The notes beneath the pieces are model-generated. The model had not been told where the DNA came from. It did not search any database and saw only the letters and a program-made list of their open reading frames with translations. The position numbers and the translations under genes were made by a program. Shown here piece after piece: positions 1-64,000 of a stretch of 64,000 nucleotides of DNA; position 1 is the stretch's first letter; each line of letters starts with the position of its first letter. The stretch comes from Pteria penguin (taxonomy: Eukaryota > Mollusca > Bivalvia > Pterioida > Pteriidae): contig CM068585.1 in NCBI GenBank assembly GCA_035048485.1, forward strand, positions 52,034,550 through 52,098,549, written 5' to 3'.

Positions 1-364
1 AGAGAGAGAGTGTGTGTGTGTGTGTGTAATCTTATTTATGCATACAATATCTCCTAGAAAAAGGTCAAGAAACTTTTTGCGGTCAGATGTTACAGGATAA
101 AAACAAAACCTCTATAAATGTCTAAAATTGGGCGATTAAGCTACATGCTCGTTCTGTGCAATTCTGTATATGTACTAGGGTAAAGACACGGTGTATATTT
201 CAAATTATAATGAAAACATAAAAGGTAGTCTTTGATCACTTGTTTTTCTTATACACGTAGTTTAATATACTAAACGTGTTTGACTTCTCAGTTTTTAAAA
301 TATTGCGTTCGCATCCCCTTGATGGCCACTGCACGCGACCTGTGGTTAGTTATAGATGAGAATA

Positions 365-850
365 TCTTGCATTCATTGACAGTATATTTTACACCTTTCA
401 TCAGAATTTGATTATATCTCACCAAAATATCATTCAGGTTGAAGACTTTGGGATAAAGGTCACAAAAGGTGATTTCTAAATTATCAAGGTCACTTATTAA
501 CCATGATTTAACATACCGTGAAATATTTATATCTCTTACACATTTCATCAGAATTTGATCACACTTCACCGAAATATTATTAACGTTAAGCGCCTTTGGA
601 CAAAGGTCACTTTTGATTTTTTTTGAAAAGTCAAGGTCACTTATTAATTATAACTTAAAATACCATGAGGTACTTATATCTCATACTTCTTTCATCAGAA
701 TGTGATCATACTTCACCAAAATGTCACTTAAATTAAGGGTTTTTGGACAAAGTTCACTCAAGATCATTTCTGAAAAGTCAAAGTCACTAATTAGCTATGA
801 TTTAAAGCAATTATGTCTCCTACATCTTTCACCAGGAGGTCACTGAAGGA
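365..850. repeat. Diverged tandem repeat, about 146-bp unit, 3 copies
   Basis: CATCAGAATTTGATYA recurs at 401, 547 and 693, each followed by CACCRAAAT and GGACAAAGGTCAC-like blocks. The minus-strand ORF here is incidental. Confidence 0.75.
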
Positions 851-1195
851 CATTGCTGACAGCTTAAGTTCACGATAACAAGTTTTATTTCATAACTAAT
901 TAAGGTCAAACTTACTCATTTTAGTTTAAGATACTGTGATCACTTGTTGTTCTACATCCGACTTAATTGGATATCCATATGATACATTGAATTTATTTCA
1001 AATTCATCGTCATGAATTAATACAATGATTTTCTATATATTGAGTCATTCTTTTCCTTCATTATTGCTGTGCTTTTTTGGAGCATCCATTACTTTTACTG
1101 ATTTTTTTTTTTTTTGCATATGAATTGAATTATCAATGTCCTGCATTATAACTGACGTTCGGGGTGAATCCATCAATTTTACTGATACTCTTGTT

Positions 1196-1350
1196 TATCT
1201 CGAGGGAACGATTTTTTTTTATCTGGAGGAAAAGTCTTTTTATCTGGAGGGAAAAACTTTGTTTTATCTGGAGGGAACGTTTTTTTTTCTTATCTCTAGG
1301 GAACGACTTTTTTATCTTAAGGAAACGAATCTTATATCGAGGGAAAAAAA
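1196..1350. repeat. Minisatellite, about 22-26 bp unit, 7 copies
   Basis: TTATCTGGAGGGAACGTTTT-type units with variable T runs. The two overlapping plus-strand frames here translate the repeat and are not genes. Confidence 0.8.
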
Positions 1351-2749
1351 ATCAGTCAATCAAATTGTTTGTATTATTTGTCGTTTATTATTACCATCGA
1401 TTGAACTAACTGTGAATCTTTGACGTAATAAAATGCAATACATTTTTATCTGTAGATACGCTGCAATATTCTCCTACATACTTATCGGTGGCATTGACTG
1501 CCAGAAGAGAGTAACGTATGTCATTTATGTGCCACCATTTAGATCTGGAAAATACACTATTTAAGATAATGAGATATATAATACAACAGTATATAGAAAT
1601 AACTATGAAAATATCACATATTGCGTTGGTTTATTTTGGGAGCACTTTCGCCGTATGGCTCTTCAGGCAGAATATTTAATTGTTGTTAGGATAAACTAAG
1701 ACGTCATGTTATTGTGATTTTGTCCTCGTTATTCCAGACTTTATAAAACGGGAATATTTTGAATTTCTCTTTTCCGCATTTCTCAAATTGCTTTGAGCAG
1801 GGGTGTTCCTTATAGATCCGTAATTTGCTGTTTGTGGACACGAATTCTGCCTATCAGTCTATTGGTTTGTCCGATATAAATCTCCTTACATGTCGGACAG
1901 CTTGCACAGCAGATAACATTTTGGAATTTGCAGATATGATGATTTGATGATATGTGAATACTTCACTAATTTTTCATGATTTAAAATTGTTCCAAAGTAG
2001 AAAAAAATCTTTTAGTCGAAGCAAAGATGTTGTGATTACGTGAATTATGTGTGATGACGAATGGATTGCTGTTTTTTTATGAGGTTTTTTTTTTTTTTTT
2101 TTTTTGGGGGGGGGGGGGGGTATCAGTAGTTGTCGTTTTTCTAAACTTTCTAAGCTCAGCGAGTCGGATATCCAATGCCTTCTTTATTCCTGCTTTGATT
2201 AGTGTTCCGGGTAATGTTGTCGTTTACGATATATTTCTAATTCGTTTTAATGCATGTTTATACATATTTTTATGCAAATTATCAACGTCGAAGTCTTAAA
2301 AAAGAGGCTAAATCATGAAATTGTCCCGTACAGATAGTTGCGAACCCCGACAATTATAACATTCTGGGATGCGACTAGGTGCCCAGGGAGAGATAATGTC
2401 TCCTGTTTGTATGAAACAGCCATTGCAAAGGTTAAATACACCGTGTACTATAATAACAATACAAGTCAAATGTACAGACGTATGTTAACAACTTTAAGAC
2501 CCTAATCTCGAACTAAGGATATCTCGAAGTATTTTACATAGTCCTTCCGACTTGACTTGACTTAACTTAACTTTTTTCCTTCGATGATTATCTATTGACA
2601 AAATTGTGTTTCGATATAAAAAATATCTTAAGGAAATTTTACTACGTTTTATTAACTTTAAAATGTATTTAAATTGAATCAATACGCAAAGTATGTAGTT
2701 CTATATTTTTATACACATTTAAAGTAACCAACAACTCCTCCAGTTTTTT

Positions 2750-2906
2750 GGGGCAGATGTAGTGGTTAAGCGCTTGGCTTGCGTTGCCGACGATCCGGGT
2801 ACGATACCCGGGTTGTGCCACTATGTTTAAGAAGTTGGTTACCTTCTGCTTCCATATCGCCATGTCACTGAAAAATTGTTGAAAGCGACGTAAAACACCA
2901 ATCAAC
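2750..2906 (+). mobile_element. tRNA-derived SINE, second type
   Basis: A box region TGTAGTGGTTAAGCGCTTGG, B box GGGTACGATACCC, then GTTGGTTACCTTCTGCTTCC and GCGACGTAAAACACCAATCA. A decayed copy lies at 8553-8645. Confidence 0.78.
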
Positions 2907-2909
2907 GAA

Positions 2910-3720
2910 CCTCCTATTATTCCACCCCTTCGTCAGCGTTGTATTTACACCAGGCACATTTATTTTAACATAAAGAAACTCGCACTTCGCACTCTTTCAC
3001 TAATTGAATCAGGGAGGTTTCCTCTGTTGGTAGCTATTTTGAGCAATATCTCAATTTAAGTCATCATCGTCAAGTAGAATATCTGTTAATATGGAGTTTC
3101 TCTTCAAATACCACCAAAAGTACGACGAAAAGCATTCCGTCAAAAGCCAGCACCGCTGAGAGGCGTACTAATTGGAGTGGTGAGTGGTGCTAGAAATTAA
3201 TTATAACCACACCCGTACTCAAGAGCTATGCTGGAGTGAGGACGAGTTTGGAGTTTGAATACGGGCTTGAAAATGAGCATAGGAAAAAGTTTTATAGTCT
3301 TGGAACCAAACTATGGCTCACATAGACAGCAGTAATGATGCTAAAGAGAGATATCATGGCTTTATAGAACCTTATCAAATGTCGGAATGTTAATTTACAG
3401 GATCATCCACATATTGCATTACTTTAAAACACATCAATGAAAGTATTCAAGTATTATGAGACCAAACATCCTATCTCTTGCTCCATTAGTTCAGCATAAA
3501 GCCATACGTATTAGGAAATTATTGGTAATGTATGTTGAGGGAACTTTTGCGAAAAGTCTCAAAAAGTAATGTAGATGGACTAAGACATTTCCTTCGAGAG
3601 CAGTGTGGTTCGGTGGTTCGTGTGACCAAATCATAAAAGCTCAAGGAATTGTTACATTTTTTTCCCTTCAAGTAAAAGTCAATTTGAAAGTTACTGATGT
3701 TACATGACTGTGGAATTAAA
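2910..3720. other. No gene recognised
   Basis: AT-rich sequence without a long frame, splice-supported exon or terminal structure. Confidence 0.4.
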
Positions 3721-3724
3721 ACAA

Positions 3725-4005
3725 TGTACCACTGGACAATTACGGACCCCTGGACTTCAGAGGTGAGGCCAGGTAACCAGGAGGAGTGAGCGTCTCCTGA
3801 TTGGCTAACCTCTACCGCCGTGAATACCTTAAAATACAGACGAAACGAATATAATCCAGCACCGTTTATATTTATACATGACTATGAACAAACACTGTGT
3901 CACTGGCGATTAACACTAGAAATAATATAACAACACTTAAGTCAAACTCTCCGCGGGGAACTTTTTAGGAGCTCCACACTGCAAAGGGAATAAGATGAAA
4001 TCCAT
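3725..4005 (+). repeat. Dispersed repeat with a Naiad-like end, copy 1
   Basis: Shares ATTCACGGACCC-like and AATACAGACGAAAC segments with 55140-55400 and, inverted, with 19085-19395. Its distal end GGGGAACTTTTT...CTCCACACTGCA resembles the 5' end of the Naiad at 51650-51680, so it may be a Naiad pseudo-LTR or an element sharing that end. Fragments also at 15183-15230, 33300-33405 and 56090-56210. Confidence 0.6.
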
Positions 4006-4100
4006 TTATGTTTGAATCCCTCAGCTTCTTCATTTCTATGTCACTTTTCAGTTGTCTGGTTCTAACACAGTACTTCAAAATTTATCATATGTACTTCATA

Positions 4101-4103
<3 letters not shown>

Positions 4104-4175
<72 letters not shown>
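4104..4175. repeat. TA microsatellite
   Basis: Uninterrupted TA tract, followed by TATGAGTGAGTAAAA. Confidence 0.95.
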
Positions 4176-4178
<3 letters not shown>

Positions 4179-4855
4179 TGAGTAAAAACAAATTTTTAGG
4201 CAAAAATGTCAAGGTCACACTTGGTCATACTTTATAAGTTGTCAACAGTTAACTTCTGATATGATATCTCAAGGAGGTATTTTCATCGAAACTTATTATT
4301 TCTTATACAGGTAGAGACTGAGTATATAGAGACGTCACATTTCGTATACAGATAGAGAACATATATTGCATTTAATACTAAAAATGTTCCCTTATTAATT
4401 ACTTTTAATGTCAATTTTACATTATAATTCATGATCAAATAGGAATACCTATATTCATTTAATAAGTCTTACTTATCATTTATTCACACCCTTTGAGAAA
4501 AAGTAATTCTCAAACATCACAAAACTGAAATAAGCTTCCAATCATCTTTTCCCTACTTCTAATGAAGGACAGTTCTAGTTCTAGAAGCATCTTTGATATT
4601 AAAGGGTAAATTTTGCCCGATTGATCGCTGACTGAAAGGAAGAGAATGGGTGCTTTGCTTTTTTTATACTTACACAGTAATACGGTCTATGCAAAGTCCG
4701 TCTGTCCGTCCTTTGCCCTGTCTGTCCGCTCGGCCATACCTACGGCGTCAGCAATTTGCTTAGTTTCTGGAACACTATTAAAGACATATTTGTTAAATTT
4801 GGAGGGTTTGTAGACATTGTTGAGTTCTTTCCGACTGCCTCGAAATTTGGTGACT

Positions 4856-4924
4856 TGTATTGTATATTGTATAGCTCCATGGTGACTTCTGCCACATAAC
4901 TGAGCCAGTAACTCCTCTTTTTTC
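4856..4924 (+). mobile_element. Naiad 3'-end fragment
   Basis: TATAGCTCCATGGTGACTTC through ACTCCTCTTTTTTC matches, in plus orientation, the 3' ends at 47977, 52185 and 60846. Confidence 0.7.
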
Positions 4925-5390
4925 TTGACTTTGATTTCAAGATACAGTGAACACAGATTGATTTTGTGTTTAACTTGATCTCGTACATACCATTATTGAT
5001 ACTTTAATGTTTGTGCCTTTTTTCTAAGATTAGATTCAATAACCAAACTTGGACTTTTAGTACACTTAAGGTTTCTAACTCTTCAATGAAAACACATGAC
5101 CCGGGTGGAGGTACAGGGTCAAAATATAGGACATTGAAATTTTAAAAAAAAGTTTAGATGGTACACAAACTTGGACTGTTCACATAAGAGTTTCTCACAC
5201 TTATACTTTGCTAATGAATGAATAAAATCTAATAACAAATAAAACTTTCTACCCGATACAGCTTTCATTTAAGCAAAAGCTGTGACAACAGGCGCGCATT
5301 CTGGTTAGGCATCTATGTCGACTTTAAGTGTACAAATAACCTGATCACCCTGTATATAGATCAATAAAAGCGTTCTTGTGTATAGAATAA

Positions 5391-6903
<1,513 letters not shown>

Positions 6904-6904
6904 T

Positions 6905-7950
6905 TTGGACTGTGGGTTTTAGAAATCGGTGTTGCAAATTTTCTTCTTCTTCCATCAATACGAAGTGTACTCAAAAGTTGAGTGTTATACTTCACACTCT
7001 TTTTATTTTACTGCGGACAAAATCGATACCCTGTAAAGAATTTGATTAATAAAATTATACTTTATATATATTTTTCAAATAGATGTAGAACAGTCTTTAT
7101 GTGAAATTACACAAGAAATAGAGGTGGGGGAAAGGCTGCAATAGTATATTCCTTGGCACCTTGCTTTTTGCAGGTTAGTGTGCTTCATGTAATGCGATGA
7201 GTCATAATGACGTCACAATTACGTCATGTTATGTTTTACGGGTTTTCCGCGACATTATAGGCTATAATAGCGTAATCCTTTAATATGGCTGCGTAATACT
7301 TCTGCAATGTATTATGAGTTATGAGTATTCCGTCATATGTATCCGGACGGCAGTTGATTATAACATACGTATTGCCCATTTCCTTTTGTATCTTATGCAT
7401 TTGTTGATTTTCTATTTCTTGCAATAATAGTACATCCGAATGGTACGTATCCTGGAGGTATTATGCAAATATATTCATCGTGCTGACTAAGAACGATTGA
7501 AATTATAACTAATATAACAATATAAAAGTTCGATAGCCCTTATTTGCCACATTTTCTGTGTTCTTCTCTGTGAAATAAGTACCATGAATTGCATTGTATA
7601 AAAGTGCCCGATAAGAGGTTGAACGAATCAATATATATAAATGTAATTTCCGATAAGCATTATAACGTGTGTTCGCCAAACATTTATGATTCTTGTACTT
7701 AAATAATCTTGAATTAAATAAATATTTATAACATTTTAAGTTTACCAAATATATATTTCATTACATTTCAAGATTAAATAGGTACACATTAAACGTGTAA
7801 TGGATTCTATACCGGTAGTAAATACTGGGTGGAATATGAATTAGACTATATAACAAGGCTATCAAGAAATTGGGTATTATGAACCACATCGGCAAATTGT
7901 GTTGAAAATCCATACCATAAACATGAGTTAATGATGCTTAATAAAGCATT
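6905..7950. other. Likely intergenic or 3' flank of gene 1
   Basis: Short minus-strand frames at 7236-7424 and 7509-7748 have no recognisable motifs. 7200-7235 contains TGACGTCA-type palindromes. Confidence 0.4.
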
Positions 7951-8212
7951 TTTGTTTATTAAATATTCACAATGATCAATAGGAATAGCATATCATCAGC
8001 AGCAGCAATAAAAACATACAGAAGCGCAGATAAAGGCAAACAAAAATATTTGTTTTAAAAAACCGTTGTGTGACATAAGATGACATTAAAATAGTATTGA
8101 CATGTGAAAAAATCATCTAAGAACACAATTAAAGAATGATAGAGAGAGTGAGAGAGATTAATAATACAAAATGCACAAGAAGATGTGAACACCTGAGTCT
8201 AACACATTTCAG

Positions 8213-8390
8213 TCACATATATACAATTATGACACCATCTGTATAATCTGTATCTTTATATTCATCATGTATTGTCACTGATAGGTGAACTTCGACGAAA
8301 GTTTCCACTGAAACCCTATAATCTTTTGCGTGATCTGGAATCACATCGTCTTCCTGTTCAAATAGTGACAATCGTTTGAAGTAATGGTAT
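8213..8390 (-). CDS. Gene 1 terminal exon: acidic cytoplasmic tail
   Basis: Acceptor ccaaacag follows a long TTA/AAT microsatellite in the intron. The frame completes the phase-2 codon from the 10218-10283 exon and runs 60 codons to TGA. It is rich in Asp and Tyr (HDEYKDTDYTDG near the end). The two exons before it are each exactly 66 bp. A possible AATAAA polyadenylation signal lies on the minus strand at 7955-7960. Confidence 0.6.
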
Positions 8391-8424
8391 CTGTTTGGAT
8401 GATGATGATGTTTATTATTATTAC

Positions 8425-8470
<46 letters not shown>

Positions 8471-11400
8471 TTTTTTTTTTTTAATATAGCAATTTGTTTT
8501 CAAAGATAAATAATACCTTTTTCTTTTAACGAAACCTAATTAGGCTTTGTGTAGTGGTGCCGACTATCAGGGTTCGATTCTCTAATTGCATAACCATATT
8601 CAAAGGGTTGGCTACCTCTTGCTTCCATGCCTCGATATAATTGAAAACACTGAACACATGTGAAACTGCAAAGATTTCAAGTACGTCTTCGTGTGTTCTC
8701 TTTTCCTACACTGTACATGTACGTATATACATGCAATATGCTACACATTACACCAGTGGCCGGTTTTCACAGATTGTGTATCCTTTTTCAAAATTATCTA
8801 TAGTAAAGATAACACCTATATAAGAAGCTTTATATTTACCTTTGCATTTTTGAATATGGTGAAATATAATTCATCTGGGCAGAACTGAGTTTCTGAATTT
8901 TCTCCCTTATGAAACAAAGAAATTATCACGACATTATTGTATGATAGAAGATATAATGACACTTCAAAAGTGATATTGTTTCGGGTTAAAAACCCGTCCC
9001 GATCAATAATTCACAACTGGAATTCTCCAATTTGTATATATCAATTAAAATGTTACGCAAAATTTCTTCCACATCGCTAAATTCTCTTCATCAATTTTGA
9101 GTTGTTGTTGTTTTAATAAAACACTAGCAGTAATTTTCTTCAGGATGATTTTCTATACTTCCTTCATGATCAGTTTCTTAAGAGTCAAGACATTGCTAAT
9201 AACAGCTTAGTCAATTCTTGACAAGGTATACGGCCATATCATAAGTGAAGAGTGGTGTGGTTTGAGAAATGTACGAAGTTAGGGCGATATGTGGCGAGTA
9301 GGGAATGACGATTTTGTCTAGTACAGATGCATTTGATATGTATAAGAACCGAAATTTTTTTGAAAGTTCTCGACGCTGCCCAGTGCGCACAGATGAACTT
9401 ATGACAAATTTTTGTGTCAAATGTTTTGTATGACAATTCAGACCGGGGGGGGGGGGTGGGGGGGGGTGGGTGGGGGTTGAGTCTTAATGTGACATATTTC
9501 TTGACAATGAAGCAGATTCCAGCACGGCAGGTGACGAATTGTATAGATCTGAACATTTCTCCTGGGCACCTTGTCTAATAATGCCTTTCTTCATATAACG
9601 TTCTTATGCTGTGAAACTGACTTCGCAAATGGTTTTTTTTTTGTATTTTCCATTATTGTCGCTCCATTGATAACACAACAGGGACACAGGTTACTTCAAA
9701 ATTCGTGATAAAATTGTGAACATTGCCTCGAGTAACTTTTAGAAATATCATGAATTCTGGCTGTTGAGAAAAATTATTTAACGTTACTTCGGTAGTTTAA
9801 ACATTTAAAAGGGCTAGGATGTTATACATGGAACCTCTTTATCTTTACAAAACAAAAGTCAAGAAATAAATTCTTTGGGTGGCAATATAAATTCATCATG
9901 GTACGTTTAGTGTATAGTTATAGTTAATTTCCATATGTAATCCGTCATTTGATGGCTTTTAAAGATAGCTCTAGTGAATTAAGTGTTTGCTATTCCACTT
10001 TAAAAAAAAACGTATACAAATCGAAGAAGCGATATCTTTAATAATTGTAATTGGTACCGTTTTTTAAAAATGTTTTTATGTTTTGTTTTGTTTTGTTTTT
10101 TGTTTTTTGTTTGTTTGGGGTTTTTTTTTTTTTGTTTGTTTTTTTGGGGGGGGGGGGGGTTGGGGGGTTGTTGTTTGTAAAGGAAATATTACAGCTATTC
10201 TAAACGGTATTACTTACATTATTTTTGATAAAATTGTCTGAAACTCTTTCTTTGGGACAAAGTCTGGTGTCTCTGTTTCTTTGCTTATGAAAAATAATAA
10301 GAAAACATGTGAGTAGATATACATATGAAGATGTTGTTTCCATATACAAACCATGCATACATGTTTATAGTTTGGTTCAGTTTAAAAATTAACGAAACAA
10401 TAATGACACAATCAAATTTCATTTCTTGATTAAAAAGTACACATTATCACGATGTTGCAAACCATTCTGTATATATATATATGTTTTTCTGACTATTTGA
10501 GACAATTTTTGAATTTTAATGAATTTCCACTAGCCAGTCTGTTGACGCCACAATGTTTTCAAATGAAGTTAAATACTTTCTGATTACCATATTTCGCCTT
10601 GTTTTTGCAACTCCTCCATAATTCGTCGAATGATTTTAATGAAATTTTCTACAGAGACCACAGTATGTCGATGTCCATATTACTTATAAGGGCACTTGTG
10701 CTCAAAACGACGTATAGGAGTATAGCCCCATGGGAAAAGATGTTTGAAAATTTTACTGAAGGCCTGAGCGTATATGGCGCACAGACCATTCATTTCTTCT
10801 TCATTCTACTTAAGTTGGGTGTTTATTTATTATTATTATTTTTAATAAAACATTTGAATGATATCTACGAATAGCGGCAGAGTATTTCTAATCAAATATG
10901 CAATTTTATACACATTGCCAAACAGAGTACAATATATAAAACAAGTCATGTTTATAAATATCCAAAGTTGATAAATATAATAAAGATAAATGAACAATGA
11001 TCGTTTTCAACACTATAATTGTATCGACCGATCGATAGATAATTAGATAGATACTTTCCTGCCTCTGCAAAAACATCGCCAAAAGTCTTTTCCCAGCTGT
11101 GTGACTATTTTATTCATGTCCGTAACAATAAACAGCGTATCTTTATGCTTTGATTATACTCACAGAATTTCTGAAAATGCGATTTGAATCTCTGGCGCTG
11201 AGACAATATTTCGTGTATCTATTACACCCCTAAGCAAAAGGAAAAAAATGACAATAAACTCATTTAAAAACATATTGTTTTCCAAACAAACAAGATCACA
11301 CGTAAAAATACTTATGTGCAGATTAAAAGATGATAAAGTGAATACAATGGCATTCCTAGCACATCTATTTAGTATTATAAAGCAAAATACATCCATTGCA

Positions 11401-14400
11401 TATGAAGCCGGTGTGGCCTAGTGGATAAGGTGCTCGGCTCGTGATCTAGAGGTCGCGGGTTCGACTCCCGCCCGGGGCACACCGGTGTTCTGTCTTTCGG
11501 ATGAGACAGTAAAAACCGAGGTCCCGTGTCACGGTAGGCGTGGCACGTAAAAGATCCCTCACTGCTTCGGGTGGGTCCGTTGCAAAGGTCTAAATTTGTA
11601 TGCAATGCATCAGGCAGATGCCGTCACCATATACGTGAAATAATCGTGGAGTGACGTAAAACAATAATCAAACAAACAAACAAAATCCATTGCATATGCT
11701 AATTATTTCTATTAATAGCTGGAGTGCAATGCGTTCACATATTGGATTTATATTGTATAAATGATATTACATATCATTAATATGTATGTGTATCTTGAAC
11801 TAGAACACTCCAAATTCCATCTTTAAACTTCATGTAACATGAAGCAAACTATCGCTATTCACTATGGGTCCCACGATGGTATCATGGACCTTTACTGTCA
11901 GATAAGTTTAAAGTCTGCAGAATTTTTAATACGCCATACTAATAAACCGCTTTCTTTGCCATTTCATTCTGATTAATAGGACTTGTTGTTACGAACATAC
12001 TTATCATACGTTAATTCGGTGTATTTTTATTGAATTATTTCTTGATAATAATGTATGGTATTTATCTAAATCTGACTACAACAATTGAGTGTGGAATCAT
12101 TAGACCTTAATGTAGAGGTAAAGCGGCAGATACGGATATTTTGTTCTAGTATTACTACATGCATACAAAACTCGAAGCAGATGAACACTGACTTATTTAT
12201 TTTCATTCTTTTTTATTAGGCAATGCGGTGCAGGTCCTATTTCTCAACTGCATACTTTCTTAAGGGAAATTGTACTTACGTGTAGGGTGGTCTTGTAGGT
12301 AAAAAGGTTAACTCATCTGTTTGCGTTGATTTGCGCATCTCGACTGTCCCATTAAGAAATAAAAATTATGGATGTTATTTCTATAAATAACAACACACAA
12401 GACCTATACTACTGTCAAGACCCTAATAAACGTTAAAGTATTAAACCTATTAGACGTACACTGTATCAGCGACACTAGGTAGCGCTAAGTAAAAAGTATT
12501 AATGGTAAATAAAAAGAGGTTTAAATTTGATTGTGATTCATTGAAGCATTAAGAAAGATGGCGTTATAGCGTGAGTTTTTTACCAAGTTTGATGAACAAA
12601 AGTAAAGTTCATCGAGCAGAATTCTGCACTATAAGTTTTTCATACTTTGAACAAAGGGGAGATGCCTCCTCTGAGGGCTTTCATGTTGCACTATCCCAAC
12701 TTTTACTATCACCAACATCATATCATTTATGATAGCATTGATATTTGTGAATGTGAAGTATTTGTTTTTGTCTAAATTTCGTATGCGAGGTTTAGTTATG
12801 GATGGAATACCTTAACATACAGTGGAAATATCAGAGTCACATGAGACATAGTAGTGACGGAAAGAGAGAACGAGCATGAATTCTTGTACCACAGTACTTT
12901 AGAGGATTGCAGTCAATGTGTACTTACGGAGTTTTACCACCTCTTCACGTGAACGACTTAAAATATGAAATTGCTACATTGTCATATAATCTTTATCAAA
13001 ATTTAACAGCTCTTTCAAACAGGCATAGAAAATGGATTTTAAAAAATCATTGGGAAGCGTTTTCGTTGATCTTGCAATGCGTGTGCGCATATGCATAAAC
13101 TGCAAAATTTATGGTGTCTTAAAACAAAGGTGGCTCTTACAGCAAGTGTATCTTCAAACTGAATGGCAAGGTGCGTTTTCCAATACGTTTGGTTTTCTAT
13201 GCATTTTCATTAAAGAAAAAAGAGGAGTTAAAGTACATTTCTTGCTTGCTACACACATTGTCAACAGCAAATTAAATGGCACAAAACGTCGCGCAAACAT
13301 ATTATCTATACAATATGTTTGTAACTACCCTCAGGTATTTTAACACAAGTACTTGTGTTATATAAGCAGCATGTACTTATGCAGTGTTTTGTTTTTCTTA
13401 CATTTGAAAAAAATGAACGTGTTTTAAAGTGAACGTTCATACAACTACTAAATTCTTAATATTCAGTGAAAAAAAGAAATAAAACTGTTGTACTCAAAAC
13501 AAACAAGGACATTTTGTTCATTTAATGTTATATGTAGGTATATATACCATAAAGGTAATGTTTCCCTCTCTGTGCCTATTCCTTTTCTTTTTGACAAATG
13601 AAGGGATCGTTCTGTCGCCTCCATACTTTATTAACGAAATGAAGCTGTTACTTAATGCTCATTTCGTATATGGCAGCCACGAATGCTCAAACAAGAAGGT
13701 TAGAAGACCATCTATTGCGTCGACCTCGACGCTGCCCAAAGTAATAAATACAAGAGTAAGATAATAATGATTAAGGGTTTGAATTTTATATATCTGTACA
13801 ACTATACAGTAGTATACCTTTTTCAGTCTACCAAACAGTAAATCAGGACTTTTATTCATTTTTTGTCTATTTATATTCATTCTTGAGAGCACAATTTTTC
13901 CGCATTGTAGAAAAGGTTACAGTTTGCGAACTCACGGCAAAGTCGACGTGAACTTTAATAGCAGGTTGAAATCATTTAAAGAGTAAACAAACATGTATAA
14001 TTCATTGCAAAGACTGAAAATAACTGGTAAGCCACTGAATGGTATCAACATTTACGATTTAAATTCCACAAAGCTTATTAAATTCACAACAACATCCTAT
14101 CCAAACATTGAACGGATGATCATCTAAGTGTTACACCACCTATATTTACAAAACAAAACAAAAAATAACATTGAATATAGTTAAACATCAAACAATAGTT
14201 AACATCAACACTTATATAACTCTGATATAAAACGTCGTGTAACATGGCTTCGTTATTTCAACATCTATAGTACTCAAGTGTTATGACGTATTACTTTCAA
14301 AGCGTTATGCTGTGCTTACAGAAACTCATTTACTGTTTCTAAACTTTTAGATTTTAAATTGTACAGTAATTTGGATTTTGAAAGGTGTGTTATATGGTGA

Positions 14401-17400
14401 ACAACTAATAATCGGGTAAGGTGGGGGGGGGGGGGGGGGGGGGGTTGTTTCTTGTTTCGCAAGCTGTACGTATTTGTCTAGTATTAAATTTGAATCATTT
14501 CTTGTGGGTGTTTCGCTCTCAGAATATCTAATGCATTTTAATGATTTAATGTAGATTACTCTATTTTTTTAAGTGTTATATATATTATATTTTCTCTCTC
14601 CCCAAACAGTGTTGGAGTGGGTTTTTCATGGAGTTTTGCGATATTTTTTGCCGTAGATCAGTTGTTTTTGCCCTTCTCCAGTATGACTTTAAATTGTAGT
14701 AAGTAACCTGGTTGTTCGTAAAATTATAATGTTAAATATCTTGTTTTTGTTCTTATCTAAATGAAAATATAATACTAGTCACAAATTCGTACTGCATGAC
14801 AAATATTTATCTACAAAAATGAAACCTTTCCATATAGAGATTAAAACTAAATCTTAAATGATACATACTTTGACCACACAGCTTATGACGTCTTAATAAA
14901 ATTGAAAAAAAAAGATGACCTGGAGTTCGATTTTGCTGTATTTATTGCACATGAGAACAAAGCGAGTGTAACTCTACATCTAAGATAAGTCTACCCCAAG
15001 GTAAAATTTCTTATTCCTGGGATTGTTATCCCTAGGACAAAAAGGTGTTGCATAAAGATAAAAGGTGGAATAACTTGTATCCTGTGTACAGAGGTAGGGA
15101 TAAATATTATTACTAAGATTGATGAGTAAATATATCTAAGAATAACAATATACGAAAGTAACTAGTGATATATGACTACGGCACTAACACCAATATACCA
15201 CAGTGGGCATTCACGGATCCCTGAAATTCATATATTTAGGAACTAATTGTTAAATTTACCTTCTAATCGACTTTTAAATCTTCTTTTAAAAATGAAATAC
15301 ATTACAGGAATCACCACGATGAGCAAGAGGGCTGAGGTCAGAAAGACAGCCATTGAACTGAAAGGTAATAGAAAAAAAAAACTTCCAGGTTTATTGAACT
15401 GAAAAGATGATTTATAAACCATCAATGTTTTATATGATGATAGTAATTGCGTATCATCATTGTAATAAATGAGTTACATCACAAACTAAAATAATTTCTC
15501 CACATAAATGGCGTGTCCATTTCGTGAAAATGGCTTTGAATTTAATGAATTCGTTTAGTTTTTAGTTCAGAATCATTTAGAGTACTAATGCTTTATAATG
15601 GTTATTTCTTACGATGGATAAATTTCAAAAGTAAAAATTTTGTCAAACTTTCCTCGCTTTACTTACCCATAATGTATATCTTGTGTTAAAGTTACAACAC
15701 TGCAACTGTCTTTAACTAGATCTGTTCCGTTATTTTCAGATGACATCATTATCGATGTTTCTGTTCCATTACTCCTATTTCCGGAAAGAATGCATGCGGG
15801 ATCTGATGAATAGTGCATATGAATAAACAATTTATTATGGCTATTTATGTACTTACTTCAAACGAAGAATTTGTGTAACAAATGATCAATATTACACTTA
15901 AAAAACCAAACATTTAATTCGCGATTACGTATTGTGACCGTATGTCTTTCTTTAATCAATATTCATTGATTTAAAATTGCTTGTGAAATAAGAAAGAGAA
16001 AACAGAAGACAGCTGACAAAGCTGTATGACACAAATCACTAAGGACCTGCACACAAAAATCTTATCTATTTTTTTTTATTATCGGATTACGAGCCCAAAG
16101 TGATATTACAGGGACATGCATATTATTTACAAGGAAGCTTAAAACTACTACTTGGACTTAATTTTAACTGAAGCGATAAAAATTCTCTCTTTCTCTTTTT
16201 CCTTCTCTCTTAATCTATGTATGGTAGACGAAGCTTAGTAATCACAGGATACATACAGATTTTTCGTTTGTAAATGTATGCATCGAAATGCTTGGACTTG
16301 GAAATAAGTTGTTGGTATATATTTCATATCATTATCCTATTCTTTATAACTATACCAACAGTATAGCACTCGCTTAAATAATATGTATATCTGTTAAAGT
16401 TAAAGAGAAGGACGAACGCGCGACCGGTAACATTTCATATTTATAATAAAAATAATAAGGTGGGGAAGCTTAAGCCTTTAGACAATTTCATTGCCTGTCA
16501 GTCTGTATAACAGATGATTCACAGATAAAGAAATACAGATTTATCACCTAACATTCTTTAACAATGCCACAGACTATAATACGATGTGAATGAGACATAC
16601 ATATATATAGTTCTTTTGTCTGGTATTTCTGGTGATTGTTTTCTGGACACCCTGTTTGCATCGGCTCGCATGGATAGAAATGATTGCTGAGATAGATTTC
16701 ATTTTTGTAGATGCGTACCTTCGGACAACCAGCTGAAATTTGAAATGTAAAATATTACGTTTTTTATTTACTTTTGTTTCATTTTCAATTTGCTACTTAT
16801 ACGTCGTGTCAATAGAACAAAACGATTAGAGAACGGAAACATTATGAGTTATATATAACACAGTGTTGTTTATATGTATAGGTAGATTTCCATTGTGAAT
16901 ATGCTTGTAATAATAAAAGAATATTCAATATGAATAACATATAAGGAGTGTACAATAACGAATTATGTAATTGTTTACATTTGCTCTTATTTCTGATATT
17001 CATGCATCTACATTGCCTTTTTGGTTCATGTAAATACATATCAACACAAGGAAATAATATGCATTTTTAAAAGTGTCCCTAAGAATTTCACAGCAGTGTT
17101 ACGACAATACACAATTACATTATGTTGCAGAAAATCCGCCGAAATAAAACATGACGTCATTTTGACGTCAACTATAGCCCACTACATTATATGGTATCGG
17201 ATAAACTGCACCACTCAACATGCCAATAAATGCTATAGTGCAACCGTTTCCTCAACACAATTTGATGTATAATTTCACATAAAGATTGTTCTATCTCCAT
17301 ATGAAACGCGTTTTGGTGGGCCTAACTTTGATCCCAGTATGTATACACAATTACGCCTCTTATAAGTTGGGCACAGTTATGAAATTTATTGATAGCCTTC

Positions 17401-18140
17401 CATTTATTGATTACAACAAAATTGTATTACCAATTTGGACAATATACTCTTGCGCTTTTAAATGTTTGCTGTTAATACTACATATATTATATATAGCAAT
17501 TACGTGAATGCAAACCGATAAGGATAAAATCCAAATGTATAAAACAAAATTGAGACTTGTTTAACAATTTGCAATCTTACCGTTTTTACATGAACAAAGT
17601 TTACTCAATTTTTTATGCGGTTTTTAGTAGACAGTAGTGTCAATAATGTCGTTGAGGACCTTAACGTTACAGCATAATGAAACTATTACAATTCAAGTAT
17701 TAGATAAAGTGGATGATAATACCTAACACTTAGAAAATCGAGATTGGTTTCACACAAAATAGTAATTAAACTAATTCAGAAATGTAGTCTCTATGAATTT
17801 CTTTTTTATTTTTTTTTTTCTTAAATTTACTTGTTTCCATAGTGTTTGCTATAGCATTTTAGAACAAGTATTTATTCTCCTGTAGCATTAATACCTCCTG
17901 TTCCTTTAAAATCTTACCTCTAGAAGAACTAATATGGTAAGGTCTCATGCAAGTCTCTATTAGGGTACGATTACCGTCCAGAATACAGTGATATACTTTA
18001 TGTGTATCTTGGCATTGGAATGTGCCAGATCTTTGTGCCCATGACTGCTCGTTATTTGGACAGGAATCAACATGTATGACAAACTGAGAGGAGGAATAAT
18101 GCAGAGACAGCAGTAAGATTGCTGCAGTATCTAGCACGGC
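8213..18140 (-). CDS. Gene 1: type I membrane receptor-like protein, 8 coding exons, 5' exon not found
   Basis: Hand-assembled minus-strand model. Exons: 18140-17918, 16732-16601, 15802-15667, 15357-15260, 12343-12280, 11229-11164, 10283-10218, 8390-8213. All junctions have AG acceptors and GT donors (mostly GTAAGT or GTAAAT), and every phase agrees: 1,1,2,1,2,2,2, then TGA. This gives about 320 residues. Order: hydrophobic leader, Cys-rich ectodomain, stalk with NRS, NGT and NGT glycosylation sequons, one membrane helix followed by KRRFKSR, then a cytoplasmic tail with TQTDELTFLP. The first exon opens in phase 0 without an ATG, so the start codon lies in an unseen upstream exon. Role inferred only from topology: a cell-surface receptor. 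I recognise no named domain. Exon-intron phasing across eight exons makes chance unlikely. Confidence 0.66.
8405..8470. repeat. TTA microsatellite in the last intron of gene 1
   Basis: Lies just upstream of the gene 1 terminal acceptor (minus strand); the poly-Asn frame comes from this repeat. Confidence 0.9.
8553..8645 (+). mobile_element. Decayed SINE fragment of the 2750 type
   Basis: GGTTCGATTCTCTAATTG and GTTGGCTACCTCTTGCTTCC match the second half of the 2750 SINE. The A box is lost. Confidence 0.6.
11405..11684 (+). mobile_element. tRNA-derived SINE, full length, in a gene 1 intron
   Basis: Pol III A box TGGCCTAGTGGATAAGG and B box GGTTCGACTCCC, body with TGAGACAGTAAAAACCGAGG and GAGTGACGTAAAAC, and a CAAACAAACAAA tail. 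Flanked by a perfect 14-bp target duplication ATCCATTGCATATG (11391-11404 and 11685-11698). Sits between the gene 1 exons at 11229 and 12280. Confidence 0.92.
12350..15240. other. Large intron of gene 1
   Basis: Between tail exon 12280-12343 and membrane exon 15260-15357. Frames at 12907-13343 and 13525-13764 are on the opposite strand and lack motifs. A poly-G run is at 14423-14444. Confidence 0.5.
15260..15357 (-). CDS. Gene 1 exon: transmembrane segment
   Basis: Acceptor acctttcag, donor GTAAAT. Encodes about 20 hydrophobic residues (core TSALLLIVVIPV) followed by basic KRRFKSR, the usual inside-positive signal of a type I protein. It joins in frame to the Ser/Asn-rich stalk exon at 15667-15802 and to the tail exon at 12280-12343. 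Confidence 0.72.
16601..16732 (-). CDS. Gene 1 exon: second Cys-rich ectodomain segment
   Basis: Acceptor atttcag, donor GTATGT, phase 1 on both sides. Encodes AGCPKVRIYK, a middle FYPCEP, then QTGCPEN and the closing ELYI. The exon at 39648-39752 in gene 2 has the same CP..., C...GCP and ELY landmarks and the same phases. Confidence 0.68.
17918..18140 (-). CDS. Gene 1 exon: leader plus first Cys-rich ectodomain segment
   Basis: After a tatttacag acceptor the frame reads a hydrophobic run (AILLLSL) that fits a signal-peptide core, then DSCPNNEQSW, FQCQD, a YHC motif and ETCMRP. It ends AGA-G before GTAAGA (phase 1). The Cys, Trp and Tyr-His-Cys spacing matches the exon at 41386-41591 of gene 2. 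Confidence 0.68.
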
Positions 18141-18194
18141 CTGTAAATAATTAGATTTAATACCAGAAATTCAATAGATTTAATAAATATAGAA

Positions 18195-18480
18195 CATATA
18201 TACCTTTTAATTTTGTGCACCAGATGCGCATTTCGACAATTTTTGTTTCTTCAGTGATGCTCGTGGCCGAATAATTGGAATTCTCATAATATGTAAATAT
18301 TTGAAGAGCAGTGATGAAACCAAACTGACCGAAAAGTGAACCAAAGAATCTGTCTAAGGATAGAGCTATGCATGAGGGAGATACCCCTTAGTTTTAGAGT
18401 TATTTACTTAATTTGATGACTGAAAATTTGAAGTATATATCTCATGTCAGTACAAAAGCACTGAAAAGCTAGACAACTCT
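18195..18480 (+). repeat. Dispersed 280-bp repeat family, copy 1
   Basis: Landmarks GTGCACCAGATGCGCATTTC, GATGCTCGTGGCCGAA, GAGCAGTGATGAAACCAAA and CATGTCAGTACAAAAGCACT. Further copies at 27545-27775, 27840-28110, 39890-40060 and 42625-42910. No coding frame or terminal structure seen. Confidence 0.78.
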
Positions 18481-18614
18481 GTTAGATACAATTGTGATAT
18501 ATTACTCATGTCACTCAAGTTTTATAAGACATGTCTGTATACTCAACCTAAGTATTTAAGGTTTTGGATCCATGACATTCAGTATTTAGATATCAATAGA
18601 AAATTTTTATAGTT

Positions 18615-18700
18615 AAAAAGAAAAAAAGAGGAGTTACTGGCTCAGTTAATTGGCAGAAGTCACCATGGAACTGTACAATAAGGAACATATCATGTTGAAG
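18615..18700 (-). mobile_element. Naiad 3'-end fragment
   Basis: AAAAAGAGGAGTTACTGGCT through the CACCATGGAACTGTACAATA block is the reverse complement of the Naiad 3' terminus. No coding part remains. Confidence 0.68.
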
Positions 18701-19084
18701 CATCTTACAAAATAAGATATTTTACCGAAAGTATTTTTGAAAATGTTATTCGGTGCAATAGGGATAATTAAATTTGTGTTGAGCCTTATGAAAATTAATA
18801 TATTTTGTTCATTTTTTTTCAAAAAGACAGAATTTTGGAAAAACTAACGGTTAAAAATAATACTGTATATTATTAATATTCACAACGAAAAATGAAGTTC
18901 GTCTTGCAGTATTTTTGCACTTTGCGTTATATATATTTATAACCAATAGAGATAAATCCTTTAAGGGAATTCATATTTTACAATCCTAAATTTTATATTT
19001 AGAAACACGAAAATCATCTAAGGCGACATGCATTTGCTTTAACAAATAGAGAAAATTGTTTTTGCCATTTGAGGCTTCACACTT

Positions 19085-19395
19085 ATTCCCTTTGCAGTGT
19101 GGAGCTTGTTAAAAAGTTCCCCGCCGAGGGTTTGGTTTAAGTGTTATTAAACCGTTTTTCCTGATGATATGTGGCTGACACTTTCTACACAGTGTTTGTT
19201 CACATTCATGTATATATACAGTGCTTAATTACAGATGTTTCGTCTGTATGCAAGGACATTCACAGCGGGAGTGGCGAGCCAAACAGGAAACGCTGAGTCC
19301 TCCCGGGCACCTGCTCTCACCTCGGAAATCCATAGGTCCTAGAATGCCACTGTGGTACATTGTTGTTAGTGCGATAGTCATTTGACACCAGTTAC
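19085..19395 (-). repeat. Dispersed repeat with a Naiad-like end, inverted copy
   Basis: TTTGCAGTGTGGAGC..., AAAAAGTTCCCCG, then GTTTCGTCTGTAT and the GACACCAGTTACTTTC end. The open frame across it is incidental. Confidence 0.6.
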
Positions 19396-19399
19396 TTTC

Positions 19400-22300
19400 A
19401 TATTTGGTTGAGATTGAATACATTTAATAGCATGATAATTTTTAAATAGTGTTCACTTTGTAAAAACCTTTTACGCATCCAGTGTCAAATGTGTCATTCT
19501 ACAAAAACTGGGCAATGGCGATAAACAGTTTTCAGTATTGGTCGAGGATATATGGATTAGAAAACTCAAAACAAATTATCCGTATTAATGCAATATTCGA
19601 AGAAAAAAAAAAGATAGATGTGTAAAAATATGCAACTCCGTAATGTGTTATCAAATTAAATAGGATGTCACGCAATAAAGCGGGAGTCTGACGCCGTCAT
19701 TCATGACGTCATGGACGACTTTTTTTCAGTTGTAATAAAGATACATGAAGCCAAGATGGATGTCACATAGCGCTAGTACTATTTATGCCATTTCTCTTGA
19801 AAAATGCTACGTGGTCAAAAATTTAAGAAGAACAGTTTCAATATTTTTTTATAAAATGCAATTTTTTTTTTCATTTTTGTCAGTTCCCTGTTTTGCTCCC
19901 CGAATCTTAGTTAACTCTTCTTACATCACCATTGTGATATCATTACCTGTAGACCGCCATTTAAAGTGCATCCGATAGAAAATTGCAGTTTAGTCGCTTT
20001 ATCTTATGTACGTTTCCTGTACAACCTTTTAAAGATTGTACATCAGGTAGCAAGATAGCAAAGGTCGTCCGAGATACGTTTACTATTATACGACATACAC
20101 GTGTAAACTGAGTACAAAAACTTGATAAGAAAGTCATCGCAAGGTGCAGTTGCACAATGAATGTGTATAAAATGCGGAATGCCCAACAAATCTTTACTAA
20201 GCGTTACTGATAATCAATCTTTACAAAGCAGACTTTCATGCAAACAAATCTGTACCGTACGTTATAAATAAATGGAACCTCTGTGTGGGAGTGGGGCAAA
20301 CCCTGTTTATTTATGTTCGGTGACCAGAAAGGAAGTATAATGTATTATTTCCTATGAACAACCAACCAGAAATGCTTTTATTCATTTCCTATGAAAGAGA
20401 TAAATATAACATTTTTATCATAAAGTGTGCAATTCATATTATATTACAATTCAAAATGAAAAAGTGATGTGCAAAAGTGCCATAACGTTGTCAGGTTTTT
20501 ATGAATAAATTTGAATGTATTACTTTATAGACTTGTTTTTATTTCCTGACCGTTTGTCCAACCTTTATCGGAAATTTAAGGAGCTGGACGCATATGTTTA
20601 TTTAGATCTAGTTACACAACGTTCTGCTTATAGACTCATTTGACATAAATCGATAAATTGATACCATTACTTTTAAATATTCAGAAAAAAAACCCATGAT
20701 AATAGTTTGTTTCGCCTCTGAGTTCTCGCTACAGATGTAACATTTTCAGAGTGTCATGATCACTGGTCGTAAAACGGTAGAAGGAAAATAGCAGACAATT
20801 AAGACTATACGAAACGTATTTTTGAAATCTTCAATGTTTAAATTGAGCAAAGAAATTGATACTGAAACAAATAGTTTAATAGATCACCCACTGAATTACA
20901 CCAGTTAAAATCTTCTAATGTTTGTTTCAGTTTTCATTCCTGTATATATATGGGACTATACGTCAATAATGTGTGGTATCTAAAGAAGAAAATGACATGA
21001 GAAAATTCTTTTATACACCTCGGCAATAGCTGAATTCAATTTTTTGTCCTTCTTTCGACACTTGCCTTTATACAATTAGTCCAACATCGTTTCTCAAACA
21101 CATACTTAACCACTACAATAATGACTTACCCAGATCACTTTCTGTATGACAATCTATTTCTACCTTGTAATTATCATTATCAATGTTTCATTCCTCTCCC
21201 AAGTCTTCTCCACTAGTTAGTTAGTTCAACTACCAAATACCTATTTCGCTATTCTAGTAATATCTGTAGGTGATAAGATTGCAACGCATTAAAATTTTTA
21301 TCTCTATCTACACAACAGATGTGTAATATCTGCAAGGAATATGTAATCAAACTTCCTCTGCTTTGTAAACACTGTTTCACGCTCAACGTTTTATTACACC
21401 TAGAAGAAGGAGGATGTCACTATTAACGCTGATGTAGCGAGCTCATTTCTACAATATTCAAATATATTGTCCGATTATAGTCCGGAGAAGCTAAGGAAAT
21501 AATATTTATTATCAACCTCTTCGAGATGTCGGTGTGTGTGGCAGTTATCCCCCCCCCCCTTTTTTTTCTTTTTTTATTTTATTTTATTTTATTTTAACGC
21601 ATTTTAGAAGGCATTGGTCATCTATTGAAGTTACATTTTAGCAATTTTACTTATAAATAACAAAACGTATTCCTAAATTTTACTTCAAAATGTGTCCTGT
21701 GCATTTTCTTTTCTTTTTTATATTATTATTATAAATATAGTTATACAACTATTGCTAACATTTCCCTATTGGTCCAAATAAATGGATTTCGTAACAATTT
21801 CGTGAAGAAGACTTTAAGTAAACGAATCAATAACATAAGCAGGATTCATTCTTTAGCGTGTTAATGTTCACGTTCATAGATAATAAACATAAAATCACTA
21901 TGCACAGGTTTTAAGTTTTCGTTAAGAAGGTATGAAAATGTATTATTTCATGTGGAAAGATCGTTTCTGTACGAGCATTGCTTTACTCTGTACGCAAACG
22001 TTGATCTCACGCATGAATGAGTAGAGGATTTCAACAAATCTTTTGAGTGAGCTGGAGTTGGTGACTGAGAGGTACCGGATTAAAGTTTCTTCGGTTCTTG
22101 AGTGTACAATCTTTCAGATGAAAGGTTCACAATCGGTTTGCGTTAAAAGTTAAGCACGTGTTATGCAGAGCCGCGGTAGCTCAATAGCGGGCATGGGTCC
22201 CCAATTGTAGTCTCAAGTAGCCAAATGTCGATGATATCGTGTACAATCTACATTATATATAGTCGAAAACAGCATGGAATATGAACAAATAAGCTTGTTT

Positions 22301-24250
22301 CAAAATTATAGTATTTCTGTTCATTTCCTAAAATCTCCTCCTTCAATCATATATCCTTTTCCCACAGGACATTTTCCATAGCATATAATATCGATTTGAA
22401 ACTTAAGACATTTCCATTGACAGAAGTTTTAAGGTGGAGTAAACGATAAATTGGGAATTTATAGGCTACCGTTTTTACAAGTGAACCTATCCTGGATAAA
22501 TTCTTAAAATCTGTTTTAATGAGGTTTCGTTGTGTAGTCAAAAATTGAAAGATATTAACCATTGTACTATTTTCATGGCCGGCATTGCGAAACTTGGAGT
22601 TCAAATCTGGAACCATCCGCTTTGAAGACAGAACGATAGAAAGAAATACCCACACAAAACAATATATGTTCAGAACGCTTTATATAATAAACAAAACTGT
22701 ACCAAATAACAAATGGGGAAGCATGGAGTAATCGATTATAAACATGCACAACATGAAAAAGACACCCTAATCTTAGATAGGAAATTACACGAACGACTGA
22801 GCAACAGGCTCTATTATTGTCGATAAAAGACGACAGCAAAATTTTTGTATTTATGCAGAGTATAAAAGCCCTATTTCTAGCTTCTGAAATATTTATACAA
22901 ATAAATAGGGATGTGTTCACTTGGATAGTAAAATATCGATCGAGCCTTCGAACACGGAATCGAGAAGATAGAAATACATTCGTGTATAAATGAGCTTAGA
23001 TTGTTCAATTGTATTTTATCACACGACACAATTAAATCCTTTGTCTGGTGACAATACCTGTGTCGTGCATTGCAAAAAAAAAGAAGAAAAGATAGCTGAG
23101 ATATAAAACCTATCATCTATTTAAAAGCAGTAATTTTTGTTACTGTGATATTATTAGCTATGCTCCATTAACATTACAGAAATTATAGCATATCAACGAA
23201 ATTATATAGAAAGAAGAAAAGGCTTCCAGTCCGTGACGTCTCTCACGTCAGTAGCAATGTTCCTACATTACTAAACATTTGCCAAGCAGGTGTTTAATAT
23301 TGACGATAGTTCAAAGCACAGCACTGTATAAAACAGTCGCGAACACCCTCATGAGAATTATATATCGGACATTCATATTCCAACGACTGAATTACGTTGA
23401 CAATGTAACAGATACAATATAAGTTACCAACTCGTCATAATTAATTATTGGTCTCATGTTCTAACATTTATGGACACCATGTTCTCATTGGTTTGCCCCG
23501 CCAATCTAAGAAGAATCTAAATTTAAATTCGTTTACATGACGTCACACCATGATTAATGTCATATTATAACAAAGGAGTAGAGAGCACTCCAGAGGATCG
23601 CTCAGGTTAACGTGGCAGCACCGGTCCAATGCGCTTCTCACATTCATGGATCTTACAAAATCACTGAGTATCACTATATATGCGAGAGCGGATTTTACGT
23701 TGGAGAAGTGATGATATGACCTTTGATGATATACGAAAAACCTTGATGCAGTCAAAGGTAATCCAAGTATGCCGACGATCTATAAGTGCCTTTTTTAAAA
23801 GATCATGATAATGGTTCGATTATGGATTTGCCGAACAATAAAAGTAAGCAGACAATATTGTTAATTGCGACGTTTTAAACCTTTCACACCTATATACAGA
23901 AGCCAATTAAATAACATGTTATATGTCACCTGCATCATTCGCGCAGGGCTTATAATAGCAAATAACACACAAAACTGCACAATGTCGGGTAAGCAAGACT
24001 TAAGAAATAATAAATTTTCTGACACATAGGTGAATTATTTTAAGTAATTTCTTTCAGTATTTGCACAATTGTTTTTGTCAGCAAGTCAATTTTATTTATT
24101 TACTTATTTATTTAATACAAACATAAAGGAAATAATGCCCCGAGTAAACTATTGAAACATGTTGGAATATTACATTTGTAGACGTGCAAATGCAAATGTA
24201 TCGCGACTATATTATACATTTATATACACTACTCTTTATACCATGTATCT
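19400..24250. other. No gene recognised; may hold the first exon of gene 1
   Basis: Several short frames (22347-22920, 23543-23755 minus) without motifs. A tRNA-like scrap, GGTAGCTCAATAGCGG, is at 22175. The missing ATG exon of gene 1 should lie upstream of 18140 but cannot be singled out. Confidence 0.35.
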
Positions 24251-24257
24251 GGTCACA

Positions 24258-25870
24258 GTTCCAAAATAGATTGTAGCAGAAACCAATTACTCTATCGCCA
24301 CTTCAACCAGCCTAATTACAATTATAGAAAAAATATATCATCGCAGAAACAATGCCAATTTGACCATTCCTTTTCGTCGGAAAAGAGAAGAATACTGGAT
24401 AAGACGTCTCGGCACTGTTTTCCCCATAGGATGCAATGAAAATATTAGTAGTATTGGTAACTTACCTAGTCCTTCGTATCAATCACTTAACGTACTCGTT
24501 TTATTCAACAAAAGCTAGAGGAGATATCGAAGTCATGGTACACGCAAATACAACAAACCTGAAATACATAATATTTCCTTTGATGCTCTTTTGTCATTTA
24601 TAAATAGATCTTTGCGCCTTCATCATATTCGTACAAAACTTTATTCTATTTCACTCAGAAAATTACACGAGTTGCACTTATCGTGCAGACACCGTATATT
24701 TACTGATATAAGCTCTGCAGAGTATAGATTAGATGGCATTATTATGGACAGATCGACCGCTAGACTTTTTTCGTCCCGTCAAGTCAGATATTTCTGTGGA
24801 AAAATCTAATCGCCCTTTCATCAAAATTAAATTTGCAAATAAAGGCATTGATTATTTAAATTTTGGCCAAATCTTAAATCATAAGTCTGTATTAGAGAAA
24901 ATACTTCCATATTTCAAAAACAAAAATCCGCCATGTATTTCCTATAGCTACACGCCATCAGTTGCATCCAAAATTTATAATTACAGTTTGAGTTTCTACA
25001 GTGTCTTGATCTTAGCAACTCTGCATGCAATCCTCAACCGTGTGCATGTTCCTCATCTAATTTTGTATATTCTCCTTGTGGCCATGTCATTACTGGTGAT
25101 CTCGATATTGTTAAAACACTAAATTAAGAGAATGTTTACTTAAAGGTCCAAAATACAGAGAACCCAGATCATTCACATGGAGCCAAAATTTTGATAATAT
25201 TATGAACTGCGAGGAATATGCCACACGATGGGCAAAAAGAGAGGAAGTACAGGTTGACACTCTTTCGGAATGGATAAAATCTATTGCAGTACTGCTGAGG
25301 TTAAAAATTTTAAAAATTACAAGGTTCTGTAAACACCAGATTCGAATCTATTTTTAAAGATCCTGATGTTGTCAGAGAACTTACCTTCCTCCAAGAACAT
25401 TATATCATTACACCAGCAGATAAAGCATCTAATAATTAAACATTTACTTGTAAGAAATATTACTTTGACAGCCTAATGAAAGAATTAGGATTAAATTCAA
25501 CTCCAGGAAATCCTACTTAACCTCTCACGAACTTTTCGGTTTCGGAAGTACTCGAGAATCATAAATCTGTCCTCAATACGTTTGGTATTTACTCAAATAA
25601 ATTAAATTTAGAACTTCCATATTTGTACTGCATTCCAAAAATGCACAAAAATCCTTACAAACAACGCTTTATCGCTTCTTCCGCGAAGTGTTCCACAAAA
25701 TCTGTATCGATGCTACTCACAAAAATATTATCAGAAATTAAATCTAGCCTTCATAGATATAGCGAAACAGTATATTCCAGAAGTGGAATTAATCAAATGT
25801 GGATCCTTAAAAATTCAAAAGAGTTGTTAGAACATCTAAAATCATCTAAAATCTAAAAAGATACATTCCG
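24258..25870 (+). mobile_element. Naiad-type PLE remnant (second lineage), plus strand
   Basis: Begins in the end of a GIY-YIG domain (LYRHFNQPN, then EEYWIRRLGTVFPIGC), followed by an RSHG region, FIKIKFANKGIDYL, the CxC linker PCACSSSNFVYSPCGHVITG (about 25030-25100), LLKGPKYREP, ITPADKAS, and the RT start YCIPKMHKNPYKQRFIASS and SRSGINQMWILKNSKELLEHL. Endonuclease before RT marks it as Naiad-like. Frameshifts and stops are common and the catalytic palm is missing after 25870, where a SINE fragment follows. Confidence 0.82.
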
Positions 25871-25892
25871 TACAAATACTGGCATTTTACCC

Positions 25893-26050
25893 GAAGCAGT
25901 TGGGACTCTTTTACGTGCCACGCCTATCGTGACACGGGACCTCGGTTTTTACTGTCTCATCCGAAAGACAGAACACCGGTGTATCCAGGGCAGGAGTCGA
26001 ACCCGGGACCTCTCGATCACGAGCCGAGCACCTTATCCACTAGTTCACAC
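25893..26050 (-). mobile_element. tRNA-derived SINE fragment, same family
   Basis: Reverse-oriented head: CTCGGTTTTTACTGTCTCAT, AGTCGAACCCGGGACCTC and CACGAGCCGAGCACCTTATC. The 3' body is lost. It directly follows the broken Naiad at 24258-25870. Confidence 0.82.
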
Positions 26051-26097
26051 AAATAAACGATTCCCTGGGAGTATTATATATGCATGCATATACACAC

Positions 26098-26098
<1 letters not shown>

Positions 26099-26140
<42 letters not shown>
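26099..26140. repeat. GATA microsatellite
   Basis: Ten GATA units. Confidence 0.92.
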
Positions 26141-26141
<1 letters not shown>

Positions 26142-26149
26142 TTTAGATA

Positions 26150-27540
26150 GGGAACTATTGGTGAACTACATGGTTGTTATGATAACAATACTTACCAATA
26201 TCATTTCTGTATCCCAGTCTGTCTATACTGTAGTCAAAATGCTTCTAGAGACGCAGGTAAATACACGAATTGTGTCACCGATTTCTTTTATACGAATATA
26301 AAAACGGAGTTACCTTTAATACGTACCATGTTTTGGACCATGTTCCGATGGAAAACAAAGGCAGTGCATTTGACGCAAACTATATTGGTTATGAACTAAT
26401 CACATACCCAAGTATAACAATAGATAATGGGACAAAAAAGGGGGAAAAATCGGAATGTTATATGGGCAGCAAAAATTAATGCAAATAGTGAGAATTAAAA
26501 AAAAAAGAAATAAAGAAAAAAAGAACAGAAAAAAGTAATAAAATGTAAAATTAAATAAAATGAAACAATCTTGCAATAGATGCGCATGTCTATAAACGGA
26601 TTCATTTATCATGACTCAGAATGTAGAACAAGATGAACGAATAAATATGGTGAACGATGACTAGTGGCATGTAACATATAACGAAGGGTTGTTCTGATAC
26701 AATGGATGGTGTAAATAATTAAATAAAGGGTTGGCACAGTACATGAAAAGGTATGTGCCACTTTCCATTTCGCGGAATGACCATTAAATGTTGAAGGAGA
26801 CGTAGAACTTTTATCTATCAAGCAACGTTCAATATACTAATGAATCGATACAAAACATTAAATAGAATGTTTCATAAAGCAGGGGGCGCTGGGAATATTT
26901 CACGTAATCAGTTACAAATTAATATGAATGAAATTAAAGAACTATTGAAAAATGTATGCAATATACAACACTTACATTAAATTTTATTATACAAGTTAAC
27001 ATATTTTAAACAATAATTTCAGCATTCACAATATTTCGGTCTCGTGACCTTTTTCCGGTGATTTTTTTTTTAAATTGGTAGCGTAAGTTATGTGAAATCC
27101 ATCATATTCCATAACCGATATATGAAAAATTACAATAATCAAAGAATTACGTCATAGCGTATACACGTGTATAACATTTACTAGCGCGGTTCCGCTAAAA
27201 TAACATATTCAATATATAGCGTTATTACATATATGTATGTAACTATAAGATATTAAAGATAATAGCTATAAAATACACATAATAATTAACAAAGACGTTA
27301 TATATGAGGTGTCGGACAGGGTGAGAGGGTAGAGGAAGTAGGGGACGGGAGAAGTGGGGCTGGATGGGGGAAAGGAAAATTATGTGGCGGGGAGGGGGGT
27401 GTCTTACACTAATTTAAAAACTTCAAAAATAATCAGACATGTCCGCAAATTAGTGGGAGGGAGTAGGTAGGGTAGCGGGAGTGTAACAATAAGATAAAAT
27501 CTATAAAACAAGATAATAACTATAAAATGCACATATTAAC
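26150..27540. other. No gene recognised
   Basis: AT-rich with purine-rich G tracts at 27320-27400. Short frames only. Confidence 0.4.
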
Positions 27541-27544
27541 TGAC

Positions 27545-28110
27545 TTCCGTCATGAAATTAAGTAAATCACTCTAAAACTAAGGAGTATCTCCCTCATACA
27601 TAGCTCTGTCCTTAGATAGATTCTTTGGTTCACTTTTAGGTCATTTTGGTTTCATCACTGCTCTTCAAAGATTTATATATTTTGAGAATTCCAATCATTT
27701 GGCCACGAGCAACACTGAAGAGACATAAATTGTGGAAATGCGCATATGGTGCACTAAAGTAAAAGGTATATATGTTCTATACGTATAACCACTAGGCCGG
27801 TGTCACTGCTGGTGGACTGATATGCACGGGGGCATCATGTCTAGTTTTCAGTGCTTTTGTACTGACTCGAAATATATACTTCAAATTTTAAGTCATCAAA
27901 TTAAGTCAATCACTCTAAAACTAAGGAGTATCTCCCACATGCATAACTCTGTCCTTAGAAAGATTCTTTGGTTCACTTTTAGGTCATTTTGGTTTCATCA
28001 TTGCTCTCCAAATATTTATATATTTTGAGAATTCCAATCATTTGGCCACGAGCAACACTAAAGAGACATTAGTTGTCGAAATGCGCATATGGTGCACTAA
28101 AGTAAAAGGT
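27545..28110 (-). repeat. Dispersed 280-bp repeat family, two direct copies
   Basis: Two same-oriented copies about 300 bp apart, 27545-27775 and 27840-28110, each with AAACTAAGGAGTATCTCCC and TTGGCCACGAGCAACACT. Likely a local tandem duplication of one inserted copy. Confidence 0.78.
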
Positions 28111-28440
28111 ACATGTATATATGTTCTATATGTTTTACAAGGATGTAATACAAGAGGTGTCGGACAAGACGAGAGGGGAGAGGAGGTAGGAGACTAGTCT
28201 AGTCAGTTTAAAAACAAAAATAACCACACTGGATATTTGCAAATAGGTGGGATGGAGGAGGTAGGGGGCGGGAGTGAAAAGGGGGGGGGGGTGTTGGTGT
28301 TACATAAATATTTCCATATATATATATATACCATAAGAGATGGTTGAGGGAAGGGTTGTACATAAATAAACAATGTCAACTGTTTGTGTTCACGTTTCAT
28401 CCGTATGGTATCCTGGTCTCTAACTTTCTAATCCAATTTT

Positions 28441-29640
28441 CATCCGCTACAAGTCTACGCTCATATCGGAGGTTCTGGGAAAATGTTCTGCATACGGTCT
28501 GAATGATGTAATGTTGATTTATGTTTCTTTAATATATTGCATATACTCGGTAGAAGTTTGGAGTATTTCACTACCATTGGAATTCGTTTTAAATTTACTT
28601 GAGTTTTCTTTTTCTTCAATAATTCGTCCCTATCCATGTTATCGACCTTACACAATTGTTGTTCGATTAGTTTACTACTGTATCCGCGTTTCCGTAATTG
28701 AGATTTTAAGTCGCGTCTATGTTTGAGGTAGTCTTCCTCCTCCTCACATTTCCACATTATCCTAATTCCAAATGCATCCGCTAATGGTTTTTGGTGTGTG
28801 GGGGTGACACCATGCCTTAGAAAGAGGTGTTTATCTTTTGGTTTAGAATTAAGGTCTGTGTATATGTGTCCACCTTCGATCTTCACTTTAGTGTCTAGGA
28901 ATTAATTCAATTTCACTCCTATTCCATCTTGGTTCAATTTTTATGTTATAGTGTATCTTATTGTCATGTTCTGTGAATTTTAAAAGTGAGTCTAAATCTG
29001 ATTCCCATATCCCAAATTCGTCATCTATGTATCTTTTATTAAATACCGGGGTTTTGATTTAAAATGTCTGCGTCCCATTTACGCATATATGTACACGAGA
29101 AATTCCTGCCTAACCTGGATCTAATAACTACAACCTCTGTTTGCTTGAAATGTTTATGTCCTAACTTTAAATCCATTATAGTTCAAAATTGTTTCTACCA
29201 TCTGAATGGTGTTTTCTGTTGGTACGAGCGGGTTGGTCCTACGATCGAAAGCCTCCCCGTATGCCTCTACTCCTTCTTTCCGCGGTATGGATGGGTATAA
29301 TTTAACCACGTCAAAGCAAAATAGTATACCGTTCCTCCTCACTTACCCACTAAATGATTTTAATTTGGAAATAAATTCAGTAGTGTCCCTTATATACGAC
29401 GGTGTTCCCTCTACAAATTCAGTTCATGTTCTGTAAGTTCCGCTAATTTTCTGTGGTAGTATTTATGCCATTGACTATAGTGCGTTACGGCGCGTTTTCT
29501 TTGTGTATATTCGGATTACCTTTAAGTTTGCCAGATAATTTTGCATTTCTTTTGTTATAGATCCCTAGCGGTACATTTTGTTCACAAGTTTCCTAATTGT
29601 TTTCATTGTTTCGCCAATCATGTACTTCGCGAGGAATCTA
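28441..29640 (-). pseudogene. PLE reverse transcriptase remnant (Penelope/Poseidon/Neptune-like)
   Basis: Minus strand, in order: TPSYIRDTTEFISKLKS (about 29395), FCFDVVKLYPSIP (motif A), NFSCTYMRKWDAD, KRYIDDEFGIWES (catalytic YIDD, about 29020), then the frame 28886-28461 with YTDLNSKPKDKHLFLRHG, IRIMWKCEEEEDYLKHR and QLRKRGYSSKLIEQQ. Several frameshifts and stops separate the blocks. The residues after YIDD match PLE RT thumb regions. The element is truncated before any endonuclease. Confidence 0.82.
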
Positions 29641-29649
29641 GGGAGATAG

Positions 29650-29698
29650 GAGACCGAAACATTGTGAATGCTGAGTTTATTGTTTTTTGTTTTGTTTT

Positions 29699-29730
<32 letters not shown>

Positions 29731-30880
29731 TTTTCTGTCACTTCCCTTCGGAGGACTTTAAAGATGATTAACCTATTTTAAAATTCCAAAAATAAAACAT
29801 TCTTAAAAAGCATACCCTTTTCCCATGTCGCTTATATGTAGTATTACCCCACTCCCATTTTTATGCTGGTCTAGACCACTTCTATGTAACTCCCACTATT
29901 TTATATTAACCCCCCCCCTTTTTTTTTTTCCTTGCGATCTTTTGATTTTAATCACTCCACTGAAATTCTTATTATTACGCACATCTGGTCTTTTACGATA
30001 TCGCAACCCCTGTGTTTTATCAACGTTGCTAACAATTCTTGTTCCTAATTTTGCCGACCCCCCTGAACCCCCTGCATTTTTCGTTACTTCCCCATTTTAT
30101 ATTTATTATTGATTTTTCGATGTCCGTTATCAATCCTCTTTTTCGGTACCTTCATTTCCTTTTCCGACCCTCAATCACACTGACTCTCTTCTTTGCAGTG
30201 TCTTTTGACCGCCGCTCCCGCCCCCTTCCCCCTTACGTTTGGTTCTGCCAACAAAAATAATTCGTACTATATTTTTGTTCACTGTCCGTGTTTTCATACT
30301 GACCTCCACTGACTTTGAGTTTTTGATTTTCGTTATTCCACTCCCCCACAATGTGTCCCTATATTGTTTATCCTCTTATTTTCATATAGCTAAAGCATCA
30401 TTAAACGTTACGTTAAACCACAACCATGTAAAGATGCAATTTTTGTCAGTAAACGGGGGCGAATTAGAGGTCTGACTTCAATTAAATTGCTTCGTTTTTA
30501 TCCCCTCGTAACACCGTTGAAAACGATTTAAATAAATATAAAAATGCTATCGTTTAGGTGTTGAGTGGGTTATTCGGTCAGTCCGTCTGTCCATGACGCT
30601 AACCTTGTGGTCGCAATACAGACAAGTTTTTACACAATCGCTTTCATACTTCACTCGTACATTGCTCGTAATGAGATGAGAAACCTCAATAGATTACGGT
30701 CAAGGAATTAAATGTCGCATTTGGCCAAATGTTTCTTTATCCTTGTGGGTGCAATACAGACTACAGTTTTCAAATCATCACTTTGAAATTCCACATGTTC
30801 ATATGTCACAATGTGAAAGGGAACTCTAATCAATTTGGGTCACGGGGATAAACAATCAGGGTCATCTTTAGTTCAATGTT
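29650..30880. other. Pyrimidine-rich stretch, no gene recognised
   Basis: Starts with a poly-T run (29700-29730) next to the PLE remnant; the plus strand is C/T-biased to about 30250. The frames here reflect that bias. Confidence 0.4.
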
Positions 30881-30892
30881 TCTGCTATATAA

Positions 30893-31005
30893 GACAGAGT
30901 GAACAATTCTGAGAATCCAACCCAGAACCTTCTACTGTCAGGACGGATACTTTCACCATTGAGCTATCTTGGCCGACATCCATCACACTATAAAGGTCAA
31001 CTAGT
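30893..31005 (-). mobile_element. tRNA-like SINE head, degenerate
   Basis: Complement has AGATAGCTCAATGGTGAAAG and TTCTGGGTTGGATTCTCAG, resembling A and B boxes. Stems are not convincing for a functional tRNA. Confidence 0.5.
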
Positions 31006-31689
31006 AGTCTTGTGTCTAGATTCTTCTAGACGCAAAACAGACTATTGTCTTCGCCTATCATATTTACAGGAGGGACACCCATTCCGTTGATATCGAGGGT
31101 GTGTGAAAGGAAGTTAGGAATCATCCAGTCCAAGGGGCAAAATGTACACATATAACTATAATGTCATAGATAGACCAAGACATACACATCATGCCGTTGG
31201 CATTTATTTAAACAAATCTCCTTTTTAGCATTGCATTAATATAAAATTATACTTAAAGAAAGATAAATTATAATTATATACTGTTGACTTGTTTTACTTG
31301 TTGTTTCACTTGTTCCCTTTTACTTGTTGTTTGGCACATCCCACAAGTAGATTAATTATAACTGTTCCAACTATACCTTGAACAGTCGTATCCATTAGGA
31401 AAGGATAAACTTTCGATAAAACATTGTCTACTGATAGCACTGGTACTTTAGATGTATCTAACTTCAGTGATATATCCAAGTTCTAGACCGATCTGTACCA
31501 CCACACTAGCTGGTACAAACATGCTGTTCTGTTGTCTTTGGGATCAATGCTGATGGCTTATGCATGCAGAAATCTGAGTGTAGGTGTATAATTGATATTG
31601 TAAATTCAATTCTACCTCAATTTATTGTTTGTAACTGAAAAGAAAAACCTTAAAATTAAAACACACGAACATTTTATACAATAATATAT

Positions 31690-32297
31690 CGCTATCAAAA
31701 ATACGCAAGGCAACGTCCGTAAGAGTAGCTCAGATCCTTGATCAATACGAGTCTCGACTAACAGTCAGAGGAGACAAGGATCAGGACCTTCTATCCTCTG
31801 AAAAAGTTTGGAAAAAGCCCGTCATAGAGTCCCTACCGCCCGTTTACTCAGCGTGCAACGCTAAAGCAATAGTATGCATTGGGTTGTAGAGGGACCCAAC
31901 ACAAAAACTAATATCTTAGCGCGATGATCTCAGGGTCATGCTGTCGGTGTCGGAGGCGTTTAATAATTTTAAAACCTGCCGATATAAAATCATTAAGACA
32001 TTTGGCCCTTCTTAGTTTGTACAGTAGATCGCCATAGAAATTGGGATGGAATGTTCCCCTGGATACGTGTTGTTTAAATGTCACATTTCGAAATTTAGAT
32101 AAAATGTCTGAATAAGATCTGTAAAATTTACTAAAGGTTTTTCGAGGTTTATATCTATAACCCTGAATAAGAAGTTTAAAAACACATTGAAAAAATTTAC
32201 CGTGAAAATCTAAAACATTTTTGCAGGCTCTAGCGAACGGAACCAATTGACATATATATTTAACAACGATGCCTCCTACACCACGCTTAACTCGCAA
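31690..32297 (-). mobile_element. Naiad 3' fragment with long C-terminal frame
   Basis: The open frame 32297-31908 matches the PLE C-terminal region: QLVPFARACKNVLDFH, LIQGYRYKPRKTFSKFYRS, FYGDLLYKLRR. A one-base shift near 31918 separates it from the final ...KRAVGTL-TGA. The 3' UTR follows with the TAGTCGAGACTCGTATT region shared with other copies. Diverged from the 48-53 kb copies, so probably an older or separate subfamily. Confidence 0.8.
31780..31825 (-). promoter_or_regulatory. Candidate SECIS element, Naiad copy 3 (diverged)
   Basis: ATGAC, then GGGCTTTTT pairing with AGAAGGTCC over nine pairs (G-U pairs included), unpaired CAAA, a weaker apical TTTTTCAGAGG, and TGAT closing the quartet. 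The helix differs from the other copies on both strands but still pairs. Confidence 0.72.
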
Positions 32298-32299
32298 TT

Positions 32300-32810
32300 A
32301 GGTGATACCGGAGCAGATCAGGACGGATTCCATGACATCGAGGACGGATATTGGCCTATCACAATGTGTTTTATTAATGATACGGGGACTAATCCTTCGA
32401 TGCCCACGGATGCTTCTAGCTGTGAACGATGGCGACTTGAATCAATTTCGCAGATGTGACGGCTGTATATACGGATTTTGCAGACGTGACATCATAATCG
32501 CGGGCGGTCCCGAACGGTGCCACTTTGGCTGGTATCGTCTCAATTAAATATTTGCAGTGTTTATATGAACTCAAATCGGCTTTGCCGCGTTGCTTTGGGA
32601 CATCCTTTTTTCAGCATCCAAATAGCATGCAAATGATCATTGTAAATGATGCGAGGTATCTCTCAATCACCATTTTATACACTGTTGTGGTCATCAAGGC
32701 GAGTCGAAAGCGATATTTAACTGAGTACTTAAACACGAGTTTAGTATATAAATCTATGCCTTCAAGAATGAAGGATGATCAAAGAATACTTTTTATATTT
32801 TTATTTATCT
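32300..32810. other. GC-richer island of unknown nature
   Basis: Between a Naiad fragment and duplication A. Overlapping plus-strand frames at 32247-32547 and 32525-32815 have no recognised motif, and splice sites do not decide a gene. May be an old transposon scrap. Confidence 0.35.
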
Positions 32811-33769
32811 TTTAGGTGAACACAGTTTTTTCCGCTAGCAGAGAAATCGGAATTCATCGTGCAGCCAATTATATATTTATAAGAAGTAGATGGAGGAAGT
32901 TCAGTGGATAGTATGACTATTTTCTTTAATATTTAAAAACATCGTTCATAATATGCTAACAATATAAATCTAATGGAGAGTCGGTCGTTAGTATTACTTA
33001 ATGAGAATTTATATGAAAAGGCACATTACAAAACTATCATTGCAATAATGTATTCAAAATTGATGTATATACGTTACCATCCTCCAAATAAAATTGCAAT
33101 TCAGGTCACTGTTATGAGGTTTTAAGAGGTATATTTTCTCCAAGAGGTAAATTCTCACGACTAATTTTCTTGATACAGGAGACTCATCAAGCATAAATGT
33201 CTGTTCAAGAGTATAATGACATTTCGTAAAGTACGGCGGGAAATATGCGACAGGTCTTCCTTACACCTTTTAAAGCAATATTAGTCATTCAAGGGACGCT
33301 TAATCCTCCGTCAGTTGGTTACACCTCTGACTTTCTGGGGCGGTAAATGTCAGCTGTGGTACATTGTTAGTGTCAAAATCTATTGACACCAGTTACTTTA
33401 TTATTTTTCATTACATATGCTGATTTTTGTCTGCTTGACCTAATCTCCTTCAAATTTCTTGCAATCTAGAGTGCTGGGTTTGTTTTACGCCTCACCTCAA
33501 CTTTTCAGAAATATAAATTCAAATAAGCAGTTTGACACATGTCTAATTCAGAAGAGTGAAATTTTGTAGTTAGGTGTGTCAGGAATTGATACATATATTG
33601 CATGTCAACATGTGATTTTTCACATTTATCTACCACGAAGCCTAAAATCGGTCCCAATAAAACAAATGACTAATGATGGGTTACCAATTTTATTTAAAAC
33701 GTAACGCACACACAATATATCTGACTTACTTCAGGCCAAAAAGATATGTTTTTTAAATTCATTTTGTTG

Positions 33770-33980
33770 TTACAAAACAATAACTCGGTTTGATTCCAGG
33801 TGATTATATGGTCCATTTTCATCAATTTTCCACCTGTTTTCAGCATTACATTGATTTTCATGCGGTACTCTGTTAACACCATGGATTTCCTCATATTCAC
33901 CTTCGATTTCTTCCATGTACATTGAAAGTGATTGAGTTACGTTTTCAGCTCTTGCATTTCCGCAACACTCTACTTCCTTT
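33770..33980 (-). CDS. Gene 2 terminal exon: tyrosine-rich cytoplasmic tail
   Basis: 211 bp, completing the AG/A arginine codon, 69 residues then TAA. Contains CC near the start, MYMEEIE, YEEI, and PYNHLESNR near the end. By hand, 46 of the last 58 residues match gene 3. YEEI is the classical Src-family SH2 ligand when phosphorylated. YNHL is a YxxL motif, but its spacing to YEEI is too long for a standard ITAM. Confidence 0.75.
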
Positions 33981-36900
33981 CTATTGAAAAGGAAACGAAA
34001 ACAACGGACTTAACCGTATGATAAAAGTCAATATAGATATCAAAGTAAACAATGAAGATATAGAAAAACATAGCAAATATCAAATTGTAAATTGTAATGC
34101 ATTAGCGGCACTGACATTGGACGACCAACTGAAGTAACATTTGTTACTCATTTGGAGTGGATAAACATGAAATTATTGTAATCTCAGATAGGTAAACGCA
34201 TTCATCCCCTCATTATCAATTTTAGAACCACATTAATGAAAATCTGCCCTCTATTTCTCTCTCTCTCTCTATTACATGTACACAAACTTATACGCTGATT
34301 CATATACATTATTTTGAAATCTCAAACATTTGAAATACTTGAGGTCATGTTTTACTGTATTACATTTCATAATCGCAGTAAAACGTCCATCCTAAAGCGA
34401 GTTGAAATTGTCAGAATCCATTTACTACGTCAAGAGATTATGAACACAAAATGGTGTCATCGAAAACGTGGGACGAAATAAAATACAACGATGCATAAAA
34501 AGGCAGATTCTTCTTCTGAGGCATTTACCTTTTAATACGTATTACAAATACAGACAAACAAACTGACAGTAAGATTAACAGGAACACAACAGATCCTAAA
34601 ATGAAAATGCACATTTCTTAAATGTAAAGGCATGAACTAAATTAAATAAAATAACCTTCACAAAATATGAAAATGATAATCATTTGAGCCATAATCAGAG
34701 ATTTGATTTGTTGAAATAGAACCCCGATTAATATAAAAATATGCAAAAAGAAAATCATTCAACCAAACAAAATTATAACCTTAGAAAGATAACAGTATAT
34801 ATCATCTTATGTATTAGAACTTTTTGAGTTTAAACGTATTATTAAACATTTGATGCAAGAATGTTTAGTTTCAGGAATACTATTTTCTTTCAACAGTGTA
34901 CTCATATTAAGCGATGCATTGGAGTATTTACCACATACGATGAGTATAAGGGTAATCCCGTGATTACGATCTCTAGATGATGTAGATCCTATTTAAAAAA
35001 GAAAAAGAGATTTAGTAGTAAAAAAGAAAATCTTTGATTTGATCCAAAGAATCAACTTCTTTATGACATGTAAATCTGAACCTACCTTGTGGTGTTTCAA
35101 GGTCGTATCATGAGCTCTATCTTTGTTCATTACATCAATGTGTTTGCTTTTTCAAAAATTCTCTTTCTAATTTAAGTTTTGTAAATTTTTGAGAGACTGA
35201 ATCCTTTAGCATTGTTATTGGTTTGATAATAAAGCTACGATCCAATGTACACTCGTAAATAACGAATAGCGTAGAGTTCGATCAGCGATCCACAGAATCG
35301 TAACACAGTTATCCAGTAAATACATGTACAGTGTGAAACCGTTAAGAACTAATATATGGCTGTCTTTCTAGAACTACCGTTTACACCTTTTTGTACTAGA
35401 ACAATGTATAGAAAGGTATTTTGTCTGTTTATCATTATTGTTATTGAATTTCATTATTCTTACATCCTTATTCCAATATTTTCTCTGTCCTGGATTTATA
35501 GAATCACCACTGAACAAATGTTAAATTTCACTTCTCTCTGTCAACATTTCATTCTTCATGTAGAAGTTATTTGCATTACAATACACTGTAAAGCACTAAG
35601 AGTCATTCTCTGTAAACACCAAAGCAGGCCAAAAACCGGCAATACCACATTCTCATGAAATCCAAACATATGAAAGCTTTCTCATATTTTATCAAGAATT
35701 GAATCTATTTAATTTCGATTTCAACTTGTTTCCATAGTTACGGTTACCCCTTTGCATAAAACATACTTAAAAAAAACCAAAAAAATAAATAAAAAATAAA
35801 TCCTCCAAAAAAAAAAAAGAAAAAACAAAAAACAAAACAAAAAAAAAAAAACTCTCGTTATAAAAAGAAAGCGAAAGTAAGAAACCAAAACAAATTTAGC
35901 AGACATCTGGCATGCTTGGTCAATTTTAGAAGTTTTCAATGTTTCATTATATCATTAAAATATAATCGACCATGTCTTGTCAATTCCAATTAGAAAGGAG
36001 GGGATGTTCCATTAATTCATATTTCTACAACAATCATGGATATTTGGACATACAAGTAGCCACGTGTGAATAAGAGTTCTTTCTTTTCCCTCATATTCTC
36101 ATAAGTATCAAAATCATAAAATTTGTGCAGAATACCTAACTACTGAAAAGAAATAATGATTGATCACGACGATCTAACTGCCAATTACCCACTTTTATTT
36201 ATAGTTTTAGATGTTTTGCTTCACTTATATTTACCCACCGAATGTAGCCTGAGAATTAAAATCGACATATAGGGATCGCTTTGTCCTGTCTATAACATTA
36301 TAATTATATGTCATAAATTTACTAGACTTGCAGGGCAGATCAATCACATTCCATTTGAACATCTAACAGAAGTCTAGCTCATCTTCAATGTCCAGGTCGC
36401 ACATTTGGGGGTAAAACATATAACAGGCGGCATTTTGTATGTGAACACTCTCGTTTAAGCTCACTTGAGTTAAAAGTCACCAAGGCTAATACGAGCGGCG
36501 CAAAGCATTGTATAGTACGCCCATCACTTATACGGAAGTGAGAAACATAGGCATTTTGAAATTGACCTTGCAAATGATCTTGGAGAAATGTCCTGACACA
36601 CCATTTGGCTCTGCACAGCAATTCTGTGTTACATTATTCAAATTTATGGATGAATGAAAAAGTTATGATCTGGACAATAAAAAAACTGACACTGTAACCT
36701 TGACACGCCGTTTTTACCTCAAGACCATTTTTACAAAGAATGGTGTTAATCCAATCTCTACCAAGTATGATGTTAACCTAACACGGTATGTAAGAACTAT
36801 GACCCAGACACTGCGTTACAGACGGATGGACAGACATTGCTGTAACATGATATATTCTGTCAAACGATACGTGTAAAAATAGGTCTCAGGGTACTCCTCT

Positions 36901-39900
36901 TTGAAAATCTTATTCTTGGAAAGAACAAATTATCATAATAGAGTATAGGTCTGAATGTCTGCATAATTTTGAAAAAGCTGATTAAATATGGACAATTTTA
37001 TGAACTTCGAAATCTAGCCAAAATAACAATTACCCTCAAATCTAACAAATATGGAAAAAGAAAATTTTTCAAATGTAGAAATTTAAAGATTAACAAGAAT
37101 TGCATCAAATTTTACACAGATAAGACGTGGTAGTGGTAGAATTTTACGATTTTTCCCCATTTGTGCCCCTTATCCATGTTCCTGAACTAGCTTCTAATAA
37201 AGAAAAATATACTGATTTTAATATAAGCCTTCTGTAGGCTGACCTCTGTAAAAATGAAGAAAATCTGAAAAGGAACTTTGAACTATCCCAGATAGATATA
37301 TTCTTTGATTCTTACAGAGAATGGCTCTTTAAAAAGGTCATTTGACCAATGTGAAATGGAAACCGTTGCTTCTATACAATGTACATTGATGTTTCTTGAA
37401 GACAAGCATCTGATTGAAATGCTGAACCACTCCGTCAAAATATAAACAAATGCATTAAATCATTTTACACATGCATGAGATTTTTTTCACCTATTACAAA
37501 TTGATATGGGCGCCTTCGACTTGAATAGTACTTGGAAAAGGCGAAGAAAACATATATCAATTAATATCGACGGATAGAGAGAAAAAAAAAAACAACACTG
37601 CATTATGATCCAGACAGAAAATTTTTATTGCAGTTATAAGTCATCCTCAACCCCCTAGATCCTCAGATAATGGGGAAAACCCTCTGAGAAAACCAAAACT
37701 TTAAGCGAGTGGTCTGTAGAATTAGCAGTTGCCTTTAAATTATTTAAGTAAGTGGTCTGAAGTCATTGATCAATAACATTCACACCTTCTAAAAGCATTC
37801 AAATTCAATCGAAAACCCTTTATAAGGACTAAAAATTCTGGGTACCCCAAAAACACTCTTGTTTTGACAAGTATATTCTACTTCAATGCTTTAGTGATTA
37901 TCTGTTTATTTGGAGTGAGGTGAAACTATGGATGGATATGGATCAAAATAACATGTTTCTAATAAAATGAGAAAAGAGAGGGAAGTATTATCTTAATATA
38001 TGAGATATATTCGATTATATGTTTGTATTAATTTATTTCATATGTTTAAGTTTATCCTTTAAAGCTGTAACTATTTCAGTAAATCACATTCTCTAATGCC
38101 ACGAGGTTTTCTTCAAATCAGTTTGCTAGAACAGTTCTAAGGACATCAAAACTGAGTTACGTAAATAATATTACTGAGGCAATTTTTGCCAGAAGACAAT
38201 GCCTGTATATACTTCACATAACTAATCATAAACCTGCCAATTACAGTATGTTTAATTTTCATTTAAATTTTGTCAAAGCATGACAGGTTGAACAGCCTTG
38301 TCTAATCTAATACTTTATCAAGCAAATATCTTTGTTTGAAACAAGAAAGAATGCCAAAGTTGCAACAGTTTTAATAGGCACTATTTTAGCAGTCCAATAA
38401 AAGTACAATCGTTACCCAAATTGAGTGGTTATTCACGGGTCATCTTCCCATTTTTGATACATCACTTACGAGATGTGGAAATGTGAACAGTATATATGAA
38501 ATATGTGTATTAAATATTGTGGACAAGAAGCAATAGAGAATGAGATGCGGTCCTATAAAGAAAGGTGAAATTCTTAAAAATGATCTAAAATATTTTTTTT
38601 TGTCTGTTTTCTCTGTTTGTAGTGTAATTTAATTTCATTTTAATGCATATGATAGAGATTTCATCTACATGCTTCACTTGCCATTCAATGTCATTTGGAT
38701 TGTTTGTGATGTCTTGTACCGAGAAACCTCACTTGTATTACCACGATTCTCCACCGTGTGTGGAGATGAGTAATGCACAGTGGATACTGATTTGGTCCAA
38801 ACTGGAGTCATAAAACTAGACCTAAACAATGTTAAAAAGAGCATTATTGACAAATAAATCAATAATGTTGTGATACTAAATTGAATTTTAGCATTGTTCG
38901 TGACATTTTATTAGATTTAACTTTTGTTTTAAACAAAAAGGGAATATCATTAATTGATGTCTTGGTTACATTTATTTTGTTTCCGGTGTGTTACTTATAT
39001 ATACTTCATTACACTGTTTTTTTAAATGTTATGTAACGCGGATTCGTTATTGTTATTATTATTATTAGTAGTAGTAGTAGTAGTAGTATCTTGCTCACCA
39101 TTCAAAACTGATGTTCAGACACAAAGGATCTGAAACTGATACACAACAACAATATAGAAAAATGCAAAGTAACTCTGCATAATATTTCTCCTATCAGATA
39201 TCAAACTTTGCCTCATCAATTGGTCATTCTTGAATACTGAAACGTCATTGATTGATATGTGTACTCTTTTGCAAACAGTAAACCTGTAAATCATCGTAAT
39301 TGACAAAGTAATTGACATCTAACCCGATGGTAATGTCATTTTGCGTTAACAGCGACAATTGAAGTAGGAAGAAACACATTAAGTGCATATTAATTTATTA
39401 ATATTTTAAATTACTTGAAAGAAACAATGGGCATGCAGGTTATTATTACCTTTATTTACGGAGATATTGAATATTAAGATCTACTTTGAAATGGTAGTGA
39501 AAAAAAAAACATAACTATCCAAAAACGAGTTTGATGCTGATGCGCAAACCGTTTCATGAATATGTGTATTAAATGCAGTTCCTGTATATGAAGGGACATT
39601 CTTTTATTTATTTATTTAAGTATTTATGTGATTATTATTTGTCTTACATTTGTAAAGTTCATTGGTGACAAATCCCTGTAATGGACACCCCTCATAATTG
39701 CATTTCTGTTCAACAATATCCATATCACCAGTTATATCGAATAGTGGGCAATCTGCAAATATCAATGAAATACAAAGTACAGAATAAAAAGCAGTGCACA
39801 TGTTGAAGTAGAATGTAAAACTCACATGATTGATCATGATTAAATGTCTGGCATTAGAATTGCATCCATAAATATTAGAACATACATACGTGTTATGATC

Positions 39901-41591
39901 TTGTGCAATCCAAAATGACCGAAAAAGTGAGCCACAGAGTCTGTCTAAGGACATAGTTCTGCTCACGGGAGATGCTCCTTAGTTTATGAGTGATTTACAA
40001 TATTTCATGACTGACGAAAAGCACTGAAAAATAGACTTATGATACTCTCCGGAACTAACACTCCATCAGCATTGACACGGCCTAGTCGTTATGATAAATA
40101 TTTCATATATAAAGATATATACGAGTTATAATTTTGTGCACTACATCAGTATCAAAATTAAGTTGTTGTACATTAAGAATTACTTAAAACATTTCTTTAC
40201 GAAAACAGAATTAATGCGTTTATGCTTCCTTATCAGTTCTTCAGCAGCTGTGAAAAAATATTCATCTTCAATTTATTGACTTGAAATAGTGGAAATGGCA
40301 ATAAAGTGTAAACTGTGCTATACAGATTATAAATAGAAAGTCTAAAAATACGCACTTCGTGTTTCTTGTTTGTTATCACTTTATACGTGTATGTAAATAC
40401 TTAAAAATAATAAAAATCTACAGTCACGGCACTGAAGCACATGAGGAATTTTCCGGTCAAATATTGACTCTGACACATAGGATGATAAGTGTATGTGTAA
40501 TTTAATTTAAATCGCTGTAAATGTCGGAGATGGCATTCATTTACATCGACCTCGAATTATTTTAGACTGTTTGGTTTCGTCGAGATAATTGATGTTAGCA
40601 GACTACATGAATACTGTATATGTGTTTAACAGACATTTATTACTTTGCTTAGTCAATAATATTCTTGTAATATCGAGTTAAACATATTTATGATGACCTA
40701 AATTATGTTTGAAATCAGAAATGTCTTTAAATGATTAGGCGACAATGACCATAACTTCGGTGAAATAAAGCATGTATTTAGATGTCCATGTGGTATGATG
40801 GATAAAAGCAACCTAAAGAACAAACCATATATATATATAGTTAACAAGGCACCCTATATTTCACTTATATTCGTTCCCCGTCTGGGACTCGAACCCACGA
40901 CCTATGGTACCGAATCACGTAGCTGTCATGCATCCGACCCTCTAACCGACTGAGCTACCCGAGCTCTATTTGTGGCACTTCTATGTAAGATACGCATAGT
41001 GCAGGATTTTATGAAACCATGCTGACGTTCATTGTACATAAAACTAAAAAAGCATGAATTCCTTTGGAATTTTGTTAAACTAATAAATATAATGCATCAA
41101 CACAAATGAAAATTCTTGTATTAATAATGTCCTTAGTTGGCTGGTAGATGCTTTATCGTATTACTTACATGTAGGAAATTTAAAGAAATATGGTAACTTT
41201 TTTTCCTGAAATGAAATTCATTCCTCCTAGTGAAATAAGCAACACACTTGATTGGATATAAATATTGCATTATTAAACGCGTCTTTAAATCACCAACACA
41301 CGTTATTCCGTAATTTTATAATTAGATATTATACTAAATACAAAGCTGGACTCAAATTAGTCTATTGGGTGGAAAATTCACTTACTTCCCTCTTCCAAAA
41401 ACATAGGTAAGGCACAAAACTCTATTTGCTTGCCGTGTATTGAAATCCCACAGTGATATTCCAAATATTCACATGAAAACACAGATTCTCTCTCCCTCCA
41501 TGAAAGTTCATCCCGTGGGCATGGTGAAAAATGGAACGTTTGACTTAGCATAATTACACAGATTATCTTTATGCAGTACCTCCTGGTTAAC
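33770..41591 (-). CDS. Gene 2: type I receptor-like protein with YEEI-type tail (duplication copy A)
   Basis: Minus-strand exons: 41591-41386 and 39752-39648 (Cys-rich ectodomain), possibly 39283-39239, then 38821-38682 (Ser/Thr-rich stalk), 34988-34932 and 34595-34529 (one membrane helix split over two exons) and 33980-33770 (tail, TAA stop). Phases agree throughout the last four exons. A phase-1-to-phase-2 exon is needed between the ectodomain and stalk; 39239-39283 fits but has a weak donor (GTATTC). Landmarks: SPCPRDELSW, FSCEYLEYHC, CNYEGCP, ELYK, helix core FLLILLSVC, tail MYMEEIEGEYEEIHG and PYNHLE. An AATAAA lies about 80 bp after the stop (33689-33694). The first exon with the start codon was not found. 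Probable role: surface receptor signalling through SH2 proteins (inferred). Confidence 0.64.
34529..34988 (-). CDS. Gene 2 exons: membrane helix split over two small exons
   Basis: Exon 34988-34932 (57 bp, phase 1 in and out) encodes STSSRDRNHGITLILIVC. Exon 34595-34529 (67 bp, phase 1 to 2) encodes SVVFLLILLSVC and basic IRIKR. Joined, they form one hydrophobic segment of about 28 residues. Both exons recur with identical lengths in gene 3. Confidence 0.72.
38682..38821 (-). CDS. Gene 2 exon: Ser/Thr-rich stalk with GC donor
   Basis: Begins after tgtttag with SSFMTPVW, is rich in Ser and Thr, and ends TTG-AAT-G before GCAAGT. The frame is open, and the same exon, phase and GC donor recur in gene 3 at 63518-63660. 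The GC-AG intron is inferred from this conservation. Confidence 0.6.
39648..39752 (-). CDS. Gene 2 exon: second Cys-rich segment
   Basis: Acceptor atatttgcag, donor GTAAGA, phase 1 on both sides. Reads NCPLFDITGD, then KCNYEGCP and TNELYK. It aligns by landmarks with gene 1 exon 16601-16732. Confidence 0.62.
40866..40980 (-). mobile_element. tRNA-like SINE head
   Basis: Complement reads CGGGTAGCTCAGTCGGTTAG (A box) and GTGGGTTCGAGTCCCAGACG (B box), but the spacing is too long and the anticodon arm does not fold cleanly, so it is a SINE head and not a tRNA gene. Confidence 0.65.
41386..41591 (-). CDS. Gene 2 exon: leader and first Cys-rich segment
   Basis: Acceptor tttcattag, donor GTAAGTG. 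A hydrophobic stretch (IKIICVIML) precedes SPCPRDELSW, FSCEY, a YHC motif and EFCALP. It ends in phase 1, like its counterpart in gene 1. An in-frame ATG inside the hydrophobic stretch could be an alternative start. Confidence 0.62.
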
Positions 41592-42519
41592 CTAATGAAA
41601 CATATCATTGTCAATATAAAACGTATGCGACTCCTCAGCAATATTATAAAAAGCGTCTGGCATTAAAAATATGATAACAATTAATGCACTTCCTCATATT
41701 GTGCGGATATTATTGTTAAAATCATGTATTTCAATTGCCATCGTTATGTATGTAATAGGTACGAACAGGAAATATATTGGCAATTATTAAGCTATACACA
41801 ATACAAGAACGGGACTTATATGTGTAAAATTTGATTAGTTTACATCTGATTTCACAGTGTTGTCTTTGATGACCTACCATAGTAAAACGGAATATGTGTT
41901 TCTTGTGTTTATTTTCAACAGGTTTTATGCCATTATTGTGGATCCCTGGGTATAATACAAAATAATAAATAAGAAAAAACCTTTAGTAAAACCAACAAAA
42001 ATCACAAATATTCTATAAATTTAACAATTCGTTTACAAATTAACAACAATAACAAAATTACAGATAATGCTTACAACTATTAAGTCCGAAAAGGTGTAAG
42101 AAGGTAGCAATTCCAGAACGATGAAGTCCGTCCAGTGTATAATTTCACAGTTCAATAAATCTAATTTAAACAGTCTGTAAACACGATAAATCCCCAGTAT
42201 ATACGTAGAGAGGTAATGCAATGCAGTGCTACCAAAATGCCAGAGTCCTTAAATATATTTCATAGTTTCTAGATATGTGTATTTTCTACGATGTTCTAGT
42301 GATTTCCATTATAGAAACATCTAGATTCAAAAGAACTTTCACGAACATTCACAAATTATTATGGAAATAAACAAGTTATATAACATACAATTACAGAATT
42401 TTGTAGTTCTTAATAGAACATTCCATAATATAAGGAAACAAAAACAAAATATGACCCTCATAACAGACTTTCCTCTGGGGCATTGCGTTCGTCTATGACG
42501 AGCCTTGTCTCAACTTCGG

Positions 42520-42582
42520 CAGATGAGATAAGGTCCTGAGTTTTGTTCCTTCTGACTGTTAGTCGGGACTCCGATAGAATAT
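42520..42582 (+). mobile_element. Short Naiad 3' UTR fragment
   Basis: AAGGTCCTGAG, then CTTCTGACTGTTAGTCGGGACTCC, matches the SECIS 3' arm and adjoining 3' UTR of other copies, in plus orientation. Confidence 0.55.
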
Positions 42583-42624
42583 AAAGCTAAAATGTGAAAA
42601 ATCAGTATATCAATTAAATATAAA

Positions 42625-42910
42625 ACATATAAACCTTTTAATTTTGTGCACCAGATGTGCATTTCGACAACATATGTCTTTTCAGTGATGCTCGTGGCCG
42701 AATGGTTGGAATTCATATATTATATAAGTAATAAAGAGCAGTATTAAAACCAAAATGACCGAAAACTGAGCCAACGAATCAATCAAAAAGCTAAGGACAG
42801 AGCTATGCATGAGAGGGATGCCCCTTAGATTTGGAATGATTTACGTAATTTCATGACGGAAAATATCAAGTATATATTTCATGTCAGTACAAAAGCACTG
42901 AAAAGTAGAC
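42625..42910 (+). repeat. Dispersed 280-bp repeat family, copy
   Basis: GTGCACCAGATGTGCATTTC to CATGTCAGTACAAAAGCACT. A partial copy at 39890-40060 carries GACCGAAAAAGTGAGCCA. Confidence 0.75.
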
Positions 42911-42999
42911 CGTTAGTACAAAAGCACCGAGTGGTGCCCTAGAGGACTATAAAAATGAGGACTATAAAAATATCTATTTCAATTTTGTTTTTATCTATT

Positions 43000-44760
43000 T
43001 TTGTTTTTGCATTAAAATGGCATAGTTCAAAGTAAGTCAAAAACGAATAAATATAATCATTCGGACAGGAATCCAAAACAGCAACACTTCCGCATACATC
43101 ATTCTATGTTATTTGTTGGTTTTACTTTGTATTAGCATGTGTTTTCTTAACTGCATATATTTACAATGAAATTATAGAAAACATCCATTGATGACAAAAA
43201 AGTAAAGAAAAGAAATAATCTGTACCTGGATATCAAAGAAATAAGTATTCCATCCTTCAAAAATCCGAAAATAAATAATCAGACTCGGCCAAATTTGTCC
43301 GACTCCCCCTCCCTTTACCCTTTCAGAATCAAAAGGCAGTCATCTAAGTTGTCTTACCTCAATAGAATGGAACCGAAAACACCGAAAGATTCGAAATAAT
43401 AAAATGTAGAAAGCAATGCTTGCTTTCAGAAAATATCCATGCATATATAGCTTCTGACCAGATGAAATCAGCACGTACCAGAATTGACTAAAGTTGTTCA
43501 AATAACGATCAGTTTACCATAAAATGTTTAGCAATATTCTGACGGCTTCGGTATTCAAACTTTTTTTCCGAATTTGTCTTTGCTATTATCAGGACACGTA
43601 TCGAACAGCATGTGTCCCCATACCTACGGTGTATAAACGAATCATTGACGTGTTTGTCGGTCGAAATTTGAGACATAGAAGTACTTTCAATTTAACATTA
43701 ATTCTATGAATAATATAATCAATATGTTATCCCCTATTTCATATTTCTTATTCAAAGTAAGACCTAACTGTTTGTGATCCGGCAACTGGAAGAACAGGTA
43801 TCTGAAAAAAAAAAAAAAACCATAATAAGGCTAGATGGGGTTTAGGCTTTCTTGAAATAGGTAGACAGCCGGTTTTGTTAGGAGTGAACTTGACGAACCA
43901 TTGATTCCATCACATATATACGTTTTGTAGATAGTGTTGTGGTACTGTAGTATCGGGGTATTTGCATTTAGCGGTTTCATCAGCAAACATTTATTTTTTC
44001 TTTTTTTTTTTTTTTTTTTTTTTTTGCATTTGATATCGTTGACAATATCATTAATAAATATTGAGAAGAGAGAATCTGGTTCTGATTCTTGGTATAAACG
44101 AACGCTGACTTCTACTATGTTGACTCTTCCCCGTTAATTTTAATTATTGTTCTTTTCAGAAAGATAACTTCCCTTCCTTTTAAATATGTTTCCATTATTA
44201 CCCATTTTTTATTTTGTGAACAAAAAAAACCGAACAAACAAAACATAAACAAACCCAACCTTTTATTTCATTTTCAGTCGAAAGCCTTACAGATACCGAT
44301 ACAATCACATCAAATTCCTTTTTCATCGTCCAGGGTTCCAGATAATTCCTGTTATATATACATGTAAATGTATATCAATAGTACAGTCACCTTCCTGAAA
44401 CTGCGACTGATCTTTGTTTAGAGGATTATTTAGAATTGTGGATATCTTTGATATACACATTATTCAAATATCTCAAGAGTAATATGAAGAGAAGTTGAGA
44501 TATAATTTTAAAAGTTTTGGGGGTACTCAAATAAACGCCTGGCAATACATTAGCTTGTTTTAATGGATATCTTTTTGTGCCATTGATACATTAAACAATA
44601 TACTCAGTAGACGTTCTTATGTCATCGCAACCTCCCTTCAGCAGTCTAGGGCTATATAAATCAGAACCTTCAGTTTTTGATCCATTAATAGTTTTAAGGA
44701 TGTTAATAGAAAGACCTTTATCCTTGTTTCTCGTTAAATTTGGATTTGATTAATTGATTA
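43000..44760. other. No gene recognised
   Basis: AT-rich; poly-A and poly-T runs at 43805 and 44000. The frames at 43524 and 43934 carry no motif. Confidence 0.4.
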
Positions 44761-44765
44761 TTATT

Positions 44766-45018
44766 TTACATGACTCCACGATTATTTCCCGTATATGGTG
44801 ACGGCAACTGCCTGATGCATTGCACACAAATTTAGACTTTTGCAACGGACTCACCTGAAGCAATGAGTGATCTTTTACGTGCCCCGACAATTGTTACACG
44901 GGACCTCAGTTTTTACTGTCCCAGCCGAAAGACAACACCGGTGTGCCCAGGGCGGGAATCGAACCAGGGACCTCCGTGTCACGAACCAAGCACCTTATCA
45001 AGAAGGCCACACCGGCTT
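44766..45018 (-). mobile_element. tRNA-derived SINE, same family as 11405
   Basis: The complement of the 11405 SINE: ACACCGGTGTGCCCAGGGC, CTCAGTTTTTACTGTC and ATTTCCCGTATATGGTGAC recur in reverse. A and B boxes recognisable but mutated. Confidence 0.85.
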
Positions 45019-45019
45019 A

Positions 45020-45815
45020 ATTTGGATTCGATGTGAGGGGGGGGGGAGGAACTGAGAAGCCCTCCCCCCTAAAAAAACCCCCAAAAACCAAAGGAAAAAA
45101 ATGAGAAGAAAAACAAAACAAACAAAAAAAGGAGGGGGAATTATTTAATTCAGCTTTTTCTTTGCCATCAGGCACGGCGCTCTAGTTATCTGAAAACATA
45201 GATTTAAGTATTTTTGTTATACTGAAAAACTTTGGTATTTGTTTTTACCAAATCCCACCACCCGCTAAGAAGAATAACAGTTTTGTTGCATAAACTTAAA
45301 AATCTAGACCAGTAATTAAACGACTTATCTTTCTTGTCTCTAGATCTCATTCTCCCTCTACTATTCATATTTCATGAATTTCAGTAGTTCTCTGGGGTAG
45401 ATATTTTTATGGTTATTAGGTTTTAACGCACATGTTTATATGCTATTTCAAGTGTTTGAGATGAAATGTTTCACACTATTATCAATACGGTCTGAAGGCA
45501 CTATTATTCTATTTCAATCAATTTCAGATAGGTCTCTTTCATACTTCTCGCAGTTGCCTTTGTCATATCACCGTGTTTTTCTTTTACATTCAGTATTAAT
45601 CATGCTACTGTAATTAGAGAGTGGTAGGGTATGTTGATTTCTAAGAAGAGTTCCATAGCCTCATTCTAATATAAAATATCCTCATTATTGGTCGGCTATT
45701 GATCAACAAATGTAGGTGAGTTTTCAGAATACGATAATGCTTTATGAGCTGGTGAAAATTATTACAGATATTTTTCATTTTGGTGACTTAACGAGTTTCT
45801 GTAAAATAGCTTGTA
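45020..45815. other. No gene recognised
   Basis: Follows a SINE; A-rich to 45135, then unremarkable AT-rich DNA. Confidence 0.4.
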
Positions 45816-45980
<165 letters not shown>

Positions 45981-45981
45981 A

Positions 45982-47103
<1,122 letters not shown>

Positions 47104-48432
47104 ATCTTGTATCCAGTGCTTGTTCAGTAGATAGCACGTTCAGTTAGGTTCTATAAATCACGGTTAGGAGGTATGTAAATAGTCACATTAAGTTGTTGCC
47201 TTTTATTAGTAGTTGCGTCTGTCCAAGTACATTTTAAGCCATAAGGTTTCAAGGTCACAACGGCGTTTAAAATTTCACACAGGTTTACCTTACACCCCCA
47301 TACAGGACGTTTCATATTTGGGGGGGGGGGGTTATCGGGTGGGTGGGGGTTGTATAGTGAATTTAAACTTTCTGGTAAAGTATCCTCGTGTTCAGTATTT
47401 TGATTGACTGCTTTCAGTGAAACAAAGAATATTACATACTTGTAAGTTGTAAGTTGTATATCAATTTTGCATGTAAAGCTGCATTTAGAAATTTGATACA
47501 AAAAATGTGCTCGTGTAGGGTAATGTAATGAAACTTTGTATAAGAAATATTTATATCCTCAAAAAAGAGTCCAGGCAACCCAACAATAATACCAAACAAT
47601 GAAATGTAAGAAAATATATATGACTCGTATCAAAGCACATCGATTTGACACAGTAAACATTCATACCTATTTATACATATACATGCATATGACAATTCTA
47701 TCGTGATAGAATGATGAGTGCAATTTTAATCATGCAGATATATATATATATATATGAAAACAGCGTTTGTACAAAATATGAAAAAGGGAAGAAAATAGGG
47801 AAGGAGAAGATAGGAGATACGACCTCCCATGAGGATAAATTCAGTTAATTGACATGGAATTTAGATAAATTGGCATAGTTGTATTTATATATTGTGTAGC
47901 ATTGGATGTGAACTAAAACATTACTGTCGGCACATGTCGAATTCTGTCTGATTAGTTTGTTATTCTCGTGATTGAAAGAAAAAAGAGGAGTTACTGGCTC
48001 AGTTATGTGGCAGTAGTCACAATGGAGCTATACAATACATGAATATATATAATATACTAGAACATATAACACATTACAAAAATATTTGATTGTAGTGCAA
48101 TTACGATACCGACTTAGGACGGTCATTTAATTTGACAAAAGCCAAACAAATGGTGTGGTTTACGGGCCCACCTCCCCACTCACCGTAACAGCAGAACAAT
48201 CAAAGGACGTACATTAAAAAATTTATAAACAATCCTCCATGTAAAGAACAAGGGTCAACAGGTATCGCATATTGAGAGGTCATCAAAATATAAACACGTA
48301 AGGTATTGTAAAACACATAATGGTATAAAAATATATGCGACATCAACATGATAAACCGTGCTCTGCCAGTCTAAAAGCGAGCTAAGACCCTAGATCTTTA
48401 GGAGTCCCCACTAACAGTCAGAGGGGACGAGG

Positions 48433-48480
48433 TTCAGGACCATGTCTCCTCTGAAAGAGGTTTGGACAAAGGCCGTCATA
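48433..48480 (-). promoter_or_regulatory. Candidate SECIS element, Naiad copy 1
   Basis: Minus strand: ATGAC, a helix of about 10 bp with mismatches (GGCCTTTGTC against GACATGGTCC), an unpaired CAAA on the 5' side, a mini-hairpin CCTCT-TTC-AGAGG, then TGAA. This matches the form-2 SECIS layout: UGA/GA quartet, helix, AA platform, extra small stem. SECIS elements direct selenocysteine insertion at UGA in eukaryotes. The UGA of the core is in frame as the ORF's stop. Confidence 0.7.
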
Positions 48481-51400
48481 TAGTCCCCACCGCCCTGTTA
48501 GTCAGCGTGCAACGTTCAAGTAAAAGTCTGCATAAGGCCGTGGAGGGGCCAAATACAAAACCTATAGTCTTTTTGATGATCTAAATATGATATTGTCTAT
48601 TTAGAAGACGTTTGACTATTTTATTACATGATAAAATAACGTTATCGGAGCCTTTTACTTTCCTTAGTGTATATACGAGAAATTCCATTGGATACATACT
48701 GTTGAAAAGAAATATTTTCAAATTTAGATAGAAGTTCTGAATAAGATCTGAAGAATTTGCCGAATGTTTTTCTTAGCTTGTGATATCTGTAACCCTGAGT
48801 TAAAAGTTTAGTGGTTATTTTTAAATTCCGTTTACGAAAGTCCAAAACATCGGTGCAGCCTCTGACAAATCGAACTAATTGAGATATATAGATACCAAAT
48901 GATGGGAGTCGAGGGACATCGCCATCTAAGTAAGGGAAATTTACAATAGGAAATCTAAAATCCTCACGTTTATCATAAGTATTAGTATATATTAGGTGGT
49001 TGATAATTTTGATGTTTAAATCTAAGAAAGGTGTAGATTTATCTCAAGTATTAGCTTTATTCAATGTGAGATCTGGTGGATATATTTCTGATATAAATTG
49101 TCCAAATTCAGGGTTGTCGATAACCAAAATGTCATCCAGATATCTGCAAGTATTACTAAATTTGTCAATGAGGTCAAAACGTTTTGATTTTTGAATAGAA
49201 ACCATAAAATTCCAACTATTTGTTGATGTATCTTGCCATCAAATTGCACAAAAATATTATTCATGAGAAAATCTAGTGCTTTACATAATTCCTTGCAAGT
49301 CCAGTATTTTAATGAATTATATTGTTTGTTGGAAAAGAATCCGGAGTTATTGGAAGTACATATGTACGTTTTAGATTCTCTGTGAAAACACCATTGTATA
49401 AGAGACAGCAACTTGCTTTTAATCAAATTATGAGGCAGAGATGTATAAAGTGTAGAAAAATCAAATGTAGAAATTTGAGTCGCTTTGAAATTTAGCGAAA
49501 GAAGTTTGTCTATAACTTCATGAGAATTTTTAATCGACCAAAAGTAATTGATGTTACTATTATGAAATGCGACATCACAATATTTGATAATATGATCTTT
49601 TATAGCAGTTAGAGCAGACGTAATATGCTTCGATAGTATTGTAGTAGAACAGTGGCTAGGATTAGATATGAAACGTGATTTATATGGACTTTTATGTAGT
49701 TTTGGGAGCCAATATATGGTTGATAGATCAGATTTATCAGTTTTAATTTTGAAGTCGGACATGGTCATGAGGTGATCGTGCAAGGTGCTGTCTCTTGATT
49801 AAGGGCTTTCAACATACGTATGAGTGGAGTTTAATTCGTTTTTAAGTACTTCAATATAATATAGTTTTCAAACAACTATTATGTATTATGGTATTACCTG
49901 CTTTATCAGCAGGAAGAAAGACATATTTAGCATGTAAGTCAGCTATCCTCTTTTTATTAGAATTTGCCGTCAATGTATTAGGCTGTTGAAATAAATGCGG
50001 ATTTTCCGTAAAGTTCTTAATACGGATATCGACAATTCTTAAAATATCGTATTTCCAATCATTAAGAGCATGAACCTTTACCTGTTCTTTTTTACACCAA
50101 CGTTTACAATATGTAGTTAAAGCATCTTCTATAACGTCACGGCATTTATTGAAATCTATCCTGGATGGTAACCTATATTTAGGTCCTTTTCAAAAAAAGT
50201 GTGCGCAATTTCTTGTTCGAAATAGAGTTTAGGTCACCAGTAATAACATGACCTGCCGGTTTATAAACATATTTAGAATTTACACAAGAACACGACAAAG
50301 GAATAGAGTCTGACACATCAGGGTTAGATGGGACTTTATTATAATTTAAAATAAGATTTCTTATGGGCTTTTTGTACTGGTAACAAATAAGTGGAGGTTC
50401 TAAATTCTCAAAATATTGGGGGATTTTAGATGTGACTCTATGATCACGGAAAATATTAGAAATGTTAAGTAGGTCGAAGCCTTTATTTATAAATTTAATT
50501 CTGAGAAATTGCTGCTTGGATGGAAGAGACGGAATACGAGGAAAGTGTTTATTATATGAAAATAAAATAATCAAATTGAGTTTATATCAATCAGAATTGC
50601 GTAAACTTAGAAGATCAGCTTCGTCTAGGATAGGTTTCAATTTATTTACCGGAATAGAGGATAGTGCATGCAAAAGTTCGTGACGGCCATTATTTTTTGC
50701 GATAAATAGAAGATCGTTTAATGACCTATTTAAACGATTACGTTTTCTTATGTTTCGATTACGGCGACGACCATGTGACCTACGTTTTCTAATAGTTTTA
50801 TGTCTTAATGTAAAAATATTAATCTTATTCTGACGAGAAGAAATACTACCTTGTCGATATATTTGGTCGTTGAGACCGAGAGGGTATGTAGTTGTTTAAT
50901 CTAGTAGAGCTCGGTTTCCAAAAGTCGTTTTTTAACATCTGATTTCGTATCACCTGGTAATTTAGAGATATTTTCTACTGGAGTTATTTTCACATTGTTA
51001 ATATTATGTTGGTATTTATTAAAGTGGTTATAAAGAAAATTCTGAATTATTACGAATTTTATAGGAATGATTCCGAAAACGTTATTTCAAAGTTTGAGAA
51101 GTTTCCCCGACATATTGAGCCCCACATCCTCTAGCTTCTCAAGTGATGACATATATAACATTGGCAGTATTTCAATCTATGTCTTTGTCTAATTTGGTGT
51201 TAAATGTATTTCCATTAACCGAAGATTCAATATTGGACTTGCAGCTTAAATGATGGGAAGTAAGACATTTCTTGGCGTTGCACTTATTAATCTTAGAATA
51301 CCCTCTGCGTATAGAATTGGCAGTTCTGTAAGAATTTATAGGTGTGAATGTTTTTGAAAATGAGATAGAACGTTTAATAGGGAAACTGCTTTTAAGTGGA

Positions 51401-51591
51401 GAAATATGAACTTTAGTGGTGCCAAATAATTTTCTACAAGAAATACCAGGTATATGAAGAGTGGACACAGAGGGCAATCTAAGTGGTGTGATTATAACTT
51501 TAGGAGATTTGTATTTTAATTTTATTATATTTGAAGCCATTTTAATGAAAAGGGGGGATAAGGATGTACAAACCCAGGGGAAAGCCTCCAC
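48476..51591 (-). pseudogene. Naiad polyprotein remnant (GIY-YIG endonuclease + reverse transcriptase) with in-frame TGA codons
   Basis: Open stretches: 51591-51172 (N-terminal part), 50574-50179 (linker with CSC), 49783-49061 (RT fingers and palm) and 48845-48642 (C-terminal region); the C-terminal frame resumes near 48655 and ends ...NRAVGTI-TGA. In the endonuclease, TGA at 51172-51174 and at 51139-51141 flank NTANVIYVIT, where PLE relatives carry Cys. A third in-frame TGA is at 50587-50589. The enzyme family primes reverse transcription at a nick made by the GIY-YIG nuclease. The TGAs may encode selenocysteine; the TAA, TAG and frameshifts are ordinary decay. Confidence 0.82.
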
Positions 51592-52184
51592 ACAACCAAG
51601 TCAGTAACGATTGGGTGAATAATAACACTTGAAACACCCAGACACGGGGAACCTTTTTACAGGCTCCACACTGCATCTGAGAAAAACAGAGTGCAATTCA
51701 AACCACTTGCAGTTACATTGGTTTTGTTGTATTGGGAATGATTCTGGAGAAGTCTTTTGCATATAAGCAGTATTTACAAGCTGTAGGGAAGTGTTGCCTT
51801 TGACGGCACTGGCCGGAATATAATGTCATTACCACGATAATAAAAATATAAAAGTGTAAAAGGATTTGTAAATAGTACTGGTATAAAATTAGGTGGAGAT
51901 TTCATTATTTTGATACAGATTAATAATATCACATGATATACGATATAGGCCTGTATAACAACTGGAATTACACTGGCATCTTATCAAAACACCCTGGATC
52001 GAATGATCTAGCAAAAATTAACCAGCGAAAAAGTCGTGTGAAAGCGAGTCACGACTGTAATAAATGCATCGTTTGCAAACAACAGGAACACGTTACTTAA
52101 TTTAGACCTTTCGCCGACAAAAGATTTGTATTGGTTTGACAAGGTTGACGAGGTTAAGTAGAGGATGCTTCTAGTCTTGATGAT

Positions 52185-53035
52185 AAAAGAAAAAAGAGGA
52201 GTTACCGGCTCAGTTATGTGGCAGAAGTCACCATGGAGCTATACAATACATGAATATAAATAATATAATAGAACATTTAACACATTACAAAAATATTTGA
52301 TTGTAGTGCAATTACGATACCGACTTGGGACGGTCATTTAATTTGACAAAAGCCAAACAAATGGTGTGGTTAACCGGTTTACGGGCCCACCTTCCCACTC
52401 ACCGTAACAGCAGAACAATCAAAAGACGTACATTTAAAAATTTATAAATAATCCTCCATGTAAAGAACAAGGGTCAACAGGTATCGCATATTGAGAGGTC
52501 ATAAAAAAAATATAAACACGTAAGGTATTGTAAAAACATAATGGTATAAAAATATATGCGACATCAACATGATAAACCGTGCTCTGCCAGTCTGAAAGCG
52601 AGCTAAGACCCTAGATCTGTAGGAGTCCCGACTAACAGTCAGAGGGGACGAGGTTCAGGACCATGTCTCCTCTGAAAGAGGTTTGGACAAGGCCCGTCAT
52701 ATAGTCCCCACCGCCCTGTTAGTCAGCGTGCAACGTTCAAGTAAAAGTCTGCATAAGGCTGTAGAGGGGCCAAATACAAGACCTATAGTCTTTTTGATGA
52801 TCTCAATATCATATTGTCTATTTAGGAGACGTTTGACTATTTTATTACATGATAAAATAACGTTATCGGAGCCTTTTACTTTCCTTAGTTTATATACGAG
52901 ATCACCGTAAAAATTAGGATGGGAAATTCCATTGGATACATACTGTTGAAAAGAAATATTTCCAAATTTAGATAGAAGTTCTGAATAAGATTCTTAGCTT
53001 GTGATATCTGTAACCCTGAGTTAATAACATTTCTC
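52185..53035 (-). mobile_element. Naiad 3' fragment in tandem with the main copy
   Basis: Collinear with 47977-48850: the C-terminal coding region (...GSDNVILSCNKIVKRLL... to AVGTI-TGA), then the 3' UTR and the CTCCTCTTTTTTC end. It is 5'-truncated and has an internal deletion near 52990. Same strand as, and about 500 bp upstream of, the 5' end of the larger element, the head-to-tail partial tandem common in PLEs. It keeps a segment (FYGDLVYKLRK) lost from the larger copy. Confidence 0.82.
52654..52700 (-). promoter_or_regulatory. Candidate SECIS element, Naiad copy 4
   Basis: ATGAC, then GGGCC-T-TGTC pairing with GACA-T-GGTCC, unpaired CAAA, mini-hairpin CCTCT-TTC-AGAGG, and closing TGAA. 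It pairs better than the copy at 48433. The core UGA is again the stop codon after RAVGTI. Confidence 0.72.
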
Positions 53036-53369
53036 TATTTCTTGAACTTTGTACGACGTTCTTTCGGCATTTGGTATACGTCATAGGATGTATTGCCAGT
53101 TGGCGTTGTCCGTCCTAGGTTAATAGCCCATCATTTCTTACCCTCAACATTACTACTTTTTATTAGATTTTATCAGTGGGAGTCAAGTAATGTAGTATGC
53201 TACTCTAACAAAATGAGGCTTTAGTTTGAACTAGTTCGGTTAACCTACATTTTATTAATGTTTAAGTAAACAGTTTCTTTTGTCCACTAGTGTATAAATC
53301 GGAATTCATCAAGGAACCATTTCTATGTTGATGGGACGTAGATGAAGGAAGTTCAGTGGATACTATGTA

Positions 53370-53842
53370 CAGTGAGGTGCAGTCCTAACATAACATTATG
53401 TTAACGTCGCGTTAACGTGAAGTTCGCTTTCCTCGTGCGCTCAGGACTGCCGAGCACACGCGTTTGCGTTAACGCAGATTTCCTCGTGAACTTAATTTCG
53501 AGACCGCGTGAACGCGCTTGACTGCCGCGTTAACGCGCTTGACTGCCGCGTGAACGTGCTTGACAGCCACGTTCGCTTGCTTACAATTTAAAACTTGTAT
53601 TAACATGTTCATATAGAAGGATTTGAAGGAGAATCGATATATACATTGTATATTTAAATATAAATACTTTTTAATGTGTAAGTAAAATATTTAGAATTAA
53701 ATAAAACCCTTCCGAGATAAGGGATGAATTTTAGAAATATTGAACGCAATTTCCGAACATTGACTTTAATGAAATTTATTATTATTTTAGGAAAATGATA
53801 ATAATGATAATGATATTATTAAAATAATAATAATACTAATAC

Positions 53843-53890
<48 letters not shown>

Positions 53891-54501
53891 TGATGAAATA
53901 AAAAATAATAAAGATAATGATAACGATGATATTGTATTCATATAATATAGAAAATAGCTTAATTAAAAATAATAATAATAGATAAATAAATAAGAAATAC
54001 ATGTTAATACAAAAATAAATTAGTCATAAATGAATAAACAAATAAGAAATAAATACATAAATAAACTAATTAAAACAAATAAATAAATGAAATTAAAAAG
54101 TAATCATGCTAGTATAAACTGACGAAGTTTTTTTCATAAATACCTTATTGCATGTCTACGCAATAATTTCCTTTGTTATATTACATATGAAATCCTTAGT
54201 GCAGGGTGTCATTTTAAATTTCATTAAATACACGTTTTTATGGCGACACTCGCGGTAATTTGATCTGATCCATTTTATTTTCTCCATCCGTACTGCATAG
54301 AGTATTACAAATATAGACATGTGAACGTGCGACTGGACCGAGCGCACGCGGGAATAAATCGCGTTAACGCGAATTCTCTACCGCGTTAACGCGAGGAGCG
54401 CACGCGCGTCCGGTCGAGCAGTCCTCGCACGTGTGCTAGAGCAGTCCTCGCGACCGCTTTTTGCGTTAACGTGTATGTTATGCTAGGACTGCACCCATCT
54501 G
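53370..54501. mobile_element. Non-autonomous TIR element A2 (same family as A1)
   Basis: Same ends and internal order as 45982-47002, including the central AAT repeat (53815-53890). Flanked by TA. Copy A of the duplication (around 32910) has matching flanks and no insertion. Confidence 0.84.
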
Positions 54502-55139
54502 TATATTTTATTCAAAATGCAAAAACATCGATCATAATATGCAAACTGTATATATCGAATGGAGAGTCGGTCGTGAAAACAGTTCCCTACTACTAAAGTT
54601 TATATGAAGAGTCACATTACGGCTCAAACATTGCAATAATTCAATGTCTGCACAATACATGCAGATTCTTTACGGTCAGCGACATGAAATTCCAATAAAG
54701 GTCACTATTTTATGGTTTTAAGACGTAAATTTTCAAGATTATTTTCTTGATGCAGGAGACACATCAAGCATAAATGTCTTTAAGAGTATAATGGCATTTC
54801 GTAAAGGACGGCGGGAAATATATGGCAGGTCTTGCTTAAAATTTTTTCAAAGCAGTATTAGCTATAACTTTGGATAAAATATTTTGAAATCTACTTTAGT
54901 TCATTCCTACCATGAAAAGAAATACTTATTGTAAAAGATTAACCAAACTCTCTCTAATGAGATAGCTACAAGCCTCTAAACATTCACCCTCACTAAGTCA
55001 GTATTTGTGATTTCGCTATTCTAACCACAAAATCTGCCTTTAGGTACTCATAACATCCGGGCTCACATGTTTTGCTTCTGCTTATAACAATGTAAAATAC
55101 GAAAGTAATTGATGCCACATGATTATGGCACTAGCAACA

Positions 55140-55400
55140 ATGTACCACAGTGGACATTCACGGACCCTTGAAATTCAGACGTGAGAGCAGGTGCTCGAGA
55201 GGAGTGAGTGTCTTCTGTTTGGCTACCCACGCCCGCCGTGAATGTCTTTAAATACAGACGAAACCAATGTACTATATATATACATGAATGTGAACAACAC
55301 TGTAGAAAGTGTCACAGCTACACAACCTCAGGAAAAAGGGCATAATGACGCTTAAGTCAACATTTTTACGATCTCTACACCGCAAAGGAAATAAGTTTGT
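55140..55400 (+). repeat. Dispersed repeat, copy in duplication B
   Basis: GTGGACATTCACGGACCC, GCCGTGAATGTCTTTAAATA and CAGACGAAACCAATG match the 3725 and 19085 copies. Not at the same place in copy A. Confidence 0.6.
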
Positions 55401-55549
55401 CGTTAATGTATAATTTGAAAGAATCTGCAGTCACATAACTTTTGCTTTCTTATTACCTTCATGAATCATATTGACAAAACAATAACAACACGTCAAAGCA
55501 TGATCTATTTCCTCTTGTTATAAGCCAAAGCGAAAATCTTTGTAAGCCC

Positions 55550-55900
55550 GATATGTTATCAATGCGCTACGTCCGACGTTGCGTATGGACTAGCGGAATC
55601 ACCGCGTCTGACGCAGTGAAGATGCTGAATATTAAATCTAGTGCTTTTCCGCCCAATAAATGTAACCATACAGAACACGCCTTTATGCAAGTAACCCTAA
55701 ACATGAGCCCACTGTTTGATCTTGCTGCATGTGAAGCATGTGAACCAAAACGAAATGATGTCCTCACTTACCTCAGAATTCATACTGGACACATCACCTC
55801 GCTATCTTTGGATTCAGAACGTCCCATAAGATGTATAATTAATCAGCTCTATAAAACAGGAACGCGATTACTCGGTTTGCACAAATGCCATTAATTACTG
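55550..55900 (+). other. Open frame of unknown origin in duplication B
   Basis: The 113-codon frame 55553-55894 has several Cys (KCNH, ACEACEP, HKCH) and is GC-richer than its surroundings. The opposite strand is also partly open. It is absent from copy A, which points to inserted sequence. I do not recognise it. Confidence 0.3.
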
Positions 55901-56565
55901 TTTTATTGAGGTTTTTGATGGTGACGCATTATATACGCAATACTTCTACTGAGACTGCAGAAATTTCTCGGCGACAGATTAAAATCGAAGATATAGCTAA
56001 TATTGCTTTAAGAGAGCACAACGTTTCTTGTCGTAGGTCAAGATTCTGACAGAAATTTCTTCTGTATGTAAGGGCATTAATGGCGGATGTGGCTAGTCAC
56101 GCTTACTCCTCCCGGTCACTTTGTACTACCTCTGAATTTCTAGGGTCGGTAAATGTCGGCGGTGGTACAGTGTTAGTGTCAAAGTCACTTGACACCAGTT
56201 ACTTTAATACTTTGCCTAACATATGATTATTTTTTGGTTGACCTTATCGCCGTCAGTGTCTTGCAATCTGAAGTGCTTGGTTAATTTTATACCTCACCTT
56301 GACATTTCAGAAATGTAAACTCAAAATTCAGTTTGACACGTGTCTTATTTCAGGAGAGTGAAATTTTGTAGTTAAATTTGCCAGGAATGTATACTCATCT
56401 TGCATATTTCATTACATGGTTTTTCACATTTGTCTACTACCAAACCTAAAATCAGTCTCAAAAAAACACTTGACCAATGAGAGGTTGTCATTTTTATTTA
56501 TAACTGAAAGTTCACACAATATTTCTGACTTACGTCAGGTATGTTCCCTTAAATTTATTTTTCTG

Positions 56566-59500
56566 TTACAAAATAATAATTCGATTTGATTCCAGATGAT
56601 TGTATGGTCCATTTTCATCAATTTCCCATCTGTTTTCAACATTGTATTGATATTCATGCGCCACTATGTTAACATCATGGATTTCCTCATATGCACTTTC
56701 GATTTCTTCCATGTACATCGAATGTGATTGAGTTACGTTTTCAGCTATTGCTTTTTCGCAACACTCCATTTCATCTCTATTTAAAAGAAAACAACATTCG
56801 ATTCAAACGTACAGTTAGGTGCAGTCCTAACCTTATATAAAGTGCACTTCAATTTAACGGTATGACTGCTTTTCAAGTTTACTTGGCGACGACAGAGTAA
56901 CCTTGGAATCAAGTGTAGTAGTAAACTTGATTCCAAGTTTAGCACTAAACTTGATTCCAAGTTTACTTTACTTTCTATATACATGTACATTTACTATATT
57001 AAAACAATGGGTTTTTTATATAAAATATGCAATTGTACATAATAAGACAATTATTTCTATCGTGTTATACGAAACTGGATAATTGTAATAAACAAACGTG
57101 AAAAGTAAACTGGGTGTCACGTGATAGTAAACTTGAAGACGGAATTACTTTAAAGTAAACTTGATATCAAGTGTACTAGACTAAACCTTATGACTTGTTT
57201 TCAGGATGAAAAGCTAAACTTGAAGTGTATTTGTCAAGTGCACTTGAATGTAAGGTTAGGATTGCACCCAACTGTATGCTAAAGATCATCATCGACAAAA
57301 ATGCAAACAATCAAGACATTGAAAAGACAAGTAAAACTCAAAGAGTAATGCAATTGAGGCACTGCCATGGGACGGTCTGTTGAATTAACATTTGTTACAA
57401 GTTGGTGTAGTTAAACATGAAATCAATGTAATCTCATATAAGTAAGAGTATTCTCGTCCCATTTATGAAAATCTGCTCACTCACTCCCTCTCTCCCTCTC
57501 TCTCTCTCTCTCTCTTTCTCTCTCCCTCTCTCTCTCTCTGAAATGTATTGATAAACCAATTAATTCGTCGACTGCATATGCTTTCAGATTTGTACTACTG
57601 TTTAAGAATTTAATGTTTATTACTTCAGCATTCTGTGCTTGCTAACCCCCCCCCCCTCCCTTTCAGTAGTGTACAGTCGTTCCCTACTCTACTGTCAAAT
57701 GCCAGTTTGTAACTGAACGCTGAATCATATACATTATTTTGAAATCTCAAACATTTGAAATACAATAGAGTTCATGTTGTACTGTATTTCCTATCTTTCT
57801 ATAAAAATGTCCATCCCGAAACGAATGTAATTTGTCAGAATCCCCTCACTACGTCAAGATAATATGAACACAAAAAAGTGTCAGCGAAAAAGTGGGGCGT
57901 AACTAGGTACAGCGATGCAGAAAAAGGCGATTCTTCTGCCGTGGTATTTACCTTTTAGTATGTATTACAAATGCAAATAAACAAACTGTCAGTAAGATTA
58001 GCAGGAACACAACGGATCCTAAAATGAAAATGCAACAAAAGTAATGGTATGAACTAAATCAAATAGAATTACTTTCACAAGATAATTATCATAAAACTCT
58101 TAATATGAGATTTGATTTGTTGAAATAGAAACCATATTAACGATATGCAAAGAAAAAAATTAAACAACCAAACAAAAGTAAAACCTAAGAGAGATAAGAG
58201 CATATTTCATATTATTTATTAAAACTTTGATTGAGTTTAAAAGTAATAATAAACCCTTGATGCAACTTTCTTTCGACAGTGTACTGATATTTTTACTGCA
58301 TCATTAAACGATGTGTTAAAGTATTTACCACATAGGATGAGTATAAGGGTAATCCCGTGATTACGATCTCTAGATGATGTAGATCCTGCTAAAAATAGAA
58401 AAGAGATGTAGTAGTAACATAGCATATCCTTCATTGTTAAATCTGAACCTAACATAGAGTGTTTTAAGATCGTATCATGAGCTCTAACTATGTTCCATAC
58501 ATCTTTTTATTTTCCTTTTCAAAAAGTCTGTTTCCAATTTAAGTAAAAAATCAAGTTTTGAGAGACTTAATTGGTACGTGTTGTTATTGGTCATAAGTCT
58601 TAATTTATCCGTATAAAGTTTTGTTAATCAAGCTACGATTATACGAACACTCGTTTATTACGAATAATGTAAAGTTCGATCAGCGATCCCCAGAAACGTA
58701 ACACATATATCCAGTAATTACAAGTGTGAAAGATGTTAAGAAGTAATGATTAAATACCTGTCCAGAATTACAGTTTACACCTTATAGGATATTGTCCAGA
58801 AAGTTAAGGACGCAGTCTGGTGAGCTATTTAGGCCGAAATGTAATCTGCCTAACGGGAAGTAACGGGATGATGTGACGTTTTCAGTCGTGATAGAAAATG
58901 CAATAGTAATATTCCATAATTTTTCTATTACGCATGTGTTTGTAAATTATCATTTAAAGTTGAAGAAAACAGTTTTTAGAGGTATTCTTTTAACAAAAAC
59001 TTGTTTTACGACATACCCGTTTCCGTAGCTCTAACAATCGACGACGGTGATTTTACCATAAAAGCATAAGATAGGCAACTAATACCGAAGGCCGGTCTAT
59101 TTAATCATCTTGAAACAATCAAAACTAAATTTAATGATCATAAGAGCGTTTTTATTTTTAACCTTTAAAGTGCTAATGATTTTGAAAGGAGCCGCAGATT
59201 TACGTCATGCAGCAGATGATGACGTCACTGTGACGTTACGTAGTGACCTGACGCCGTCGCACCTGCTACCAATATATTCGCTATGTGGAAAAGTATGGTA
59301 TCTTTGAGCCGTTATATCTCAGGACTCATGGAAGCATGATTTACAGATCATTAAAAAGAAGACATTTTAAACTTTTAAATAATAATATTACGATATTGTT
59401 ACTGACATTTTCATTGAAGCAGTTATATATGTACTATAAAGCCAAATTCTTCAAAGAAATATATGTAATTTTTTTCCAAGTAGCCTCCATCTTCCTAAAG

Positions 59501-62500
59501 GGAGGGGGGATTAATGTGTTTATACATTTTGATTATATCAAATCTAAATATAATTTGATTTGAAATGTCATTTGAAGCTTGTATAGATACAAATCAATCC
59601 CTTTCTTGATCACCAAAAGGAAATATTTCATTCAGTATATATTACACACAAAATAAATGAGACAGCAACAAAATGGGGAAGGGTGTAATATCTAGCAAAT
59701 TTCTTTGTACAGTGCCCCATTACCTATTATAATTTCATGTTGTTTCGACTTATAACAGACCACTGCACATTACAATGTAATATCACAATGATGTAGATTT
59801 TAGAAATTATCAAATAAGTGTATTTCTTGTGAAATTGTCATCATTTTAGTAGGTTTGTTTAATTACTATAGCCACTCTGAAAGGCTCCATTAATTGTCAG
59901 AGCCTTACCTAATCCTTGTTGTTTTTCAATCAATTAATATAAATACATACTTGTGAAAAAAAAAATCAACTGCTCTAAAATGATATTTCTGTATATAAAT
60001 GGGTATGACACAGTATTAATTTGCATTGATTCTAGCACAATAATTTGCTCCATTACATGATACTTTTTTTTATTATTTAATCTATCTCTGCCTGTTCTTA
60101 TAGAATATGCATAAAATAGCCAGTGGTAAATTTTAATTCTTAATAGCTCGCCAGACTAGCCTCTTAAATTCATTTCACTTTTCTCTCTATCACTATTTCA
60201 TTTCTGCTCTTCATGTAGAAGTTACCCAAAGTATTTGCTTTTGAATACAATGTAAATCATTAAGAGTAATTCTCTGTAAACATAAAAAAGGGTCAAAAAC
60301 GGCAATTCCAGATTCTCGTGACATCTAAACAAATGAAAGATTTCCCATATTTCATTTAGAATTAAATGTATTTAATTTTGATTTTGTTTCCATGGTTACG
60401 ACCCTCTACATAAATACTATTTGCAAAAACATACTTAAATCAACACGGCTTTTCAATAACTTATAATGTACTGTATGAAGATAAAAATAAGTGTGAAATG
60501 TTTCATTCTGATATAAATGTGTCGTTTTGTCAAATATTTTTGTTATATTCGTATTTCAGCATAAAAATTAACATATAAAATATATCAGATCTACAGAGTT
60601 TGTACTCCTAGTATTCAATTATGCAGGGTTATATGATATAAACGATAATTAAAACTTACAAAAGCGACATCTTACTAATATTATATACAAAAAGAGGAGT
60701 TGACATTTTGACATAAAAAACGAATATTAAAAAGTAAATAACATTAAAAAATAAAAAGAAAAGAAACTCTCTTTACCAAAAGAAAGTGAAAGTAAGAAAC
60801 CAAAACAATTCAGCAGACATTTGGGATGCTTGGTCAAATTAAGAAAGAAAAAAGAGGAGTTATTGGCTCAGTTATGTGGCAGAAGTCACCATGGAGCTGT
60901 ACAATACATGAATATAAATAATATACTAGAACATATAACACATTACAAAAATATTTGATTGTAGTGCAATTACCATACCGACTTAGGACGGTCATTTAAT
61001 TTGACAAAAGCCAAACAAATGGTGTGGTTAACCGGTGTACGGGCCCACCTTCCCACTCACCGTAACAGCAGAACATTCAAAGGACGTACATTTAAAAATT
61101 TATAAATAATCCTCCATGTAAAGAACAAGGGTCAACAGGTATCGCATATTGGGAAGTCATAAAAATATAAACACGCAAGGTATTGTAAAACATATAACGG
61201 TATAAAAATATATGCGACATCAACAGGATAAACCGTGCTCTGCCAGTCTGAAAGCGAGCTAAGACCCTAGATCTGTAGGAGTCCCGACTAACAGTCAGAG
61301 GGGACGAGGTTCAGGACCATGTCTCCTCTGAAAGAGGAATTAAGAAATTAAGAAATGTTTAATGTTTTATTATATCAGTAAAGTATAATCGACTATGTCA
61401 TGTCAATTCCAATAGAAAGGGAGGGGGATCTATCCCATTCAGATTTCTTTAAAAACTATGAATACTTGGAATTGCAGGTAACCATTTCTGAATAAGAGTA
61501 TGAAAATCATAAAATTTGTGCAGAATACTTTACTCCTAAAATGAAGAAATGATTGAAAACGACGATTCAACTGCCACTTGCCCACTTTTAAAGTCGACAT
61601 CCAGGAACGAAAAAAAAAGATTAAATAGATTAAAAGTTTTGCTATCCGAGAAATTCCATGGTATGCTATCCATATTCATACCAGTAGAAAATATAAGCTT
61701 TTATTTCTTCGTAAAAGAAAATACATGAAATCTTATTTTTAGTGATTATGTATTTTATAATTACTCTTGAATTTGAATATGAGATGTTGATGTAATTTCT
61801 TTGGTCATATTTTGTTAACAAAATAAGTTTGGTTAAACGGTTTTTAAATCGTATTAATCACACATGCACTAAACCTAAAGGTAGATTGATCTTTATTAAA
61901 AATACAAAAATTTATGTTGGATTGAATTGAATTTGAGGGTAAAAGTAAAATTTATATTTAAATGCAAGGTACATGTCATCTTCGATGTCCAGGTCATACA
62001 TTTAGGGTAAAACATATAACAAGCGGCATTATGATTGTGAACAATCTGGTTGAGGCTCTCTTGAGCTGAGATACATTTGGTGCCACCAAGAGGGTAACAA
62101 GAGCTGCGCGTAACATTGCATATTGCGCCCATCACTTAAACTGAAGTGAGAATCATAGAATCATAAGCATTTTGAACTTGACCTTGCAAATGATCTTGGA
62201 GAAATGTCTCGACACACCATTTGGCTCTGCACAACAATCCTGTGATACCTTATTGAAATCTATGCGTGAATAAAATGTTATAATCTCTACAGTAATTTAT
62301 CTGACACTATAATATTGATCTTGCAAATATGACCTTGGGACAAGGTCTTGACACACTGCCTTTACCCACAGACCATTTCTACCAAGTATGATGTTAATCT
62401 AACAAGGTATGAAATAACTATGCATCCGACAATGTGTTACGGACATACGTACATATATCGCTGTATCATGATACGTCCTGTGAAACGACACGTGTTAAGA

Positions 62501-63660
62501 TATATATCACAGATATATCACTCTTTCAAAATCTTATTCTAAGGAAGAAAAAAAAATCATAATATAGTATAGGTCTGAGTGTCTGCATACTGCTGCAGAG
62601 GCTGATTAAATATGGGTAATTTTATGAACTTAGGAATTTAACCAAAACAACACTCAGTTACCATCAGATCTAAGAAATATAAACTAAGAAATCTTTCAAG
62701 TGTAGAAATTTCAGGATTCTGTTTAAAATTGCATCAAATATTCCAATGATAATATGATATTAACAGTAGTATTTTCGTTTTTTTTTTCTCTGTATTTGTC
62801 CCCTTATCCATGTTCCTCAACTAGCTACTATAAAATTGGGTGCATTTCTTGCCAGAAGACAATCCTTGTATAAACTTCATGTAATTAATCATAAACCTGC
62901 GAATCACTGTATATGCTTGTCTTCTATAGTTAATTTTCATTGAAATCATGACAGGTTGAAAAGTCATCTCAAATCCATTTTGTTATCCTTCTTTTAACAA
63001 AGAAAAAGAGTGCCAAGGCTGTAACAGTTTAAATGGGCACCATGTTATAAGCATTTAAATGAAAAAAATAATTCATATTTACATTATGCGTAATAACGGG
63101 TAAAAAGACATCTAACAGCTGTACCAAAAAAAAAAAAACCCACCAAATATACGCGCAGCAAACAAGCATAAAAACACGATTGTAAAGCCGTTGCATTTCC
63201 GGTTTGGACAGTCCATTAAAGTGAGAATCGTCACCTAAATACTGTGGCTATTCGATATATGGATCATCTTCCTAGTTTTTTTATACATCACTCACGAGAT
63301 GTGGAAATGTGAATAGTATCGAAATATGAATATTAAAAATATTGGACAAGAACCACCAGAGAATGTGATGCGGTCCCACAAGAAAATAGAGAATTTTTTT
63401 AAATTGATCTAAAATAATTCTGTCTGTTTTCTATATTTGTTACCTAAATTAGTTGCAGTGCAAATTAACTTCATTTTAATGCAAATGACAGAGATATCAT
63501 GTCCATGCTTCACTTGCCATTCAACGTCATTCGAGTTGCGTGTGATGTACTGTACACAGAGGTCTCGCTAATATCACCAGAATATTCCACTGTGAATATC
63601 GAAGATGAGTAATGCACGGTGAACGCTGATTTGGACCCTATTGGAGTCATAGAACTAGAC
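56566..63660 (-). CDS. Gene 3: paralogue of gene 2 (duplication copy B), 5' part beyond the window
   Basis: Minus-strand exons: 63660-63518 (stalk, GC donor), 58385-58329 and 58018-57952 (membrane helix), 56776-56566 (tail, TAA). Lengths are 143, 57, 67 and 211 bp against 140, 57, 67 and 211 in gene 2, with the same phases and no stops. Landmarks: SSSMTPIGSK, RDRNHGITLILILC, VVFLLILLTVC, MYMEEIESAYEEIHD, PYNHLESNR. Ectodomain exons should lie to the right of 64000. Introns carry later insertions: a TIR element at 56812-57274, a TTAA element at 58808-60163 and a Naiad fragment at 60846-61337. Open frames in both copies suggest two functional genes. An AATAAA lies just past the stop (56494-56499). 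Confidence 0.68.
56812..57274. mobile_element. Non-autonomous TIR element B (463 bp), same ends, different interior
   Basis: Ends CAGTTAGGTGCAGTCCTAAC and (complement) CAGTTGGGTGCAATCCTAAC with TA target. Subterminal repeats are AAGTGCACTT and AAACTTGATTCCAAGTTTA instead of GTTAACGCG. The corresponding site in copy A (around 34018, CCGTATGA) is empty, which defines the TA duplication. Confidence 0.82.
57478..57540. repeat. CT microsatellite in the gene 3 intron
   Basis: Imperfect CT tract; a much shorter CT run sits at the paralogous spot near 34255. Confidence 0.88.
58808..60163. mobile_element. TTAA-flanked TIR element, about 1.36 kb
   Basis: TTAA at 58804-58807 and 60164-60167. Imperfect terminal inverted repeats: AGTCTGGTGAGCTATTTAG on the left and AGTCTGGCGAGCTATTAAG on the complement of the right. 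Right flank TTAAATT...CACTT matches copy A around 35520, where this element is absent. No transposase seen. TTAA targets are used by piggyBac and Kolobok; the ends do not start CCC, so Kolobok-like is more likely. Confidence 0.66.
60846..61337 (-). mobile_element. 5'-truncated Naiad insertion (492 bp) with target duplication
   Basis: Carries only the Naiad 3' UTR, starting inside the SECIS apical stem (CCTCTTTCAGAGG) and running to the CTCCTCTTTTTTC end. Flanked by AATTAAGAA at 60837-60845 and 61338-61346. Copy A of the duplication has the corresponding unoccupied site near 35920, so the insertion postdates the duplication. Confidence 0.85.
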
Positions 63661-63897
63661 CTAATTAATGTTAAATAGAGCATTATTGACATGTAAGAAA
63701 TCAATAATTTTTTTTTTTTTTTTATATATATAAATTACCGTTGTTCATGTCATTTTTCCAATTAGAAATAAATGTGATTAAAAATAGAAAAAGGAAATAT
63801 CATGAATTGTTGTCTTGATAACATTGATTGTTTCAGGTGTGTTATTTACATATACTTCATTATATTGATTTTTAAAATGTTATGTAACTCGAATTGG

Positions 63898-63899
63898 TT

Positions 63900-63967
<68 letters not shown>

Positions 63968-63968
63968 C
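63898..63968. repeat. TTA microsatellite, duplication copy B
   Basis: Paralogous to the short TTA/GTA run at 39050-39088. Confidence 0.9.
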
Positions 63969-64000
63969 AAAAACGGATATCTTGCTCACCATCCAAAACT

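Follow-up and report, generated by a model that had tools for sequence, protein, structure and literature searches.

To our knowledge, selenoproteins encoded by mobile elements are very rare; the usual animal protein with many selenocysteine (Sec) residues is selenoprotein P, the product of a host gene in which several UGA codons are served by a SECIS lying in the 3′ UTR. Naiad elements, a type of Penelope-like retrotransposon, are marked by an N-terminal endonuclease (EN), a CxC linker, a telomerase-like reverse transcriptase (RT), pseudo-LTRs and the lack of a hammerhead ribozyme, and Craig, Yushenova, Rodriguez and Arkhipova reportedly described selenoprotein-encoding Naiads from clams and spiders in Mol Biol Evol in 2021. 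Here we analyze a 64,000-nucleotide stretch of the genome of the bivalve Pteria penguin (the window) that holds an element of this kind. The locus is like the reported Naiads in its permuted EN-CxC-RT order, its pseudo-LTRs and its several predicted selenocysteines in one protein; a stop codon embedded in the SECIS and two Sec sites outside conserved Cys positions, which we predict here, may or may not be described in that report. It is like selenoprotein P in that several UGAs would be served by one 3′ SECIS, and differs from it in being a retrotransposon whose stop codon likely lies inside the SECIS. Telomerase reverse transcriptase (6zd6, 6zdq), with 10-14% identity, is not known to have a GIY-YIG domain or Sec. 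Also close are the Cys-type relatives, comprising a second Naiad-like element of the window (Table 1) and most of the proteins P0010-P0064: they belong to the same protein family and carry GIY-YIG ahead of RT where covered, but at the UGA columns of our element they have Cys, as predicted in the sources of these proteins.

The literature search, which covered titles and the beginnings of abstracts, returned no paper on selenoproteins of Penelope-like elements and no description of a SECIS-embedded stop or of non-Cys Sec sites; a reference entry for Craig et al. 2021 stands in PMC11167929. Selenoprotein Naiads having reportedly been published, the core of our finding is a new, strongly supported case of a known but rare kind, and the use of a SECIS-core UGA as stop codon, together with two predicted Sec codons at non-Cys positions, is possibly new.

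Table 1. Features of the element, its relatives and their SECIS hairpins in the 64-kb window (positions from the first letter of the window)
Feature	Position	Strand	Remarks
Family-A ORF, decayed	48476..51540	-	GIY-YIG endonuclease N-terminal, CxC linker, telomerase-like RT; 29-copy alignment
UGA codon 123, predicted Sec	51172..51174	-	TGA 29/29; first conserved Cys of GIY-YIG region
UGA codon 134, predicted Sec	51139..51141	-	TGA 29/29; second conserved Cys
UGA codon 325, predicted Sec	50587..50589	-	TGA 28/29; no conserved Cys here
UGA codon 562, predicted Sec	49868..49870	-	TGA 26/29; near-universal Cys before RT core
UGA codon 858, predicted Sec	49044..49046	-	TGA 25/27; mostly Ser/Thr in relatives
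UGA codon 1069, SECIS core 3′ side	48434..48436	-	TGA 25/25; in frame in family A
SECIS, window copy, weakened	48424..48487	-	Rfam SECIS_1 30.5 bits, below gathering
SECIS, upstream copy	52645..52708	-	36.6 bits, above gathering; MFE -35.5 kcal/mol, z -2.57
SECIS, family B	31771..31833	-	33.7 bits, below gathering
3′ pseudo-LTR-like repeat	47975..48803	-	90% to 52186-53024; takes in C-terminal codons and SECIS
Tandem copy/pseudo-LTR upstream, 5′-truncated	52186..53027	-	From about codon 938 to end
Third family-A 3′-end fragment	60844..61337	-	96% to 52186-52681; cut inside SECIS
Family-B C-terminal RT fragment	31825..32258	-	59-61% protein identity to family A
Decayed Naiad-like element, Cys type	24387..25844	+	Cys at codon-562 position; comparator within same window

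The element, at positions 48433-51591 of the window (minus strand), belongs to a large family (family A) and has decayed. With all five of the Naiad features named above found at the locus, it is most probably a Naiad-type Penelope-like retrotransposon. The stretch VIY..YVG at codons 128-147 aligns with the relatives and places GIY-YIG N-terminal to RT within one ORF. Pfam assigns to the relative P0013 a GIY-YIG domain at residues 32-122 (27.1 bits, cut-off 22.6) and an RVT_1 match at 620-755 that stays under its cut-off (18.3 bits against 29.6); there was no Pfam match for the query ORF itself, and none over cut-off in seven ORF pieces of the window. The CxC linker corresponds to codons 424 and 426, which are C in 59/62 and 60/62 of the relatives covering them. 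An AlphaFold model of an open copy reached a mean pLDDT of 84.7, and the best PDB matches in a fold search with it were telomerases (6zd6, 6zdq and others), mainly over residues 395-983. Partial tandem copies or pseudo-LTRs flank the element (Table 1), and the Rfam matches found in the window include no hammerhead ribozyme, whether at gathering or at E-values up to 10.

The window holds other repeats. Copies of a repeat with a tRNA-like head, 80-92% identical, stand at 11389-11680 (+), 25889-26050 (-) and 44745-45034 (-), the first with an Rfam tRNA match of 40.2 bits at 11407-11479; the repeat looks like a tRNA-derived SINE. Stretches of 33296-39089 recur collinearly in 56099-63940 at 72-84% identity, a pattern that would fit either an ancient segmental duplication or one large repeat, and a 147-base unit is repeated in tandem three times at 383-835. 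Another Penelope-like GIY-YIG element is present as an open ORF at 5856-6281 (+) with Cys at both positions corresponding to codons 123 and 134. Sec and Cys types of the Naiad-like element stand side by side in this one window.

Copies of the element were collected from the 838-Mb, 49-contig assembly, in which 40 scored of 4,471 first-look candidates yielded 69 matching stretches. Thirty loci were taken, with the window copy as L001, and the other 29 copies, some of them partial, were aligned. Their majority frame starts at the ATG at 51540 and comprises 1054 codons followed by UGA, with no codon column up to 1054 in which TAA or TAG is in the majority. A reading made earlier from the window's letters alone (the sequence-only reading) had proposed that two in-frame TGA codons, 11 codons apart, stand at Cys positions of the endonuclease. 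Both are where it put them (51174-51172 and 51141-51139, minus strand), in the same frame and with the flanks it described, and they are not chance, since each is TGA in all 29 other copies. The number was too low: the ORF contains five TGA columns (codons 123, 134, 325, 562 and 858), in which TGA fills 137 of 143 cells. The six remaining cells are TGG (twice), TCA, TAA, TTA and one gap. TGA, and neither TAA (one cell) nor TAG (none), thus dominates these columns, as the sequence-only reading had anticipated for a consensus of genomic copies, and TGC or TGT, which in a consensus with TGA confined to scattered decayed copies would have spoken the other way, occurs in 0 of the 143 cells. Stops are sparse in all other columns up to codon 1054 (33 in 28,859 cells: 18 TAA, 11 TAG, 4 TGA), the densest being codon 672 with TAG in 3/29. 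Where covered, L004 and L005 (full-length) and L006 and L018 (partial) are free of further stops and of indels, and the sole defect of L007 and L030 is a 9-base deletion.

Searches of the genome with two protein relatives gave similar tallies, which are biased towards intact copies because only top scorers were counted (the best of 51,482 candidates for P0002 and of 10,692 for P0008). The 48 scored matches of P0002 contain 203 TGA, 13 TAA and 2 TAG in frame, 36 of them having TGA only; the 73 scored matches of P0008, which represents the N-terminal half, contain 295 TGA, 24 TAA and 7 TAG, with TGA alone in 49. Exactly four TGA were counted in 64/73 P0008 matches, as codons 123, 134, 325 and 562 would predict.

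The window copy itself is dead. Read in the majority register it carries TAA twice, TAG twice and an additional TGA, besides six indels (-14, -7, +1, +7, -64 and -23 relative to the copy majority), among them the frameshifts claimed earlier. The TAA singled out by the sequence-only reading, at 51084-51082, is private to this copy, the other 29 having CAA (27), GAA (1) or a gap (1). The private TAA, the other stops and the indels bear out the proposal that this copy has decayed since a selenoprotein-encoding ancestor.

Equivalence of the UGA codons with Cys was assessed on an alignment of 71 protein relatives, with counts at each site restricted to those covering it. Relatives have C in 26/27 cases at codon 123 and in 27/28 at codon 134, with a single W at each, and the Cys comparator named by the sequence-only reading, at 5856-6281 (+), reads MTCKSVNVICIICSGC. 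Codon 562 is C in 59/67, W in seven and D in one; the W residues belong to P0002, P0003, P0006-P0009 and the distant P0069, and in the close relatives W probably represents TGA translated by code 4. The placement of TGA at Cys positions, as originally proposed, therefore holds for codons 123 and 134, extends to codon 562 and fails for codons 325 and 858, which are not Cys-conserved. At codon 858 the residues are S (26), T (13) and C (5) of 68. At codon 325 the multiple alignment gives C in 0/25; relatives of at least 65% identity have W in 22/23 and E in one, and pairwise alignment gives C in three relatives below 40% identity. Trp was set aside as the ancestral residue of codon 325, the distant alignment being unsure by two residues. 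Not all five UGAs replace Cys, since Ser or Thr predominates at codon 858 and no Cys column exists at codon 325. W, probably UGA, also occurs at the first Cys of the CxC linker in P0008 and P0009, a Sec site that family A does not use, and W was found there in 20/137 pairwise-aligned relatives.

A protein search with codons 326-561 provides a separate view of codon 562. Among the 120 listed relatives (126 in all), 40 stop precisely at residue 561, and the next commonest end is shared by two only; the length range admitted by the search (0.55-1.75 times that of the query) favours fragments, but it does not favour an end at 561 in particular. These 40 relatives are about 43-73% identical to the query and known from protein sequences alone. 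Where aligned stretches of the same search run over codon 562, they have W (14) or C (3). A protein search with codons 1-122 found no relatives, and no relative was confirmed on viral contigs.

The sequence-only reading had further proposed that the element ends in a SECIS hairpin. Rfam SECIS_1, with a gathering score of 35 bits, has three matches in the window, all on the minus strand and at the 3′ ends of Penelope-like fragments (Table 1), and the hairpin of the decayed copy is identified as a SECIS by its own match and by that of the closely similar upstream copy. The proposed check of 3′ ends against a SECIS model gave matches at or above gathering in 12/20 family-A loci (13 matches, with L022-L030 left out of the counts) and in 10/17 loci of a second family, family B. 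A rescan of seven family-A loci at a laxer threshold, leaving out L016, added L004, L007, L010 and L014 at 30.8-34.7 bits and found no SECIS match in L002, L006 and L017; L051, a family-A locus added later, scored 36.6 bits. In family B a SECIS was found in 15 of the 17 scanned loci (L034-L050), the best at 46.2 bits. Folding z-scores of five SECIS were modest (-1.25, -2.57, -0.01, -2.57 and -1.93), and RNA folding alone is weak evidence for a SECIS here.

The AUGA quartet of the hairpin, at 48479-48476 on the minus strand, contains the UGA of codon 1055, which is TGA in 24/25 copies. No stop column precedes the SECIS in the ORF, and the first strand of the SECIS overlaps the last codons. Codon 1055 coincides with the quartet UGA in 17/17 family-A and 14/15 family-B loci, all of them picked for having a SECIS match and many frame-shifted upstream. 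The family-B SECIS is one base shorter than that of family A, and since the frames past the SECIS consequently differ between the families, the protein most likely ends at codon 1054. The stop codon is thus likely the UGA of the SECIS AUGA quartet.

Family B comprises the window fragment at 31.8-32.3 kb and loci L031-L050, whose DNA is 69-74% identical to family A over the matches. Codon 562 reads TGA, TAA and TTT in its three readable copies (the L047 row of these readings is a family-A insertion and was not counted), and a UGA 562 common to both families is accordingly known from a single decayed family-B copy. At codon 858 family B has Ser in most copies and Cys twice, and the copies taken are decayed or rearranged at the N-terminus, where codons 123 and 134 are unreadable. 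Between families A and B we obtained dN 0.193 and dS 1.226 over codons 525-1054, that is, a dN/dS of about 0.16, from a pool of 24 stretches, each of 90 columns or more and 60-85% identical (stop cells removed; 3,758 codon pairs), that takes in related, partly overlapping and decayed copies. It is difficult to see how purifying selection could act downstream of the UGAs unless these are translated through.

The host appears equipped for such translation. The assembly has two tRNA-Sec matches at 77.8 and 77.3 bits (cut-off 47), three just over the cut-off and eight under it; the same model matched in 14/14 control genomes, exceeding the cut-off in five, for which reason only the two 77-bit matches are leaned on. 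SepSecS is represented by seven collinear matches on one stretch of contig C4, and because 3/14 control genomes, Bacillus subtilis among them, also gave SepSecS matches, it is the collinear order of the seven that counts. A genome-wide SECIS_1 search listed 85 matches, all over the cut-off (the best of 28,938 candidates, with 150 scored). Twenty were sampled down this list, and all 20 proved to be the element's SECIS with at least one flank probe, 18 of them also matching its coding end.

Taken together, these data make it highly probable that the locus holds a degraded Naiad-type element whose single 1054-residue protein is a selenoprotein, with five UGAs read as Sec and a stop at the UGA of the SECIS, and the sequence-only reading of a decayed copy of a selenoprotein-encoding Naiad is supported by the dominance of TGA and by the SECIS in both families. 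Sec insertion and the place of the translation stop are both inferred from sequence. In the mechanism that we propose, host tRNA-Sec would be recruited via the SECIS at the end of the ORF, the five in-frame UGAs would be decoded as Sec, three of these would replace conserved Cys (a pair within the endonuclease Cys cluster, the third immediately ahead of the RT core), and the ribosome would stop at the UGA inside the AUGA quartet. The exchange of Sec and Cys at three sites suggests that Sec takes the role of Cys at these positions, possibly by binding metal or in redox reactions.

Several other explanations deserve weighing. The TGAs could be nonsense mutations carried by a dead master that an intact relative amplified in trans, an account that fits their being common to the copies, as if one mutated master had spread, the decay of many copies and the sharing of UGA 562 with family B in one copy only. 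We nevertheless judge it very improbable: all five stops are TGA, which from codon make-up has a chance of about 0.25^5 if they arose as independent single changes, three of them fall on near-universal Cys, the SECIS is conserved in two families and translated in frame in four relatives, the dN/dS between families is low, and 40 of the 120 listed relatives stop at the same codon. Conservation of the SECIS bears equally on the idea that near-cognate tRNAs read through the UGAs, or that only truncated proteins are made, with no Sec inserted. Some room for this idea is left by codons 325 and 858, where a Cys-like residue is not required, and by the Sec reading coming from sequence and not from protein, but matches at or above gathering in both families, the Cys equivalence at three sites and the presence of host Sec genes make it hardly credible. 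A host nuclear code with UGA as Cys or Trp would likewise produce the replacement of Cys by UGA at three sites. Under such a code, however, the SECIS would be useless, and tRNA-Sec is present; the lack of TGC and TGT at the five columns stands against the 26 other Cys codons of one open copy, all TGC or TGT, and the chance that this explanation is right appears negligible.

A further alternative concerns the stop alone. A UGA in the immediate vicinity of a SECIS is not known to be decoded, which argues against the codon-1055 UGA being also read as Sec, with the protein continuing into the repeat; so do the differing frames of the two families beyond the SECIS. Such continuation would agree with the lack of any TAA or TAG column ahead of codon 1055, and the frame of one family-A copy closes only with a TAA near codon 1142, UGA 1069 lying in frame before it. 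Four relatives (P0002, P0003, P0006 and P0007) run through codon 1055 in frame as GTIW and on into the SECIS translation. According to a review (PMC8704476), a eukaryotic SECIS may lead to the recoding of any UGA in frame. This would allow UGA to arise at non-Cys sites such as 325 and 858, and it counts to some degree against a stop at codon 1055. On balance we consider a protein extended in this way unlikely, and retain termination at codon 1055.

If a selenoprotein is indeed encoded, several consequences follow. Read by the standard code, the gene passes for a pseudogene, which makes it a trap for annotation, and copies of the element's SECIS can flood searches for selenoproteins, as seen in the 20/20 sampled of the 85 listed. 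A SECIS-embedded stop also makes testable how close to a SECIS a UGA can still terminate. We favour, with modest confidence, a reading in which one and the same UGA would end translation and build the signal that recodes five others, with gains of UGA becoming tolerable at codons 325 and 858 and a ratchet towards selenium dependence, the element's SECIS being the one met in all 20 sampled cases. Should five Sec insertions truly be needed for each protein, the mobility of the element would be tied to the selenium supply of its host.
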